Shown here: one piece after another, positions 1 through 64,000 of the stretch
How the letters are laid out: each line of letters opens with the position of its first letter
How positions within the stretch are numbered: position 1 is the first letter of the stretch
Notes under the pieces: model-generated
Database searches by the model: none
What the model saw: the letters and a program-made list of their open reading frames with translations, nothing else
Told to the model about the DNA's origin: nothing
Assembly (NCBI RefSeq): GCF_023223645.1
Contig: NZ_JALKBY010000009.1
Location: 1-64,000 of the forward strand
Direction: 5' to 3'
From: Natroniella sulfidigena
GTDB lineage: Bacteria; Bacillota; Halanaerobiia; Halobacteroidales; Halobacteroidaceae
DNA: 64,000 nucleotides
Translations under genes and position numbers: made by a program

Positions 1-38
1 TTCTTCAATTTCTGACGCTTTCTCAAGCGACATTTAAT

Positions 39-295
39 ATACTATCAAATTCGTTCTTGTTTGTCAAGAACTTTTTTAAGTTCTTTTTTGTTGCCAAATT
101 TCCTTTTGTTGCGACAACATCAAATAGTATATCACTCTCTTTCAAACTTGTCAAGAAAAAATTAAAACTTTTCTGTCTCGACTAGCACAACTAATAATTT
201 AACATATTAGTTCAAACTTGTCAAGAAAAGATTAAATTTCTATATTTCTTGCAAGCGACAATTAATAGAATAACATTTGTGACCTGATCTGTCAA
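39..295 (-). promoter_or_regulatory. Four tandem sigma-A promoters firing off the left edge
   Basis: Four minus-strand promoters, each with TTGACA and a 17-base spacer: -35 at 290-295 with TATTCT at 267-272; -35 at 219-224 with TAAATT at 196-201; -35 at 149-154 with TATACT at 126-131; -35 at 62-67 with TAGTAT at 39-44. Three are followed by a TGTCGC motif near the expected start of transcription. Stacked near-consensus promoters are typical of stable-RNA operons, so an rRNA operon beyond position 1 is the best guess; the gene itself is not visible. Confidence 0.75.
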
Positions 296-463
296 GTATA
301 AAATGATCTTTTTTTAGATTTATAAATTACAAGTTGAAGTGTATAGTTTCTCTGAAAAATCTCTACTATATATAATACCCCTAAACCATCTTTCAGTCTC
401 CCCAAATATTATTTATATTTAATTTGGAGAGATTAACCTAGTTATCAATTAACCCCTAAAGAT

Positions 464-979
464 TTATAACTTAGCATAAGGTTTTTCATTAAAGACTAAT
501 TTATATACTTCTTCTCCTTTACATTGTTGCAATATAATTTCTATTTTTTCAAGATCAGCTGAATCTTTTGATTTTACAGTTATACAATAACTTTTATCAT
601 ACATTTTATTATGCAACATCTTTCTTAGTTCAAAACGAATTTCTGGATAATTAAGAGTAGTTTGATTTTTTAATCTAATTTTTTTAAAATAAATAATTAT
701 GTTTTTGATTTTATCAAATGCTAATTTAGAGCCATCATCATCTTTTACTATAAGCACATCATATTTTTTATTAAGTTTTTCCGCTCTTTGAAAAAACTTA
801 TCTGTGAAATCAAAGAAATAACAAGTAAAGACTACAAAGGAGAACAAAAGATAAATATTAATATTAGCACTTAATAGTTGTATAAGTGTTTGCATAAGAA
901 AGATTATCATTGCAATTATTCGAAGATAATCTTCAAAGAAAATAGTTATTTTCTTATTTAACCTCCTTATCAGCTCCAT
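464..979 (-). CDS. Hypothetical membrane protein
   Basis: Unrecognised protein of about 171 aa. I prefer the ATG at 979 because GGAG lies just upstream; an in-frame start at 1018 would add 13 residues. The N-terminal part has two hydrophobic stretches (around residues 15-55) that should cross the membrane, followed by a soluble, lysine-rich cytoplasmic domain of about 100 residues. It stands alone between the promoter array on the left and the pheT terminator on the right. No catalytic motif is visible and no function is proposed. Confidence 0.6.
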   Translation of the reverse strand: MELIRRLNKKITIFFEDYLRIIAMIIFLMQTLIQLLSANINIYLLFSFVVFTCYFFDFTDKFFQRAEKLNKKYDVLIVKDDDGSKLAFDKIKNIIIYFKKIRLKNQTTLNYPEIRFELRKMLHNKMYDKSYCITVKSKDSADLEKIEIILQQCKGEEVYKLVFNEKPYAKL

Positions 980-1147
980 TAGCACCACTCCCATTTCAAT
1001 TGACAGTTTAAAACTCAAAATATCAGAATTAAAACACCAAAAACATCAATCTTTAACATCTATATAAATTGAATTTAACTTTTTTACCCAAATCCTTCGA
1101 TTTTAAAAGAACTTAAGTAAATTAAATTGAAAGAAACCAGGTATTTA

Positions 1148-1182
1148 AAAAGCTCGGATTATATATAATCCGAGCTTTTAAT
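1148..1182 (-). terminator. Terminator after pheT
   Basis: A perfect inverted repeat, AAGCTCGGATTATA with its complement, is followed by T residues on the minus strand. It lies about 120 bases beyond the pheT stop. The arms are symmetrical, so it could stop transcription from either side. The rest of 1019-1298 shows nothing else. Confidence 0.75.
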
Positions 1183-1298
1183 GATCAAAAAAACCTGCTT
1201 ACATATTATATTATATTAAATCTTAAGTTTCAAATGTTTTTATTTTAACTATTTTTCAAAAACTAATTATCTTTTATTTATTTTTGACCTCTGCTCCT

Positions 1299-3695
1299 TC
1301 ACTGTCTAATCTTAGCACCTAACCTTTGATCTAGCTCCTCTTCTATCTTAGCTTGAACTTGATTAACCTCTTCATCAGTCAATGTTCTTGTGGCTACTCG
1401 ATAATTTAAAGAATAAGCTAAGCTTTTATGTCCTTCCGGAACTTGCTCGCCTTGATATAGATCAAATAATTTAATCGACTCTAAAATCTGATCTCCAATC
1501 TCTAAAATAACATCCTTAATCTCTTGATTAGTAACTTCTTCTTTAACAACCAAAGCAATGTCTCTTGTTAAAGCTGGATACTTCGGCAGTTGGCTATATT
1601 CTCTAATATCAGTTGCCGCTTTAACAATAGCTGAAAAATCTAGTTCAAAGACTGTAACTCGCTGATTTAAATCATAATTATCTAATACTTCAGGGTGCAC
1701 TTCACCTAAGTACCCTATCATCTCACCAGCAACCTCTAATTTTGCTGTTCTACCTGGATGCAAACTCGGATGCTCATTCGCTACAAAATTAACCTCCTCT
1801 ATACCTAAACTAGCAAAATAATCTTCCAAAATACCTTTTAAATAAAAGAATCCAGCAGCATCTAAGTTCCAACTATCGATTAAACCTTCTTTAAGTACTG
1901 CAGCTGATAATTTTAACTCTTCTAATGGTAGTTCCTGTTCAACTGTTGGGATAAATACCTTTCCTAATTCAAAGATACTTACCTCTTCAACATTACGATT
2001 AAGATTAAGTTGGATATTTTCTAATAAATTAGGAAGTAAGGTAGTTCTCAACACGGAGTAATCCTGACTAATTGGATTACCTAATTTAACTACTTCTCGT
2101 AATTGACTATCCTCTGGTAGGTTGATTTGATCAAAAGCAGTTGGACTAATAAAAGAATAATTTTGTACTTCAAATAAACCTAGATCAGTCAAGATATTCC
2201 TCGTTCTATCTTCAATCTTTTGGGGCCAAGTCTTTTTCCCTTGAATAATATCCCCAGTTGGTTTAATTGGCTCTATTTGATCATAACCATAACTTCTTGC
2301 AACCTCTTCTACTAAATCAATCTTTTGATTAATATCAACTCGATAGGTAGGAACTTTGACAGTTAATTCTTCTGCTCCTTCAACTTCAAAATTCAATTTT
2401 TCTAATAAATCCTTAATATCTTCAGCTGTCAAGTCAACACCTAACAACTTCTTTACTCTCTTGGGGTTTAATGTAAACACTTCTTCTTCAACTTCTGTAG
2501 GATAAAGATCTATAATTCCATTGATTACTTGCCCCCCACAAATTTTAGCGATCAATTCTGTTGCTCGTTCTAAAGCAACATCAGCTAAATTAATATCTAC
2601 CCCTCTTTCAAATCGATGTGAAGCATCACTATGAATCCCTAACTTTTTGGCAGTACTTCGTACCACTCCAGGAACAAAGTTAGCACTTTCTAAAAAGATA
2701 GTAGTCGTCTGCTGGTCAACTTCACTATTCAAACCCCCCATTACTCCTGCTAAACAGATCGGTTTTTGATCATCAGCGATTACTAACATTTCTTCATCTA
2801 ATTCTCTCTGTTGATCATCTAAAGTAACTAGTTCTTCCTCAGAGTTAGCTCTTCTAACTACAATCTTTTGTCCTGCTATCTGCTCATAATCAAAAGCATG
2901 TAATGGTTGCCCTAACTCCATTAAAACAAAGTTGGTTACATCAACTATATTATTGACCGGTCTAACCCCTATCGCTTCTAATCTCTTCTTTAACCACCTT
3001 GGAGAATCTTTAACTTCTACTCCAGTAATGATTCGTCCAGCATAACGAGGTGCTAGTTCATCATCTGCAACCTCTACCTTAACCCAATCTTTAATCTGCT
3101 CTTCAATCTCTTCCACTTCAGCTTCTGGCATCTTTACTTCAGTTCCTGCTAAGGCTGCTACCTCTCTAGCTACTCCAACCATACTCAAACAATGAGCATA
3201 GTTAGGTGTTAAGTCTAATTCGATAATAATATCATCTAATCCTAACTCCTCAACAAGCTTATTTCCTACTTCAACATCTTCTGATAAGATAAAAAGACCA
3301 TCTACTCCATCATCAGCTAGCTTCAACTCATCTGTAGAACACATCATCCCCCAAGATCTTACTCCTCTTAGTTCAACCTCTTTAATCTCCATCCCATCAG
3401 GCATTACTGTACCTACAGGAGCAACAGGAACCTTATCTCCTATCTCCATATTAGTTGCTCCACAAACAATCTGTAACTCTTGTTGAGCAATATCAACCTT
3501 ACAGACCGATAATTTATCCGCATTTTCATGTTCAGCTATATCCTTAATTTCACCTACTACTATATCGGTAATTTCCTCTCCTTGATACTCTACACCATCT
3601 ACTTCTAAACCAGCCAAAGTTAGCTGATGGGCCAACTCCTCTGGCGTATAATCAAAATCAACATACTCTTGTAACCAATTATATGAAACCTTCAT
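1299..3695 (-). CDS. pheT: Phenylalanyl-tRNA synthetase beta subunit
   Basis: Beta chain of the cytoplasmic alpha2-beta2 enzyme that charges tRNA-Phe; this chain carries tRNA-binding and editing domains. At 798 aa it has the family's normal length. In order: an N-terminal OB-fold tRNA-binding domain (about 40-150), the B3/B4 editing domain, the B5 domain (about 405-475), a catalytic-like core, and a C-terminal ferredoxin-fold anticodon-binding domain (about 705-797). It follows pheS by 64 bases and has its own AGGGAGG-type site, so the two form one operon under the Phe T-box upstream of pheS. Confidence 0.97.
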   Translation of the reverse strand: MKVSYNWLQEYVDFDYTPEELAHQLTLAGLEVDGVEYQGEEITDIVVGEIKDIAEHENADKLSVCKVDIAQQELQIVCGATNMEIGDKVPVAPVGTVMPDGMEIKEVELRGVRSWGMMCSTDELKLADDGVDGLFILSEDVEVGNKLVEELGLDDIIIELDLTPNYAHCLSMVGVAREVAALAGTEVKMPEAEVEEIEEQIKDWVKVEVADDELAPRYAGRIITGVEVKDSPRWLKKRLEAIGVRPVNNIVDVTNFVLMELGQPLHAFDYEQIAGQKIVVRRANSEEELVTLDDQQRELDEEMLVIADDQKPICLAGVMGGLNSEVDQQTTTIFLESANFVPGVVRSTAKKLGIHSDASHRFERGVDINLADVALERATELIAKICGGQVINGIIDLYPTEVEEEVFTLNPKRVKKLLGVDLTAEDIKDLLEKLNFEVEGAEELTVKVPTYRVDINQKIDLVEEVARSYGYDQIEPIKPTGDIIQGKKTWPQKIEDRTRNILTDLGLFEVQNYSFISPTAFDQINLPEDSQLREVVKLGNPISQDYSVLRTTLLPNLLENIQLNLNRNVEEVSIFELGKVFIPTVEQELPLEELKLSAAVLKEGLIDSWNLDAAGFFYLKGILEDYFASLGIEEVNFVANEHPSLHPGRTAKLEVAGEMIGYLGEVHPEVLDNYDLNQRVTVFELDFSAIVKAATDIREYSQLPKYPALTRDIALVVKEEVTNQEIKDVILEIGDQILESIKLFDLYQGEQVPEGHKSLAYSLNYRVATRTLTDEEVNQVQAKIEEELDQRLGAKIRQ

Positions 3696-3759
3696 CTTAA
3701 TCCTCCCTTACATTATGTAATTTCAAGTCTTTTATTCAACTATTCTACGGTACTTTTTA

Positions 3760-4782
3760 TCAAAATTGACTTAAAAATTTCAGATCATTATCATAAAGCA
3801 ATCTAATATCATCAATTCCATACTTCAACATCGCAATCCGTTCTACTCCCATCCCAAAAGCAAATCCACTATATTCTTTAGAATCTACCCCAGACATCTC
3901 TAGAACATTAGGATGTACCAGACCAGACCCTAAAATTTCTAACCAACCTGTTCCTGAGCAGAGCTTACAACCATCTCCATCGCATTTAGCACAAGAGATA
4001 TCAACCTCAGCACTTGGCTCAGTAAACGGGAAGTAACTCGGTCTAAATCTAACCTCTCGATCTGCTCCAAATAACTCTTTACTCAACTGAATCAAAATTT
4101 CTTTCAAGTGAGCAAAAGAAATATCTTGATCAATCATTAATCCTTCTACCTGATGAAAGACTGGCGTATGAGTAGCATCAATCTCATCAGAACGGTAGAC
4201 TCGCCCTGGAGCAATAATCCTGATTGGTGGTTCTTGCTCTTCTATTGTCCTAACCTGAACTGAAGAGGTATGAGTCCGTAATAATCGCTCCCCTGCAATA
4301 TAAAAAGTATCTTGCATATCACGAGCAGGATGATTGTCTGGAAAATTTAAAGCTTCAAAGTTATAATAATCTGTCTCTACTTCTGGCCCTTCAGCAATCT
4401 GAAAACCCAATCCCAAAAAGATCTCCTTAATCTCATCAAAGACTAAAGTCAAAGGATGCTTTCTAGCCACTCCTTGCTTTTGACCTGGTAGAGTAACATC
4501 AATAGTTTCAGCAACTAATTGCTTATTTTTAGCTGCTACTTTTAATTTCTCTTCTTGAGTAGCTATTAAGTTAGTTATTTTACCCTTTAGTTGATTAGCT
4601 AACTTTCCTACTACAGGTCTCATTTCAGGGGCCAAATCCCCCATCCCCCTTAAAATCTCTGTCACTGCTCCTTTTTTACCTAAATAATTAACCCGCAACT
4701 TTTCTAATTGCTCTAATGAATCAACATTCTCAATTGCAGAAGTTGCTTCTTGTTCAATTTCCTTTAATTTATCCTCCATCAT
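3760..4782 (-). CDS. pheS: Phenylalanyl-tRNA synthetase alpha subunit
   Basis: Catalytic chain of the enzyme, class II fold, joining phenylalanine to tRNA-Phe at the cost of ATP. Its 340 aa match the family. An N-terminal coiled coil (about 1-90) precedes the class II core, with motif 2 around RTHTSSVQVR and motif 3 near GFAFGMGVERIAML at the C-terminus. A Cys-rich insertion, CAKCDGDGCKLC, is common in bacterial PheS and probably binds zinc. The start is one of two adjacent ATGs behind AAGGAGG. Expression should follow uncharged tRNA-Phe through the leader. Confidence 0.97.
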   Translation of the reverse strand: MMEDKLKEIEQEATSAIENVDSLEQLEKLRVNYLGKKGAVTEILRGMGDLAPEMRPVVGKLANQLKGKITNLIATQEEKLKVAAKNKQLVAETIDVTLPGQKQGVARKHPLTLVFDEIKEIFLGLGFQIAEGPEVETDYYNFEALNFPDNHPARDMQDTFYIAGERLLRTHTSSVQVRTIEEQEPPIRIIAPGRVYRSDEIDATHTPVFHQVEGLMIDQDISFAHLKEILIQLSKELFGADREVRFRPSYFPFTEPSAEVDISCAKCDGDGCKLCSGTGWLEILGSGLVHPNVLEMSGVDSKEYSGFAFGMGVERIAMLKYGIDDIRLLYDNDLKFLSQF

Positions 4783-4817
4783 AAATCCTCCTTAATCTAA
4801 TTTATTTATATCTCCAA

Positions 4818-5122
4818 ATAAAAAAATCCATCTCTTTCTCCCAGCTAAGGACGAAAGACAATGGATTATCTTCGCGGTACCACCTTAATTAATCCATCAA
4901 CTACTAATTAATCTCCACTAACTAATTAATAACTAATTGATAGATTATCTCTAACTTCTAATAACGGTAGAAGACCGACCTAACCTACTTTATAGTTCAG
5001 TTAGTAGCTCCAGAGTGAATTTCACCTAATTTAATGAAGATACTTTCAGCTTAGAATACCTTCTCTCTTAAAGTCACTAGATTACTTAAACTCCTTCAAC
5101 ACCTTAAGCATAATTTACTTTG
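4818..5122 (-). promoter_or_regulatory. T-box leader, phenylalanine-specific
   Basis: The conserved T-box core GGTGGTACCGCG lies near 4890-4905 on the minus strand. It is followed by a terminator hairpin (AATCCAT pairing with ATGGATT, then seven T near 4821-4827). In stem I the specifier region reads GAAATTCACTCTGGAG, giving TTC, a Phe codon. The thrS leader has ACC at the aligned position, which supports the assignment. Uncharged tRNA-Phe would stabilise the antiterminator and turn on pheST. Confidence 0.93.
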
Positions 5123-5128
5123 CTTTGA

Positions 5129-5157
5129 ATTATATCACACTTCCCTACCCTTGACAA
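5129..5157 (-). promoter_or_regulatory. Promoter of the pheS T-box transcript
   Basis: On the minus strand, TTGTCA (5152-5157), a 17-base spacer and TATAAT (5129-5134) lie directly upstream of the T-box leader. Confidence 0.75.
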
Positions 5158-5163
5158 GTTAAA

Positions 5164-5958
5164 TTAACCCAACCTCTGCCGTACAGCTTCATAAATAATT
5201 ATCCCTGTTGCCATTGCTACATTGAGTGATTCTGCTTTTCCAGCCAAAGGAATCTTAATCTTTTTATCCGCTGCAGCTAATAGTTCTTCTCGCGGGCCAA
5301 CCCCCTCATTACCAACAATAATAGCAGTTGAATTATTATAATCGACATTAAAATGATAGTCTTCTCCAGCTAAATCAGCTACAATTAATCTAATCTGCTC
5401 ATCTTTTAAGTCCTCTATCAACTTATCTAAATTATCTTCCCTCAAGATAGGAACTCTAAATAAAGAACCCATCGTAGCTCGAATCGTCTTTTGATTATAT
5501 AAACTAACCGTACCTTTAGTCGTAATCACTCCATCAACCCCTGCTGCATCGGCAGTTCTAATAATCGTTCCTAAATTCCCAGGATCCTGTACTCGATCTA
5601 CAATTAAAAGCAATCGATTAGAACCACTTAAGATCTGTTGATCATAGTTAACCTTCTTAACAATTGCTAAAATCCCCTGCGGTGAAACTGTATCAGCAAC
5701 CTGTTGTAATAGATCATCTGTTAATTTAATCAACTCGATCTGACTATCCTCTAGTTCATCTAATAACTCCTGCCCTCTCTTATTTCTTAATAAATAATCT
5801 GAATAAAAGATAGTCTCCAACCCTACTTGCTCTTGTAATGCCTCTTCTATAATTCTAACTCCTTCTAAAACAAACTTATCTTCTTGACGACGATACTTTT
5901 TTTGATACAAAGACCGTAAGTACTTAACTTTATCATTTTTAAGACTTGAGATTTTCAC
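5164..5958 (-). CDS. TrmH/SpoU-family RNA 2'-O-methyltransferase
   Basis: A 264-aa SPOUT methyltransferase that would methylate a ribose 2'-OH in rRNA or tRNA using S-adenosylmethionine. An N-terminal substrate-binding domain (about 1-100) precedes the knotted catalytic domain. The three SPOUT motifs are visible: DRVQDPGNLGTIIRTADAAG, IIVGNEGVGP, and IPLAGKAESLNVAMATGI. The start is GTG at 5958 behind AGAGGGG. It lies downstream of rplT but beyond a terminator, and often neighbours pheST in Firmicutes. The exact RNA target cannot be told from sequence. Confidence 0.9.
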   Translation of the reverse strand: MKISSLKNDKVKYLRSLYQKKYRRQEDKFVLEGVRIIEEALQEQVGLETIFYSDYLLRNKRGQELLDELEDSQIELIKLTDDLLQQVADTVSPQGILAIVKKVNYDQQILSGSNRLLLIVDRVQDPGNLGTIIRTADAAGVDGVITTKGTVSLYNQKTIRATMGSLFRVPILREDNLDKLIEDLKDEQIRLIVADLAGEDYHFNVDYNNSTAIIVGNEGVGPREELLAAADKKIKIPLAGKAESLNVAMATGIIIYEAVRQRLG

Positions 5959-6004
5959 TAGCTAACCCCTCTTCTTTAGTATTCCCTTAATTAATAAAAG
6001 TAAA

Positions 6005-6043
6005 CATAAAAAGAGCCTAAAGCACCAGCTTTAAGCTCCTCTT
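6005..6043 (-). terminator. Terminator after rplT
   Basis: A hairpin pairing GAGCTTAAAGC with GCTTTAGGCTC, followed by TTTTT on the minus strand, starts just past the rplT stop. It should end the infC-rpmI-rplT transcript. Confidence 0.85.
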
Positions 6044-6047
6044 ATTA

Positions 6048-6401
6048 TTATAAGTTTTCCTTAGCTAAATCAACTAATTCAGCAAAACTATCTTGATCAT
6101 TTACTGCTAAATCTGCTAACATCTTTCGATTAATATCAACATCAGCTTGCTTTAAACCATGAATAAATCTACTGTAAGACATACCTTCTTGTCTAGCTGC
6201 AGCATTGATTCTAGTAATCCATAGCTTTCTAAAATCTCTCTTTTTCTGTCTTCTATCTCGATAAGCATAGTGCAAAGACTTCATTACCTGCTCAGTAGCT
6301 GGTCGATATAACTTACTTTTAGCTCCAAAATATCCTTTCGCTAACTTTAATACTTTCTTTCTTTTTTTACGTCTTCTATTACCTCTTTTAACCCGTGGCA
6401 T
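6048..6401 (-). CDS. rplT: 50S ribosomal protein L20
   Basis: L20 (117 aa) binds 23S rRNA early in large-subunit assembly. In Firmicutes it also represses its own operon by binding the infC leader. The highly basic N-terminus ([16 protein letters not shown]) and the conserved stretch around [18 protein letters not shown] are diagnostic. It is the last gene of infC-rpmI-rplT and is preceded by a good ribosome-binding site (AGGAGGGTAT). Length is normal. Confidence 0.98.
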
Positions 6402-6430
6402 TTAGATACCCTCCTTTTCTGATCTTCTAT

Positions 6431-6628
6431 TTATTCATATGGTAATAATTTTTCAACTCTTTTTTGATTACCTTTATCCACTAGTGCATCTTTACTCAGT
6501 TTTCTCTTTCTATTACCACTCTTTTTTGTCATCAAGTGACCTTTATATGCTTTTTTACGCTTAAATTTGCCTTTACCAGTCTTTTTAACTCTCTTTTTCA
6601 TTCCTTTATGCGTCTTCATCTTCCCCAT
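6431..6628 (-). CDS. rpmI: 50S ribosomal protein L35
   Basis: L35, 65 aa, is a small, very basic large-subunit protein. The start MGKMKTHKGMKKRVKKTGKG and the later KSGNRKRKLS are typical. It sits between infC and rplT in the standard bacterial order, with an AGGAGGAATATC site before the ATG. Confidence 0.97.
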   Translation of the reverse strand: MGKMKTHKGMKKRVKKTGKGKFKRKKAYKGHLMTKKSGNRKRKLSKDALVDKGNQKRVEKLLPYE

Positions 6629-6680
6629 GAGATATTCCTCCTCTCACTATAATTAGTTACCAGATTATATGTTCGATAAA

Positions 6681-7196
6681 TTACTTATCACTCTTTGGAG
6701 TTATAAACATAATCATATTTCTACCTTCCATACTTGCTTTACTTGAAACCCGTCCTAGATCTTTAACCTCTTCTGCTAATTTATCCATCAATTCATAACC
6801 AAGTTCTTTATGAGTAATCTCTCTACCTCGGAAACGAATTCTGACCTTAACTTTATCTTTATTATTAAGAAAGCGCTTAGCCATATCAACTTTAACATTA
6901 AAATCATGCTCTTCGATTTTAACGCTCATTTGAACCTCTTTAGTCTTCATCACATTCTGGTTCTTTTTGGCTTCTTTAGCTTTCTTGGCCTGCTCATATT
7001 TATACTTTCCATAATCCATAATCTTACAAACAGGTGGCTTAGCATTAGGAGCTACCTGAACTAAATCCAATCCTTTCTCCTTAGCAATGCTTACCCCTTT
7101 CTTCAACGGCATAACCCCAATTTGTTCTCCTTCATTATCAACAACTCTAATCTCTCTAGCACGAATCCGATCATTGACCTTCAAATCAGTACTAAT
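6681..7196 (-). CDS. infC: Translation initiation factor IF-3, ATT start
   Basis: IF-3 binds the 30S subunit, checks the start codon and initiator tRNA, and keeps the subunits apart. The protein shows the N-domain (around LKVNDRIRAREIRVVD) and the C-domain (around KVRIRFRGREITHKELG). I start it at ATT (7194-7196): a strong AGGAGGTG site lies just upstream, the resulting length (171 aa) and N-terminus fit the family, and infC is known for AUU starts that let IF-3 limit its own synthesis. The open frame runs on to an ATG at 7310, but that part is the leader and its terminator, not protein. Confidence 0.93.
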   Translation of the reverse strand: MSTDLKVNDRIRAREIRVVDNEGEQIGVMPLKKGVSIAKEKGLDLVQVAPNAKPPVCKIMDYGKYKYEQAKKAKEAKKNQNVMKTKEVQMSVKIEEHDFNVKVDMAKRFLNNKDKVKVRIRFRGREITHKELGYELMDKLAEEVKDLGRVSSKASMEGRNMIMFITPKSDK

Positions 7197-7204
7197 TTTA
7201 TATA

Positions 7205-7370
7205 CACCTCCTGAAAATTTTAAAAAGAAAAACAGATGGTCTATAGTAGACCATCCGCTAAATTGACACATCAAAACATAGATTCCCCTAAGGAATCTAT
7301 CCTTGAGCAAATATTAACCCAAAGCTTACTAACTTTAGGTGAGAAGCGGATGACTTCTACTTTATTATTC
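7205..7370 (-). promoter_or_regulatory. L20-type attenuator leader of infC-rpmI-rplT
   Basis: The untranslated leader ends in a terminator hairpin (GATGGTCTACTATAGACCATC followed by T-rich sequence, near 7220-7255). Its upstream part holds CATCCGCT near 7345-7355, which can pair with AGCGGATG at the foot of the terminator and so form an alternative structure. A second hairpin, GATAGATTCCTTAGGGGAATCTA, lies between. This is the arrangement of L20 leaders, in which L20 binding favours termination. Confidence 0.8.
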
Positions 7371-7376
7371 TTAAGT

Positions 7377-7405
7377 AGTATATCACATCTCTATTAAGAC
7401 GTCAA
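7377..7405 (-). promoter_or_regulatory. Promoter of infC-rpmI-rplT
   Basis: TTGACG (7400-7405), a 17-base spacer and TATACT (7377-7382) on the minus strand, just upstream of the leader. Confidence 0.8.
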
Positions 7406-7425
7406 GCAGAGAATTAACTACTTTT

Positions 7426-9339
7426 TTATACTTTTTTTTCTATTTTTTCTAATAGATCATTCTTAAATTCTTCAACCTTAACTGCTCCTAAATCTCCCTC
7501 ACGCCGTTCGCGAACTGATACTGTACCTGCTTCTATTTCATCATCCCCAACAATCAACATATAAGGAATCTGTTGTACTTGAGCTTCTCGAATCTTATAT
7601 CCTACCTTCTCTTGACGACTATCAACCTCAACTCTAATTCCTGCTTCCTCCAATTCTTCCTTAACTTGATAAGCATAATCGAGTTGATCATCAGTAATTG
7701 GAATTATTTCCGCTTGAATAGGGGCCAACCATGTTGGGAAAGCTCCTGCATAATGCTCAATCAAAATTCCCATAAATCGCTCCAAACTACCAAGGATAGC
7801 ACGATGGATCATAACTGGGCGATGTTCTTCTCCATCTTGGCCGATATAAGTTAAATCAAAACGCTCTGGCATCTGGAAATCCAACTGAATAGTTCCACAC
7901 TGCCAACTACGTCCTAAACAATCCTCTAAGTGGAAATCAATCTTTGGCCCGTAAAATGCTCCATCACCCTCATTGACCTCATAATCTAAATCATTAGCAA
8001 GAATTGCCTCCTTTAAGGCACTAGTAGCTTGCTCCCACAACTCATCAGAACCCATTGCCTTATCTGGCTTAGTACTCAACTCTACATTATACTTAAACCC
8101 AAAAGCATTATAAATAGTATCAACCAACTTAATAACTCCACTCAATTCATCCTCAATCTGCTCAGGCAAACAATAAATATGAGCATCATCCTGCGTAAAG
8201 TTTCTAACCCGCATCAAGCCATGTAAAGTCCCAGAACGCTCATGGCGATGCACCAAACCTAACTCTCCTAATCTAATCGGTAGATCACGATAACTACGCA
8301 TTCTATCCTTATAAACTAAAATTCCTCCCGGACAGTTCATCGGCTTAACAGCATAATCTTGCTCATCAATCTCAGTAAAGTACATATCATCCCGATAATG
8401 ATCCCAATGACCAGACTGCTCCCACAACTCTTGATTCAAAATAATCGGGGTCTTAATCTCTTCGTAACCGGCTTTGCGATGCTCTTCCTTCCAAAAATCT
8501 ATTAACTGGTTTCTCACAACCATTCCTTTAGGATGGAAGAATGGAAATCCTGGTCCTTCTTCATGTAAGCTAAATAAATCTAATTTTTGACCTAATTTAC
8601 GGTGATCTCGTTTCTTAGCTTCTTCTAAACGATGAAGATGCTCTTCTAAATCAGACTTCTTAGTAAATGCAGTACCATAAATTCTTTGTAGCATCTGATT
8701 ATTCTCATCGCCTCGCCAATAAGCACCTGCTAGATTCAATAATTTAAAGGCATTTGTCTTTAACATTTTAGTGCTAGGTAAATGAGGACCTCGACAAGGA
8801 TCAATAAATTCACCTTGTTGGTAAAAACTTACTACTTCATCCTCCATCTCCTCAATCAATTCTACTTTATAGTCCATTCCTAATTCCTTCATCTTCGCAA
8901 TTGCTTCTGCTTTAGAAAGTTCTACTCTTTCTATCTCATAACCCTCTTTAATAATCTCTTTCATCTCTGCTTCAATCTGCTCAAAGTCATCCTCTGATAA
9001 TCTTTTTTCCAGATCAAAGTCATAATAGAAACCATCATCAATCGTTGGCCCGATTGCCAATTGAACATCATCAAACAATCGAACCAATGCCTGGGCCAAC
9101 ACATGAGCAGCAGTATGACGATAAATATCCAACCCATCTTCAGAATCAATTGTAATAATCTCTAGCTCAACATCTTCTTCAATTTGATAAGCTAAATCAA
9201 CTTCTTGACCATTTACCCTTCCTGCTACCGAAGCCCTTCCTAGTCCTGGGCCAATATCAAAAGCTATCTCTTTAATAGTAACTCCTTGTTGATACTCTCT
9301 ACTTGAACCATCTGGTAATGTAATCTTAACTTGACTCAT
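7426..9339 (-). CDS. thrS: Threonyl-tRNA synthetase
   Basis: Class II enzyme of 637 aa that charges tRNA-Thr. Domains in order: TGS (about 1-62); the editing domain with HTAAHVLAQAL and the distal DPCRGPH; the catalytic core with NCPGGI, which carries the zinc-binding Cys, RHERSGTLHGLMRVR as motif 2 and MIHRAILGSLERF with a zinc-ligand His; and the C-terminal anticodon-binding domain (about 535-635). Full length and intact. Upstream is a threonine T-box. Between the T-box terminator and the ATG lies an unusually long stretch (about 580 bases) that contains a large inverted repeat. Confidence 0.98.
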   Translation of the reverse strand: MSQVKITLPDGSSREYQQGVTIKEIAFDIGPGLGRASVAGRVNGQEVDLAYQIEEDVELEIITIDSEDGLDIYRHTAAHVLAQALVRLFDDVQLAIGPTIDDGFYYDFDLEKRLSEDDFEQIEAEMKEIIKEGYEIERVELSKAEAIAKMKELGMDYKVELIEEMEDEVVSFYQQGEFIDPCRGPHLPSTKMLKTNAFKLLNLAGAYWRGDENNQMLQRIYGTAFTKKSDLEEHLHRLEEAKKRDHRKLGQKLDLFSLHEEGPGFPFFHPKGMVVRNQLIDFWKEEHRKAGYEEIKTPIILNQELWEQSGHWDHYRDDMYFTEIDEQDYAVKPMNCPGGILVYKDRMRSYRDLPIRLGELGLVHRHERSGTLHGLMRVRNFTQDDAHIYCLPEQIEDELSGVIKLVDTIYNAFGFKYNVELSTKPDKAMGSDELWEQATSALKEAILANDLDYEVNEGDGAFYGPKIDFHLEDCLGRSWQCGTIQLDFQMPERFDLTYIGQDGEEHRPVMIHRAILGSLERFMGILIEHYAGAFPTWLAPIQAEIIPITDDQLDYAYQVKEELEEAGIRVEVDSRQEKVGYKIREAQVQQIPYMLIVGDDEIEAGTVSVRERREGDLGAVKVEEFKNDLLEKIEKKV

Positions 9340-9657
9340 TAATAACCCTCCCTTTTATGAATATCAGTATTGATATTAAGTTTAACTTTTAAAATTACAA
9401 TCTTAAAATATAAAACCTAAAATTAATTTGGAGGTGGCTAAAAATCAGCCTTTCCTCGACTAACTTTTTTTACTGTAAAAAAAGTCAGGAAAAAAAGCTA
9501 AAAAACAGGGGAAAATTAAACTCGCTACCCAAGCTAACTCTTTGCTTAAAATTAACTCTATTACCCAATATTTAAATATTTAATTACTTCTCAGTAAATT
9601 AAATATAAATTTATGCTTAGCTCAGACAGGAATTTTCCTAAAATCTAACTAACTATA

Positions 9658-9844
9658 AAGCATGAGGGGTGTTTCGCAGTGACATCTAGATTTTTTCGTT
9701 TAGCTTCTTGATAAGTCGAGAAATAAATAAGAGTATGAATTAGCTAATTTTCCTACTTTTAAATTAGCTTGCTCTTATTTATTCGCAGACGAATCTTAGA
9801 AGCTCAGAAAAAATCTTTCAAAACGAGAAATGCCCCTCATGCTT
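9658..9844. repeat. 187-bp long imperfect inverted repeat (MITE-like or structured RNA)
   Basis: The ends AAGCATGAGGGG (from 9658) and CCCCTCATGCTT (to 9844) are exact complements. The two arms of about 85 bases remain largely complementary to the centre, including GATTTTTTC, AGCTTCT, AATAAATAAGAG and AATTAGCT blocks. No ORF lies inside. It sits in the 5' leader of thrS, after the T-box terminator. It may be a miniature transposable element or a folded RNA; no clear target duplication is visible. The rest of 9340-9917 holds no gene; a weak hairpin, GACTTTTTTTACAGTAAAAAAAGTT, lies near 9455-9490. Confidence 0.65.
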
Positions 9845-9917
9845 CACATCAAAAGTTACACATAATTGTAGTTAAGCTTCACTTTTTAATTCCCAATCGC
9901 TAATCATTATCCCACAA

Positions 9918-10177
9918 ATAAAAAAACCCCCATCTCCACTTTAGAGACGAAGGATTCGCGGTTCCACTCTAATTCAAACCTATATGTAAAATATAGATTT
10001 AATCTCAGCTAAAATAACGGCTTATTCGCCGGATCGCCCTACTTACTTTCAGGGATCAACTCCGAGGTGGTTTTCAGGCAACTATCCTTAAGGGACTTCC
10101 AGCTTATAATCCCTTTTCTCTAGTAAAGATAAAATCAACCTACTCTTCCTCATCACAGTCTTTATCATATTAAACTA
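9918..10177 (-). promoter_or_regulatory. T-box leader, threonine-specific
   Basis: The T-box core GAGTGGAACCGCG lies near 9955-9970, followed by a terminator hairpin (CGTCTC...GAGATGGGGG and seven T near 9920-9926). The specifier region reads GAAAACCACCTCGGAG, giving ACC, a Thr codon, at the place where the pheS leader has TTC. It would raise thrS expression when tRNA-Thr is uncharged. Confidence 0.93.
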
Positions 10178-10183
10178 CTTAAA

Positions 10184-10212
10184 ATTATAATTAGAAATAG
10201 ATACAATGTCAA
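10184..10212 (-). promoter_or_regulatory. Consensus promoter of thrS
   Basis: A perfect TTGACA (10207-10212), a 17-base spacer and TATAAT (10184-10189) on the minus strand. It overlaps the region just beyond the stop codon of the DUF445 gene. Confidence 0.85.
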
Positions 10213-10219
10213 GAAAAAA

Positions 10220-10819
10220 TTAAAGATTAATTACTATTAAGGCTTGTCCTACTCCCACAATAAATCCTAAGATCCCACCTAAAACCTCTATATGCTTTAA
10301 CTCTTTAGCTGCAATCTTTAGAACTAACTCCTCTAATTCCCGCATATCAAAGGAACTGACCTGTCTCTCAACCAATTGAGCTATATCAGTTTCATTGACT
10401 ATCTTATTCTTTACCTTTTCTAACATGTTTTCAATTTCAGGATCTAAATCCTTCTTAACCATCTCTTTTAAGAAATCAATGATCATTACTTGAAAGTTTT
10501 CGGGAATAAACGGTGGAATCCGCTCTTTAGCTTTTTCATCTACCACCTCTAAGATCCTTGCCTTGATTTCATCCTTAACTTCTAACCCTGTCAACTCTTT
10601 TTCTAACTCTTCTTTAGGTAATAGCTCTTCTTCTACAATTTCCCCAACTCTTTTAGCTAACTCCTTACTTCTTTTAGGTAATAATCCCTGAATTTTAAAG
10701 CCGAGTACAGGAATCTCTACTGGATCATAAGGTTTGAAGATCAACTTAATAGCCAATAAATTAGTAACCCAACCAATTACTGCTCCTATTACTGGTAAAA
10801 ACCATAATCTTAAAATCAT
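10220..10819 (-). CDS. DUF445 family membrane-anchored protein
   Basis: A 199-aa protein of the DUF445 family (YheB-like), function unknown. An N-terminal membrane segment with the family signature GAVIGWVTNLLAIKLIFKP is followed by PVLGFKIQGLLPKRSKELA, a charged helical middle region and a C-terminal hydrophobic segment (about 180-199). Start chosen at ATG 10819 because AAGGGGAG lies five bases upstream; the open frame continues 15 codons further. It lies between ytxC and thrS. Confidence 0.85.
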   Translation of the reverse strand: MILRLWFLPVIGAVIGWVTNLLAIKLIFKPYDPVEIPVLGFKIQGLLPKRSKELAKRVGEIVEEELLPKEELEKELTGLEVKDEIKARILEVVDEKAKERIPPFIPENFQVMIIDFLKEMVKKDLDPEIENMLEKVKNKIVNETDIAQLVERQVSSFDMRELEELVLKIAAKELKHIEVLGGILGFIVGVGQALIVINL

Positions 10820-10888
10820 AGTAACTCCCCTTATTATCATATTTAAATCAACTTTATTATACAATTTTCTTCTAAAGTTGACAAGGGG

Positions 10889-11782
10889 TTATTCTAATTC
10901 ATTTAAACTATCTATTTCACAATACTTACATCCCATGCAAATACAAACCCGCTCAGCAAAAATCCCTTCTATTGTTTCTACTGCCTCTGCAGGTTCTTTA
11001 AAATGAAGAACGATCTCTTGAGGAGCTAAAGTAATTAACGCACTGATCAATAAATCTTGATAATCTAAATCTTCCTCCATCAAGTTTAATATATCATCAT
11101 CTAAGTAACTATTTTTAAGAACTGTACCAAATTGATTTAAGAACTCAAATTTATTTTGCTCAGTTTTAACTACATTTATTAGCTCAATTTTAGGATCCTG
11201 ATTTTCAACAAAATGCTTTAAAAGATAAACAAACTCTTCATACTCCCTTTCTACAGCCAAATCATTAACTGCCTGATCAACTGCTAATTGTAACTCACTT
11301 ATATATTCCCCTAATCTAAAGCGGACAAACCCTTCCAAAATAATTACATCTTTAATCGTTAAATAATCAACTATCTCCAGTAAAATTCTATTTTTACGCT
11401 GGATTTGAGAAATTATTGCTCCATCATCTTTACTTTCTAAATAATTTAACCTATCACTAGCTAACTCTATTAGCTTCTTCTCATCCTCTGGTGTAAAATG
11501 TTGATAATTTCTCTTTAAAATCTTATGTAATAAATCCTCTTCAAATCGATTAATAATTAAATCAGATAAGATATTAGCTATATATTCTCTGAAGATAGCC
11601 ACTTCATCTTCAAAATTATTATTTTCTGTAACTAGCTTACAGTTAAAGATGATAGCATCTCCCTGTTTTTCTTCATCTATTTCAATTATAGTACCATCTT
11701 CTTTCAAAATATCTATTTCAAAAAGTAACCTCTCTCGCAAAAAGTCACTATACTTTTTCGTTTCAATCCTAATTAAAGACAT
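10889..11782 (-). CDS. ytxC: Putative sporulation protein YtxC
   Basis: A 297-aa soluble protein of the YtxC family. The conserved centre is visible around LEGFVRFRLGEYISELQ, followed by REYEEFVYLLKHFVE. The C-terminus carries a small Cys cluster, CICMGCKYC, that could bind metal. In Bacillus the gene also lies near thrS, which supports the call. Its molecular role is not known; it is found in endospore formers. Start ATG 11782 has an AAGGAGTGG site. Confidence 0.88.
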   Translation of the reverse strand: MSLIRIETKKYSDFLRERLLFEIDILKEDGTIIEIDEEKQGDAIIFNCKLVTENNNFEDEVAIFREYIANILSDLIINRFEEDLLHKILKRNYQHFTPEDEKKLIELASDRLNYLESKDDGAIISQIQRKNRILLEIVDYLTIKDVIILEGFVRFRLGEYISELQLAVDQAVNDLAVEREYEEFVYLLKHFVENQDPKIELINVVKTEQNKFEFLNQFGTVLKNSYLDDDILNLMEEDLDYQDLLISALITLAPQEIVLHFKEPAEAVETIEGIFAERVCICMGCKYCEIDSLNELE

Positions 11783-11904
11783 TTAACCACTCCTTAACCT
11801 TTAATCTATTATAGTATATGTTAACCTTATTTTTTATATTCTCATCCAGCAATCTAAACTATAAGTCTCTAACTTTACAATAAAATTTGAACGATTATAA
11901 CTAG

Positions 11905-11932
11905 AAATAAAAAAAGCTGCCTTTATGGCAAC
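11905..11932 (-). terminator. Terminator hairpin upstream of ytxC
   Basis: GTTGCC pairs with GGCAGC around ATAAA, followed by TTTTTTT on the minus strand. Confidence 0.6.
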
Positions 11933-12147
11933 ATTTTCTTAATCGTTATTCTCGAATATAAAAACACTCTCTCTTTTATCGCTTCTTTGGTTTTGACTTC
12001 TGTTTCCTCAACAATTTGAGCAATAGAACTATTAAGATTTTCCTCGATAAACTCCTTCACTTTTTCAAATAATAGATCAGCACATCTATCACAAAGAGAC
12101 GGATTTGCTTTAGCAAAAAATTCATTCTTAAAAATAAAGCTTACAAT
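11923..12147 (-). pseudogene. Fragment resembling a flagellar-operon (YvyF-like) protein
   Basis: An open minus-strand stretch of about 74 codons with no good start, preceded directly by a TAG. It contains CDRCADLLFEKVKEFIEENL followed by SSIAQIVEETEV. This resembles the second Cys pair and the helix-turn-helix part of YvyF-type flagellar operon proteins. The first Cys pair and the N-terminus are missing, so it looks like a truncated remnant. The resemblance is from memory and moderate. The rest of 11783-12236 holds only terminators. Confidence 0.4.
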
Positions 12148-12167
12148 CTAGAATGCTAAAATCAAAA

Positions 12168-12204
12168 TAAAGATGTAGAATCAAATTTAATTCCACATCT
12201 TTTA
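12168..12204 (-). terminator. Terminator after the PRD regulator
   Basis: AAAAGATGT pairs with ACATCTTTA on the minus strand, about 35 bases past the stop of the regulator gene. Confidence 0.7.
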
Positions 12205-12236
12205 AAATTATCAGCTCTTTAATTATGAAATTATCC

Positions 12237-14468
12237 TTAATTTAAAATTGTTTCTATCTTAGTTATAACACCTTGATTACTATCGTCCTTCAACATTTCT
12301 TCTACAAAATCATCTTCATTAATTAATTTTAACAGTTCAGATAAAGCAGACAAGTGAGAAATTTGATCTATAGGAGCTAATGTGAAAATTAAATGAACAG
12401 GATCATAATCATGACCAAAATTAACTCCCTCTTTTATAATCCCTAACCCCATACTCTTATTTTTAACTCCATCTTCAGGTCTAGCATGTATCAAAGCAAT
12501 GTGAGGTGCTATTACTACATAAGCACCTTTTTCTTCAACAATCTCTATTGTTCGTTCAACGTACCCTTCTAGTATATGACCTTGTTCTACTAAAGGTTTT
12601 CCTGCTATTCTAACTGCTCTTCTCCAATCATCTATCTTATCAATTATTGCTATATTATCTCCAGTTAATAACTCTAATAGCCCTTTATCACTCTCTTCTA
12701 TACTTTGTTTATCAGTTGTGTCATCTATTTTATCCGAAACTTTAACTCCTTTAGAAGCAAAAAAATCTTTTAAATCTTCTTTTAGGCTATCTTTATCCCC
12801 TATAATTGCTTCTTGTTCTATAACTTCAACTACTTCCTCAATCTCAAAGAAATAATCTCTTTTAGATTTAGAGTCTTCTTTAGTTTCAGTAACATCAAAA
12901 ATATCTTGCTTAGCATTAATAATCTTCTTAATATTTTCCTTATCTTCTTGACTTAATAGTGGATTAACCTGTAATACCAAAACATCATCAATATCTAAGG
13001 GAATTGTTGTAATAATTAAGTCAATATTTTTCAGATCAACTTCACTATTCTCTAATTGAATAACAGAACAAATATTACAGATCTTAAGCCCAGAAAATTC
13101 TTTACTCAACCTAGAAGATAACAACTTAGTCGTTCCCACTCCACTTGAACAGACTAAGACCGTTCTCAATTTCCTGCTAGGCTCTAAGGATTTACTCCTC
13201 TCTAAAGCAGCTCCTAGATGAAGAGTAATATATCCAATTTCATCTGAACTGATTGGCTTTTGCAACTTGCTCTGTAATATTTTAGCTGCCCTTTTAGCTG
13301 CTTTAAATATTTCTCCATACCTACTTTTAACATCTAGCAGTAAAGGATTCTTTAATGGCAAATCATATTGTATCCGATTAATAGTTGGTTTTAGATGTAA
13401 CGCTAGACCAATTATTAATTGAGTATCATCAATTAATTTAACCCCTAAATAGTCTTCAGCCACCTTAACCATTTCCTCAGTTAAAATAATCAACTCTTGA
13501 TCTAAATCTTTGTCCATAAGTTTTTTATAATCGTCATCATCTATTTTATGCCATAACTTAGCTCCCATTAAGTGTAAAGTAATATAACCTAGCTCCGACT
13601 CTGGAATCTTTATTTCAAAGATTTGTCCCATGATTCTTCCTATCTTCTTAGCTATATTATATTCATCACTTTTTTTAATCACCTTTAATCGTTCCTCAGG
13701 TAACTGAATATCCTTCCCTTCTAATAATCTACTGATTGCTAAAGCTAAATGAACTAATAAACTAGCATAAGCTTCATCAGCAAATTGAAATCCTAACTGT
13801 TTTTCAGCAAAAGAGATCACACTCTCAATCTTGGTTAGATCAATATCAGATACCAATTTATCAAACTCCTTAAAAAAACCTGGCTCTAAACTCCTCTCTT
13901 CCAATGCTTTTTTTTGGATTTGTCTTAGAAAACTAACTAATTTTTCCTTATTTGCTGTTTCTTCTAAAACATTCATCATAGCATGTCTAATATCTATCTC
14001 TTCACCTTTTATTTCTAAACCATAATTGGTCTTTCTAATAAGAGTTAAGTTGCGTTTAGCTAACCACTTTTCAACTTCATCTAAATCCTTAATTATTGTT
14101 GATTTACTAATACGTAACATTATTTCCAACTCTTTAATAATAATCGGTTCATTAACTTGAAATAACCTAAATAAGATCAGATACTGCCGCTCTTTAGGAG
14201 ATAAAACCCTTTCAAAACCATGAATATTAATTAATTCTTTTTGAATCTTGTTTAACTCTTCTTTTTCTCCCTCTAAATAAATCCCAACTCGTGGCTTTCT
14301 TATTAATTTAGCATCATATGAGGAGATACTAGATTCAATATCATCTAAATCATATCTAATTGTTCTAGTACTAACATCGAATTTATCAGCTAAGTTTTTA
14401 ATAGAAATAGCTTCTTTTTGACTAAGCAGTGTTTTCAACAATTGACAGACTCGTGGCTTTAAACTCAA
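12237..14468 (-). CDS. PRD-domain transcriptional activator with EIIB-like and EIIA domains
   Basis: A 743-aa MtlR/BglG-family regulator. In order: a helix-turn-helix (about 8-55, SIKNLADKFDVSTRTIRYDL), a second HTH (about 95-140), two PTS regulation domains (about 200-300 and 320-415), an EIIB-like domain (VLVCSSGVGTTKLL, about 430-510) and a C-terminal EIIA domain (about 600-740) with the phosphorylatable His in PHIALIHARPEDG. PTS phosphorylation would set its activity. It is the last gene of the neighbouring EIIA-EIIB-EIIC set and probably controls it. DNA-binding activator is more likely than RNA antiterminator, because N-terminal HTHs are present. Confidence 0.92.
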   Translation of the reverse strand: MSLKPRVCQLLKTLLSQKEAISIKNLADKFDVSTRTIRYDLDDIESSISSYDAKLIRKPRVGIYLEGEKEELNKIQKELINIHGFERVLSPKERQYLILFRLFQVNEPIIIKELEIMLRISKSTIIKDLDEVEKWLAKRNLTLIRKTNYGLEIKGEEIDIRHAMMNVLEETANKEKLVSFLRQIQKKALEERSLEPGFFKEFDKLVSDIDLTKIESVISFAEKQLGFQFADEAYASLLVHLALAISRLLEGKDIQLPEERLKVIKKSDEYNIAKKIGRIMGQIFEIKIPESELGYITLHLMGAKLWHKIDDDDYKKLMDKDLDQELIILTEEMVKVAEDYLGVKLIDDTQLIIGLALHLKPTINRIQYDLPLKNPLLLDVKSRYGEIFKAAKRAAKILQSKLQKPISSDEIGYITLHLGAALERSKSLEPSRKLRTVLVCSSGVGTTKLLSSRLSKEFSGLKICNICSVIQLENSEVDLKNIDLIITTIPLDIDDVLVLQVNPLLSQEDKENIKKIINAKQDIFDVTETKEDSKSKRDYFFEIEEVVEVIEQEAIIGDKDSLKEDLKDFFASKGVKVSDKIDDTTDKQSIEESDKGLLELLTGDNIAIIDKIDDWRRAVRIAGKPLVEQGHILEGYVERTIEIVEEKGAYVVIAPHIALIHARPEDGVKNKSMGLGIIKEGVNFGHDYDPVHLIFTLAPIDQISHLSALSELLKLINEDDFVEEMLKDDSNQGVITKIETILN

Positions 14469-14701
14469 CTTTTTACCTCCTCACTTATTTATAACGCTCT
14501 CCCTACAGATCTGCTCAAACCTTCCGCAATAAACAACCATTTGCTAAATCTAAACCATAAAACACCAATTTAAAGGGAAAAGCTTTTGTAATTATAATAT
14601 CTCTAAAAACAATTATAATCAAATCTATTTTTACTCCCAATCTTTTAAAGAGCTCTTAATGCTACTATCAGTTAATAGATGCTAAAGATCTTTCTTAATT
14701 T

Positions 14702-14730
14702 TAAAAAAAAGGAAGGGATGTCCCTTCCTC
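14702..14730 (-). terminator. Terminator between the EIIC and regulator genes
   Basis: GGAAGGGA pairs with TCCCTTCC, then TTTTTTTT on the minus strand. It may lower transcription into the regulator gene. The 280-base gap 14469-14749 holds nothing else I can recognise. Confidence 0.8.
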
Positions 14731-14749
14731 TAAATAGTTGATAATAAAT

Positions 14750-16015
14750 TTAACCGAATAATCTAGCCACCATTCCAATAATAATACCTACAACCCCAAA
14801 ATCTGCATCTCCAAAAGTAGTATTTGCAAAGCCTAAATCTCCTAATACTGGAAGTAATAAAGCGGGTAAGAAAGTAATCAATAACCCATTAGCAAAGCCA
14901 CCAAAGATAGCTCCTTTCTTACCTCCTGTAGCATTACCAAATACTCCTGCAGTCGCCCCAGTAAAGAAATGTGGTACTAAACCTGGAATAATTGTAGCCA
15001 ATCCTATTGGCCCTAGCAAAAACATTCCTATAACTCCCCCTAAAAAACTGGATAAGAAACCAACAGTTACAGCTGTAGGAGCAAAGTTAAAAGTAACTGG
15101 CACATCTAATGCTGGTTTAGCATCTGGAACTATTTTTTCACCGATTCCTTCAAAGGCAGGAACAATTTCTCCTAAAAGCATTCTTACACCTGACATGATA
15201 ATACTAACTCCTGCAGCAAATGTAATCCCTTGCATTACAGCAAACATAAACATACTCTGCTCTCCTGCATAGTCCCCAACAATTTCTGGACCAGCCTTCA
15301 CCACAATAATTAAAAAGATAACTGTCATTGTTATGGCAGTAGATAATAGAGACTGTTTTAAAAATCCTAATGACTTTGGAACTTCAATATCTTCTGTAGA
15401 ATCCTCTGGATCTCCTAATAACTTACCAACAAATCCAGCTGAAATGTAACCTACAGTTCCAAAATGTCCTAAAGCAATATCATCACTACCAGTTACATCC
15501 TCCATATATATATCTGCCAAAGCAGGCATTAAAACCATTAAAAAGCCCAATATTGCTGATCCTACAACTACTAATGAAGCTCCAGTTAAACCTGCAGTTC
15601 CTAATACAGCTGCCAATAAAGCTGCCATAAAGAAGGTATGATGTCCTGTTAAAAAGACATACTTAAAAGGAGTAAAACGGGCATAGGCTAAATTAGCTAA
15701 AAAACCAAAGCCCATAATTAAAGCTGTTTCCCTTCCTAATGTCTCTTGTGCCACAGCTACTACAGCTTCATTAGTTGGAACTACTCCATGAATATTAAAG
15801 GCATCTTGAATTATTGGACCTAAGTTGTCCAAACTCTCAATTAAAACCCCTGCACCTGCTTGTAAGATAACAAAACCTATAATACTTTTAAAAGTTCCTG
15901 ACATGATTTCAGAAAAGTTCTTCCCTGAAGCAACTAGACCAATAAAGGCCATTAAACCTACCAAAACAGCCGGCTCACTCAATATATCATTAACTAAAAA
16001 ATCTAAAAATCCCAT
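14750..16015 (-). CDS. PTS ascorbate/galactitol-type transporter, EIIC
   Basis: Membrane channel of a phosphotransferase system, 421 aa, with about ten to eleven hydrophobic segments. The start (LVNDILSEPAVLVGLMAFIGL) and the LAYARFTPFKYVFLTGHHTF region are typical of the UlaA/SgaT family, which imports L-ascorbate while phosphorylating it. The substrate is uncertain: no ascorbate-catabolic genes lie in the window, and galactitol-type relatives exist. It follows the EIIB gene by 93 bases and has an AGGAGGAATAAA site. Confidence 0.9.
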   Translation of the reverse strand: MGFLDFLVNDILSEPAVLVGLMAFIGLVASGKNFSEIMSGTFKSIIGFVILQAGAGVLIESLDNLGPIIQDAFNIHGVVPTNEAVVAVAQETLGRETALIMGFGFLANLAYARFTPFKYVFLTGHHTFFMAALLAAVLGTAGLTGASLVVVGSAILGFLMVLMPALADIYMEDVTGSDDIALGHFGTVGYISAGFVGKLLGDPEDSTEDIEVPKSLGFLKQSLLSTAITMTVIFLIIVVKAGPEIVGDYAGEQSMFMFAVMQGITFAAGVSIIMSGVRMLLGEIVPAFEGIGEKIVPDAKPALDVPVTFNFAPTAVTVGFLSSFLGGVIGMFLLGPIGLATIIPGLVPHFFTGATAGVFGNATGGKKGAIFGGFANGLLITFLPALLLPVLGDLGFANTTFGDADFGVVGIIIGMVARLFG

Positions 16016-16108
16016 TTTTATTCCTCCTATATTTTTTAATGATTTTGAAAATTAAAATAAAATTCATTCATCTTATCTCCTTATATTATAACACTGAATA
16101 ATAGAGCT

Positions 16109-16375
16109 TTAAGACATATAATCCATAATCTTTTCTTTAATTTCATTTTTGTCAGCCATATTTTTGATCGTAATTACTCTAGCAGAATGACCTTCTAATT
16201 GCTCAGCAATCTCTGGTGCAGCCACAATAACATCTGCCTTTTCTCCTTTAGCACTACTGACATCACTCACTTCAACAGTTCCTTCTATTCCTTCCGCCTT
16301 AAGAACCTTTTCAACACCCATTTTTAACATCAAACTACTTCCTAAACCCATTCCACAAACAGCTAAAATTTTCAT
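16109..16375 (-). CDS. PTS ascorbate-type EIIB
   Basis: An 88-aa cytoplasmic phosphocarrier. MKILAVCGMGLGSSLMLK holds the phosphocysteine (Cys7) in the usual P-loop-like turn. It takes phosphate from EIIA and passes it to the sugar entering through EIIC. It starts three bases after the EIIA stop, showing translational coupling, and lies in the order A-B-C as in ula operons. Confidence 0.93.
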   Translation of the reverse strand: MKILAVCGMGLGSSLMLKMGVEKVLKAEGIEGTVEVSDVSSAKGEKADVIVAAPEIAEQLEGHSARVITIKNMADKNEIKEKIMDYMS

Positions 16376-16378
16376 TTT

Positions 16379-16855
16379 CTATTCCCCTTCCTTTTCTTGT
16401 CTGTTTTTATTTACAATTTGATTTATATAATCAAATACTTCACTAGAAGTATCTTTAGCATATATCTTATCAACTGATCCATCTTCCATTAAAACTGTCA
16501 TCAACTGAGACATCGCTTCAACATGTTGATCATTATTAATTGAGCCAAAAGCAAAAGCTATCTTCACTGGATCATTATTGTCATGGCCAAATTCTACAGG
16601 TGAATCAAGGGTAATTAAGCTCATTCCTGTTTCTTTCACACCATCTTCAGGTCTAGCATGAAAAACTGCTATCCCTTCACCCACTACAATATATGGACCA
16701 TTATCTTCTATTGATTTAATCATTGCATCAATATATCTATCCTCAACTAAGTTGTCTTTCAAAAGAATTTCTCCAACCTTTCTACCGACATCATACCAAT
16801 CTTCTGCTTTCACTTTAGTAAATATACGTTTTTTAGATAATAGATCTAATAGCAT
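16379..16855 (-). CDS. PTS ascorbate/mannitol-type EIIA
   Basis: A 158-aa cytoplasmic phosphocarrier that receives phosphate from HPr on the His of GEGIAVFHARPEDGV and passes it to EIIB. The conserved VEFGHDNNDPV follows. Start chosen at ATG 16855 behind AAAGGATGATAAA, giving the normal family length; the open frame continues upstream to 16951 without a better site. First gene of the operon. Its sequence is close to the C-terminal EIIA domain of the neighbouring regulator. Confidence 0.93.
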   Translation of the reverse strand: MLLDLLSKKRIFTKVKAEDWYDVGRKVGEILLKDNLVEDRYIDAMIKSIEDNGPYIVVGEGIAVFHARPEDGVKETGMSLITLDSPVEFGHDNNDPVKIAFAFGSINNDQHVEAMSQLMTVLMEDGSVDKIYAKDTSSEVFDYINQIVNKNRQEKEGE

Positions 16856-16980
16856 AACTTTATCATCCTTTCTAAAATTATAAAATCTTTTAAACATATA
16901 ATTTATTTCTGTTGTTATCTTAATATTACACTCAAAGGCGCTAAAGTTCAATTCATAATTATTGCTTTTCTTTTCCGAAA

Positions 16981-17158
16981 AAATTATGGCAAATTAATAA
17001 TAGTTTTTACTAACTACAAATTAAACAGGCAAATTAATTTTTTATCTTCTGAATATTTCCAAAACATTCATATACTACAATATTAGGGTTATAATAATTC
17101 CTTTTTAACCTATTAATTAGTCTGCTTTCTTTCTAAAAGAATTATGGCAAATTAATAA
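16981..17158 (-). promoter_or_regulatory. Repeated GGCAAATTAAT boxes upstream of the PTS operon (candidate operators)
   Basis: A near-identical 18-base sequence, ATTATGGCAAATTAATAA, occurs at 16983-17000 and 17141-17158, with a shorter copy (GGCAAATTAATTT) at 17028-17040. The copies precede the EIIA gene, whose operon encodes a PRD regulator, so they are candidate binding sites. This is inference from position and repetition only. Confidence 0.45.
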
Positions 17159-17176
17159 CAATCATTTGTTTAAAAG

Positions 17177-17217
17177 AAAAAGACCTCCTAGGAGAATACT
17201 CCTAAAAGGTCTTTTAG
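17177..17217. terminator. Terminator-like hairpin
   Basis: AAAGACCTCCTAGGAG pairs with CTCCTAAAAGGTCTTT, and is flanked by A-rich and T-rich runs. It lies between the tRNA cluster and the PTS operon; either direction is possible. Confidence 0.65.
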
Positions 17218-17359
17218 CTTATAGTAATTAAATTAATCTCACCAAAAAATAAAATCCAGTATAAGATTAAATTACTTCTATGTAAAAAAGGTTCAAAAAA
17301 TGAAAATAAATTCAAAAAATAATTGCGAGTCAAAATAGCAAGATTAACTTCCAAAATAA

Positions 17360-17392
17360 AAAATAACCTGTTTCATTAACAGGTTACAAAGG
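17360..17392 (-). terminator. Terminator of the tRNA cluster
   Basis: TAACCTGTT pairs with AACAGGTTA, followed by a T-run (TTTTTTATTTT) on the minus strand, just beyond the last tRNA. Confidence 0.8.
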
Positions 17393-17415
17393 CTTACTAT
17401 ATTAGTATTTATAAA

Positions 17416-17491
17416 TGGTGGGAATAAGCGGGCTCGAACCACTGACCTCTACGATGTCAACGTAGCGCTCTCCCAACTGAGCTATATTCCC
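17416..17491 (-). tRNA. tRNA-Val (GAC)
   Basis: 76 bases, full cloverleaf. Acceptor GGGAATA pairs with TATTCCC; the anticodon stem CTACG/CGTAG encloses loop TTGACAT (anticodon GAC). CCA is encoded. Last gene of a seven-tRNA cluster. Confidence 0.95.
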
Positions 17492-17501
17492 ACATTAAAA
17501 A

Positions 17502-17591
17502 TGGTGCCGGGGGTCGGACTCGAACCGACACGGGCACGAAAGTCCCATCGGATTTTAAGTCCGATGCGTCTGCCAATTCCGCCACCCCGGC
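17502..17591 (-). tRNA. tRNA-Leu (TAA)
   Basis: 90 bases with the long variable arm of Leu tRNAs. Acceptor GCCGGGG; anticodon loop CTTAAAA (TAA); CCA encoded. Confidence 0.95.
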
Positions 17592-17603
17592 ATATTTTTT
17601 TAT

Positions 17604-17677
<74 letters not shown>

Positions 17678-17684
17678 TCGTATT

Positions 17685-17760
17685 TGGAGCGAAAAACGGG
17701 ATTCGAACCCGCGACCTTCTCGTTGGCAACGAGACGCTCTGCCAGCTGAGCTACTTTCGC
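17685..17760 (-). tRNA. tRNA-Gly (GCC)
   Basis: 76 bases. The acceptor starts GCGAAAG; anticodon loop TTGCCAA (GCC) in a CTCG stem; CCA encoded. Confidence 0.95.
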
Positions 17761-17785
17761 ATAATATTTAACTGCTAGTTATAAA

Positions 17786-17861
17786 TGGTGGCAAGACCCG
17801 GATTCGAACCGGGGACACGAGGATTTTCAATCCTCTGCTCTACCACCTGAGCTATCTCGCC
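17786..17861 (-). tRNA. tRNA-Phe (GAA)
   Basis: 76 bases. Acceptor GGCGAGA; the stem GAGGA/TCCTC encloses TTGAAAA (GAA); CCA encoded. This is the tRNA class sensed by the pheS T-box. Confidence 0.95.
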
Positions 17862-17867
17862 AGAATA

Positions 17868-18160
17868 AAAAGCAGTTAATAGATAATAATTAATAGTTAA
17901 TAGTTTTAAGTTCTTAAATTCAACTATCAGTTATTCATTATTCACTATTCATTGATTTTTAATGGCGAGGACGACGAGACTTGAACTCGCACTCTCCGGC
18001 GTGACAGGCCGGCGTGTTAACCAATTACACCACGTCCCCACGGAAAAACAGTTAATAACTAATAATTAATAGTGAATAGTTAGAATCTTAAAGTCAAATT
18101 CTTTTAAGTTCTTGAAGTTCAACTATTCTTTATTCACTGTTAACTATTGATTGCTTTTAA
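17868..18160. repeat. AT-rich palindromic repeats in the tRNA spacers
   Basis: Two related spacers, 17868-17957 and 18047-18160, flank tRNA-Asp. Each begins with an A-rich CAGTTAATA and TAATTAATAGT, and ends in a complementary run such as TTCAACTAT...TTATTCACT, so each can fold on itself. They look like copies of one small dispersed repeat. No coding content. Confidence 0.55.
17963..18039 (-). tRNA. tRNA-Asp (GTC)
   Basis: 77 bases. Acceptor GGGGACG; the stem CCGGC/GCCGG encloses CTGTCAC (GTC); CCA encoded. Confidence 0.95.
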
Positions 18161-18223
18161 TTGGTGTGACGGCCTCGATGGCCTAACACCAAATCTTACC
18201 TTGCGTCTTTTAATAAAAAGATT

Positions 18224-18299
18224 TGGTGGGCGAAACAGGACTTGAACCTGTGACCCCCTGCTTGTAAGGCAGGTGCTCTCCCAACTGAGCTATTCGCCC
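18224..18299 (-). tRNA. tRNA-Val (TAC)
   Basis: 76 bases. Acceptor GGGCGAA; the stem CCTGC/GCAGG encloses CTTACAA (TAC); CCA encoded. First gene of the cluster. Confidence 0.95.
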
Positions 18300-18336
18300 T
18301 CATTAAATATATCTCTTTTCCGCATCAGCAGTTACT

Positions 18337-18365
18337 AGTATACATAATTTGATTTAAAACTTCAA
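18337..18365 (-). promoter_or_regulatory. Promoter of the tRNA cluster
   Basis: TTGAAG (18360-18365), a 17-base spacer and TATACT (18337-18342) on the minus strand, about 40 bases upstream of tRNA-Val (TAC). Confidence 0.7.
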
Positions 18366-18445
18366 ATTTAATTTTAGCTAATACATCATATTACGATCAA
18401 ATAACTCCTTTCTTCTTTCTTTTTCTTAGATTTACTCTAAAATAC

Positions 18446-18478
18446 AAAAATATTGGCTGCCTAAAGGCAGCCAATATT
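18446..18478 (-). terminator. Terminator after ypeB
   Basis: ATATTGGCTGCC pairs with GGCAGCCAATAT around TTTA, followed by TTTTT on the minus strand, directly after the ypeB stop. Confidence 0.9.
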
Positions 18479-18479
18479 C

Positions 18480-19895
18480 TTAACTTACATTTTTATAAAT
18501 ATCTTGGTCAATACTCTTAACTCTCTCTTCTTCTCCAGTATTAGCGTTAATCTGAATTAAATAACTACCTGTACCTTCTTCAGTAATTTTACCAATAAAC
18601 TCATAAGAAAGAACCTCTTCTCCATCCACTTCTGCCAAGACAAGTCGTGGCTCCCTACTTAAATCTAAATTATTACTAATCTGTTCTTCAGCTTCTTCTA
18701 CACTTAAATCCGCTTCTAGCTTCTCTTCTTCTCTTTCTCTATGATTCAAAATATAATCAAGTCCGTTATAGGCTATTATATCTCCATTATCCAAAGCTAC
18801 TTCTATATTGATTGCATCTGGTTTAATTAAAACATCATTCTGTTTTGGAATTATAGATAACAACATAATATCATTAAACCTTCTAGTAGAACTGACAGCT
18901 AAATTACCAAATTCATTTTCTTCTAAAAATTGAAGTGCAATATCTTCTGCTTCTTCTTCATCTATTTGTGCTTGTCCAACTTCTCGTTGATTAAGTAAAG
19001 AAATTACTTTTCCACCTACTTTAGAAATATCAAAATAGAGGGTTTCATTAGCCCGAGTAGTATTAACTGCTCTAACAGTATGAGCAGGTACATGAGCTTC
19101 TACTATTTCACCTTCTACATCTATCGTATCATTAGGAATTATTTCATATTCATACTTCTCTGGATTCCTAATGAAATTTTGAGCTATCTCAACTGCTTGA
19201 TTTTGATCTATCTCTTCTCCATCAAGTTGAGATAAACTTGTGATTAAATCTTGAGGCTCAAAATCAATAACTCCAGCTGGTAGAACCTCTTTTAACTTAA
19301 CTGAAATATTATCAACATTTATTTCATCCCTCAACTCTAATAAACCAGCTAAAGGAGTAATAGAAAATCTTTGTTCATCCTCATCAATTTTTACCCTTCG
19401 TTTATCATGCCACCTAAATCCTGCTTGCTCCATTTCATCATGAATCGTTTCTAAATTACGGTTTATTGTAGTTACCTTATTATGAAGCTCTCTAATAACC
19501 TCTTTATCTTCTTCACTTATCCCACCATCAACAACTTCTTTTTCTAAATGTTTAGCATATTGTCCTGTCTTCTGTAATAAATCCTTTACCTCATCTAATG
19601 AATCACTAGCTATTGGTAGTTCTCCTATATCCTCTTGAGCTCCAGAAGTTGATTCCCAAATATTAGATAGGTTTACTGCTAAATTATCAGGTGCCTCTCC
19701 AATTAATACTGTTCCTAATTCAGATTCCAAATCATCGACATGATCATTTAACCCTTGAAAAGCATGTTCATACCTATTGTTGACTTCACTTCTCATTTGT
19801 TGATAAGTAAGATACATATTACGACCCCAATATCCTGCAACTGCTACTGCTAAAATAATTCCAGCTACTGTCAACCATCTCTTTTTCAAAATCAT
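18480..19895 (-). CDS. ypeB: Germination protein YpeB
   Basis: YpeB (471 aa) is needed to place and stabilise the cortex-lytic enzyme SleB in the spore; here the two genes are adjacent, as in Bacillus. An N-terminal signal anchor (about 7-22) precedes an alpha-helical N-terminal domain. Three PepSY-type repeats follow (about 245-310, 320-390, 400-465), visible as ISLLNQREVGQAQIDEEEAE-type strands and helices. The start overlaps a very G-rich site (AGGGGGGG) just past the sleB stop. Length and order are normal. Confidence 0.92.
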   Translation of the reverse strand: MILKKRWLTVAGIILAVAVAGYWGRNMYLTYQQMRSEVNNRYEHAFQGLNDHVDDLESELGTVLIGEAPDNLAVNLSNIWESTSGAQEDIGELPIASDSLDEVKDLLQKTGQYAKHLEKEVVDGGISEEDKEVIRELHNKVTTINRNLETIHDEMEQAGFRWHDKRRVKIDEDEQRFSITPLAGLLELRDEINVDNISVKLKEVLPAGVIDFEPQDLITSLSQLDGEEIDQNQAVEIAQNFIRNPEKYEYEIIPNDTIDVEGEIVEAHVPAHTVRAVNTTRANETLYFDISKVGGKVISLLNQREVGQAQIDEEEAEDIALQFLEENEFGNLAVSSTRRFNDIMLLSIIPKQNDVLIKPDAINIEVALDNGDIIAYNGLDYILNHREREEEKLEADLSVEEAEEQISNNLDLSREPRLVLAEVDGEEVLSYEFIGKITEEGTGSYLIQINANTGEEERVKSIDQDIYKNVS

Positions 19896-19903
19896 CCCCC
19901 CCT

Positions 19904-20383
19904 CTATCTAGCAAAAACATGTTTACCGATTCTACGTACTGTCTCACGAGTAGTAACCCAATATGAAGTGATTTTATCTGGATTATAAAAATATTCAGAT
20001 CCATAAGTCGGATCCCAACCATTATAGGCATTAACTGTTGCTCGTACCGCTTCTGGCCCTGGTGTTACATTCCAAATAAGTCCATGCATTACAGGTGTAA
20101 AGGCCCAAGGTTGATAAATTACTCCTGATATTGTATTAGGAAAATCATCACTTTCAACTCGGTTCATAATTACTGCTGCAACTGATACTTGTCCTAAAAA
20201 AGGCTCTCCTCGAGCTTCACTATAAACAACTCTTGCCATCAACCTTGCTTCTGGTGATAGACTCCAAAAACTAGGAGTCCCTGCATGGCTCTCTTCCATT
20301 TCAACTCCTGTCTGACCATAATAAACAATAGTTCCAACTCCAATCAACAATAATACTAATGTTAATGCTAATAGTTTTTTCAT
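19904..20383 (-). CDS. sleB: Spore cortex-lytic enzyme SleB-like cell wall hydrolase
   Basis: A lytic transglycosylase-type hydrolase that would degrade cortex peptidoglycan during germination. It has a signal peptide (about 1-20), then the hydrolase domain with LMARVVYSEARGEPFLGQVS, holding the conserved catalytic Glu, and later VNAYNGWDPTYGSEYFYNP. At 159 aa it lacks the N-terminal peptidoglycan-binding domain that makes Bacillus SleB about 305 aa. The adjacent ypeB supports the assignment over SleB-like vegetative hydrolases. Confidence 0.9.
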   Translation of the reverse strand: MKKLLALTLVLLLIGVGTIVYYGQTGVEMEESHAGTPSFWSLSPEARLMARVVYSEARGEPFLGQVSVAAVIMNRVESDDFPNTISGVIYQPWAFTPVMHGLIWNVTPGPEAVRATVNAYNGWDPTYGSEYFYNPDKITSYWVTTRETVRRIGKHVFAR

Positions 20384-20450
20384 TCTATCCTCCTTATTTT
20401 ACTTATTATTTATTATAATTACCTTTAATCCATTTAATATTCAAAAATAA

Positions 20451-20545
20451 AATTCCGAACTACTAGTCCGGAATTTTACTTCAATTTATTTATTATTTTA
20501 TAATTACAAAAACAGCATACCCTTCAAAAAGAGCATGCTGTTCAA
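20451..20545 (-). terminator. Two terminators after tRNA-Leu
   Basis: On the minus strand, GAACAGCATGC pairs with GTATGCTGTT followed by TTTTT (20507-20545). A second hairpin, AAATTCCGGAC with GTTCGGAATTT, follows (20451-20476). Both lie between tRNA-Leu and sleB. Confidence 0.7.
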
Positions 20546-20602
20546 ATTCACACTAAATTATTATAAATATTTTTTTCAGCTCTAAGTAGTTTAACAAAGA
20601 AT

Positions 20603-20690
20603 TGGTGCCGAGAGTGGGATTTGAACCCACACGGATAAAATACCCATAGCGCCCTCAACGCTACGCGTCTGCCAATTCCGCCACCTCGGC
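20603..20690 (-). tRNA. tRNA-Leu (GAG)
   Basis: 88 bases with a long variable arm. Acceptor GCCGAGG pairs with CTCGGC; the anticodon stem TAGCG/CGCTA encloses TTGAGGG (GAG); CCA encoded. It stands alone. Confidence 0.95.
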
Positions 20691-20737
20691 TTTTTACTTC
20701 CACGCTAATTATATCATAATTAATTTAAAAGTCAATA

Positions 20738-21418
20738 CTAAACTACTAACTCACCAGGAAAAACAAGTTGAATACTATTAGCATCAAAATAATAATTCTC
20801 TATTGCCACAGGTAGCTTATCAATTAAAATTACTCGTTGGCTTTTAATCACCGGTTCATTATTTTTCAACTCAAGTTTATTAGCTAACATTGGATTAGCC
20901 TTTTCCACCTGCATCACATTACTTCTAAACTTTAAGTTATCCAGTCCATTATCATTGAACAACTCATATAATGAATCCAGATCTGCAATTCTTTGTTGAT
21001 TAATGTTACTACTTAAATAAGTAATAATTTCTTGTAATCCATATGGATTACCATCAACTAATTTCTTTTGTACTATCTTATATAACTCTTCTTCTTCTTC
21101 TACCTTGACTAGTTCATCAACTTCTACATCTTTAATCCGCTTAAACTTAATTTCCCCTACTTCAATCTTGCCCTTACCTTTCATTAATTGAACCGTTGCC
21201 TTCTGTAAATTATACTCTTTTCTTTCTAACCTCTGTTCCATATTACGAGCATGTTTTTCTCGCAACTCCATTAAAGAAATATTAGCTTCAGACAGAATTG
21301 TTCTGACATAGCGTGGAGTTGTCTCCACATTTTCAGCTATTTCACTAATTTTCAAAAAGGGGTCATGTCTAGCATAATTAATAATCTGCTCCTTTTTCGT
21401 CAACTCTTCTAACTCCAT
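20738..21418 (-). CDS. HTH transcriptional regulator with UTRA-like ligand domain
   Basis: A 226-aa protein, start ATG 21418 behind AAGGAGTG. The N-terminus holds a helix-turn-helix (about 10-50, FLKISEIAENVETTPRYVRT) that differs from a classic GntR winged helix. A charged linker follows. The C-terminal half (about 95-225), with NEPVIKSQRVILIDKLPVAIENYYFD, resembles the UTRA ligand-binding fold of HutC/GntR proteins. Probably a small-molecule-responsive regulator; target and ligand unknown. Confidence 0.65.
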   Translation of the reverse strand: MELEELTKKEQIINYARHDPFLKISEIAENVETTPRYVRTILSEANISLMELREKHARNMEQRLERKEYNLQKATVQLMKGKGKIEVGEIKFKRIKDVEVDELVKVEEEEELYKIVQKKLVDGNPYGLQEIITYLSSNINQQRIADLDSLYELFNDNGLDNLKFRSNVMQVEKANPMLANKLELKNNEPVIKSQRVILIDKLPVAIENYYFDANSIQLVFPGELVV

Positions 21419-21503
21419 ACTTCTCACTCCTTGTAATTATATTTCTTATAAATATTCTTCCTGACTTATGACATTCTTATACATCAAAAATTTAAAATAA
21501 AAA

Positions 21504-21525
21504 AGTTGCCTCCGGCAACTAAGTT
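21504..21525 (-). terminator. Terminator-like hairpin
   Basis: AGTTGCC pairs with GGCAACT around GGA, then TTTTTT on the minus strand. It lies in the 205-base gap between murI and the HTH gene. Confidence 0.7.
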
Positions 21526-21606
21526 TAAGTCTAAGATTAAGTTTAAGTAAAACCAACAAATACAAACTGACAAAGATCATCCACAACCCCTAAAAAAATA
21601 ATTTCC

Positions 21607-21645
21607 TAAATACAAAAAACAGCTAACCCTAGGCTAGCTGCTCCA
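21607..21645 (-). terminator. Terminator overlapping the murI 3' end
   Basis: AGCAGCTAGCC pairs with GGGTTAGCTGT, then TTTTTTG on the minus strand; the hairpin includes the last codons of murI. Confidence 0.75.
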
Positions 21646-22461
21646 TAAATCGAGTTCTTTGAATTCTAATTCTTTAAGATTCAAAAATTCTTTTCCTAAT
21701 CTTACAAATTTAGCTGATAACTTATCTAAATCACTGATATAAAATTCTCGCTTTCCTTTAGTTGGAGTAGGGCTTAATAGAGCTTTTCTTTCTAAAATAT
21801 CCCTTACCTGCAAAGCAATTCCTCGACCAGGATAGATTAAATTAACACTTTCACCTACAACCTCCTGCAACACCTTTCCTAAGTAAGGAAAATGAGTACA
21901 ACCTAATAATAGTGTATCAATCTCTTCTTTTACCAAAGAAGTTAAATAACGCTGGGCAATCTGTTTGGTCTTTTGACTATATAACTCCCCTGCTTCTACT
22001 AAAGGAATAAACTTTGGACAAGCTTGAGCATAAACTTCAACATCTGCTGATTTAGTCTGCAAGGCTCTTTGATAAGCACCACTTCCAATCGTTCCCTCAG
22101 TAGCAATTACTCCAATCTTATTATTGCTAGTAGCTAAGATTGCTTCTCTTACTCCAGGCTGAATCGGGCCAATAATCGAAACCCCAAACTTCTTTTTTGC
22201 AGCTTTAAGTCCAGCAGCAGTGGCAGTATTACAAGCAATAATCACCATCTTAGCCTCTAACTCTAAAAAATAATCTATGATCTCAAATGCAAACTTTCTA
22301 ACCTCAGCTTGGGGGCGGGAACCATAAGGAAGATGAGCTGTATCACCGAAATAAATAATATCTTCATTAGGAAATTCACTCATCACCTCTTTAGCAATCG
22401 TTAATCCTCCTACCCCAGAATCAAATAAAACAATCGGACTGTTTTTATCCATCTTCACCAT
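21634..22461 (-). CDS. murI: Glutamate racemase
   Basis: Converts L-glutamate to D-glutamate for peptidoglycan. The family's two catalytic cysteines are visible, in VIIACNTATAAG (about 72-80) and LLLGCTHFPYL (about 185-195). The substrate-binding start is PIVLFDSGVGGLTI, and YFGDTAHLPYGSR follows. Start at ATG 22461, six bases after AAAAGGTGA; a GTG at 22470 is also in frame. The 275-aa length is normal. Confidence 0.95.
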   Translation of the reverse strand: MVKMDKNSPIVLFDSGVGGLTIAKEVMSEFPNEDIIYFGDTAHLPYGSRPQAEVRKFAFEIIDYFLELEAKMVIIACNTATAAGLKAAKKKFGVSIIGPIQPGVREAILATSNNKIGVIATEGTIGSGAYQRALQTKSADVEVYAQACPKFIPLVEAGELYSQKTKQIAQRYLTSLVKEEIDTLLLGCTHFPYLGKVLQEVVGESVNLIYPGRGIALQVRDILERKALLSPTPTKGKREFYISDLDKLSAKFVRLGKEFLNLKELEFKELDLWSS

Positions 22462-22559
22462 CCTATTCACCTTTTCCTAGTTTAATTATTAAAAATACTA
22501 ATCAGTTATTAATTATATTATATGCAACTTAGCTAACTTATTTTAAATTAAACAAATTA

Positions 22560-22585
22560 AAAGCGAGACAATAAGTCTCGCTAAA
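22560..22585 (-). terminator. Terminator after the GerMN gene
   Basis: AGCGAGAC pairs with GTCTCGCT around TTATT, followed by TTTT on the minus strand. Confidence 0.8.
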
Positions 22586-22597
22586 AATTATTCGCTC

Positions 22598-23092
22598 TTA
22601 TTTTATTAACTGAGGGTCAACTTCTAGTGGCTGTTCCAAATTTAAATGCCCACTTAATGTTTTCATCTTTTCTCCTTCAACTAAAATCTGTACCTGCTCT
22701 ATCTCATCAAATTGGGCCAACGTGGTAACAATCGAATAGACAGTTAATATCTCTCCAGTTGTACCACCCCAATGTTCCTCAACTAACTCTTGATTAAAAT
22801 CTGCTATAGCTAATTGATCCTTTATTTCTAAATCAATCACTTCTGTTTCAGGAGGAATTGTAACCCCTACCTCTTCTGACTGTGGTCCTTTAATCAATTC
22901 CTCAATCGTATTTTGATATAAGTTATTTCTCCTTACATCTCGCGTTTCGACCACTAATAGTTGATCCTGAGCATCACTAAAATAAAGCTCAATCTCAGTT
23001 GTAGCAAAAAAGCGAGGATAGGTCAAAATTAAAGCTACAATCACAACAATTACACCTATTATCAATAGGTTCCTAGCCTTAGAAGTACTCAT
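22598..23092 (-). CDS. GerMN-domain lipoprotein-like/exported protein
   Basis: A 164-aa protein with an N-terminal membrane anchor (about 8-28) and a GerMN domain (about 35-145), seen in IEELIKGPQSEEVGVTIPPETEV, then DFNQELVEEHWGGTTGEILTV. GerMN proteins take part in spore cortex synthesis or germination; this single-domain form is also found in vegetative envelope contexts. The ATG overlaps the TAA of the upstream amidase gene (TAATG), so the two are co-translated. Confidence 0.88.
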   Translation of the reverse strand: MSTSKARNLLIIGVIVVIVALILTYPRFFATTEIELYFSDAQDQLLVVETRDVRRNNLYQNTIEELIKGPQSEEVGVTIPPETEVIDLEIKDQLAIADFNQELVEEHWGGTTGEILTVYSIVTTLAQFDEIEQVQILVEGEKMKTLSGHLNLEQPLEVDPQLIK

Positions 23093-25314
23093 TACAACTC
23101 CTCCTCTAGTAACAATTCAAAATATTGACTGATCCCCTTATATAACGCTATAGCCGCTTCTTGCTTAAAGCTATCCTTTTTCAATAACTTTTCATCTTCT
23201 GGATTACTTAAGAAAGCTACTTCACTTAAAACTGCTGGAATTTCAGTATTCCTTAATACTGATAGGTTATTTTTCTTAACTCCTCGGTCATGAGTCTCTA
23301 ATCTTTCAACCTTATTTTGCTGAATATACTCAGCTAGCGAAATCTCTTCTTTATCAGCATCACGTACTATATAAGTCTCTGTCCCTAACTGTCGCTCATC
23401 AGTATGAGAATTAGCATGAACACTAATAAATAGATCAGCATCTAGGCTATTAGCAATTTCACTTCTCTCCGGTAAACTAACAAAGTGATCATCACGTCGG
23501 GTCATTACCACTTTGGCTCCTGCATCCTTCAACAGCTCTTCTAAAATTAAGGAGATATCTAATACTACATCCTTCTCCCTTAAACCTGAAGGACTTATTG
23601 CTCCCGGATCATAACCACCATGACCTGCATCAACAACTATAATTCTATCTTTAAGATTAAATCTATTCAATTTAATATCAATATCTTGAGTCCGTTCATC
23701 AGATTCCACTTCAAATGTTACATCACTGTCTAAATCAAAGACAACCCTTACCTGTTTAGGGTCAGCAGAAAACTGACTTACCCTAACGTCATTCACCATC
23801 CCTAACTTTTCAGACATAGCAAGCTGTTTTGTGTCTACGACTGTATTTTCTAAATCAACTACTAAACGATATGGATCATATAATTTATAGACCTCATACT
23901 CTGTTGGGGCCAATAAAGATAAGCCTAGTTCAGTCTTTAACCCTTCAGTACTCGTCTCTAAATCTAATAAGCGATTCATCAAGCTAACCTGTAAGGTAGT
24001 TCCTTCCCAATCCAACTCATAAGGAACAAGCTCCTCTAAATCAACAACTACTCTGGTTTTATCATCACTAAATTGAGAACTACGTACTCCTTTAACCAAT
24101 TCACTATCAATATCTATCTGATCTTCAATCATCTCTTTGTTGGTATCAGGAAAATCAAAGACAAGCCTACTACCTTCTGCTAAAGGCATTACTTCTGGCT
24201 CTACTCTTTCAGTTAAGTCAAAAGATAACAACTGTCCATGAGTATCACTATAAGCTATCTCTTCTAATTCAGATTTAATTGATTTAATTAGCAATGATTC
24301 ATCTTGGTGAGCCAAATTAACTTTAGTGTTATCCTTTGTATCTAACACAACTCTAACTATATTATTAGGATCAGTCTGATATTGACTCATTCTAACTTCT
24401 TCAATCAATGGATCATCAACTTCTAAAGTTTGACTTTCTGCTAAAGCTGCATTTTTAATGTCAATTACAGCTCGTTGAGGATTTGATAAATAACTTACTG
24501 AACTAGCTTGTAATGGTCGTGTAGCATCTACTTTTAAACCTTCTTCACTATGACTTATACCTTTAATAATTGGACTAACCCGTAATAAATACTTATACTG
24601 ATCATCACTATCACTTTCTAGCTCTTGAAGCTGATAATCAACATTAGCAAATAAATCTAATACAACCCGTGTCGTCCTAGCATCAAACTGAGCAACTCTA
24701 ACATCTTCAACCAACTGACTATCTAAATCTAATTTGTCTAACTCCTGATTAAGAGCAGTTCGTTCTAAATCAAAAGCTATCCGATATGGCTCTCGAACTA
24801 AATCAAGCTGATAATCTATCGGCTCATTAGTTGTTACCTTTAGACCTTCATAATCATCATTTACTACATAGTCTATTGCTTCTAATTCTGCTCTAGTTTC
24901 AGATATCTTAACTATATTATCATCAGGCTCAACATCAATCACTAGACCTAAGATATCACCTAAAGCATTAAGAGGCACCATCGGTTGATCATCAACCAAT
25001 TCAGCAGCTACAGGAACTTGAATCATCTGCTGACTAACTTGTAAGTTAGGGTCACCTATTCTTAGTTTAACAACCCTTTCTTCAGTTTCTAACTGTAATG
25101 TCTCTATTGCACTGAACCACCTAACTTTAATCGGTAAGTTATCTGTTAGATTATGTAATGGAATCAATATATCCTCATCCAATAATTTATAATCTAAATC
25201 ATCAGTCACAATATCTCCGTTAATTTCTAAACTAACCCTTTCTGTGGCATCCACTTGCAATGAAATAATAGAAACTAATATCAGTAACACAACTATCGAT
25301 AATTTTTTTGGCAT
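23092..25314 (-). CDS. N-acetylmuramoyl-L-alanine amidase with four AMIN repeats
   Basis: A secreted peptidoglycan amidase of 740 aa. A signal peptide (about 1-23) precedes a copper-amine-oxidase-type N-terminal domain (about 30-130). Four AMIN repeats follow, each ending in a shared strand: VRVAQFDARTTRVVLDL, VRMSQYQTDPNNIVRVVLD, VRSSQFSDDKTRVVVDL and VRVSQFSADPKQVRVVFDL. The C-terminal Amidase_3 domain (about 555-735) has zinc ligands in VVDAGHGGYDPGA and SVHANSH and the catalytic Glu in LSEVAFLSNP. AMIN domains bind peptidoglycan; four copies is a long array. In operon with the GerMN gene. Confidence 0.93.
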   Translation of the reverse strand: MPKKLSIVVLLILVSIISLQVDATERVSLEINGDIVTDDLDYKLLDEDILIPLHNLTDNLPIKVRWFSAIETLQLETEERVVKLRIGDPNLQVSQQMIQVPVAAELVDDQPMVPLNALGDILGLVIDVEPDDNIVKISETRAELEAIDYVVNDDYEGLKVTTNEPIDYQLDLVREPYRIAFDLERTALNQELDKLDLDSQLVEDVRVAQFDARTTRVVLDLFANVDYQLQELESDSDDQYKYLLRVSPIIKGISHSEEGLKVDATRPLQASSVSYLSNPQRAVIDIKNAALAESQTLEVDDPLIEEVRMSQYQTDPNNIVRVVLDTKDNTKVNLAHQDESLLIKSIKSELEEIAYSDTHGQLLSFDLTERVEPEVMPLAEGSRLVFDFPDTNKEMIEDQIDIDSELVKGVRSSQFSDDKTRVVVDLEELVPYELDWEGTTLQVSLMNRLLDLETSTEGLKTELGLSLLAPTEYEVYKLYDPYRLVVDLENTVVDTKQLAMSEKLGMVNDVRVSQFSADPKQVRVVFDLDSDVTFEVESDERTQDIDIKLNRFNLKDRIIVVDAGHGGYDPGAISPSGLREKDVVLDISLILEELLKDAGAKVVMTRRDDHFVSLPERSEIANSLDADLFISVHANSHTDERQLGTETYIVRDADKEEISLAEYIQQNKVERLETHDRGVKKNNLSVLRNTEIPAVLSEVAFLSNPEDEKLLKKDSFKQEAAIALYKGISQYFELLLEEEL

Positions 25315-25481
25315 CGCTCCTGCCCCCTAAACTAGACGATTTTCTACATTCTCTTAATTTATCTTATATTTAATATTCTGTCTCATTAGGTAAAATCCTC
25401 TTTTAACTTCCAAGTTATTTGATAAATTACAAGAAAATTAATTTTCAACGACAAAACTCTACTAAATTCTTTAAAAGATAA

Positions 25482-26819
25482 TTAGCTTTGTTCTGCAAAG
25501 TATCTTTTAATTCCTGCTACAACCCCTTCAGCAATTTGCTGTCTAAATTGGGATGACCTTAACAGTTCTTCATCGGCAGGATTGGATAAAAATCCAGCTT
25601 CTACTAAGATAGCTGGTAGATTTGTTCTTCTTAAGACAGCAAAGTTAGCAGCTTTTAAACCATGGTCTGTAAAATCTGTCCTTTGCAAAATTTCATCTTG
25701 TACATACCAGGCTAAAGCCCAATTATCTTGACTAGCATCCCAATGAGCATAAGTTTCTAATCCATTGGCCCATGAATTATAACTAGCATTAGAATGAATG
25801 CTGACAAATAAATCAGCATCAAATCTATTAGCTATCTCAGCCCGTTGCGCTAATGAAATAAAAGAGTCATCCCTTCTTGTCATCAAGGTATTAATCCCTG
25901 CTTGATATAATAAATCATCAACTCTAGTAGCTATATCAAGAGCAACTTCTTTCTCCTTTAACCCCGTAACACCTATTGCCCCAGAATCAGTTCCACCATG
26001 TCCAGGATCAATTACAACTCTTTTATTTGTTAATCGTAATTGATTAATTAAATCATGATTAGTACTAATAATTGAAGAAGTTATTACTTCTTCTTTAGCT
26101 TCAACTTCCAAAATCAAATTAGAACCATCTTCTTTTATATTATAACTACTCATATTTCCAATATCAACTACAATTCTAGCAATTGCAGGAGCAAAATCAA
26201 ACTGGCTAAATCGAACCCTATTTACTGACTCACTTCCAACATTGATTGTTTCTTGTAGTTCTTTAAAACTAACATCATGCATATCCAAAACTAATCTGGT
26301 TGGCTGATGATATAACTGCAAATCATAATTAGAAATAAAATTAGAATCAATAATTAATTTAAAGGTATCTTCTTCATCTTTAACTTCAACACCTTTGAGT
26401 TGATTAGTTTGATAATAAATTGATTTACTACTTTCCTGCCAAGCTAAATTCCCACCATAAATTCCTGTTAAAAACCTTAATGGTAACATAACTTGTCCAT
26501 CTATTGACCTAACATTCTCACCTAAAGGAACAGGTTCAGAATTGACTAAAGCGATTTTATTGCCAATTTCTAACTCAATTACTTTATGAGGATGAATAAC
26601 CTTTCCTTCAGATGATCCCGCTTCCCATTCCACCTCAGCTCCAAAATAATCATTGACAAAATCAAGTGGTACCATCGTTCTTCCATTAACAATTCTTAAA
26701 TTTACATCTACTTCTTCCCCATTAACTAATAAATCTGCTCCTTGAGCTTCAACTTGAACTGATGTTAGTACTACTGCTGCCACAAATACTAGAATGAATA
26801 CTTTATACTTAGTTGCCAC
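25482..26819 (-). CDS. N-acetylmuramoyl-L-alanine amidase with one AMIN domain
   Basis: A secreted amidase of 445 aa, a shorter relative of the preceding gene's product. Signal peptide (about 1-25), copper-amine-oxidase-type N-terminal domain (about 30-135), one AMIN domain (about 145-230, ending VRFSQFDFAPAIARIVVDI), then Amidase_3 (about 268-440) with VVIDPGHGGTDSGAIG, SIHSNAS and LVEAGFLSNPADE. GTG start behind GGAAGGAG. The two amidases probably arose by duplication and loss or gain of AMIN repeats. Confidence 0.93.
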   Translation of the reverse strand: MATKYKVFILVFVAAVVLTSVQVEAQGADLLVNGEEVDVNLRIVNGRTMVPLDFVNDYFGAEVEWEAGSSEGKVIHPHKVIELEIGNKIALVNSEPVPLGENVRSIDGQVMLPLRFLTGIYGGNLAWQESSKSIYYQTNQLKGVEVKDEEDTFKLIIDSNFISNYDLQLYHQPTRLVLDMHDVSFKELQETINVGSESVNRVRFSQFDFAPAIARIVVDIGNMSSYNIKEDGSNLILEVEAKEEVITSSIISTNHDLINQLRLTNKRVVIDPGHGGTDSGAIGVTGLKEKEVALDIATRVDDLLYQAGINTLMTRRDDSFISLAQRAEIANRFDADLFVSIHSNASYNSWANGLETYAHWDASQDNWALAWYVQDEILQRTDFTDHGLKAANFAVLRRTNLPAILVEAGFLSNPADEELLRSSQFRQQIAEGVVAGIKRYFAEQS

Positions 26820-26937
26820 TATTCTTCTCCTTCCAGCTATATAAATTGGATTAATGATTTTCTTCAGTTTAATTAACTTAAGTTCTTTTTAACTTGCAGT
26901 GCTTGAGTGAAAAAGTTAAATTCAACTTATATTTAAA

Positions 26938-27423
26938 TTAGCTTAATTTTAAACTCTTACTAGTTAATAAATTATTCTCTTGATCAATAAATTTAAATTT
27001 TAATTCTTCTTCATCTTTAATCAAATGTTTTTTAGGAACTTTTACTAAATCATAAGGCAGACTAATTAATTCTAAACCTATACACTCAGGTGTACAACTG
27101 ACTGTCTTAACTTTGATAATCACTTTATCCTTTCGTTTAATAATCTTATCAATTTTAATATCATACCGACAGGCATTATATTCACCTAAAGAGACATAGA
27201 TTAAATAATACTTATCATAATCAATATTTAAACGCTCAGGTACTTTTTGATGATATTTAGGTAATTCCAAATTATTATCTGGCTTTGTTAAAATTTTAAC
27301 GATCAAATTACAGTCATAATCATCCTTTTGCCACCTACCATTAACTTCCTTTTCCAGCAAAGGCGTAAATGGAATCTCTTTTCTCCCAATTAAACCCATA
27401 CCAAATAAAAAAAACAGTGCCAA
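26938..27423 (-). CDS. Exported protein with PrcB-like domain
   Basis: About 161 aa from the TTG at 27423. A hydrophobic N-terminus acts as a signal or anchor. The open frame and the hydrophobic stretch continue upstream (TIILLIFSLALFFLFG), and a GGAGG lies near 27455, so the true start may be an unusual codon (ATT or ACG) around 27440-27447. The C-terminal half (YYLIYVSLGEYNACRYDIKI, then strands and VKVPKKHL) resembles the PrcB C-terminal domain. Function not established. Confidence 0.6.
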   Translation of the reverse strand: MALFFLFGMGLIGRKEIPFTPLLEKEVNGRWQKDDYDCNLIVKILTKPDNNLELPKYHQKVPERLNIDYDKYYLIYVSLGEYNACRYDIKIDKIIKRKDKVIIKVKTVSCTPECIGLELISLPYDLVKVPKKHLIKDEEELKFKFIDQENNLLTSKSLKLS

Positions 27424-27599
27424 ACTAAAGATTAACAGAATAATCGTTACCTTGCCTCCCTCTCTAAATTAAAATCCCCTAATTTAATCTTATGTTAATT
27501 TTTCGAAGATATTTCTAGTTATTAAAATATATCTTCCCCCCTTTCATATTTCTATGCCTTGAAAACTAAATCCTCTTAGAAAAAATTTCATCCCCTATA

Positions 27600-27630
27600 C
27601 AAAACAGACCCTTTAAAGGGTCTGTTAAAA
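27600..27630 (-). terminator. Terminator after pgi
   Basis: AACAGACCC pairs with GGGTCTGTT around a TTTAAA centre and is followed by TTTTGT on the minus strand. Confidence 0.85.
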
Positions 27631-27632
27631 AC

Positions 27633-29072
27633 TTAAATAATTAAATTTCCATCTTTACTAGGTCGAGCATCAAACTCATCTTTCATCTCTGAAAATCCTT
27701 CTCTACCTAATACACCATAGGTATATTCCTTGCCTAACTCAACCCCTGGTTGATTAAAGGCATCAATATTATATAACTCACCAGCAAAAGCAGTCTGTAA
27801 CTCATACATATAGATAAATTGGCCCATGGTAAACTCATTTACTTCAGGGAAGATAACTGTACAGTTCAAGCGGTTTTTCTTAGTTAAAGCTAATTCAGTT
27901 GCTTTCTTTTCAGTAGTAATCAACTGATTAAAGGTAGTTCCTCCTAAATAAGAGACACCTGCAATCTCATCATATCCAAATCCAATCTCTAATTCTTCTT
28001 TAAATTCCTCAACCTCTAAAAATGTAACTACTTTATCAAAAGGCCCCTCCATATATAGTTGGGCTTGAGAATGTTGATCTGTAGCACCTAATGCCTTAAT
28101 TGGCGTCGGGCCAACGTGAACAACTTCTCCCTCACGATTAACTCTTTTACCTAATGATTCAGCCCACAACTGTCGATACCAGTCGGCTATATCCTTCAGT
28201 GAATGGGAATAAGGCATCATCACAGACATTGGCTTGCCATCTTGATCAGCTAAATAATGTAAAGTAGCATTCAAATAAGCAGGATTGGCCCATAAATCTT
28301 CCGTATCACACAACTGAGCCATATACCGTGCTCCTGCTAATAACTCTTCAATATCTATTCCAGTAAATGCTGCAGATACCAGCCCAACTGGACTTAAAAC
28401 AGAAAAACGCCCTCCTACATTTTCAGGAATATAATAAGTTTTAATTCCTTCTTGTTTAGCAATCTTAATTAGATTTCCAGAATCTTGACTGGTCGTAGCA
28501 ATGAAGTGTTCAGCAACTGCTTCTGCTCCTAACTCCTCAACAACCAAACTCCGAGCAGTTAAGAATTGACTCATCGTTTCAGCAGTTCCACCTGACTTAG
28601 AAATAACATTAAAGATAGTCTTTTCTAAATCTAATGTTTCCAATAACCCCTTCAACCGAACAGGATCAACATTATCAGGAACAAATAATTTTGGATAATC
28701 ACCCCTAGCTTCTTCATTTATATTATAATAAGGATGATTTAAAGCAGTCTGTAAAGCAATATTACCTAACGCAGAACCCCCAATCCCTAAAACTACAAAA
28801 TTATCATACTGCTGAGCATTATTTTGAGCAAATTCTTTGATTTCAGCTGCAATCTCTTGATGCGTCTCAGGCAATTCCATAAAACCTAGTGTTCCTTCTT
28901 CTTTTGCTGCTAGAATTGCTTGATGTGCATTCTCAGCTTGAGTCTGCATATTACTGATATCATCTTGAGTATACCCATGTTCCTCTCCTACATTTTCACT
29001 AAACATATTATTAATATCTAATTTAATCCTCATTCTTTCCTGCCAAGCTTGATCTTCATATCTCTTGCTCAT
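27633..29072 (-). CDS. pgi: Glucose-6-phosphate isomerase
   Basis: Interconverts glucose 6-phosphate and fructose 6-phosphate in glycolysis and gluconeogenesis. At 479 aa it is close to the shorter Firmicutes form. Two SIS sugar-isomerase domains are visible; NFVVLGIGGSALGNIALQTA starts the first, and NVISKSGGTAETMSQF binds phosphate. LGKRVNREGE and QHSQAQLYMEGP carry conserved active-site residues. Start at ATG 29072 behind AAGGAGG. It is transcribed alone. Confidence 0.96.
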   Translation of the reverse strand: MSKRYEDQAWQERMRIKLDINNMFSENVGEEHGYTQDDISNMQTQAENAHQAILAAKEEGTLGFMELPETHQEIAAEIKEFAQNNAQQYDNFVVLGIGGSALGNIALQTALNHPYYNINEEARGDYPKLFVPDNVDPVRLKGLLETLDLEKTIFNVISKSGGTAETMSQFLTARSLVVEELGAEAVAEHFIATTSQDSGNLIKIAKQEGIKTYYIPENVGGRFSVLSPVGLVSAAFTGIDIEELLAGARYMAQLCDTEDLWANPAYLNATLHYLADQDGKPMSVMMPYSHSLKDIADWYRQLWAESLGKRVNREGEVVHVGPTPIKALGATDQHSQAQLYMEGPFDKVVTFLEVEEFKEELEIGFGYDEIAGVSYLGGTTFNQLITTEKKATELALTKKNRLNCTVIFPEVNEFTMGQFIYMYELQTAFAGELYNIDAFNQPGVELGKEYTYGVLGREGFSEMKDEFDARPSKDGNLII

Positions 29073-29280
29073 TATTATTCCTCCTTCTGTATTATTATCT
29101 TCTTCCCCTTGAATTTTTATCAATCATTTTAATTTGAAATTCTCTATCTATATTTATTGTACTGTATAGTAATTATTACCTTTTAGTATAAATTATTCCT
29201 TATCACTCTTTTACCTTTCTAGATTAATCATTTAATTCCTGCTTTTAATCAGTATTATTCCAAATTTTGTAATACAAAAT

Positions 29281-29308
29281 AAAAAAGACCATTTAAATGG
29301 TCTTTTTT
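29281..29308 (-). terminator. Terminator after the DUF2512 gene
   Basis: AAAAGACCATTTAAATGGTCTTTT is a perfect palindrome flanked by A and T runs. It could act on either strand. Confidence 0.8.
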
Positions 29309-29321
29309 ATTCCAGTTTTTA

Positions 29322-29675
29322 TTATTCAGGTAAAACCTCTTCAACCGCTAGTAAATACTGATGAAATAGATATTCTACTGCTGCAATTATTATTACTAAA
29401 AAAACCAACGAGGTAAAAGTAATATTAACAACAGTCACTAAATCAAAAACAAAAGCTATCACTGCTGCCATTAAACCATTACCAACTGAAGCAATTAGAT
29501 TATTAGAAAAAGATAAAATAATTAAATCACCAATTAAATAATTTACAACAGTCCCAAATAAAGCAACTACAAAGACCCAACCTAATGGATTAGCATCAAT
29601 ATAAAATAATGTAGCTATCATAGCCAGAAAGGTTAAAATAAATTTTAAAATAAGTGTTCTTGAAGTCTTACTCAT
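29322..29675 (-). CDS. DUF2512 family membrane protein
   Basis: A 117-aa integral membrane protein with four predicted helices (about 8-25, 30-50, 58-80, 85-108). The pattern NPLGWVFVVALFGTVVNYLIGDL matches DUF2512 (YndM-like) proteins, common in spore formers and of unknown function. ATG behind GGAGGCGA. Confidence 0.8.
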   Translation of the reverse strand: MSKTSRTLILKFILTFLAMIATLFYIDANPLGWVFVVALFGTVVNYLIGDLIILSFSNNLIASVGNGLMAAVIAFVFDLVTVVNITFTSLVFLVIIIAAVEYLFHQYLLAVEEVLPE

Positions 29676-29733
29676 TCAAATCGCCTCCGCTTTTATAATC
29701 TCCTCAGCAAAGGCTTTTATACATCATTTAAAA

Positions 29734-30243
29734 TCAAAACTCATAGCCCAAATATAACCTAGCTCCATCTTCTTTTAACTCCAGACTATATCTATCAGCA
29801 AGTTTTTGATTATAAGCTAGTACTTGATCATAAGCATCCACAGCGGAAACAACTCTTAATCCTATCAGCCCTGCACCTATTAACTTATTGGTACTCTCAT
29901 GATCACTAAAAGTATATAATAACCCCGCTCCAACTGCTTCAAGAGCAATAAATTTTTGTGCTCCTTCTTGATCCCCTACATAATATTGACCTAAGCCAGG
30001 TAAAAATAAAGATCGACTAGCCCCTAAAATTGGATCTTTTTTGGTCAGTTCATCTAATTTGTCTTCATCTTCTACCTTCTTAGCCTGACCAGGTGGTAAG
30101 CCTCCCTTCTTTTCTAAGCCAGGTGGCACTCCTTCTGTCCTTTCTAAACCTGGTGGTATATGTGTTCCATTTGCTAAAGTTAGATCTGAATATGTAAAAC
30201 CCATAACTACAATTAGGACTAATACTACAACTAATTTCTTCAT
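29734..30243 (-). CDS. Secreted hypothetical protein with PPGLE repeats
   Basis: A 169-aa protein with a signal peptide (about 1-24). Next comes a short Pro-Gly region of three or four imperfect repeats (IPPGLERTEG, VPPGLEKKGG, LPPGQAKK), then a segment SLFLPGLGQYYVGDQEGAQK that resembles DUF5683-type small membrane proteins. At least one hydrophobic helix follows (about 100-125). Function unknown. Confidence 0.65.
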   Translation of the reverse strand: MKKLVVVLVLIVVMGFTYSDLTLANGTHIPPGLERTEGVPPGLEKKGGLPPGQAKKVEDEDKLDELTKKDPILGASRSLFLPGLGQYYVGDQEGAQKFIALEAVGAGLLYTFSDHESTNKLIGAGLIGLRVVSAVDAYDQVLAYNQKLADRYSLELKEDGARLYLGYEF

Positions 30244-30342
30244 CCATTATGCTCCTCTCTAAAAATATGGTAGATTTAATTATATCTTAACACTATTTCT
30301 TAAAAAACCACAATCAAAATAAATAAGACTACCTCTTTTTGA

Positions 30343-31992
30343 TTAAAATTCACCTTTTTTACCCAAATCAGCAATATAATCTGCCGTCCTTGCTGCAATA
30401 GCCATGATTGTCTCAGTTGGGTTGGCCCCTCCAGAAGTTGTAAAGACACTAGCTCCACAGATAAAGAGATTAGGTATATCATGGCTTTGACAGAATCCAT
30501 TGACTACAGAATTAGTCGGATCATCACCCATCCGACACCCTCCTAACAAATGACCAGTATCTGCTGCAACAAAAGCAGGCTTCCCACCTCTTGCTTTAAA
30601 GATCTGATTGGCCTTCTCTACACCATGCTCAATCATCTTATTATCATTTTCACAATAACTAAAGGTTATTTTTGGTCGTGGTATTCCATATTCATCCTTC
30701 TCTTCACTTAAGGTAACTTGATTCTTTTTTTGAGGCAACACCTCACCTACCATCGTTATCTGAGCATAAAAATTAAAGTTCAGCATAATTTCACGCAGCT
30801 CCTTACCCCAATATCCAGCATCAGCAGTCAAGATCTTAGCCGTGGCTACTGGTCTATTACCATGAGCATTCAAAGTATAGCCTCTTACAAAATCATTGTC
30901 GGGATCTGTTTCATAAAAATCTTGAGTACAGGCCATTACAGGAGTTCCTTTATATAACCTCATCTCTTGATCAAACTTAGCGAAGACATCATGTCCACTA
31001 TGGGGCATGATATACTTTCCGACCAACCCACTACTATTGGCCAATCCATCAGGGTATTGAGAACAGGCTGAATTCAGTAGTAGTCTTGGTGTTTCAACTG
31101 TAAAGGCTGAAATAATTACTACTTTAGCTTTCTGTTGATAATAATTTCCGTCATGATTAAATTCAACACCACTTACAGTACCATCATCATCTACCAATAC
31201 TCTAGTGACCATCGAATCAGTAATAACCTCTGCTCCTTCTTGGATTGCTTTTGGTATATGATGAATTAATGTACTAAATTTGGCATTAGGCTTACAACCC
31301 TCATTACAAAAACCTCGATTAGTACAAGGAGGGCGACCATCAAATGGTGCAGATAAAATTGCCAATGGGGGTACACTACTTCTAATTCCTAAGATCTCAC
31401 ACCCTTCACGAAAGACCTGGGCCCAAGCACTGATCGGTTCTCGCTCAGGATAAGGATAAGGTCCATTAAAAGGTCCCCAAGGAAAGTGTTTTGGCCCAGA
31501 GACCTTAATATCATTCTCAATCTTATCATAATAAGGTTCTAGATCTTGATAGGAAATAGGCCAATCCTCCCCCACCCCATCGGTAGATTTAACCCTAAAA
31601 TCGCTTTCATGGAACCGATAAAATACTCCAGTAAAGTGGGTAGTTCCACCTCCAACTCCTCGACCTGAATTATTTGGTCCAAACTTCAACGCATCATTTC
31701 CGCCAGATAAACGAGTATCCTGCCAATTTAATGAATAAGCATGTAACTCATCACTAGCAAAATCAGTCTGGGGATCCCAAAAAGGGCCAGCCTCAATCCC
31801 TACTACTTCTAACCCTGCCTTGCTCAATTCATGGATCAATACTCCTCCTGCTGCTCCCATACCAACTATACAGACATCTACCTCTTTATCTCCATACTTT
31901 CTATGTTCTAGATCATCATAGCGATGATCCTTATAATGATCGCAATTATGCTGTACATAGCTTTCCTTTTCTACACGACTTTCATTCTCCAT
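30343..31992 (-). CDS. GMC-family oxidoreductase (gluconate 2-dehydrogenase large-subunit type)
   Basis: A 549-aa flavoprotein. VDVCIVGMGAAGGVLIHEL is the N-terminal FAD-binding site, GRGVGGGTTHFTGVFYR the GMC signature, and DTGHLLGGCRMGDDP with NLFICGASVFTTSGGANP forms the C-terminal substrate/FAD region. Such enzymes oxidise sugar acids or polyols and pass electrons to a membrane partner. It is the last of three coupled genes and overlaps its small subunit by 11 bases. Two Cys pairs (CTNRGFCNEGC) could bind a cluster. The substrate is not known. Confidence 0.88.
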   Translation of the reverse strand: MENESRVEKESYVQHNCDHYKDHRYDDLEHRKYGDKEVDVCIVGMGAAGGVLIHELSKAGLEVVGIEAGPFWDPQTDFASDELHAYSLNWQDTRLSGGNDALKFGPNNSGRGVGGGTTHFTGVFYRFHESDFRVKSTDGVGEDWPISYQDLEPYYDKIENDIKVSGPKHFPWGPFNGPYPYPEREPISAWAQVFREGCEILGIRSSVPPLAILSAPFDGRPPCTNRGFCNEGCKPNAKFSTLIHHIPKAIQEGAEVITDSMVTRVLVDDDGTVSGVEFNHDGNYYQQKAKVVIISAFTVETPRLLLNSACSQYPDGLANSSGLVGKYIMPHSGHDVFAKFDQEMRLYKGTPVMACTQDFYETDPDNDFVRGYTLNAHGNRPVATAKILTADAGYWGKELREIMLNFNFYAQITMVGEVLPQKKNQVTLSEEKDEYGIPRPKITFSYCENDNKMIEHGVEKANQIFKARGGKPAFVAADTGHLLGGCRMGDDPTNSVVNGFCQSHDIPNLFICGASVFTTSGGANPTETIMAIAARTADYIADLGKKGEF

Positions 31993-32611
31993 TATCTTCC
32001 TCCTTCTCTGTTACATCTTTTCTTTGGGCCTCCCAAGGATCTGCCAGGCCAAGTTCAATCCTATAATATCCTCTTGGATGGGCAGGGCCACCATAACCTA
32101 TCTCTGACCAGATAGTTGGATGGGAATAATAAGGAGCAACAGTCAAGACCAATAGCTTATCGAATAGATCCTTTTGAGGAATTGTTGACCATTCAGGAAT
32201 ACTAGCCGCCTTTCCCACCTGTAAAGAAGCTAATATATCAAATTGCTCTTTAACATCTATCGAAAGAAAATCATTACCATAAAGCTTCTGAGCTAATTTA
32301 TCAATCGCCTTCAACCCTTCCCTGACTAAAATCTTTTCCGGTGGTGCATCAGGACTTCTTTGATATTCTCCTTTCTCATCAGCCAGTGTTTGATCAATAA
32401 AGTGAATCACCCAATCAAAAATATCATCTCGATTATCATAAACAAGATGTTTACATATCACTCTCAATCTCTGCTCTTCATCACCTGTTAAAAATTCAAG
32501 GGCAGGAAAAGGCCCTAATCTTTTAAGCACTGCATCAGCAGTAACTGGATCCCACTCTTCAATTTGATCTAAAACATCATAATCTGGATAATAAGTATTC
32601 CGCTCAATCAT
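31982..32611 (-). CDS. Gluconate 2-dehydrogenase subunit 3 family protein
   Basis: A 209-aa small subunit that normally pairs with the GMC dehydrogenase encoded next. The segment LEFLTGDEEQRLRVICKHL and the C-terminal SEIGYGGPAHPRGYYRIELG are typical. No Tat signal is evident at the N-terminus, unlike many homologues. ATG overlaps the stop of the upstream membrane gene (TAATG), so the three genes are translated together. Confidence 0.82.
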   Translation of the reverse strand: MIERNTYYPDYDVLDQIEEWDPVTADAVLKRLGPFPALEFLTGDEEQRLRVICKHLVYDNRDDIFDWVIHFIDQTLADEKGEYQRSPDAPPEKILVREGLKAIDKLAQKLYGNDFLSIDVKEQFDILASLQVGKAASIPEWSTIPQKDLFDKLLVLTVAPYYSHPTIWSEIGYGGPAHPRGYYRIELGLADPWEAQRKDVTEKEEDNGE

Positions 32612-32991
32612 TAATTGATCCCTCCTTGCAGCAGTCTTAATAGATCAATACTAGCAACAGTAGCTACTATCAAGGGTAAAATTACAGGAGGTCCTACTAT
32701 ATGATTATGAACATTATCGCCACCTACCCTACTTTTAACACCATCCCAATGTAGATAAGCCCCCCACAGATTTGTAGCTATCACAGTAATTAAGGTTATA
32801 GCCAATAATGTTAATACCCAATCTGCTCCATAAAACTCTGCTAAAAAAAGATTAGCAGCTAAAAAATAGATAGAGATTACCGGTACCCACAAACTCCAGT
32901 GATAAAAGTTTTGTCGATAATGAAAAAGATGTGCTGCTAAAGCCCAAAAAAGAAATTTAAGTGCATGTAATAAACCTTCTAGCGTCTCCAT
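32611..32991 (-). CDS. Small four-helix membrane protein
   Basis: About 126 aa, start ATG 32991 behind AAGGAGAG (an upstream in-frame ATG at 33012 lacks a good site). Four hydrophobic helices are predicted (about 8-25, 32-52, 58-78, 100-122) with several His near membrane faces (AHLFHYRQNFYHW; NVHNHIVGPP). It is the first gene of the operon with the GMC dehydrogenase subunits, so it may anchor the enzyme or accept its electrons. Homology not recognised. Confidence 0.7.
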   Translation of the reverse strand: METLEGLLHALKFLFWALAAHLFHYRQNFYHWSLWVPVISIYFLAANLFLAEFYGADWVLTLLAITLITVIATNLWGAYLHWDGVKSRVGGDNVHNHIVGPPVILPLIVATVASIDLLRLLQGGIN

Positions 32992-33179
32992 TAATCTCTC
33001 CTTTCCCTTCATATTAATAACAATTAGTAATTTTAGGATTTGACCAAAGCTTTAATCTTATACATCAAAGCAATTCAAATTTGACCCATTTTATTTCAGA
33101 TTTAATTAACATAATTTTTCCCGTTGCATACTATGTGGTAAAAGAATAGTAATTGTTATTGAAGGGAGGGATACATAAA

Positions 33180-33263
33180 ATGACTGCTCCATTAGTAGGG
33201 TATTTACGACGTTATCCTGTTTTAGTTATGATTTTAGTTTTATTCCTATTGGGTATAATCTAA
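33180..33263 (+). CDS. 27-aa single-span membrane microprotein
   Basis: A plus-strand ORF with a strong GAAGGGAGGG site nine bases before ATG. The product begins MTAPLVGYLRRYPVLVMILV and continues as a hydrophobic helix ending LFLLGII. Size and layout resemble small spore membrane proteins of the YjcZ type, though the Gly-rich N-terminus is absent. Upstream GCATACTATG loosely fits a sigma-K -10. It is followed by a hairpin terminator at 33281-33310. It is alone on its strand in this region, between coat genes and an oxidoreductase operon. Confidence 0.55.
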   Translation: MTAPLVGYLRRYPVLVMILVLFLLGII

Positions 33264-33280
33264 GCAACATAGGACTCCTA

Positions 33281-33310
33281 TAGGTCATCGGTTTGAATCC
33301 GATGACCTAT
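33281..33310 (+). terminator. Terminator after the microprotein gene
   Basis: AGGTCATCGG pairs with CCGATGACCT, followed by ATTTAATTTTT on the plus strand. The loop resembles a tRNA T-arm, but no tRNA is present. Confidence 0.7.
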
Positions 33311-33347
33311 TTAATTTTTACTCAACTTTTATTTGATAAAATTTTAA

Positions 33348-33376
33348 AAACCCCCTACTAAAAGTAGGGGGTTTTA
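33348..33376 (-). terminator. Terminator after the coat genes
   Basis: AAAACCCCCTACT pairs with AGTAGGGGGTTTT; strong GC stem followed by T on the minus strand. Confidence 0.9.
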
Positions 33377-33379
33377 GGC

Positions 33380-33682
33380 TTACTCTTTAGGAAGTTCAAC
33401 TAACTGCTGCGATTGATTGAAAATTTCAGAGAGTTGTTGTTCAGGCATATCATATGGCTTGTACCAATCCTTATTTACAGCTAAATCAGTTAATGCTGCA
33501 TGACCAGCTAAAATTTGATTTAAACTATCAGTATACATTGATCTAAGTTCAGGTGTAGAAGATTCTAAAATAGCAGACAAATAAGCAGTAGCTGCACTTT
33601 TAGATCCTGCAATCATATCATTAGCTACCGTTTGATCTTTAAGGTTATCACCATTCACTAAAGATGACATTAAATTTCCCAT
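33380..33682 (-). CDS. CotF-like spore coat protein
   Basis: A 100-aa protein of the coat-F type, a small helical ferritin-like family often found as adjacent pairs in spore formers. NDMIAGSKSAATAYLSAILE and the long helix after TPELRSMYTDSL fit; the end KPYDMPEQQL is typical. It starts one base after the smaller upstream gene. ATG behind AGGAGG. Probably made in the mother cell late in sporulation. Confidence 0.78.
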   Translation of the reverse strand: MGNLMSSLVNGDNLKDQTVANDMIAGSKSAATAYLSAILESSTPELRSMYTDSLNQILAGHAALTDLAVNKDWYKPYDMPEQQLSEIFNQSQQLVELPKE

Positions 33683-33683
33683 A

Positions 33684-33902
33684 TTAGTGAACCTCCTGAC
33701 TATTTATTATATTATTTTCATTGATAAATTGCTGCATTCCTTTAATTCTACCTTCCATAGCTAAAATAGCAGATTCTGCTTCTTTTTTAAGAGCTTCATC
33801 ACCAATCATCTCCTGAGTAGCTTTGGCTTTAGTTAAGGCATTTGTCTCCATCTGTAATAATTCCCTCAATGTTAACTTCTCAGCTTGGGTCAATTCTCTC
33901 AC
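33684..33902 (-). CDS. Small helical coat-associated protein
   Basis: A 72-aa all-helical protein with GTG start behind GGGAGG. The N-terminus LTQAEKLTLRELLQMET resembles the short partner encoded before CotF-like genes. One base separates it from that gene, so the two are co-translated. Specific role unknown. Confidence 0.7.
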   Translation of the reverse strand: MRELTQAEKLTLRELLQMETNALTKAKATQEMIGDEALKKEAESAILAMEGRIKGMQQFINENNIINSQEVH

Positions 33903-33998
33903 TTGTACAACCTCCCATTAGATATTTACTTGAACTATATATATTATTACTTTAGTTAATAAAAAATATTCTATCCCTTAGCAATATAAAATTAACCA

Positions 33999-34030
33999 AA
34001 AAAGACTTCTAGGTAGCTACCTAGAAGTCA
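33999..34030 (-). terminator. Terminator after the UROD/MetE-like gene
   Basis: TTGACTTCTAGGTAGCTACCTAGAAGTC forms a near-perfect stem followed by TTTTTT on the minus strand. Confidence 0.85.
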
Positions 34031-34044
34031 ATATTAGTGAGTTA

Positions 34045-35082
34045 TTAATCTAAATATTTGCTTTTTAATTTCTCTGAAACTTCCTTTAATAACTTAAATC
34101 CTTCTTCTACTCCACTAACATAATCTCCTTGGCTGATATTACAGGTAGCAGGGGCCAACTGTGATTGAGCAATTATTTGTTCTTTAGATACTCCTCGCTC
34201 AACAAGTTTGGCCCATAACTCTTCTAAATTCTCAATAACCTTATCAGCAGTTAAATCTTCTAACTCTTCTAGCTTAGTAGGAACAATTCCCCAAGAAATT
34301 ATCTTTCCTGCCTCTATGAATTCTACCATACTATTATATTTTACAACTGCACTACCACAAGAACAAGCATCAAAAGAAAGAATATCAATCTCAGCTTGTA
34401 ATAAGAAGTCCCAATCTGGCTTACCACACAAGTGAATAGCTAACGGTATCTCTGGTGCTTCCGCTCTAATTTCAGTCAATAACCCCTGCAAATCTCCCTT
34501 AGCAGTACCTGATGTATACCCAGTAACCCCAGTAAAGAGCATTTCTAAACCTGGTTCATCTATATGAATAATTACATTTTCATTCTTCTCTTTCAAATCT
34601 TGATACTGGGCCAACAGCTTCTGTTTAGTAAAATCAAATAACAAGACTCTAAGCTCATCATTATAAATAATCGGCTTTCTATCTTCATCACAGATTCGTA
34701 GTCCAAAACTGATTGGCCCGATAATCTGCCCTTTAATTGCCTGCCGATCACTTAAATCCTTCTCTAAAAAATCAGAATAAGAAACGGAGAAATCTTCTGA
34801 TAATTTAAAATAATCTAAATTATTGCTGTTCTCTATAAAAGATGGTAACTGAGCATAAAACCGTTCTGTCTCCAACCAGATCTTCTTCTCTTCCTCATCA
34901 ATAACTATCCCTGGAAACTTATCAACAAATTGAACATACATATCCTCATAATAATTCATTTTAGGAAGTTGAGGCCAAAATGGTATATCCAAACCCATTG
35001 CCAAATCCATTGGCCTTTCTAAATCCTGATGAGGCATAATTCCCATCGCTATCGTCTGCAAGTTACCCAACTCTTCACTCAT
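34045..35082 (-). CDS. UROD/MetE-like (cobalamin-independent methionine synthase family) protein
   Basis: A 345-aa TIM-barrel protein of the uroporphyrinogen decarboxylase/MetE superfamily. IPLAIHLCGKPDWDF, with its His-x-Cys pair, and the downstream FDACSCGSA suggest a zinc site like that of MetE C-terminal halves. The early VQFVDKFPGIVID and GPISFGLRI fit methyltransferase relatives in anaerobes. Start ATG 35082 behind AAAGGGGGAG. The methyl donor and acceptor cannot be read from sequence, and no neighbouring corrinoid protein is present. Confidence 0.72.
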   Translation of the reverse strand: MSEELGNLQTIAMGIMPHQDLERPMDLAMGLDIPFWPQLPKMNYYEDMYVQFVDKFPGIVIDEEEKKIWLETERFYAQLPSFIENSNNLDYFKLSEDFSVSYSDFLEKDLSDRQAIKGQIIGPISFGLRICDEDRKPIIYNDELRVLLFDFTKQKLLAQYQDLKEKNENVIIHIDEPGLEMLFTGVTGYTSGTAKGDLQGLLTEIRAEAPEIPLAIHLCGKPDWDFLLQAEIDILSFDACSCGSAVVKYNSMVEFIEAGKIISWGIVPTKLEELEDLTADKVIENLEELWAKLVERGVSKEQIIAQSQLAPATCNISQGDYVSGVEEGFKLLKEVSEKLKSKYLD

Positions 35083-35325
35083 AATTATCTCCCCCTTTAT
35101 TTCTAACATATCTAAATTTGCCACCAACATAAAACTTAATTTGAAACTATTACTAATTTAATTATAACCCAAGTTAACCACTGGTTATATAACATATATC
35201 ACACTTTTCAAATCTAATTTTTCACAAATGAATATTAGTAAACCTGCTTATTAAAATAAGCTTGTTAGCCAAAACTATTACAGATACCTAACTTCAAAAT
35301 GAAATTTTATTACAAAATAGCTTAA

Positions 35326-35409
35326 GTTTAAGGTTGAGGTTAAGTCTGAGTCAACCATCAAAAGCATAAGGGCTTTTAGTTCTTACTTAAACTTAGCCTT
35401 AAACTTTAT
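35326..35409. repeat. Inverted repeat upstream of the TIGR02328 gene
   Basis: AAGTTTAAGG...TTAAGT and ACTTAAACTTAGCCTTAAACTT face each other across about 30 bases. A related AAGTTTAAGTCTAAG run occurs at 21521-21550. The remaining part of 35083-35434 holds no gene; TAAGCTTG/TTATTAAAATAAGC near 35248-35268 is a weak hairpin. Confidence 0.5.
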
Positions 35410-35434
35410 ATCAAGAATAAGGAGGTCTACTAAA

Positions 35435-35836
35435 TTGAGATTATGGCATCAGAATTTAATTGATAAACTACCACGCCAACAACTCCTCGGTCAACACCGC
35501 GAATGTTGTGCACTCCGAGGCAAAGGCTGGGCCAAAAAACATGCTACAGTAGATTATGTATTTAAATACGACGCCAGTAGATTAGTTGCCTACCACTTCA
35601 AAGTTATGTTAGAAATGAAAGAGCGGGAGTATAAGCCGGCTGAAGAATGGTTTGAGGAGTCTTACAGGGGTAAAGCAGTTGGTTACGATAGTAGTTTTTG
35701 CACTCTTTCCCCAGAAGAACATCTTTCTAAAAAAATAATTTATCCTGAACACAATAAGCAATATTTGAAAGAATGTCTTACCAATTTATTTGAAAAAGGT
35801 GTTGTCTGCAGATATATTGAAGAGGTTATAAAGTAG
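35435..35836 (+). CDS. TIGR02328 family (pyrimidine-dimer-glycosylase-like) protein
   Basis: A 133-aa protein with a TTG start behind AAGGAGG. MRLWHQNLIDKLPRQQLLGQ, then HRECCALRGKGWAKKHATVDYVF, is a highly conserved family signature. The family is distantly related to pyrimidine dimer DNA glycosylase, but its activity is unproven. A standalone gene on the plus strand. Confidence 0.85.
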   Translation: MRLWHQNLIDKLPRQQLLGQHRECCALRGKGWAKKHATVDYVFKYDASRLVAYHFKVMLEMKEREYKPAEEWFEESYRGKAVGYDSSFCTLSPEEHLSKKIIYPEHNKQYLKECLTNLFEKGVVCRYIEEVIK

Positions 35837-35947
35837 TGAACAATTAATAATAAAGAAACACCCTTTAGGAATACTTGGGTGTTAGAATAAAAATATAAAA
35901 TTTTTCACTTTTTATCTATTTAAAATCATTAACTCTATATCACTTAA

Positions 35948-36247
35948 TTAAATAAGGCCATCTTCAAAATAATTAACCTTCTCCACTACCCAATCAGGTT
36001 TATCATTTAATGCTTCAAGATTATCTTGTTCATCCAGCTCACTTAGCTCAAATTGATATAATAGTTCAAGTTGCTTTTGGGGCTCATAAACTTCTGATTT
36101 TTCTGCAAGTTGATCATTAATCCTCAGTTCTTTTAGTTCCTGCAAAAATTGATTATAAATCTCTTCACCATCAGGAGCTGTTTCTGTATTAAATTTCTGA
36201 ATATATGACATCAGCAAATCACAAAACTGATCATTAAAGTTATCCAT
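35948..36247 (-). CDS. Hypothetical acidic protein
   Basis: A 99-aa, strongly acidic, soluble protein with an AGGAGGG site before ATG. It is predicted to be mostly helical, with no recognised domain. It stands alone between the TIGR02328 gene and mgtE. Confidence 0.6.
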   Translation of the reverse strand: MDNFNDQFCDLLMSYIQKFNTETAPDGEEIYNQFLQELKELRINDQLAEKSEVYEPQKQLELLYQFELSELDEQDNLEALNDKPDWVVEKVNYFEDGLI

Positions 36248-36530
36248 AATTAATTATCCCTCCTACATCTACTCATTAACCTAATCCAACACTAAACTAG
36301 ATAACCTGCTCTTAATAGTATATTCTGTTCTATCAGCTCCTTATACTTATTTTAATTTTGAGCAATCCTGAGTAGTTTTCCAAATTCTTTAGTTGATCTA
36401 AAGCTAGAGATAATTAGTATCAATCCTATATTATTACTTCTCGCTACAAAAGGAATATCCTTTAATTCACAAATAAATAATCTAACTTTGTAAAAAATAA
36501 CTAGTACAATACCAGAATCTTAAAAAATTA

Positions 36531-36572
36531 AAAGGCTTGTGTTACTGAGTAGTTCAGTAGCACAAGCCTTAA
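36531..36572 (-). terminator. Terminator after mgtE
   Basis: AAGGCTTGTG pairs with CACAAGCCTT, with an inner stem TACTGA/TCAGTA, flanked by T-rich sequence on the minus strand. The rest of 36248-36588 shows no gene. Confidence 0.8.
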
Positions 36573-36588
36573 TTAGATAACTCTATTT

Positions 36589-37953
36589 TTACAGCATATC
36601 ACCTAAAAATTGACTTACAAGGAAGAAATAAATAAATAAGCCTGTAATATCTTTAATTGTAGTAATAATTGGATCAGAACCAGCCGCCTGATCAAACCCT
36701 AATTTAAATAAGATAAAAGGAATCATAAACCCTAGTGATGTAGCTATTGTAATTGTTAATGTCAAAGATAAACCAACAACAATTCCTAATGCAGGTAACT
36801 GCTGCCAAAATGCTGCAATTAAACCTGCAGCTACTCCAAGAAACGTTCCCATACTCAAACCAACCCAAACTTCACGTAACCAATGCTTAAAGAACCTTCT
36901 GACATTTATCTGGCCTAAAACTAAAGCTCTAGAAAAGATAGTAGAAGATTGAGTTCCAACATTACCACCCATATCCATAATTACTGGAATAAAGATTGCT
37001 AAAGCTGCAATTGCTTCTAATGTTTCTTCAAAGCCTTCAATAACTGCACCTGCCAGCATCCCACCGACCAGTGTAATAATCAAAAAAGGTAACCTTACCT
37101 TCCAAACATCAAATAATGAACCTGAAATTAATGTTCTACTGCGATCAGTCTCTTGTTGACCTATACTTGTAAATCCAGCTTTATTTAAAATATCTTCCGT
37201 AGTCTCTTCTTCAATTACATCCATTGCATCATCAAAGGTTACTATTCCAACCAACCTATTTTCTCTATCTACTACTGGTACAGATAAGAAGTCTTGCTGT
37301 TGAAGTAAGCGGGCAACATCTTCTTGGTCGGTATAAGTATTTACTGATATTGGATGATCATACATAACATTTTCAATCATCTCATCTGGATCGGCCATCA
37401 CTAAAACCCTTAAAGAAAGAACCCCTTCTAATCTTCTTTCTTGATTAGTAATATAGATTGAATAAACTGTTTCTTTATCAATACCGATCTCTCTAACTTG
37501 TTCTAATGCTTCTTGAGCAGTAATTCCTTTCTTGAGACAGATATAATCTGGGTTCATAATCCTTCCTGCAGTTTCAGGGGCATATCCTAATAAATTAGCA
37601 ATAGTATCTCTTTCTTCCTTATCAAATGAATTCATTATTCTTTTAGCTACTTTAGCTGGTAGCTCATCTAATAATCTTGCTCGATCATCATACTCTAAAT
37701 CTTCCATAAGTTCAATAACTTCATCTTCTGCAAAAGAAGCTATCAATTCCTCTTGAAAACCAGGCTCAAGCTTTTCAAATACCTCAATAGCAAAATCTTT
37801 ATTTAGTAGCCTAAAGACTACCACTTGCTGTTTTCTTTCCAAGTCTCTAATAAGTTTTACAACCTCTGTTTCAGTAAGTTGATTTAATCTCTCTTTTAAG
37901 ACATCCATTTCTTTTTCTGATATAAGATGGGTGATCTCTTTATAAAGTGGCAT
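36589..37953 (-). CDS. mgtE: Magnesium transporter MgtE
   Basis: A Mg2+-gated Mg2+ channel, 454 aa, working as a dimer in the cell membrane. The N-terminal superhelical domain (about 20-130), two CBS domains (about 135-255) that sense internal Mg2+, and five transmembrane helices (about 285-454) are all visible, with IPVIMDMGGNVGTQSSTIFSRAL in the pore region. Start ATG 37953 behind AGGAGGGATTA. The M-box riboswitch upstream would shut it off when Mg2+ is high. Confidence 0.96.
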   Translation of the reverse strand: MPLYKEITHLISEKEMDVLKERLNQLTETEVVKLIRDLERKQQVVVFRLLNKDFAIEVFEKLEPGFQEELIASFAEDEVIELMEDLEYDDRARLLDELPAKVAKRIMNSFDKEERDTIANLLGYAPETAGRIMNPDYICLKKGITAQEALEQVREIGIDKETVYSIYITNQERRLEGVLSLRVLVMADPDEMIENVMYDHPISVNTYTDQEDVARLLQQQDFLSVPVVDRENRLVGIVTFDDAMDVIEEETTEDILNKAGFTSIGQQETDRSRTLISGSLFDVWKVRLPFLIITLVGGMLAGAVIEGFEETLEAIAALAIFIPVIMDMGGNVGTQSSTIFSRALVLGQINVRRFFKHWLREVWVGLSMGTFLGVAAGLIAAFWQQLPALGIVVGLSLTLTITIATSLGFMIPFILFKLGFDQAAGSDPIITTIKDITGLFIYFFLVSQFLGDML

Positions 37954-38141
37954 ATTAATCCCTCCTGAATATTATAACCTTGAACTTTAAATTTTTTGTG
38001 CTGAAACCAATAAGATGAATCCTGGTCATCATCTAGAGCCACTTTATTATCACCCCCTTCTCCAATTATAATTAACAATTTGCAATGTACAATTCACAAT
38101 TAAGCCTTTTAACTAACAGTAATCAATTATTATATGAAAAT

Positions 38142-38361
38142 AAAAAAAAGCTCTCAAAGGAGCCTTTTAATCTTAAGATTAGTTATCTACTCCTCGTCCT
38201 GGCTTTAGCACTATATAACGTAGATTAATAATTAATCAGCTACCTTAGATAGACCTTATTCCGATCTGATCTGTTCTACCCATTGGCGTCTCTGGACGTT
38301 TTTGGGCAGTAGCTTATGTTTATATAGGAGCCTCACCTAACAAGTTCTATTTTCTTTTCCA
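38142..38361 (-). promoter_or_regulatory. M-box (ykoK-type) magnesium riboswitch
   Basis: On the minus strand the conserved M-box blocks appear in order: TTAGGTGAGGCTCCTATATA, then GCTACTGCCCAAAAACGTC, then GACGCCAATGGGTAGAACAG, and later GCCAGGACGAGGAG. A terminator hairpin follows (AAGGCTCCTTTGAGAGCTTTTTTTT, about 38142-38165). It lies about 190 bases upstream of mgtE. Confidence 0.94.
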
Positions 38362-38366
38362 CTAGG

Positions 38367-38395
38367 ATTATATAATATATGATAGTATATGTCAA
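38367..38395 (-). promoter_or_regulatory. Consensus promoter of the M-box/mgtE transcript
   Basis: TTGACA (38390-38395), a 17-base spacer and TATAAT (38367-38372) on the minus strand. Confidence 0.85.
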
Positions 38396-38541
38396 GTAAT
38401 TTATAAATTTAGAAAGTAAAAGATATAGTCAAACTAACTTAACCACCTTCTAAATTGGAAATAAGTTACTCTTATTGTTCAGTTATTATATGGTTAATAT
38501 ACTAACAACTAAACTTAATTTAATCAAAAGGAGCTGTTTTT

Positions 38542-39033
38542 TTGAAAAGAAAAAACCCTATTGTTGCTTTAGTAATTTTTTTATTGGCTATTGGCTTTAG
38601 CTTTATGCTCTATGGTATTCAAGAAAGTGAAAATCTTCATTTTTCACTCTTAGGCTTCATAGGAGGCTCTTCTACACAAACACTAGAGGAAGTCGATAAA
38701 TTCAAACTAGAAGTAGAGCTTAATAATAATGAAAAAATTGATATGTTATTCCATGAATCTCAAAAAGATTCCTCTGCAAAGGTAGTAAAGAAGGTAGGCA
38801 ATCAAGTAGAACAGATTACTGATGAAGAAGCTTTAGAAGAGATAGATGGTATTATTGAAAGCTTACCACATCCTACTGATAGCAAGCCGTTGGCCCTTAT
38901 TGAGGCTGTTTTAGAAGAATTAAAATTCGAACAAGAAAGCATTAAAGATTTTGAGCTTAAAATGCATTTAGCTAATGGAGACAAAATCAAGGTGGAACTT
39001 GAATTAGATATCAAAAAAGCAATTCAAAAATAA
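38542..39033 (+). CDS. Hypothetical membrane-anchored protein
   Basis: A 163-aa protein with TTG start after AAAGGAG. One N-terminal transmembrane segment (about 6-25) anchors a charged outer or cytoplasmic domain with two related strands (VDKFKLEVELNNNEKIDML near 50 and IKDFELKMHLANGDKIKVEL near 135), suggesting an internal duplication. Function unknown. It is the last gene before the tRNA-Trp fragment that marks the island edge. Confidence 0.65.
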   Translation: MKRKNPIVALVIFLLAIGFSFMLYGIQESENLHFSLLGFIGGSSTQTLEEVDKFKLEVELNNNEKIDMLFHESQKDSSAKVVKKVGNQVEQITDEEALEEIDGIIESLPHPTDSKPLALIEAVLEELKFEQESIKDFELKMHLANGDKIKVELELDIKKAIQK

Positions 39034-39086
39034 AAAATCTGCCCTCTCGGACAGTTACCTAATCTTGCTATGTAAACAAATAAAAT

Positions 39087-39130
39087 TGGCACGGGAAGCA
39101 GGACTTGAACCCGCAACACCTGGATTTGGA
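39087..39130 (-). pseudogene. 3' fragment of tRNA-Trp (attachment-site scar)
   Basis: The minus strand reads CTCCAAA (anticodon loop, CCA for Trp), TCCAG, then a complete T-arm (GCGGG TTCAAGT CCTGC), acceptor 3' strand TTCCCGT, G and CCA at 39087-39089. The 5' half is absent: upstream of the loop the sequence no longer pairs and becomes unrelated. This is what remains when an element integrates within a tRNA gene and displaces the 3' end. CCA points left, so the inserted DNA lies to the right. Confidence 0.75.
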
Positions 39131-39224
39131 GTCTGGCTAAGATAGTTTTTTTGAGATAATTTGACAAAAATAATGCCGATGAAGCCTATAAATTCGTTTT
39201 TTATTTACCAATAATTACATTGTA

Positions 39225-39275
39225 TCAAACTATTGACGCCGAGTTTGGCGACACCATGGCGACAATTTGACGTCA
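39225..39275. other. TGGCGACA direct repeats next to the tRNA fragment
   Basis: TGGCGACA occurs at about 39246 and 39257, 11 bases apart, flanked by TTGACGCCGAG and TTGACGTCAC. Short directly repeated motifs near an att core are often integrase arm sites. No integrase gene is present nearby. The gap 39034-39332 holds otherwise only the tRNA fragment. Confidence 0.3.
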
Positions 39276-39298
39276 CACTACTTCTCTTCATCTACAAA

Positions 39299-39332
39299 AG
39301 ACCTTCTAGGAATTAAACCTAGAAGGTCTCTT
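39299..39332 (-). terminator. Terminator after hepT
   Basis: AGACCTTCTAGG pairs with CCTAGAAGGTCT, followed by TTTT on the minus strand. Confidence 0.85.
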
Positions 39333-39746
39333 CTATTCTATATATTCTTTAAACCAATTAAATAGTATTTCTATATCCTTTAAATTTTTAGTTAAGATAG
39401 CAAAGATAATTTCATCATCAAAATTAGCATAATCATGAACAATTACATTTCTGAACTTGGCCATCTTGATATAATTATCAGCATTATCTTTAATTATATT
39501 ATTTTCTACTAGAATTCTAATAATATCTGCATTAGTATTAGCTACTCCTAATCTTTCATCACTAATAATATGGCTTCCTATATCAAGACAAGATTCAATG
39601 GCCAACTGTAAAGTTCGTTCAATAAAACGCTTGACTAACTTATCGTTTTTATATTTAATAAACTTGATACCTTCATACTCTTTTAAATCATTAATATACT
39701 CCTCTAATTTTAATAACCTTCCCTTAACTAATTCTCTATCAACCAT
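39333..39746 (-). CDS. hepT: HepT-like HEPN-domain toxin
   Basis: A 137-aa HEPN-family toxin, usually an RNase. The defining R-x4-H is present in FRNVIVHDYANF (about 108-118), which also includes the Tyr that the MntA partner can AMPylate. Start ATG 39746 lies inside the 3' end of mntA (8-base overlap), so antitoxin and toxin are coupled. The pair forms a MntA-HepT toxin-antitoxin module at the left edge of the defence island. Confidence 0.9.
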   Translation of the reverse strand: MVDRELVKGRLLKLEEYINDLKEYEGIKFIKYKNDKLVKRFIERTLQLAIESCLDIGSHIISDERLGVANTNADIIRILVENNIIKDNADNYIKMAKFRNVIVHDYANFDDEIIFAILTKNLKDIEILFNWFKEYIE

Positions 39747-40152
39747 GAGTAAACTCCTTTCCTGCCTGCTCTTCATATTGATCATAAAAATATCTCATAT
39801 CAAGGTATTGAGTAACTGCTTTACTTTCCTCTCTAACCCTTAACTTATTATTCTTTCCTATAATTAAATCTCCTTTAATAATCTGATGCTTTAATCTTAA
39901 ATCAGCATTAGAAAAGATAACAACATCAACTTCAACTCCCAATGATTTTTCTAAATCTAAAGCAATCTCTAATTTCAAATCAAAGGCTTCTAATTTATCT
40001 AAGTTAGGATTAAGCATAAGTGCTATATCTACATCACTATTTTGATTGAAAGTACCTCGGGCCAAAGAGCCAAAAAGATAGACTGCTACTATATCTTGAT
40101 TTTGGCTACAATACTTGCGAATGATTTCTACTACTCTATCCTTATCGAGCAT
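39739..40152 (-). CDS. mntA: MntA-like minimal nucleotidyltransferase antitoxin
   Basis: A 137-aa minimal nucleotidyltransferase. VYLFGSLARGTFNQNSDVDI holds the GS-x(n)-DxD active site, and a third acid lies in GVEVDVVIF. MntA AMPylates the HepT toxin and so silences it. ATG lies just after GGGGAGGAGATAAG. A second, decayed copy of the gene's first two-thirds lies at 42225-42534, within a repeated block. Confidence 0.92.
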   Translation of the reverse strand: MLDKDRVVEIIRKYCSQNQDIVAVYLFGSLARGTFNQNSDVDIALMLNPNLDKLEAFDLKLEIALDLEKSLGVEVDVVIFSNADLRLKHQIIKGDLIIGKNNKLRVREESKAVTQYLDMRYFYDQYEEQAGKEFTHG

Positions 40153-40167
40153 CTTATCTCCTCCCCT

Positions 40168-40284
40168 CTAAAAACCCCTAAAGGCCTCTATATCCTCAGA
40201 AGTTAAAGACTCTAGCATTAACCTAAGCTTTTGGCTTGTAATATTCTCTTCAAGCCAATCCAGGATTATTTCTTCATAATTATC
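40168..40284 (-). pseudogene. 38-codon C-terminal ORF fragment, unrecognised
   Basis: An open stretch with no start, directly behind a TAG, ending DNYEEIILDWLEENITSQKL, then LRLMLESLTSEDIEAFRGF-like helical sequence (residues overlapping at RLML). It lies in the part of repeat copy 1 that copy 2 lacks. Probably the remains of a gene lost from this locus; family not recognised. Confidence 0.3.
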
Positions 40285-40443
40285 CTACATTTAACTTTGC
40301 TACTCTTTCTATACTTATTATGGCATTACTTACGTAATTATATGAACTTACTTTATTAATTAACCAAAAAATATTACTCTCCTTCATCATGGAGAAGCAT
40401 ATTATCTTAAATGCATAACTTACTTAAGGTAAATAGGACATTA

Positions 40444-40590
40444 GCGTGATGACCAGCCTTGCAATAAAAAACTATCACCATAAAAGATGATAGTCTGATT
40501 AAATCAAATATTCTCTTTTTAAGATACTGGTCATGACGCTTTTATTAGAAGATGTGATTCAGGAGTGCTTTTCTCCTGAACTACATCTTC
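40444..40590. repeat. Structured palindromic element, copy 1
   Basis: Two hairpins in series. The first pairs GCGTGATGACCAG (40444-40456) with CTGGTCATGACGC (40527-40539) around an inner ACTATCA/TGATAGT stem. The second pairs GAAGATGTGATTCAGGAG (40548-40565) with CTCCTGAACTACATCTTC (40573-40590). The same element recurs at 42727-42873. It lies downstream of the DUF3307 gene and upstream of mntA, both on the minus strand. Confidence 0.7.
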
Positions 40591-40614
40591 CATTTTATGC
40601 TGGTGTTGGCCCGT

Positions 40615-41469
40615 TTATTGAATTAAATCATAAAATATAAATCTAGCATCATAACCTTCTAAACCAATAATTAAATTTAATAATAAGCCAATAACTATTC
40701 CAATCAATACACTAGCCAAAGTCCCGACTATATAATAATCAACAAAATCTTTATCCTTAAAATTATTAAATCTAGCTACTGATTTAGCAGCAAAAACCAG
40801 AGAAATAGCACTATAATCTCTTCCTAAAACTAAAGTTAAAATTAATAATCTTTCTAACTTTCCAATTAATTCTCCTGGATTATCAGTATTAGCATTTATA
40901 ATATCATTATCTTTACTTATAAATTTATCTAAGGTCAATCTAACTAATATTGAACCAAACTTCCATACTAAAACATAACCAGAAATAACTAAAATAATGA
41001 TATATAGATCTTTAACAGTTATCTGATCTAGAATAGGAAACAGTTCAATTAATTTATTATTAAGATATCTGCCAACAAAATTCAACCTGATATTTTCTAA
41101 GAAGGTGTAGGTTCCAATTAATATTATCAAGTGTAAAATTTGATCTATAATAAACAACCTGATATCAGTAATAATATTTTTAATCCAATTCAAGTTATTT
41201 TTTCCAGAATGTAATACTTTATCTTCTATACTTATCTTAATATAATCTATAACTAAATGTGAAACTGCTATTAAAAATTGAATTATAACTAACCTCTGTG
41301 AAGCGTAAAAACTTGTAAATAAAAATAAAGTAATAAAAACCATAAACGAATGTAAAAGTAAACTCTTTGGCTCTTTCTTCTTCCTTTTGGCCAGTCTATC
41401 ATCTTGAATTATAAAATCTGCTATAATATGAGCCAATATAAAAATAGAAACTATTAATTTTGCTCCCAT
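40615..41469 (-). CDS. DUF3307 family membrane protein
   Basis: A 284-aa integral membrane protein with about seven helices. The N-terminus LAHIIADFIIQDDRLAKRKK followed by LLLHSFMVF is the DUF3307 signature. The family is nearly always next to a SatD-type gene, as here. Function unknown. ATG behind GGAGTGATTTA. Its stop lies at the very edge of repeat copy 1, so the last codons abut the repeated block. Confidence 0.82.
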   Translation of the reverse strand: MGAKLIVSIFILAHIIADFIIQDDRLAKRKKKEPKSLLLHSFMVFITLFLFTSFYASQRLVIIQFLIAVSHLVIDYIKISIEDKVLHSGKNNLNWIKNIITDIRLFIIDQILHLIILIGTYTFLENIRLNFVGRYLNNKLIELFPILDQITVKDLYIIILVISGYVLVWKFGSILVRLTLDKFISKDNDIINANTDNPGELIGKLERLLILTLVLGRDYSAISLVFAAKSVARFNNFKDKDFVDYYIVGTLASVLIGIVIGLLLNLIIGLEGYDARFIFYDLIQ

Positions 41470-41493
41470 TAAATCACTCCAATCATACTTTTC

Positions 41494-41548
41494 ATATAGA
41501 TTGTGTAGTCTATATTTTAAAATATAGATTGTGTAGTCTATATTTTAA
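41494..41548. repeat. Two tandem 28-base palindromic repeats
   Basis: ATATAGATTGTGTAGTCTAT followed by ATTTTAA occurs at 41494-41520 and 41522-41548. Each unit can form an ATATAGA/TCTATAT hairpin. The second unit includes the last codons and stop of satD. Perhaps an operator or an attenuator between the two genes. Confidence 0.65.
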
Positions 41549-42188
41549 TTCTGTTGAAATTAGCCAGATAATTATTAATACTATTTTCTGCTTTTTGAAT
41601 CTGATGATATAGTGATTGAGCTAATATTTTACTGACTGTTGCTTGTGTAATATCTAACTTCTTTGCAACTTCTTTTTGATTATTAAGTTTTTTATATAAA
41701 GAAACTACCTTCTGCTGACGATTTGTCCTAAATTCTTTATTGGACTGAATGAAATAAATTAACGAATTAATTAGATCATCTACTGCTTCCTCAAATGAAT
41801 AACAGATACTTGGTTTCTTCTTTTTGGCTTGTTTAATCATCTTTCTAGCTCGATGATAAGCTGGCCCATCTAATTCCCAAGTTGTTGGCTCATCTGGAAT
41901 TTCAGTTGAGATACTTCCTACTCCTACTCCAAAGGTCAACTCTAAAGGTGCTATCTCCTTTTGCAGGTCTTTAATTAATTGATAACTTCTAGTAGGATTA
42001 GCAAGTAATCCTTGTACTTCGTCACCTGCATAGATTGAAAATTTTGCTACTAACTCTCTTTTATATTTTAGATTTATCTTGTCAATAGCTTTTTCAAGTT
42101 TATCTTTTGCATCATTACGCCGATCTATCTTTTTTGAATTTACTATATCAGCAATTATAGCACAATAATCTTTCTTTTGCTCCTTCAT
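41538..42188 (-). CDS. satD: SatD family protein
   Basis: A 216-aa SatD-like protein. The N-terminal half, starting YCAIIADIVNSKKIDRRNDA and including FSIYAGDEVQGLL, resembles a nucleotide-cyclase-like fold. The C-terminus holds a helix-turn-helix (about 165-195, NNQKEVAKKLDITQATVSKI). It probably regulates or signals together with the DUF3307 membrane protein. ATG behind GAGGTGG. Confidence 0.8.
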   Translation of the reverse strand: MKEQKKDYCAIIADIVNSKKIDRRNDAKDKLEKAIDKINLKYKRELVAKFSIYAGDEVQGLLANPTRSYQLIKDLQKEIAPLELTFGVGVGSISTEIPDEPTTWELDGPAYHRARKMIKQAKKKKPSICYSFEEAVDDLINSLIYFIQSNKEFRTNRQQKVVSLYKKLNNQKEVAKKLDITQATVSKILAQSLYHQIQKAENSINNYLANFNRIKI

Positions 42189-42224
42189 AATTCCACCTCA
42201 CTTGTTCTCTTCTACTTTAAAATT

Positions 42225-42534
42225 TTATTATTCTTTCCTATAATTAAATTTCCTTTAATAATCTGATGCTTTAATCTTAAATCAGCATTAGAAAAGATAA
42301 CAACATCAACTTCAACTCCCAATGATTTTTCTAAATCTACAGCAATCTCTAATTTCAAATCAAAGCTTTTACTTTATCTAAGTTAGGATTAAGCATAAGT
42401 GCTATATCTACATCACTATTTTGATTGAAAGTACCTCGGGCCAAAGAACCAAAAAGATAGACTGCTACTATATCTTGATTTTGGCTACAATACTTGCGAA
42501 TGATTTCTACTACTCTATCCTTATCGATCATCTT
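42225..42534 (-). pseudogene. Decayed second copy of mntA
   Basis: Nearly identical to mntA over the first about 100 codons: it starts MIDKDRVVEIIRKYCSQNQD and retains GSLARGTFNQNSDVD. A one-base deletion near 42366-42375 shifts the frame, and the 3' third is missing beyond 42225. There is no hepT after it. It lies within repeat copy 2. Confidence 0.85.
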
Positions 42535-42726
42535 ATCTCCTCCTACCCTCTAAAAACCCTGCAAAGATCTCTATTAATTTTGCTACTCTTTCTATACTTA
42601 TTATGGCATTACTTACGTAATTATATGAACTTATTTTATTAATTAACCAAAAAATATTACTCTCCTTCATCATGGAGAAGCATATTATCTTAAATGCATA
42701 ACTTACTTAAGGTAAATAGGACATTA

Positions 42727-42873
42727 GCGTGATGACCAGCCTTGCAATAAAAAACTATCACCATAAAAGATGATAGTCTGATTAAATCAAATATTCTCTT
42801 TTTAAGATACTTGTCATGACGCTTTTATTAGAAGATGTGATTCAGGAGTGCTTTTCTCCTGAACTACATCTTC
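42727..42873. repeat. Structured palindromic element, copy 2
   Basis: Same two hairpins as at 40444-40590, with a single change in the first stem (CTTGTCATGACGC), which leaves one mismatch. It lies 3' of the gene at 42932-43438. Confidence 0.7.
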
Positions 42874-42931
42874 CATTTTATGCTGGTGTTGGCCCGTTTA
42901 TTTAAACTATTAATAGTCAACCTAAGATGAA

Positions 42932-43438
42932 TTAACATAAATCCCTAAAATTATCTATCATTATAAACTGCTTGAAAAATATTTCATCTAGCTCCTTATC
43001 CATTTCATAAAACTTTGGGATTAATAGCTTTGCTACTGTATTATTTTTACCAATACCAGTATCATTATTTTGAAAAAAATCATCTTCATTTTTAAACTTT
43101 CTTAAATATCTTTTCCACTCATTAATTTTTTCTTTTTTATCTTGAAGAGTACTAGATTTTTCTAAAATAGGAATCAAAGATGATACTATTTTGTTTATTT
43201 CTCCTTCTAATTCTTCAGTATATGCTATTGCAGTAGAAAATTCTATCATAGATGCATTAGAAGAACCTTCTTTTAATTTTTTTAGTTGCATCTCAATTCT
43301 AGCTAATTTTATATATGTTTTTGCTCTATGCTTATGAACAGATAAACCAGCTAATTTTTCCTCAAGTTCATTTTTTGTTTTTTCCAACTCTTTAACTTCT
43401 GTTATATCCTCGATTTTCTTCAACTCTTCTTTAGACAT
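42932..43438 (-). CDS. Hypothetical coiled-coil protein
   Basis: A 168-aa, Lys/Glu-rich, mostly helical protein; residues about 1-65 form a likely coiled coil. ATG behind GAGGAGG. No family recognised. It lies within the defence island but has no visible motif that ties it to defence. Confidence 0.6.
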   Translation of the reverse strand: MSKEELKKIEDITEVKELEKTKNELEEKLAGLSVHKHRAKTYIKLARIEMQLKKLKEGSSNASMIEFSTAIAYTEELEGEINKIVSSLIPILEKSSTLQDKKEKINEWKRYLRKFKNEDDFFQNNDTGIGKNNTVAKLLIPKFYEMDKELDEIFFKQFIMIDNFRDLC

Positions 43439-43684
43439 AAATACCTCCTCATATAATATATAAAACGTTTTAACGCTCTTTAGTTTAAATCTAGAATCAA
43501 GCTGAAATATAAATTTAATAAATTTTAAAATATTTTAATTATAACCTTAAGATGAGGTTCAGTCCTATAAGCCACATTTTCCATTCAAGCTTCATAATTT
43601 TCTTTTTGACCTCTATAACTTAGATATTACGCTCCCCTAAAGCTGTTAGAAAAACACCAACTTAACATTTTTAAGGTGGAGTAA

Positions 43685-43830
43685 CAAAACAAAAAGTTAG
43701 GCAAATCTCAATATGTTGAGATTTTCTATAATAGAGATCATTCAACCCTAGATTATAAAAGTCCAGAAGAGTACGAAAACGGGAGAAAAACGTCTAAACT
43801 ATGTGTCTAATCTAATGAGGGAACCTCAAA
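43685..43830 (+). mobile_element. Remnant of an IS3-family transposase C-terminus
   Basis: An open stretch ending at TAA 43808-43810 reads [20 protein letters not shown], then [14 protein letters not shown]. This matches the conserved end of IS3-family transposases (the FYN...H...L.Y.SPEE motif). The rest of the transposase is gone. TGTGTCTAATCTAATGAGGG after the stop could be the old terminal repeat. The remainder of 43439-44371 is AT-rich without a convincing gene. Confidence 0.7.
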
Positions 43831-44288
43831 CCTCATCCCTATCTTTTAATAATGGATTACTTATAATTCTCTCCACTTCTCTTTCTCTGTCTTCATTACA
43901 CTCAATAAATCACTAAAACAATACTCAACCCGAGTTAAGTTCATCTTATCTAGACAGATTATATATATAAGCAGAAATATAAAAATTTATTTTGCTTTTT
44001 TATGTGATTTTTTATGATTATTATACTTCATTATGCATTTTTGTATCAACAAATAAGATGATATATCAGATTTATTCCTTTTTTTACTTCTGTTAACCCA
44101 TTTATAGCATATTTATCTTTCCTTTTATAAAAAATTTCTATAGATATCATACTTACAATATGTTTCTTTAATTATCCACATTACTCTTTCATATTCTATT
44201 AATATTTTGTTCTGCTAAAAATTTACTTATAAACATAAAAAGTTCGCCTTTCTAGTAAAAAGAATTTTATTATAATTATTTATAAGTA

Positions 44289-44327
44289 CATTATTTCTGA
44301 AAAACACTTGATTTTTCAGAAATAATG
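44289..44327. terminator. Perfect 16-bp hairpin after dptH
   Basis: CATTATTTCTGAAAAA (44289-44304) and its exact complement (44312-44327) surround a 7-base loop. It lies 45 bases past the dptH stop and should act as terminator or 3' RNA-stabilising hairpin for the dpt operon, though no clear T-run follows. Confidence 0.55.
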
Positions 44328-44371
44328 CACTATCCAGTAAAAACTTATTTACTTTTACAAGCTAAATCAAT

Positions 44372-47300
44372 TTAATATAAATTATTAAGTAGCTTACTAA
44401 CATCAAAGCCCATATTCCCATCTCTAATAAGTTTTTCTATCTTATTAACAGATGTATTAATATTTTCATAGCCATCGTTTTCTGTGAATTGTAAAATCAG
44501 TACATTATTGTTTTGGTTAGATTCATAAACTTTTCTATCATATTCATTTTTTTTAAAAGAAATAACTGCTCCATCATTTATATAATTATTTAATTCATTA
44601 TTAATTTCATATTTATCATTTAGTAATTTTTCTCTTAGATGATCATCAATTATTTTATCCCATTTTTGTTCTTCATACATTTTATATAATTTCATTTTTT
44701 TTGCACTAGCTAAAGCAAATTGCATTATAAAGTTTCTATAAAACTTATTATTGAAGTTATCACCAATTAAATATTCATCTAGTAGTTTTTTAGTTTTAAT
44801 AACTTGATTAACAGCTTTTTTAATGACATTGCTTCTACAATTACCTATCTTAACCTCTATAGGATAATAATGAATTTTTATTGGCTCTGCTTTCCACTCA
44901 ATCCCAACTAATAATAAATCATCACTATAAACACCACTTTTACGAGCATTGAATAATCCTTCACTTAACTTTAAACCAGTTCCTGCTGAGATTCTTAAGA
45001 TTTCTTCTAATGCAATAGGAATCCATAAAATTTCTTCATGATTAAAATAAGCTAATGCTACCTTTATAGCAGATATTATACTTATTTTTTCCCTAGAAAA
45101 TTGATTTTGATTAGAAATTAACCTCAATAACCAATTTCCATTAATTGCATTAAAATTATTAATAATTTTAGAGCAAGTATTTTCAAAAGTCTCAAGCTTC
45201 TCTGTTAAAAATTCATTTATAACCTCTTGATACTGGTTAGATCTTTTAGTAACCGTTATTGCATCATAGCCACTTGAAGACGTATACTGGTCACTATAAT
45301 GAATAATTAGTACATTATCATCATCTGATTCATCTTGAAAAAAACTCAAATCTACTTTGGGTTCTATAAAAGTAACCCAACGAGAATTTTTATAAATTTT
45401 ATCCAAGTCTTGTTTTTTTTCATTAGAAATAGTAGTAACAATACATTGTTCTTTCTCATATGGATCCATATTATTAGCAGTTCTCGCTAATGAATTTAAA
45501 TTAATTGCAGTCTTTAATAAAATGTTTTTATTATCTTCCTTAATGCACTTTGTCCCAAACCCTGTAAGATAAGAATTCTCATGATATACAGAAGATACTC
45601 CAGAAAATAATCCGTTTAATGAGATGCCAGTGCTTATATTATTCATGTTTCTATAAGTTGGTTCAAAATCTTCCTTCATTTCATAAAATGTAATATGACA
45701 ATATTCATAATTGTCTTCAAACTCATTCTTAAAATAAACATGTACATTCGCTCTAAAAATATCTAGTATATATGATTCATCATAATCATCAAAATTAGAT
45801 TGATTTTTAAATCGTTCTTTAACCTTTTCAATCTCATTATATAATGAAAACTCATTTGTTTTGTTATTATCATATATGTATATATCTACTGGTATTAATT
45901 TATCTATTTTATTATCTTTAAATTGTTGCTTATAATACTTCCAAATTGCTTCTAAAACTTCACTACAATTTCCCATATTGATTAAACCTATTTTTATTGA
46001 TGCTTTTTTTAAGGTGAATAAATAAGAAAAATGATTAGTGAATTCTGTAAGTTTTTCATTAACTAACTTAACAATAAATTCTCTAGAATTATTGTTGTTG
46101 TTTTTTCTTGCATTAGTATAATAAGTCCATTCTGGAGAATCGCACTGCCCAATAGGCTTACATATTTCACCTTTTTCTTTTTCAATATAAGGTAGCAAAC
46201 TAATTGGACTTAATCTCTCTAAAATTTTATTACTAATTTTTTCTTTTCCTATTTCCTCATTTAAGACAACTTGATAAGCTACATTTAAAGGATGTAATGG
46301 AGTAAAAATAATTTCTTTTTCACTTACTCCTCTTTCAATAGTCCCTATTTTCATTAAATTTCTTTTACAAGTTTCTAACGCATCTCCTGTTTTAATTTCA
46401 TTAATAGCTTGAAGATAACTATTAATATATTTTTTAGATAATTCAATCAGTTGCTCATTATAATGAGCTAGACTTGGCAACAATTTATTTTTTTTGTAAT
46501 ATTCAATTAAATTCTTATAAGATTCTTCTACTATATTATCTATTTGTAGTGACTGTTCTTTTAAATCATCTTCTTTATAAGATTGACTATAAAATAAAGC
46601 TCCTGATTTAATAATCTCATACTCTAAATTTAGATTATCCCTAAAAGGGGTTTTAGTAAAATATTCTTGATTCCCCTGGATTAATTTTTCTGTTTCTGAA
46701 TTATATTCAAAGTTTTTCTGTTTTTCCCTTTTAAATTTCCAAACATTTAATCCTGAAACGAATTTAGGTTTTTCTATTTCTTGGATAATAGTTAAAGGCA
46801 TAGAAGTATCTAAATAATTTAAATCAATATTTATTTTCTCAACTTCATTTAATTTTGATAAATCATTTTTTATTATAGTTTTATAATTTGGATTGTTGAT
46901 TTTAGCTTCAAAATCTTTTTGATCTATTATTATTTCTTTAGAACTATCTTCATTTGAATTGATAACTATTCCTTCATTACTTTTTATTTTAATCTTATTA
47001 TTATTCTGCCTAGCAGTTAAAGAATAATTAGTTTTTATATCTTGTAGAACAGTTTCATTACATTCTACTACAGCTATTCTCAACTGATGTCTTTTAGAAC
47101 CTTTATGCTTTATTTTTATTATAGCAAATGTAGTCTGATTTACTTTATGGTCAATTTTTACGTTTAATTTATTCTTATCATTATTCCGCCTACAACTACT
47201 TATATTATCTTCTGGCTTATACTCTGGTTTCTCTTTAATTAATCGATCAAATTTGAATTCCAAATTAATCTCTTTATTTTTTTTCGGGTTAAATACAATA

Positions 47301-48244
47301 ATGTGAGAATCCTTTTTTTTAATTCTTTCCCAACATTTAAGTCCCTTTTTAGTTGTTAATTCTTCTTTTTTTAAATATTTTATAGGACTAGCTTTCTTTT
47401 TATTATCTCTAGATTCCTTCACTTCACTATAAGAGACTTTTCCCCATTCTCCTTTAGATAATAAATCCACTCCATCATCATCAAAAGTTTTTTCTAACTC
47501 ATCCTCAATTGCAACATCCTTATACTCATAAATTTGGCTTACTTTTCTAAATAGTTTATTGTTATCTTCTAAACGCTTTTTCATAGCCTTTTCATTATAA
47601 GTATCTAACGTTTCATCAGGAAAAATTTCGAAATCAGAATATTTCTCTTTTGAGATTCCCCCCTTATAAATAACTTCTATTATATCCTGATAAGAAAATA
47701 AAGAGCTATAATCTTCTAATAAATTATCTCTCCTTTTTAACAATGTGAACTCTATTATTTTTTGATCTGCCTTTGATAACTCTTTTTCTTTCATTTGTTC
47801 TTTTATTTCTTTCTTAACAACTTCAAGGTGGAAGGGCATACCTTCTTTATAAAAGCTCTCTGCATCTTTAATACTATCTAGATCTGTGTGATCTATAAAT
47901 AAAATAATCTTGTCTCGTAATTTAGAATGAGTTTTTTTACCAACGCGATTTCTTAAATAAGTTAAAAAATGACTATGAACATTATTAGTAGTTGCTGCTA
48001 TAATTATTTCTTGATCATCTACCCTTATAAGATAAGAACTATAACTATCATTTTCTTCTTCTAACGGTAGATTAAAAGAATATGCACAATCTCTTTCCTT
48101 TAAAGCATTATATAATTTTTTTACTTGTTCCTTTTGATTAAACTGAATGTAAAAACGATCTCCAGGTTTCAAATCCTTACCAACAAAATAATTTTCTATC
48201 TGCTCTGATAAAAATTTATAAAATTTCTTTGACATATTGGGCAT
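44372..48244 (-). CDS. dptH: DNA phosphorothioation-dependent restriction protein DptH
   Basis: Large last subunit of the DptF-DptG-DptH restriction complex (about 1290 aa), which acts on DNA lacking phosphorothioate marks. Called from size, gene order and neighbours. I see no Walker A motif. Two segments stand out: KIILFIDHTDLDSIKD (about 113-130), like a Walker B strand, and VYSDDLLLVGIEW, followed after a hairpin by YYPIEVKIGN (about 1135-1170), whose D...ExK spacing fits a PD-(D/E)xK nuclease core. Start uncertain: ATG 48244 or ATG 48235 (GGTGAT before it). It overlaps the dptG end. Confidence 0.85.
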   Translation of the reverse strand: MPNMSKKFYKFLSEQIENYFVGKDLKPGDRFYIQFNQKEQVKKLYNALKERDCAYSFNLPLEEENDSYSSYLIRVDDQEIIIAATTNNVHSHFLTYLRNRVGKKTHSKLRDKIILFIDHTDLDSIKDAESFYKEGMPFHLEVVKKEIKEQMKEKELSKADQKIIEFTLLKRRDNLLEDYSSLFSYQDIIEVIYKGGISKEKYSDFEIFPDETLDTYNEKAMKKRLEDNNKLFRKVSQIYEYKDVAIEDELEKTFDDDGVDLLSKGEWGKVSYSEVKESRDNKKKASPIKYLKKEELTTKKGLKCWERIKKKDSHIIVFNPKKNKEINLEFKFDRLIKEKPEYKPEDNISSCRRNNDKNKLNVKIDHKVNQTTFAIIKIKHKGSKRHQLRIAVVECNETVLQDIKTNYSLTARQNNNKIKIKSNEGIVINSNEDSSKEIIIDQKDFEAKINNPNYKTIIKNDLSKLNEVEKINIDLNYLDTSMPLTIIQEIEKPKFVSGLNVWKFKREKQKNFEYNSETEKLIQGNQEYFTKTPFRDNLNLEYEIIKSGALFYSQSYKEDDLKEQSLQIDNIVEESYKNLIEYYKKNKLLPSLAHYNEQLIELSKKYINSYLQAINEIKTGDALETCKRNLMKIGTIERGVSEKEIIFTPLHPLNVAYQVVLNEEIGKEKISNKILERLSPISLLPYIEKEKGEICKPIGQCDSPEWTYYTNARKNNNNNSREFIVKLVNEKLTEFTNHFSYLFTLKKASIKIGLINMGNCSEVLEAIWKYYKQQFKDNKIDKLIPVDIYIYDNNKTNEFSLYNEIEKVKERFKNQSNFDDYDESYILDIFRANVHVYFKNEFEDNYEYCHITFYEMKEDFEPTYRNMNNISTGISLNGLFSGVSSVYHENSYLTGFGTKCIKEDNKNILLKTAINLNSLARTANNMDPYEKEQCIVTTISNEKKQDLDKIYKNSRWVTFIEPKVDLSFFQDESDDDNVLIIHYSDQYTSSSGYDAITVTKRSNQYQEVINEFLTEKLETFENTCSKIINNFNAINGNWLLRLISNQNQFSREKISIISAIKVALAYFNHEEILWIPIALEEILRISAGTGLKLSEGLFNARKSGVYSDDLLLVGIEWKAEPIKIHYYPIEVKIGNCRSNVIKKAVNQVIKTKKLLDEYLIGDNFNNKFYRNFIMQFALASAKKMKLYKMYEEQKWDKIIDDHLREKLLNDKYEINNELNNYINDGAVISFKKNEYDRKVYESNQNNNVLILQFTENDGYENINTSVNKIEKLIRDGNMGFDVSKLLNNLY

Positions 48245-49643
48245 CACCACTATCACTTTTTTTCTCTAAAATATTAAGTCTTTCATACAAATTTATAATT
48301 CTCTTTTTAGATTCTTTATCAAAAAACAAACCCCTATTCTCAAATTCTTTAAAAAGATTATTTTGACGAATTTTATTTTTATTTCCTATGCAAACATTAG
48401 TAAAAAATATCAAATACTCTTGATTTAACTTCAATCTATTCCCAAGACTTCCCCATGGCTGTAAAAATTCTTCTTTACAAAAATCTTTAAAACGCTTTTT
48501 ATATCTTCGATAGGCTTCATTGGTTGATGAACTATTTTTAAACTGAAAATTAATTACTTCAAACAACTCTTTTATTTTATCTTCAATAGAATCATTTATA
48601 TCATCTCCCTTATTGGGAAATTTACCCCAAGAAATTTTATTATGATAGTCTTTATATAACTTAATTAATTTATTTAATTCTTCAATAAATTGATCTTTTT
48701 TTTCATCACTCATGCAATTAATTACTTCCTTCTTTAACTCAGCATATAAATAAACTCCCTTATCATCATTACGACTATTTAAAAATTCCAAGCAATTAAC
48801 ATGTGAAAACAATTCTTCAATAACACCGTCTAGAATTCTCCATCCTTTTTCATAACTTTTTCTTGTTTTAGAACTTCTTTCCCAATCTAAATTAAAGTAT
48901 ATTGGATATGGTAACTCATTACCAGCTTTAGCAGTAAACATTTTACTTAGATGGATAGATAATTGGGAAATATAATAGAAATAATAATATTTTAATAATT
49001 TTTCAAAATAATCTTTATTAAACTTATCATCACTTAAAATAAATTCTAGGTCTTTATTAAATAAATCTATAATAAATGAAAGACACTTTTTATATTTATT
49101 GTTTTTCTGTTTATCATCCGTCTCCAAACAAGGCATTGAATCAATCATTAACTTAACTAATATATTATCATTAGATTCTTTATTACACATATCATATATA
49201 TTTTTTCTATTCTTATCATTTAATAACACATTATACAAAAAATTAGCAATTCTTTTTGGTTCTTTATTTTTTTCAATATAAATATAATTAAACGCTTTTG
49301 GATGAAAAATTTCTAAACTATGATCATCAAAAAACAATTTATTTATAAGGTCTCTTAACTGTTCCTTTAATTGTTCTCTGTTATTAGTTACTTCAACTTT
49401 TTTAATTACTGAGTTTATAATTTCATTTGGTTTATGTTCTTGATCTAGTACTTTACCAAATATTAATCGAAAAAACTCTGCTAAAATAAATTTAAAATCA
49501 AGACTACTTTTAGGAAAATGACTTGTTACATAGGGAAATATATTGGCTTGTTTTCCACTATCATGCTTAAAATTAATCCATTCTCCATCTTCTTTTATGA
49601 TATTAAAAGTATTCTTTATTCTTTCTATATCTAATACATTCAT
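48216..49643 (-). CDS. dptG: DNA phosphorothioation-dependent restriction protein DptG
   Basis: Middle subunit of the phosphorothioate-dependent restriction complex, 475 aa, largely helical and charged, without an enzymatic motif that I can see. Identity rests on length, on its position between DptF (with a P-loop) and DptH, and on linked dnd genes. ATG behind AAGGAGGTGAAG. It starts four bases after dptF and overlaps dptH, so the three proteins are made together. Confidence 0.85.
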   Translation of the reverse strand: MNVLDIERIKNTFNIIKEDGEWINFKHDSGKQANIFPYVTSHFPKSSLDFKFILAEFFRLIFGKVLDQEHKPNEIINSVIKKVEVTNNREQLKEQLRDLINKLFFDDHSLEIFHPKAFNYIYIEKNKEPKRIANFLYNVLLNDKNRKNIYDMCNKESNDNILVKLMIDSMPCLETDDKQKNNKYKKCLSFIIDLFNKDLEFILSDDKFNKDYFEKLLKYYYFYYISQLSIHLSKMFTAKAGNELPYPIYFNLDWERSSKTRKSYEKGWRILDGVIEELFSHVNCLEFLNSRNDDKGVYLYAELKKEVINCMSDEKKDQFIEELNKLIKLYKDYHNKISWGKFPNKGDDINDSIEDKIKELFEVINFQFKNSSSTNEAYRRYKKRFKDFCKEEFLQPWGSLGNRLKLNQEYLIFFTNVCIGNKNKIRQNNLFKEFENRGLFFDKESKKRIINLYERLNILEKKSDSGDAQYVKEIL

Positions 49644-49647
49644 ACAA

Positions 49648-51483
49648 TTACTTCACCTCCTTGAATTCATAATCTTCAAATTCCTTATTATAAACAAGTT
49701 TATATTTTTTTTCACTTCGTAAATGTTCAATATGCATTTCATCATTTATATTTTTGCTTTCCAATAATTCTTCTATAAATCGAACAAAATTAACAAAGTT
49801 GTTTCTGTCTTTTTTATTTGGTCGATATCCTTTATTAATTTTTTCTATTAATTTATATAATGAAAAATCTATAGATACTGTACTATTACTTCCAGGATCA
49901 GCTGTATAAGATAAATAAAAAACAGAGAGAAATTTATGTAATTCCTTCAAATCTTCTAGAGGAACTTCTTTATCAAATGATTTATCAAGTTTAGGACGAA
50001 TTTCTACTTCTTTACTTATTATATAATCAGATTGAATTTTCCCTGGTGAAATATTAATTAATTTATTTAAATTTCTTCCATTCCATGCATAAATAGTATC
50101 TTCTACTTTATTATAAAGTGATTTCAAATTCTTTTTTACTTCTTTATCATCATTATAATAGTACTTATTCCAATAATATAAATCTTTCATATAATTACTG
50201 TATATATCATCTTTTAAATTTAATAGGCCCGATTTAGGTATAAATTTATAAAAACGAATAAATGACTTCAAAAAAGTTTGCTTCAACTTTATTTCATTCT
50301 TTGCTACACAATCCTCTTCTAGTATATTCTCATTAATAAACAATCTTTTTAAATAATCATATTTTTCAAAATTGATATGCTCTTTAAACATTTCAGAAAT
50401 ACTTTTGATATTATTAAAACGTATGATTTTTTCATCTAATTCTTCTGTTCTTATTGTAATTGGATCTAATTTTGACATATTATTAAAAATAAAAGATAAA
50501 TCTTCATGTTCATATAAAGACATTGGAATTAAGGTGGAAATATACTTTATAAATCGTTTAAAATTAATATCTTTTTTTAAATCTTTATGTAAAGTTGATA
50601 TATTATAACTACATACAATAATATCATATATAAAATTTAATAAATCCCTTGTCGAAATAATTACTTTAAATTTAATCATTATTTGTATTAATAAATCAAT
50701 TATCTTTTTTCGAATACTTTCATCTTGTAGAAATTCATAATTAAATTTTACTGGACATTTATCTTTATATTTACAACTCTGACATCTCTCTTTATATTTT
50801 TTATAGAAAATATTAGTAGATTTTTTTTGTACAACTTTATTAAATAAATCTTCCATATATTTAGATCTTGGTCCTTCTTTTGTTAAATTATATAAATGAT
50901 AATCACTAAAATTTATAAATTGAAACTGACTACCTTTATCAAAGATTTCATTTTCTTTTTTAGGAGTTTTACTTAACTCTAAGATTTTTTTATCTTTTAC
51001 ATAAGCTTTTAATATTTTAAAGTCTTTTTCATATTCTGATTCGATAAAATTATTTAATGTTCCTAAATTAATTAAAAGAATAGTTTTTTGTTGAGAATTT
51101 ATATTTAAATTCTTATCAGAAAAATCTTTTAAAACTTTTTCCTTTAGAGTATCCTTATCAGTCTTTTTTGGTGAAAAACTTTCAGTAGCATCATTATGTA
51201 TATAAAAATTATCTTCATTTAAAATATCACTATGATGTTTCTTTAAATAAGAAATTATATGAGATTTTCCATCCCCTACATTCCCACAAACTAAAATCAG
51301 TTGAGATTTATCTAATTCATAAGACTTTTTTATTAATTCCATCAAGTCACCTTCAACTTTTCTTTTCACATGCATATATTCCTTGAAGTCACTAAGTGGT
51401 TCTAAATCTTCTATTGCTTCATTAGCAGACACTTTTATTTTCTTTAACTCTTCTATTAAACAACTATTAATTTCACTCAACAT
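49648..51483 (-). CDS. dptF: DNA phosphorothioation-dependent restriction protein DptF (ATPase)
   Basis: P-loop ATPase subunit of the restriction complex, about 611 aa. ILVCGNVGDGKSHIISYL (about 65-80) is the Walker A motif. CQSCKYKDKC (about 235-245) is a likely zinc-binding cluster, also typical of DptF. Start ATG 51483 behind AGGAAGG; a GTG two codons upstream is also open. First gene of dptF-G-H, with its own promoter, so it can be expressed apart from the four-gene module to its right. Confidence 0.9.
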   Translation of the reverse strand: MLSEINSCLIEELKKIKVSANEAIEDLEPLSDFKEYMHVKRKVEGDLMELIKKSYELDKSQLILVCGNVGDGKSHIISYLKKHHSDILNEDNFYIHNDATESFSPKKTDKDTLKEKVLKDFSDKNLNINSQQKTILLINLGTLNNFIESEYEKDFKILKAYVKDKKILELSKTPKKENEIFDKGSQFQFINFSDYHLYNLTKEGPRSKYMEDLFNKVVQKKSTNIFYKKYKERCQSCKYKDKCPVKFNYEFLQDESIRKKIIDLLIQIMIKFKVIISTRDLLNFIYDIIVCSYNISTLHKDLKKDINFKRFIKYISTLIPMSLYEHEDLSFIFNNMSKLDPITIRTEELDEKIIRFNNIKSISEMFKEHINFEKYDYLKRLFINENILEEDCVAKNEIKLKQTFLKSFIRFYKFIPKSGLLNLKDDIYSNYMKDLYYWNKYYYNDDKEVKKNLKSLYNKVEDTIYAWNGRNLNKLINISPGKIQSDYIISKEVEIRPKLDKSFDKEVPLEDLKELHKFLSVFYLSYTADPGSNSTVSIDFSLYKLIEKINKGYRPNKKDRNNFVNFVRFIEELLESKNINDEMHIEHLRSEKKYKLVYNKEFEDYEFKEVK

Positions 51484-51629
51484 AAACACCTTCCTAACAA
51501 ATATTAATTAGTGCTAGCCTCTAAACTAAATTTCATTTATTAACTGCTTGAAGGTTTTTGCAATACTCCGCTAGTAATTCAAATACAATATCAACTATCC
51601 GATTTTAAATATCATTAATTTTTCGATAA

Positions 51630-51659
51630 ATTTTATCTAACTATTTTATTTATTGTCAA
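51630..51659 (-). promoter_or_regulatory. Promoter of dptFGH
   Basis: TTGACA (51654-51659), an 18-base spacer and TAAAAT (51630-51635) on the minus strand, about 140 bases upstream of dptF. Confidence 0.65.
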
Positions 51660-51944
51660 CCTTATAATTACATATTCTATAATTAGTTCCAATTCCCTTG
51701 CTAATAATCTGATTTTTTTATATTAAAATTTACATTTCCAATTTGAGAAAATATAAATTAATATTATATAACTCGTTCTATGTATTTATTTGTTAATATT
51801 AACCAAAAAACAAAATTAAAAAAGATACAAAACTATCTTTAAATATGCTTCATGGGCTTAGAAACATTATAAATGATAATAATTTAACATTATAATTTAG
51901 TTACATAAATAAAGTTAATATATAGAATACAAAAAATCATATAA

Positions 51945-52045
51945 CTTATAAAAACAGACATCTGTACCTATCCCTAATAGACATATAATCAGGGACGACC
52001 TACCAGTTCTAGCGAACTCATCATAAAAACCTCGGATCGCTCATA
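51945..52045 (-). other. Structured intergenic segment with terminator hairpin
   Basis: On the minus strand this segment has more GC than its surroundings and several short hairpins in a row: GTTCGCTAGAAC, CCCTGAT...ATTAGGG, and ACAGATGTCTGT followed by TTTTTAT (51945-51965), a probable terminator. It lies after the small phosphorothioation-associated gene and before the dptF promoter. It may be a 3' UTR with terminator or a small RNA. No ORF is present in 51490-52141. Confidence 0.4.
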
Positions 52046-52141
52046 CAAAAAATTAAAAATCATTACTGTTTTCCATATAAGTTATTTTTAAAGTTTTTCT
52101 TACCTAATCACTTTTTGATAATATAGGATTATCAATTTATA

Positions 52142-52543
52142 TCATGAATAATTAACTAAAATTTCCTCAACAACATTAACAATTCCTTCACCTTGCTTAT
52201 TAACCAACTCATATAACTCATCTATCCCTGCATTAGCAAACTCCTCTATCAACCCTAAAACATCTGTACTTTCTAAAGCCTCTACATCTTGATAATAATC
52301 CAAGAAAATTGAATATAATAGCGTTAAATCATGTTCATTAAACACCCCCTTATCAAATATATCTCTTCCATTCTTAACCTCTCTTTTTTCTCCTGAATTA
52401 TAACCCATTATAGCTGCAACCATAAATATATCTTTCATACTAGAAAAAACAGAATCCCCATGAACATCAGACCCTTTTAATTCCCTAAATTTATTATGCT
52501 TTCCATCATCTATATATACTTTTCTTCTTATATATTCATCCAT
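52142..52543 (-). CDS. Small DNA phosphorothioation-associated protein (dnd_assoc_4-like)
   Basis: A 133-aa acidic protein. The N-terminus IRRKVYIDDGKHNKFRELKG followed by FSSMKDIFMVAAIMGYNSGEK resembles the family I recall as DNA phosphorothioation-associated protein 4. ATG overlaps the stop of the DndD-like gene (TAATG). Last of four coupled genes. Role unknown; a regulatory or targeting subunit is plausible. Confidence 0.7.
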   Translation of the reverse strand: MDEYIRRKVYIDDGKHNKFRELKGSDVHGDSVFSSMKDIFMVAAIMGYNSGEKREVKNGRDIFDKGVFNEHDLTLLYSIFLDYYQDVEALESTDVLGLIEEFANAGIDELYELVNKQGEGIVNVVEEILVNYS

Positions 52544-54495
52544 TATAAATCCCTCACTATTTTAGTATTTCCAGTTTGATCATTATATCTTAAGGTGTAT
52601 TCTTGATCAATTTTATTTTGTAACATTGCTCTATTATTTTCATCTAATTCTTCATCTGTTACAAATAAAACTAACTGTGATGTCAACTCTGGAATAGTAT
52701 CTACAATATTCTTTCTATGCTCACTATCTAATCTACCAAAAGGAGTATCCATAACTAATGGAGCTTCCCCCTCAGATACCTTAGAAAGTCCCAAAATAAA
52801 AGCTAAACTTAAAACTTGTCTTTCTCCAGCAGAAATCTCACTTCTAGAATCTTCATCACCAAATCTATCAACTAATTTCAACTGATAATCTTCATCTAAT
52901 ATAACTTTTGAAAAACTTTGTTTTTTTCGAATTAGTTTCTGAAAAATATCACTTGATTTCTCTTCTATTTTTAGTCTCATCTCTTCCGCAAACTTATTAT
53001 ATATATCCTCCAAAGCTTTAGAACTCTTTTCAGAAATTAACTTCTTTTGTTTTAAATCTTCCATTTCTTTTTCTAAAGATTTTTCTTTTTCTATCTCATC
53101 TTGAATTTCCTCGATATCATCTGATAACTCATTTATTTTATCTTCTAATATATTAATCTGTTCTTTAAGTTTACCCTTATCCTCTAATAAAGAGTTTCTT
53201 CCTTCCTCTAATTTTGATACATTTTCTCTTTCATTTTCAGTAAGTTGACTGCTAATCTCATTTTCCTGAGCTTTAAAATAATCTATTTTTTCTTGTAAAT
53301 TTCTAATTTTGTTATGCTTTTCTCTAATATCTTTTAATAAATCATTCTTCTTCTGTATTACTGCTTTAAGGCTAGCTTTTAAGTCTATTAAGAAACTTTC
53401 ATTACTTTCTTTTTCACCACCTTTAGAAATCAAATCTACTAATTCCCTATATTCATTTGTACCTCTCTCAATATCTCTACCACAAATACAAATTTCTTCT
53501 TTGATGATTTTTTGACATAACTTTTTTAATGTCCCAGAAGGTATCTTATTATCTTTTACTATATTATCCAGAAATTTTTCCATATTATTTAATATTTTAG
53601 ATCCAAAGATTATACTTGACTTAGAAAGATTATCTTTTAACTTGTTTTTATATTCTTTTAAATCATTCTTTAATCTCTTTATTTCACTTCGGATTTTATT
53701 TCTTCGATCTATTAAATCTTTAATTTCTTTAATTTCACTTTGCTTTTTCTCAATCTCATTAATCTGTCTCTGACATTCTTTTAACTCATCTTTCTTATCA
53801 TTCAATTCATTTAATTTATTTTCTTTTTCCCTCTTATATTTTTCTTCTTTATTTAATAGTACCTTTAAATTTCCACTACTATAATTTTTAAGTTCTCTAG
53901 AATATTCATAAGCTATATCTTTAAAATGTTTCTTTCCTCTTTCAATAACTTCTAATTTAAGTACATTTCTAACAGCATTCCAGACTTCATCTTTATGCTC
54001 AGGTCTTGCAAATTCATCAATCTTTTCTCCATCAAACAGAAAATAATTTCTAACATTAGATGGTAAAATTAAATTCAATTTAATTAAGGGATCTGGTACT
54101 TTCTCTTGGCTATCAGATCCACGATTAATCTCAAACATCTCTACTTCACTTGAACCTTGTGAAATATAACTATCCTCAGCTTCTTTTTTAACACTAATTC
54201 TTCTTATCATTAAATAACTGCTTGTCCTATGTCTAAAATTAATTGAAACTTTAACTTCTACATTTGAATTAATATCAGCTTCTTTTAAAGCATTCTTATT
54301 TACAATTTGTCCTTCAATATCTATAACATTTTCTCCATATAAACACCAATTAATAGCCTTAAAAAAATTAGTTTTCCCCGCTCCATTTTTACCATTTATT
54401 ATAGTTACATTTTTTTCTCCCAATCCAGAAAATTTTACTTCTTGTTCCCCATAATACTGCTTAAAATTCAATAACTTCATAGAATTAATTATCAT
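52543..54495 (-). CDS. DndD-like SMC-type ATPase of the helicase module
   Basis: A 650-aa ABC/SMC ATPase. Walker A GKNGAGKT (35-42); a long coiled coil (about 190-540) interrupted by a Cys pair (EEICICGRDI) at the hinge, as in zinc hooks; signature ISAGERQVLSLAF (about 560); Walker B PLVMDTPFGRLDSEHR. It resembles DndD but belongs to the leftward module; the true dndD lies at 58842. ATG overlaps the preceding 56-codon gene by 11 bases. It probably opens or scans DNA with the PLD-helicase. Confidence 0.85.
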   Translation of the reverse strand: MIINSMKLLNFKQYYGEQEVKFSGLGEKNVTIINGKNGAGKTNFFKAINWCLYGENVIDIEGQIVNKNALKEADINSNVEVKVSINFRHRTSSYLMIRRISVKKEAEDSYISQGSSEVEMFEINRGSDSQEKVPDPLIKLNLILPSNVRNYFLFDGEKIDEFARPEHKDEVWNAVRNVLKLEVIERGKKHFKDIAYEYSRELKNYSSGNLKVLLNKEEKYKREKENKLNELNDKKDELKECQRQINEIEKKQSEIKEIKDLIDRRNKIRSEIKRLKNDLKEYKNKLKDNLSKSSIIFGSKILNNMEKFLDNIVKDNKIPSGTLKKLCQKIIKEEICICGRDIERGTNEYRELVDLISKGGEKESNESFLIDLKASLKAVIQKKNDLLKDIREKHNKIRNLQEKIDYFKAQENEISSQLTENERENVSKLEEGRNSLLEDKGKLKEQINILEDKINELSDDIEEIQDEIEKEKSLEKEMEDLKQKKLISEKSSKALEDIYNKFAEEMRLKIEEKSSDIFQKLIRKKQSFSKVILDEDYQLKLVDRFGDEDSRSEISAGERQVLSLAFILGLSKVSEGEAPLVMDTPFGRLDSEHRKNIVDTIPELTSQLVLFVTDEELDENNRAMLQNKIDQEYTLRYNDQTGNTKIVRDL

Positions 54496-54655
54496 CGGCT
54501 ACCACCTCATCAATAATTTCTTTTAAATCTTGTTTAATACCTACTGGATTGATAAGACTAATCTTTTCTTCTTCCTTCTCTAATGCTTTTAAAACTGTTT
54601 TCTTTATTTTATCTTCATAAGCATTTAATAGTTCTTCAATTCTTTTATTACTCAT
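54485..54655 (-). CDS. 56-aa helical protein of the phosphorothioation module
   Basis: A small gene with ATG three bases after the helicase stop (site GAGGTG) and an 11-base overlap with the next gene. The product starts MSNKRIEELLNAYEDKIKKT and is entirely helical and charged. It resembles the short proteins annotated as DNA modification system-associated. Its tight coupling on both sides shows it is real. It may bridge the helicase and the ATPase. Confidence 0.75.
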   Translation of the reverse strand: MSNKRIEELLNAYEDKIKKTVLKALEKEEEKISLINPVGIKQDLKEIIDEVVADDN

Positions 54656-54658
54656 ATA

Positions 54659-56716
54659 TTACACCTCATCTAATAAATTATAGTAATTGGCCAAATCAAA
54701 TATTTTCTTTCTAGCTTGATACTTGTTCAAAGAAATATCAGCAAATTCTTTAAATCTAGCTAATTCCCTTCTCAATATAGATCTAATAGAAGATATATCC
54801 CCCATTTCATCAGGTGGAATTGCTATAAAATCATAAATGGTTGCTTTTTCTTTTCCAGGATATTTCCTTAATACCCGTCCTCTTCTTTGAATAAATTCTT
54901 TTGGATTACTACTACTAGAAAGTATATAAGCCTTCTTAGTAGCTGGAACATTAACCCCTTCATCAAGACAATGCATTGCAACTAATACTCCAATATCTCC
55001 ATTCGCAAATAATTTTAAGATCCTTTGCCTCTCTCTATTATTCTCTCTAGCGGTAAATCTTTGATAAAATACCCCTTGATTATTTAAAACATCTTGAATA
55101 TTATCCATTTGATGATGAGAAGTATAGACTAAAGTATATTTTAAATCTTGTTCTCGTGAAATCAAATTTCTAAACTTTTCAATTTTATTTTTAGCTGAAT
55201 TAACTATACCTGATCTTTTTATCATTAAACCAGTTAATGTTTCGTCATCTTCAGCTACCCCACTGGCTAACATTTTAGCTATCTTTACAGATAACTCTTT
55301 ATAATTTTCAAATTCTTTATTCGTCAATTCAATTAAGATAGGATGATATTCATATGGAGTTAAAAACCCTTCATCAATTGCTTTTTCTAAATCATAACTA
55401 AAAGTTACTCCATTAAAATAATCGTATAATATTTTAGTGCCATCTTCATCATGCCACCTCTTAGGGGTTGCACTTAATCCAATCCTCCCAATAAAATTAG
55501 ATTTTAAAATTGATCTTCTACAATTTGAACCTAAATGATGAACTTCATCTCCAATTAAAAGTACTTTTACCTTATCATCTATTCTATTAATTGCTTTTTC
55601 AAAGGTTTTCATAGAAGCTGTTGTAACCGTTGTTATTACAAATTCACATTTTGAAATTCCAATATTTAAATCAACTATTCTTCTAATTAGCTTATTTTCC
55701 CATAACTTTTTACTTTTATAGCAATTAATCACTCTATAATTAAATTTATTTAACTCTTCTTCCCATTGATCCACTAAATGTTGATAAGGACAAACTATTA
55801 TTATTAATACCTCTTGGTTGTCTTTTATAAATTCTTCAGCACATAATATACTAGTAATTGTCTTACCAGTACCTGTGGCCATCTCAAATAAGCCCTTATA
55901 ATTATTTTCTTTCCAGTTATTAATAGCTTCTAATTGGTAATCCCTTGGGGTAATATTATTTTCTTCTTTATATTCGGGTGAATTTTCTTTTACCTTTGAT
56001 GGATTTAGTTTATAAATCTTATTAATCGGTTTAGAAGGTGCTATTTTTATTAGTTTTCTCTTGGATGCTTCTGGAAAATCATAAACCTCAACTCCTAAAG
56101 AAGAATTATTCCATAATCTTCTAAAATACTCTATTCTTTTTTTTACTCTTTTCTGTAACTCATTTTGCCAACTCCAAAATACATCAATAGATTCAAAGTT
56201 ATATATCCAACCATTAGAAGATTCATTTAAAGAGCCAGAAAATACAACTTTATCTCCTTCTTCATCTGTAAAAACCCCAAACTTTTCATGATACATACTG
56301 TTGTAATTTTTATAATTATCATCCTCTGGCTTTCTAATAGCTATTTTTATATCTAAATATCCTTCTTTTATTAACCAAGAAAGATTTTTTATATTTGCTT
56401 TATCTGAATCATTTAATAATAAATCAACTTTTTTATTCAAATTTTCCCCAATAATATTTTTCATCTTATAGCCTTTTTTTAAAGAAACCGAATCCTTTTT
56501 AGATAATTGAATACTACATATTAATCTCATCCTTCCATTATTCTTAATAAATTGATATAAACCATTTGAAATATAATTTATTATGGAAGAATTAAAATAT
56601 CCAACAGCTCTATCATATCTTATTGAGTTAGCTAAACAAGGTATGTAAAATTCAGAAATCAAATCATTATCTCCAGTTCTATAATTTTCTTCCAAATTTA
56701 TATCTTTTAAGCTCAT
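54659..56716 (-). CDS. PLD-nuclease/DEAD-helicase, DNA phosphorothioation system restriction enzyme type
   Basis: A 685-aa fusion. The N-terminal phospholipase-D-like nuclease domain has YHEKFGVFTD and SGSLNESSNGW (about 150-190), the H-x-K...D...GS-x-N pattern. A superfamily 2 helicase follows with MATGTGKT, GDEVHHLG, GLSATPKRW and QRRGRVLRKY. This matches the family called DNA phosphorothioation system restriction enzyme. Start ATG 56716 behind GGAGG (an open frame runs to 56749). First gene of the leftward four-gene module, opposite dndC. Confidence 0.88.
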   Translation of the reverse strand: MSLKDINLEENYRTGDNDLISEFYIPCLANSIRYDRAVGYFNSSIINYISNGLYQFIKNNGRMRLICSIQLSKKDSVSLKKGYKMKNIIGENLNKKVDLLLNDSDKANIKNLSWLIKEGYLDIKIAIRKPEDDNYKNYNSMYHEKFGVFTDEEGDKVVFSGSLNESSNGWIYNFESIDVFWSWQNELQKRVKKRIEYFRRLWNNSSLGVEVYDFPEASKRKLIKIAPSKPINKIYKLNPSKVKENSPEYKEENNITPRDYQLEAINNWKENNYKGLFEMATGTGKTITSILCAEEFIKDNQEVLIIIVCPYQHLVDQWEEELNKFNYRVINCYKSKKLWENKLIRRIVDLNIGISKCEFVITTVTTASMKTFEKAINRIDDKVKVLLIGDEVHHLGSNCRRSILKSNFIGRIGLSATPKRWHDEDGTKILYDYFNGVTFSYDLEKAIDEGFLTPYEYHPILIELTNKEFENYKELSVKIAKMLASGVAEDDETLTGLMIKRSGIVNSAKNKIEKFRNLISREQDLKYTLVYTSHHQMDNIQDVLNNQGVFYQRFTARENNRERQRILKLFANGDIGVLVAMHCLDEGVNVPATKKAYILSSSSNPKEFIQRRGRVLRKYPGKEKATIYDFIAIPPDEMGDISSIRSILRRELARFKEFADISLNKYQARKKIFDLANYYNLLDEV

Positions 56717-56749
56717 ATAATTCCTCCATATTATAAAATTAAAAATCAA

Positions 56750-57454
56750 ACTGATCCATATACTTTAATTATTCAAGATATTCCATGTATATTCCTTCTA
56801 AAAGTAAATGAAATTGCTATTTTATAGATATAATGCTAATTGATTATCTTCTTTATCTTTCCTCCTTTCCTTCTTTAATATCACCTTTTTAATTGACCTC
56901 CATTAAACTTAAAGACTATCAACCTTATCATCTAACTCCCTCTATTTTTGAGCAACACATTGGTCTTGATAGATAAGTATAATAGATTATATGATTTCTT
57001 TCTCGGACATGATATAATAAAATCAAACTAAACTAGAAGGTTATAATAACCCTGTTCATTTAAAGCTTAAAATAATAGCAAAATTAAGATAAAACGTTAT
57101 CCCCCCTACCCTTTGGGGTATATGGTGTTAATGTCTAAGAAAAAGTTTTTAAAAAGTGTTGACAATCCAAACTTTTAACAAAATCATTCTAGCTTTTCCT
57201 TAAGTTTTACAAAACATTATAATTGTATTTATATAGAACACCCCTTCTGTGTTTTATCTAACCACTCAACACTTTATCAAAAAAAAGAGTTCCGTTTCCA
57301 ATTTTATATTAGATTCACCTATATTTATTTCACACTAAGTACAAGCTCATAACAATTTGACAACTAAGTATTAGTATTGTATTATAATTCTGTTAGGGAT
57401 CATTTATTATTAATACCCTAAATATGTTAGTTAAATCTTAAGAGAGGTGGCAAT
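56750..57454. other. Divergent control region between the effector and dndCDEA operons
   Basis: About 700 AT-rich bases without a gene separate the leftward helicase from the rightward dndC. It holds one strong plus-strand promoter (57357-57385) and a further TTGACA at 57159. A small hairpin TACCC/GGGTA near 57107-57120 is visible. I could not pick a convincing minus-strand promoter. No dndB-type repressor gene is present here. Confidence 0.6.
57357..57385 (+). promoter_or_regulatory. Promoter of dndCDEA
   Basis: TTGACA (57357-57362), a 17-base spacer and TATTAT (57380-57385) on the plus strand, 70 bases before dndC. Confidence 0.75.
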
Positions 57455-58855
57455 ATGAACTTAAATTATTTCCATCAACATAATATTGAAGATATTTATA
57501 AAAACATTCAAGAAATATATTTAAGAGACAACAGTCCATGGATTATTGGATATAGCGGTGGAAAAGATTCTAGTACAACTACCCAATTAATATTTAGAGC
57601 TGTCCATCAATTAAAAAAAGAAGGAAAAAAATTACATAAACCAATTTATATAATTTCTGCAGATACACTTGTAGAGAATCCGATGATTATTAATTTCATT
57701 ACTGATACATTAAATATGATTGAGAAAAAAGCTAGAAAATTAGGCTTGCCTATTAAAACTCAAAAAGTATATCCTAAATATGATGAAACATTCTGGAGTT
57801 TAATGATTGGTAAGGGCTATCCTAGCCCTAGACAAAAATTTAGATGGTGTACTGATAGGCTAAAAATTAAACCTACAACTAATTTTATAAAAGATAAATT
57901 ATCAAAATATAATGAGGCTATCGTCGTTTTAGGAGTTAGAAAAGGTGAAAGTGCTAGTAGAGACCAAGTACTAAATAATAGTCAAATTGAAGGTAAAACT
58001 CTACGTAGACACCAAAGCTTAAATAACGCGTATATATATGCACCTATTGAAGAGTTTTCTGTTAGTGATGTCTGGCATTTTCTTTTAAATCATTATGATA
58101 GTAAATCTCCATGGGATACTGATAATTATAAACTTTATAAATTATATAATGATTCTAATGCTGAATGCCCAATGGTAATTTCTAAAGATACTAAAGCATG
58201 TGGTAATTCTAGATTTGGTTGTTGGACATGCACAGTTGTTAAAGAAGATAAATCACTAACTGGATTTATTAAATCAGGACAAAAATGGCTTAGACCATTA
58301 TTAGAATTTAGAAATTGGCTTTATAATATTAGAAGTGATAGATCTATGAGAGAAAAAAAGAGAAGTAATGGAATCATCTATACAATAGAACGAGATGGAA
58401 AATCATTACGAGGGCTTGGTCCTTTTAATTTAAAAGCTAGAAGAGAAATATTAAGAAAGTTATTAGAAATACAAAAGGAAATTAAAAATAAAATAGATTA
58501 TAACTTAATTCAAAAAGAAGAATTAAAAATAATTCGCCAAAAATGGATTTCATCTGGTGATTGGGAGGACTCATTACCTAAGATATATAAAGAAATTAAT
58601 GGAGAACCACTCTCTTGGGAAATTGACCAAAATTACTTATTCGATTCTAAAGAAAGCAAATTGTTAACTGAGCTTTGTAGAAAAGAAGAAATTGATCCAG
58701 AACTTTTACAAAAATTAATCTCCATTGAAGCAGACTATTTAGGATATAATTATCGCCATAATATTTATAAAAAGATCAAAAAGTTGCTTAAACAAGACTG
58801 GCTTCATTATGAAGACATAAAAGACCTAGGAAGTGATGTAAATGGAAATCAATAA
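57455..58855 (+). CDS. dndC: DNA phosphorothioation sulfurtransferase DndC
   Basis: A 466-aa PAPS-reductase-fold protein that activates the DNA backbone with ATP and delivers sulfur during phosphorothioation. IIGYSGGKDSSTTTQL (residues 30-45) is the PP-loop. The later CGNSRFGCWTCTVV supplies Cys residues (an iron-sulfur cluster in this family). WRTDRLK-like FRWCTDRLKIKP lies between. ATG behind AGAGGTGG. First gene of the rightward operon; dndD starts 14 bases inside its end. Confidence 0.95.
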   Translation: MNLNYFHQHNIEDIYKNIQEIYLRDNSPWIIGYSGGKDSSTTTQLIFRAVHQLKKEGKKLHKPIYIISADTLVENPMIINFITDTLNMIEKKARKLGLPIKTQKVYPKYDETFWSLMIGKGYPSPRQKFRWCTDRLKIKPTTNFIKDKLSKYNEAIVVLGVRKGESASRDQVLNNSQIEGKTLRRHQSLNNAYIYAPIEEFSVSDVWHFLLNHYDSKSPWDTDNYKLYKLYNDSNAECPMVISKDTKACGNSRFGCWTCTVVKEDKSLTGFIKSGQKWLRPLLEFRNWLYNIRSDRSMREKKRSNGIIYTIERDGKSLRGLGPFNLKARREILRKLLEIQKEIKNKIDYNLIQKEELKIIRQKWISSGDWEDSLPKIYKEINGEPLSWEIDQNYLFDSKESKLLTELCRKEEIDPELLQKLISIEADYLGYNYRHNIYKKIKKLLKQDWLHYEDIKDLGSDVNGNQ

Positions 58856-60878
58856 ACTTCAACTATATAATTTCGGAATTTATTATGGCAAACATGAAAT
58901 GGACTTTAATTTATCAAGCAAAGAAAAAAATGTTATCTTAATTAGTGGAGAAAACGGTTCAGGTAAAACTACCTTATTAGACGCAGTAAATTTAGTACTA
59001 TATGGTTCATTAATCTTAGGAACTAAAACCAATACCAGCAGATATATAAATTATATCAAAGAAAGAATTAACTACTCAGCTTTAGAAGATGATACTAAAA
59101 TGTATTTAACTCTTGATTTCAACTTAAATAAACACGGAAACAAGAAAAGATATATAATGAAAAGAGAATGGTATTTTGAAGACAATATTGAAGAAAATTT
59201 AATTATTAAAGATCAAGATAAAGAGTTAACCCAAGAGGAGATAAATAAATTTCAAGACTATATTCGAACTGTCTTCCCCCCTTCTTTATTTGAGTTTTTC
59301 CTGTTTGACGGTGAAAATATGGGGAATTTACTTTATACTGAAGACTTCAGAAAAATTTTAGAAGGGTCTTCTAAAACAATCTTCAATCTAAACCTAATTA
59401 AAGAATTAAATGATGATCTTGATACCCTTTTAAAAGAAAAAATAGAAGATAGATCACTTTCAAAAATTGAGCAAGAATATAAAAAAATAACCGAAAAATA
59501 TAAGAAACTAAAAAACAAATTAAAAAATAAACAAAATAAATTAAAAAATATTAAAGAAAAAATAGAAGCTTCATCCGAAAAAAAAGAAGCTTTAGAAGAA
59601 GAATTTGATACTTATGGAGGACTATTTGCTGAAGAAAGAAAGAAAATTAATGAAGAAATTAACAAGTTAAAACTTCAAAAAGAAGAAGCAAAATCTTTTT
59701 TAGATAATTACTATCAAAATATTTTACCTTTCTCTTGTTGTACAAGACTACTATCGAATATTATAAAACAAGTAAAAAAAGAAAATGTTTATAAAAATTA
59801 TATGAATGTAAAAAATAAATTGGATAACGAATTACCTAAAAAATTAAATCAAGATATTAAACAATCTCAACTTGAAATTACTGATGAAAATAAAAATGAT
59901 AGGTCACAAGATCTTATAAAAATATTACTTGATAATATAGATCAATCATTTAAACCTAATTTTGATACTGAGAATTTCAATCTAATCCATAAATTATCAT
60001 CTTCAGAAGAGCAGAAATTAGTTAACAAAATTAAAACTATAATTAATTTTAATGAAGAAAAAGCCTTAGAAAAAATAGAAAAAATAAATAATATAAATTT
60101 AAAATTAAATAAGTTAAATAAAAGATTAAAGCACAATCAAGAAAGTTCAGAGTTAAATAATCTTTTAAAAGAAATTGAAAAATGTATTATGAAAAAGTCT
60201 AAATTAGAAAAGATGGTAGAAGAAATTAAAGAAGAAATCGACCTTATCAAAGATGATTTAGAAACATTATCCAAAGATAAAAAGAAAAAATTAAAAGAAT
60301 GGAAAAATTCTAAAAAAGTTAATAATATTCCTATTCTTTGCGATAAGTTAAATAATGTATTAAGTAAATATACTGAAATTCAAACAAAAAAGAAATTAAA
60401 GTTAGTCGAAAATAAATTTTTAGAGATTATAAATAATTTAATTAGTGTTGAAAATTATATAAAAAATATAGAGATAAACCCAACTACTTTTAAAGTTAAT
60501 CTTTATAGTAAAAATAATGATTTATTAACCAATCTATCAGCTGGAGAGCAAGAATTAGTAATTTTAGCATTACTATGGTCTTTAATGGAAGTTTCTAAGC
60601 AGAAATTCCCATTAATTTTAGATACTTTACTAGGTAGAATTGATGAAAAACATCGAGAAAATATTATTAAAAATTTATTAATAAAAGCTGACTTACAAAT
60701 TATAATCTTAGCTATCAATTCTGAATTAAATAATATTCAATACAAAGCTTTAAAACCTTATATTGAACGAAACTATTTAATTAATAAAGTTGATAAACTT
60801 AATAATAGATCAACAATAGAAGAAAATACTCTCTTTGTAGGTGATAATAATGAAGTTCCGATTAAAAACTTCGGCTAA
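58842..60878 (+). CDS. dndD: DNA phosphorothioation ATPase DndD
   Basis: A 678-aa SMC-like ATPase of the modification complex, thought to open or nick DNA so that sulfur can enter. Walker A GENGSGKT (36-43), FDGENMG, long coiled coil (about 200-530), signature LSAGEQELVILALL, Walker B PLILDTLLGRIDEKHR. Overlaps dndC by 14 bases and dndE by about 30. Very A-rich codon use in the coiled coil (Lys/Glu runs), similar to its neighbours. Confidence 0.95.
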   Translation: MEINKLQLYNFGIYYGKHEMDFNLSSKEKNVILISGENGSGKTTLLDAVNLVLYGSLILGTKTNTSRYINYIKERINYSALEDDTKMYLTLDFNLNKHGNKKRYIMKREWYFEDNIEENLIIKDQDKELTQEEINKFQDYIRTVFPPSLFEFFLFDGENMGNLLYTEDFRKILEGSSKTIFNLNLIKELNDDLDTLLKEKIEDRSLSKIEQEYKKITEKYKKLKNKLKNKQNKLKNIKEKIEASSEKKEALEEEFDTYGGLFAEERKKINEEINKLKLQKEEAKSFLDNYYQNILPFSCCTRLLSNIIKQVKKENVYKNYMNVKNKLDNELPKKLNQDIKQSQLEITDENKNDRSQDLIKILLDNIDQSFKPNFDTENFNLIHKLSSSEEQKLVNKIKTIINFNEEKALEKIEKINNINLKLNKLNKRLKHNQESSELNNLLKEIEKCIMKKSKLEKMVEEIKEEIDLIKDDLETLSKDKKKKLKEWKNSKKVNNIPILCDKLNNVLSKYTEIQTKKKLKLVENKFLEIINNLISVENYIKNIEINPTTFKVNLYSKNNDLLTNLSAGEQELVILALLWSLMEVSKQKFPLILDTLLGRIDEKHRENIIKNLLIKADLQIIILAINSELNNIQYKALKPYIERNYLINKVDKLNNRSTIEENTLFVGDNNEVPIKNFG

Positions 60879-61227
60879 AACTAAAGAAGTCTTAAAAGAA
60901 ATTCAAGCAAGATCAAATTTAAGACCAAATATTCTCTCTCGTATAGCAATTAATTTATCTTTGGTGCAAGATGATCCAGTAAAAGATCAAGAATATGATA
61001 ATAATGGACTTGAATTTCCTAGAAATGTACTATTAGGAGAATATGATCAACTATATAAAGCTTTAATCTCACAAAGATTAGGAAGACATATTAAAGAAGA
61101 AGAATACTTTCCTAATTATGTTAAATTACATCTAGAAAGAGGAACTAGACTTTTAAAAAATGAATATAATTATGCAGGCAACTTCGAAACTTTTGTAAAA
61201 AATTTAATTAATAATAAAATTGGGTGA
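60850..61227 (+). CDS. dndE: DNA phosphorothioation protein DndE
   Basis: A 125-aa DNA-binding subunit; the family forms tetramers that bind nicked DNA. MKFRLKTSAKTKEVLKEIQA and the following RPNILSRIAINLSL resemble a ribbon-helix-like start; LERGTRLLKNEYNYAG is the conserved end. I start at ATG 60850, five bases after AGGTGA; a GTG at 60841 is also in frame. The same GGTGATAATAATG arrangement precedes dndA. Confidence 0.93.
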   Translation: MKFRLKTSAKTKEVLKEIQARSNLRPNILSRIAINLSLVQDDPVKDQEYDNNGLEFPRNVLLGEYDQLYKALISQRLGRHIKEEEYFPNYVKLHLERGTRLLKNEYNYAGNFETFVKNLINNKIG

Positions 61228-61232
61228 TAATA

Positions 61233-62381
61233 ATGATTTATTTGGACAATTCAGCTACTACTAAAATTGATCCTCGCGTAATCAAAAAAATGTTACCATA
61301 TTTAAAAGAAGAGTATGGCAATCCAACAAGTAAACATTATACTTTAGCCCAAAATGCTGAAAGTGCTGTAGAAGTGGCAAGAAGTAATCTATCTACTCTT
61401 CTAAACTGCGAAAATGATGAAATAATATTTACTAGTGGTGCTTCAGAGAGTAATAACTTTATTTTAAAAGGAATAGCAGACTATTATCAGGATCAAGGAA
61501 ATCATATAATTACTTCTAGTGTAGAACACAAATCAATTTTAAAGTGTTGTAATTATCTAGAAAAGAAAGGTTATAAAATCACTTATTTGCCTGTTAATAA
61601 AAAAGGACAAATAGAAATAGATACTTTAAAAAAAGCAATTACAGATCAGACTATCTTAATCTCACTTCTTTGGGGAAACAACGAACTTGGTAGCTTGAAT
61701 CCTGTTAAAAAATTAGCAACTGTTGCAAAAGAAAATGATATTTTATTCCATACCGATGCTACTCAAATACTAGGTAAGATAGATATTAATGCTCAAGACA
61801 TTCCTTTTGACTTTTTGTCATGTTCTGCTCACAAAATACATGGGCCAAAGGGAGTAGGTGCTGCATTTATTAAAACAGATGATATAGGTCTTAGACATGA
61901 GCTAACCCCTTTAATTCATGGGGGTAATCAGGAAGATGGATTAAGAGCTGGCACCTTAAGTGTTCATAATATCGTAGGCTTAGGTGAAGCTGCTAGAATA
62001 GCTTTTAATGAAATGTCAGATTATATTCCTAAAATTAAAAGGTTAGAAAACCTATTTAAAGAAAAAATTAAAAATAAAATATCTAATCTATACTTTAACG
62101 GTGATCAGACTTCAAAAATACCAGGAATTATAAATATGACAATCCCTATTCAAGGAGTTAATAATAAGTTAATTATAACTAACCTTGAAGAAGAGTTGGC
62201 TATTTCTGATGGATCAGCTTGTTCAATTACAGAGCCTTCCCATGTTTTAAAAGCAATTGGATTAAATCGTAATGAGATAACTTCAACTTTTAGAATATCT
62301 TTAAGTAAATTTAATACTCCTGAAGAAATCGAACAAGCTATAGATCTATTGATAAAAACTATAAATGAATTTAAAATTTAA
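61233..62381 (+). CDS. dndA: Cysteine desulfurase DndA (IscS/NifS family)
   Basis: A 382-aa PLP enzyme that takes sulfur from cysteine and hands it to DndC. MIYLDNSATTKIDPRV starts the fold; SCSAHKIHGPKGVGA holds the PLP-binding Lys; SDGSACSITEPSHVLKA (about 320) holds the catalytic Cys. ATG 61233 follows GGTGA; GTG 61224 is open too. It is the last gene of dndC-D-E-A; in many bacteria dndA comes first and is divergent, so this order is the archaeal-like one. Confidence 0.93.
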   Translation: MIYLDNSATTKIDPRVIKKMLPYLKEEYGNPTSKHYTLAQNAESAVEVARSNLSTLLNCENDEIIFTSGASESNNFILKGIADYYQDQGNHIITSSVEHKSILKCCNYLEKKGYKITYLPVNKKGQIEIDTLKKAITDQTILISLLWGNNELGSLNPVKKLATVAKENDILFHTDATQILGKIDINAQDIPFDFLSCSAHKIHGPKGVGAAFIKTDDIGLRHELTPLIHGGNQEDGLRAGTLSVHNIVGLGEAARIAFNEMSDYIPKIKRLENLFKEKIKNKISNLYFNGDQTSKIPGIINMTIPIQGVNNKLIITNLEEELAISDGSACSITEPSHVLKAIGLNRNEITSTFRISLSKFNTPEEIEQAIDLLIKTINEFKI

Positions 62382-62389
62382 TGTACACT

Positions 62390-62623
62390 TCACCCTTTAA
62401 TTTCTTCTAACACCATCATGTCTTCAAACTTACCTTTCCCTTCTCTTTAATCTTCTTCTCTTTCATCTCAAAATCTACTCCCAATTAGACCACAACTGGC
62501 TAATAATCATTCAATAACTTACAAAATATCAGTCATCTCCTCAACCTCTTCCTCTGCTTTAAATTCATCTAATTCTTATTGTAATTTATTAATTAGATTA
62601 TTCTTATACTCTCTAAAATCCAT
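62390..62623 (-). pseudogene. MazG-like nucleotide pyrophosphohydrolase pseudogene
   Basis: The minus strand reads MDFREYKNNLINKLQ, stop, ELDEFKAEEEVEEMTDIL, stop, VIE, stop, LLAS, and after a frameshift GKFEDMMVLEEIKG, stop. This follows the COG4997-type pattern (KLQEELDEF...VEELADILEVI...GGFEDRIFLEE). At least three stops and a shift show decay. It ends eight bases from the dndA stop. Confidence 0.75.
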
Positions 62624-62706
62624 AGGGCTATACTTATTAATAGGTTAGTAGAAAATAATATTATTTATCTATTCCAGTAAAATCAGAACTATTTACTTTA
62701 ATAACT

Positions 62707-63054
62707 TTACCAGTTGTTATTAACAACTACCTTATCTTCTTCTATTTTATAAATAGCTCTATCATCTTTTAAAGAAAGTTTGGTTATCAACTTATTCTTT
62801 TTATATTCTTTTACACCCCATAATTCAAAATAAAATAGAAATAATAAATGATAGAGAACATATTTCCAAATGCAATCTATCCCATTTTCAATCTCTTTAT
62901 CTTGAATTTCACACTTTAAAAAATCAAGTAAATCTTCTTCTTTAATATCTTTGGCTAGACCTAACTTATCTTGCCTCCTAAAATTTAACCTCTATTCAAT
63001 AATTGAATACCAACTCTTTGTTATCATCCGTAACGCAAGTTTTCTAAAAGACAT
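62707..63054 (-). pseudogene. Decayed ORF with in-frame stop, unrecognised
   Basis: From ATG 63054 the frame reads MSFRKLALRMITKSWYSIIE, then TAG (62992-62994), then RLNFRRQDKLGLAKDIKEED and on to TGG-TAA at 62707. The +1 frame continues TTGKVIKVNSSDFTGIDK. So one stop and one shift break a gene of 120 or more codons. Family not recognised. The region 63055-63301 shows nothing. Confidence 0.5.
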
Positions 63055-63301
63055 CTCACTTTTCCTCTCTTTTATCTCTGTAAAAAAGCAGCAAACAAAT
63101 ATAACTTGTGATTTTTCGTTATTCTCTTTAGCTTAAGTATATTTTCAAATGCCTCATTATTTAAAACCAGTCTCTTATGCAATTCTAGTATTTAATCACT
63201 TCCCTTAAATCAAATATAAATTCTATCCACCTTTAATATAATATTTCTAAAAATAGTAATATATCCTTATAAAAATAACTGGAAAAATTATATCACTCAA
63301 A

Positions 63302-63334
63302 AAAACGGCCAGCACCCGAAGGCACTGACCAAAT
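63302..63334 (-). terminator. Terminator with TTCG loop
   Basis: GGTCAGTGCC pairs with GGTGCTGGCC around TTCG, followed by GTTTTTTT on the minus strand, after the DUF3006 gene. Confidence 0.9.
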
Positions 63335-63343
63335 CAAATAATA

Positions 63344-63550
63344 TTAACCTGTTAACTTATCCAACATTTTCTGCATTTCTTCTCTTCGCTCTTTAGTATA
63401 CTTCTTATCAGGAATAAATTTAATCTGTAGCCAATCCCCTTCTTCTGGATCTCCAGGTATCTCATCCTTCAACACATCCAACTGCACTCTTTGCTTCTCT
63501 AATAACACCACTGCAAAATCACCAACAAAACGATCAATTACTCCTCTCAT
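63344..63550 (-). CDS. DUF3006 family protein
   Basis: A 68-aa protein. MRGVIDRFVGDFAVVLLE and the following LPDEIPGDPEEGDWL-like DEIPGDPEEGDWLQIKF match DUF3006, a small beta-rich domain of unknown function. ATG behind AAGGAGGAGATAAA. It lies 16 bases after the next gene upstream. Confidence 0.85.
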   Translation of the reverse strand: MRGVIDRFVGDFAVVLLEKQRVQLDVLKDEIPGDPEEGDWLQIKFIPDKKYTKERREEMQKMLDKLTG

Positions 63551-63566
63551 TTTATCTCCTCCTTGA

Positions 63567-63941
63567 TTAAAAGTTTTTATTGTACTCCAGTTTCAAATCA
63601 TCACCATCCCAAGAAACATTGGCTCCTTCTTCTCTCTTTAATCTCCCTTTGACATGATTCTCAATCTTCACCTCCGTTTCCTGATCAACTTTATAACCTG
63701 CTCTTTTCAATTGCTGAACTAAGTTTTCTACTACATCATTAACTCGATTTAAAGCATTGTTCTCTGGATACTCTAGCAAGATTCCATCTAAAACATCATC
63801 AACTTCAGCTAAAATTATAGACCCTTTTTCAAAGTAAGGATCTATACCAGGAAAAATCTTTCTTAACAACATAACCACTATAGTAATGACAGGAACAAAA
63901 TTCAGTCCTGTCGCTGTCAAAATTCTAATAGTTTCACTCAT
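63567..63941 (-). CDS. Small membrane-anchored hypothetical protein
   Basis: A 124-aa protein, start ATG 63941 behind AGGAGGAATT. One N-terminal transmembrane segment (about 8-28, GLNFVPVITIVVMLL) precedes a charged helical domain. Family not recognised. It forms an operon with the DUF3006 gene downstream and the partial gene upstream. Confidence 0.65.
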   Translation of the reverse strand: MSETIRILTATGLNFVPVITIVVMLLRKIFPGIDPYFEKGSIILAEVDDVLDGILLEYPENNALNRVNDVVENLVQQLKRAGYKVDQETEVKIENHVKGRLKREEGANVSWDGDDLKLEYNKNF

Positions 63942-63951
63942 CAAATTCCTC

Positions 63952-64000
63952 CTATTTCTCTTGAATCTGTTGTAAAGCTTTCTTCAAAGCTTTAGGAATT
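63952..64000 (-). CDS. Partial CDS at the right edge
   Basis: Only the last 15 codons are inside the window (IPKALKKALQQIQEK, stop TAG at 63952-63954). The stop is 10 bases before the next start, so the genes share an operon. Product unknown. Confidence 0.6.
   Translation of the reverse strand, partial: IPKALKKALQQIQEK

Follow-up and report, generated by a model that had tools for sequence, protein, structure and literature searches.

How did a DUF3307 gene and a satD gene come to lie between two copies of an mntA block, and what might the two genes do together? We addressed these questions in a 64,000-nt stretch of the Natroniella sulfidigena genome (here, the window). The initial annotation had placed direct repeats at 39845-40619 and 42225-42902. 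Both were present, with an outer end 3 bases longer than described. The two copies are arranged head-to-tail, in the orientation of mntA:

39845 to 40622, minus strand: copy A, with most of the intact mntA, an upstream open reading frame (ORF) remnant and a hairpin element
42225 to 42905, minus strand: copy B, with a truncated, frameshifted mntA fragment, part of the ORF remnant and the hairpin element

Full alignment showed that A and B are homologous rather than unrelated insertions, with 14 differences in 677 aligned bases (97.9% identity), in keeping with their description as still very alike. Several indels also separate them. About 100 bp of the upstream gene remnant (about 40186-40291) is present in A and deleted from B; a 3-nt GTA is absent from A only, near 40164, just upstream of mntA; and B has a 1-nt deletion inside mntA, at A position 39986. 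The inner limits of the two copies differ. When the genome was searched for more copies of the block, none comparable to A and B was found. Repeats do break contigs in this assembly, and IS-like ends stand at several contig ends, as would suit an assembler that had doubled one block. This is extremely improbable, however, because 14 substitutions plus indels fit neither chance nor a doubled read. In addition, both blocks are internal to a 124,872-bp contig, and each copy shares with a related genome (G001, see below) bases that the other has lost. The direct repeat is thus real, yet an ordinary recombination scar.

The genes in and next to copy A are as follows:

39333 to 39785, minus strand: hepT, type VII toxin of the RNase HepT family (NCBIfam NF047751, 112.9 bits, cut-off 60; PF01934)
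39739 to 40152, minus strand: mntA, type VII antitoxin of the adenylyltransferase family, intact (NCBIfam NF047752, 85.6 bits, cut-off 60)
40170 to 40390, minus strand: ORF remnant upstream of mntA, frameshifted here

By the NCBIfam equivalog models, the copy A locus is a full HepT-MntA member of the type VII toxin-antitoxin (TA) systems, and the MntA motif GSX10DXD and the HepT motif RX4H are both readable in it. In this family, the HepT toxin is neutralised via adenylylation by MntA (PMC7641770). In contrast, copy B is a dead mntA fragment: its frame ends after about 58 codons, and the last ~35 mntA codons and any hepT are missing, leaving it without the intact mntA and hepT of a type VII locus. 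The blocks had been said to share most of mntA and its upstream hairpin. The hairpin and the homology are real, but B holds no working mntA. Nor was an mntA-hepT locus duplicated, as had been proposed; only a decayed mntA piece and the region upstream of it are doubled. The ORF remnant is 76 aa long in G001; over its C-terminal half it corresponds to part of an ATPase-like protein of ~560 aa encoded in two other genomes.

A single-block relative, named in the initial annotation as a check, was found. It is G001, the one genome on which our same-genus comparison is based. Positions 39026-40595 of the window align to the G001 block at 95.6%, and this block is located in the same island, with the genes at 38542 and 35435 represented by homologues on one flank and the gene at 63567 by a homologue on the other. 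The island cargo in G001 consists of type I restriction-modification-like genes and a Dam-like methylase (our ORF reading), and that in the window of dndFGH, PbeA/PbeC and dndCDEA. The locus belongs to a defence/toxin-antitoxin island. SatD and DUF3307 had no match in the whole G001 genome. Between the window and G001, mntA and hepT together are 98.4% identical, and six neighbouring genes are 79-93% identical. Since the TA genes exceed their neighbours in identity, transfer or recombination of the block itself between lineages is probable.

Three further observations concern the island. At 39089-39136 on the minus strand, we noticed a fragment resembling the 3' half of a tRNA-Trp gene, from the anticodon loop to CCA; ARAGORN made no call for it. 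The fragment also adjoins the block in G001 and is probably a remnant of the island integration site. Positions 44372-62381 contain dndFGH, a PbeA/PbeC-like module and dndCDEA together; by their gene content, these would be one modification set accompanied by two restriction modules linked to phosphorothioation. A 20-bp inverted repeat (44285-44331; 95% complementary, 7-base loop) lies downstream of the dndH-like gene and is probably a terminator.

Each block carries a hairpin element upstream of mntA:

40420 to 40615, minus strand: dispersed modular hairpin element, copy A
42703 to 42898, minus strand: dispersed modular hairpin element, copy B
40469 to 40496, minus strand: terminator-like hairpin, copy A, directed towards mntA (consensus scan)
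42752 to 42779, minus strand: terminator-like hairpin, copy B (consensus scan)

The element is modular, comprises several hairpins and folds at -88.2 kcal/mol, far more stably than shuffled sequences (z = -6.8). It is low-copy and dispersed in the genus: this genome has copies or pieces in A, in B and on contig C29, and G001 has them at three sites. An Rfam search of 38.9-44.4 kb yielded no family at a credible score; thus, the element is not a described RNA family. Relative to the fuller C29 copy of G001, the elements in A and B have an internal deletion in common. Because the terminator-like hairpin points towards mntA, mntA-hepT is probably transcribed separately from DUF3307.

Could the hairpin element be mobile and have brought in the block or the pair, in the manner of a composite transposon? 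Its copies are dispersed in two genomes, and in four contexts they share one outer end (GGTGTTGGCCCGTT), exactly where the A/B homology stops. Against mobility, the ORFs at 39333-43438 include no transposase in or between the blocks, so that neither the flanking repeats nor the cargo have the enzyme of a composite transposon. As noted above, A and B have different inner limits, and no target-site duplication was established. We consider such mobility very improbable. Separately, we rejected the element as part of an IS: the transposase beside the C29 copy in G001 has its own multi-copy end, which begins about 35 bp beyond the hairpin element.

The event had also been described as recent. At 16 of about 176 positions in the hairpin element, A and B share a base that G001 lacks, and at 1 position A and G001 agree against B, which supports this description. 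It calls for caution, as in mntA and the upstream remnant A, B and G001 are about equidistant (5/6/6 sites). The contrast between the element and the remainder gives a Fisher p of 0.0002, on few sites. Relative to the divergence from G001 we regard the event as recent, and give it no date. On one reading, the duplication is younger than this split and B has been evolving freely as a pseudogene. On another, the copies are older and the hairpin element was homogenised later. The latter reading would suit two mntA blocks that arrived independently in one hotspot, with later gene conversion of the element, a history to which the site contrast lends some weight. It is nevertheless quite unlikely, given the few sites, the free evolution of a pseudogene in B and the appearance of the G001 element, which, set against the other element copies, seems to be the one that has decayed.

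Between the blocks are the two genes expected from the initial reading, as confirmed by their Pfam matches:

40615 to 41469, minus strand: DUF3307 gene, predicted helical membrane protein (PF11750, 65.9 bits; model pLDDT 88.5)
41538 to 42188, minus strand: satD, cyclase-fold domain and C-terminal helix-turn-helix (HTH) by model and fold searches (PF16264, 112.3 bits)

The DUF3307 stop codon is inside the sequence common to A and B. We surveyed 101 genomes, our own included, and confirmed most adjacencies at the ORF level. DUF3307 was present in 23 of these genomes and was located beside satD in 21 of the 23; either gene order occurs. Thus, the same two families are adjacent here as in 20 other genomes examined, but here they are flanked by mntA blocks. 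A haloarchaeal (Halorientalis) plasmid also carries the pair. Since the pair is complete elsewhere without the mntA block, satD-DUF3307 is a module independent of that block. No match to SatD was found in a search of phage genomes, and neither protein matched the PADLOC 2023 profiles at E 0.001. Our literature searches returned no paper joining SatD with DUF3307, and none on SatD and cyclases that concerned this SatD protein. As side observations, the pair of a Candidatus Frackibacter genome (G008; L041 4214-11665) is near RlaP, DUF6036 nucleotidyltransferase and JetD_C/DUF6063 (Wadjet-like) genes. In another genome (G010; L039 1-234 and 3201-3614), a remnant of the satD 3' end, accompanied by phased dyads, is located ~3 kb from an mntA with no hepT next to it; RlaP and HD-domain genes occupy the interval.

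These data bear on how the pair came to its place. That DUF3307-SatD was carried along when a resident locus duplicated is probably not what happened, as the G001 block is without the pair and the pair occurs elsewhere without the block. Since the G001 block has no pair beside it, we also regard an in-place tandem duplication, in which the pair already stood beside mntA-hepT, was copied head-to-tail with it and then lost one cargo and one hepT, as unlikely. The head-to-tail arrangement, the high identity of the copies and the closeness of A and B in the element would agree with it. However, extra losses (of a second pair and of hepT) are needed, and no second satD or DUF3307 remnant is present; SatD has a single match in the genome.

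We favour entry of the pair by recombination. A resident mntA-hepT block would have met incoming DNA in which satD-DUF3307 was joined to another copy of the block or a part of it. The product, all on one strand, would be the intact mntA-hepT of copy A, the pair, and a broken, decaying block in copy B. We infer this route from the repeat and its decay; from the one block, the different cargo and the lack of SatD and DUF3307 in G001; from the elevated identity of mntA and hepT over their neighbours; and from the stand-alone nature of the pair. Two points count against it: no donor molecule with both the pair and an mntA block was found in the genomes examined, and A and B are not resolved as sisters in mntA, for which three copies were compared.

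What could the pair do? In the SatD model (pLDDT 87), a beta-alpha-beta-beta-alpha-beta core precedes a helical HTH region. The best Foldseek matches of the model were class III cyclases, among them Rv1900c at E 8.9e-5; the Panoptes mCpol OptS (E 2.9e-4) and a cUMP synthase (listed at 1.7e-3 or better) were also matched. VIA-align superposed the model on GTP cyclohydrolase III with a Z of 11.8 and an rmsd of 2.1 over 111 aligned residues. SatD is thus predicted to combine a nucleotidyl-cyclase/GGDEF-type palm with an HTH, and the model contains both the palm and the putative metal-binding Asp positions of the nucleotidyl cyclase superfamily. Asp14 follows strand 1, and Gly55-Asp56-Glu57 are located at the turn between strands 2 and 3. 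All 31 sequences that have a residue at position 14 retain the Asp; Gly-Asp is conserved in 32/32 single or first domains, and Glu57 in 35 of the 36 domains. In fold and in the placement of Asp14 and Gly-Asp-Glu, SatD resembles class III cyclases, GGDEF proteins and GTP cyclohydrolase III. It differs from them in its extra HTH and at the sequence level, where a search against PDB chains found only HTH proteins and no cyclase-type chains. Similarly, Pycsar and Panoptes also have a small cyclase-fold enzyme (predicted for SatD) encoded beside a membrane protein gene, but SatD is distinguished by the HTH, the phased DNA dyads described below and the lack of a PADLOC match.

Four loci (L062, L063, L068 and L028) encode tandem SatD-SatD fusions, the domains of which keep complementary halves of the motifs. 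The first domain keeps Asp14 and GDE and has lost a later DGxAFxRA-type motif; the second keeps the latter and has lost Gly-Asp. Adenylyl cyclases can build a single active site from two unlike domains, as do the C1 and C2 halves of the animal enzymes. By analogy, the motif split in tandem SatD may resemble these halves.

The DUF3307 model is confident and nearly all-helical. It had no fold match in the PDB at E <= 0.001 and only weak matches in BFVD, the best being a viral DUF3307 protein. In an alignment of 21 sequences, His14, Asp18, Gln22, His71, Asp75, Asp109, Gln110 and His113 are invariant or nearly so, and the conserved His and Asp residues suggest a metal site.

The gap between satD and DUF3307 holds two identical dyads, spaced 28 bp apart:

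41494 to 41515, no strand assigned: 22-bp dyad, candidate operator 1
41522 to 41543, no strand assigned: 22-bp dyad, candidate operator 2, overlapping the satD stop codon

A genome scan for the 22-bp pattern matched only these two sites. In all seven close loci, this gap contains repeats with 28- or 29-bp phasing (shuffle p no higher than 0.013 per locus), with sequences that differ between several loci, whereas the regions upstream of satD in the same seven loci contain no comparable repeats. Two of the four tandem-SatD loci have 29-bp phasing ahead of DUF3307, the leading gene in these loci. Tightly coupled satD-first loci mostly lack phased repeats in front of the operon. More distant satD-DUF3307 pairs have almost no gap, which leaves no room for such dyads, and none are found there. 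The SatD HTH likely acts on DUF3307 transcription via the candidate dyads.

The fold and the dyads are computed, and they lead us to a working model in which SatD would sense or make a nucleotide, bind the phased dyads via its HTH and set DUF3307 expression. The fold matches, the conservation of Asp14 and Gly-Asp and the phased dyads of the close loci argue for this model; the distant pairs argue against it. The joint explanation, with entry of the pair by mntA-block recombination and control of DUF3307 by SatD and the dyads, we judge to be about evenly balanced between right and wrong. More doubtful than probable, and offered tentatively, is the view that satD-DUF3307 is a widely distributed two-gene signalling module, in which a dimeric cyclase-fold enzyme or sensor with a DNA-binding domain would use the dyads to control a His/Asp-rich membrane protein, possibly in stress or phage defence.

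The 0.68-kb direct repeats would make the pair segment (about 2.28-2.38 kb) deletable by RecA recombination, and removal of satD and DUF3307 by an exchange between A and B is plausible, but no excised form was seen. Such a deletion would leave one block, as in G001, with intact mntA-hepT if the exchange fell upstream of the frameshift in B or if A sequence was restored there. Direct repeats that flank cargo differing between relatives are also seen in segmental duplication by homologous recombination at defence hotspots, from which this locus differs in nothing fundamental.

The duplication is therefore ordinary, and the satD-DUF3307 pair is the interesting part, as a computed lead. The repeat illustrates one way for a gene module to join a defence hotspot, through recombination with a resident TA block, and still be deletable. 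For SatD and DUF3307, two widespread families, there are now a predicted fold, conserved putative active-site residues, a candidate operator of conserved phasing and a fixed partner, and with these in hand simple binding and enzyme assays are feasible.
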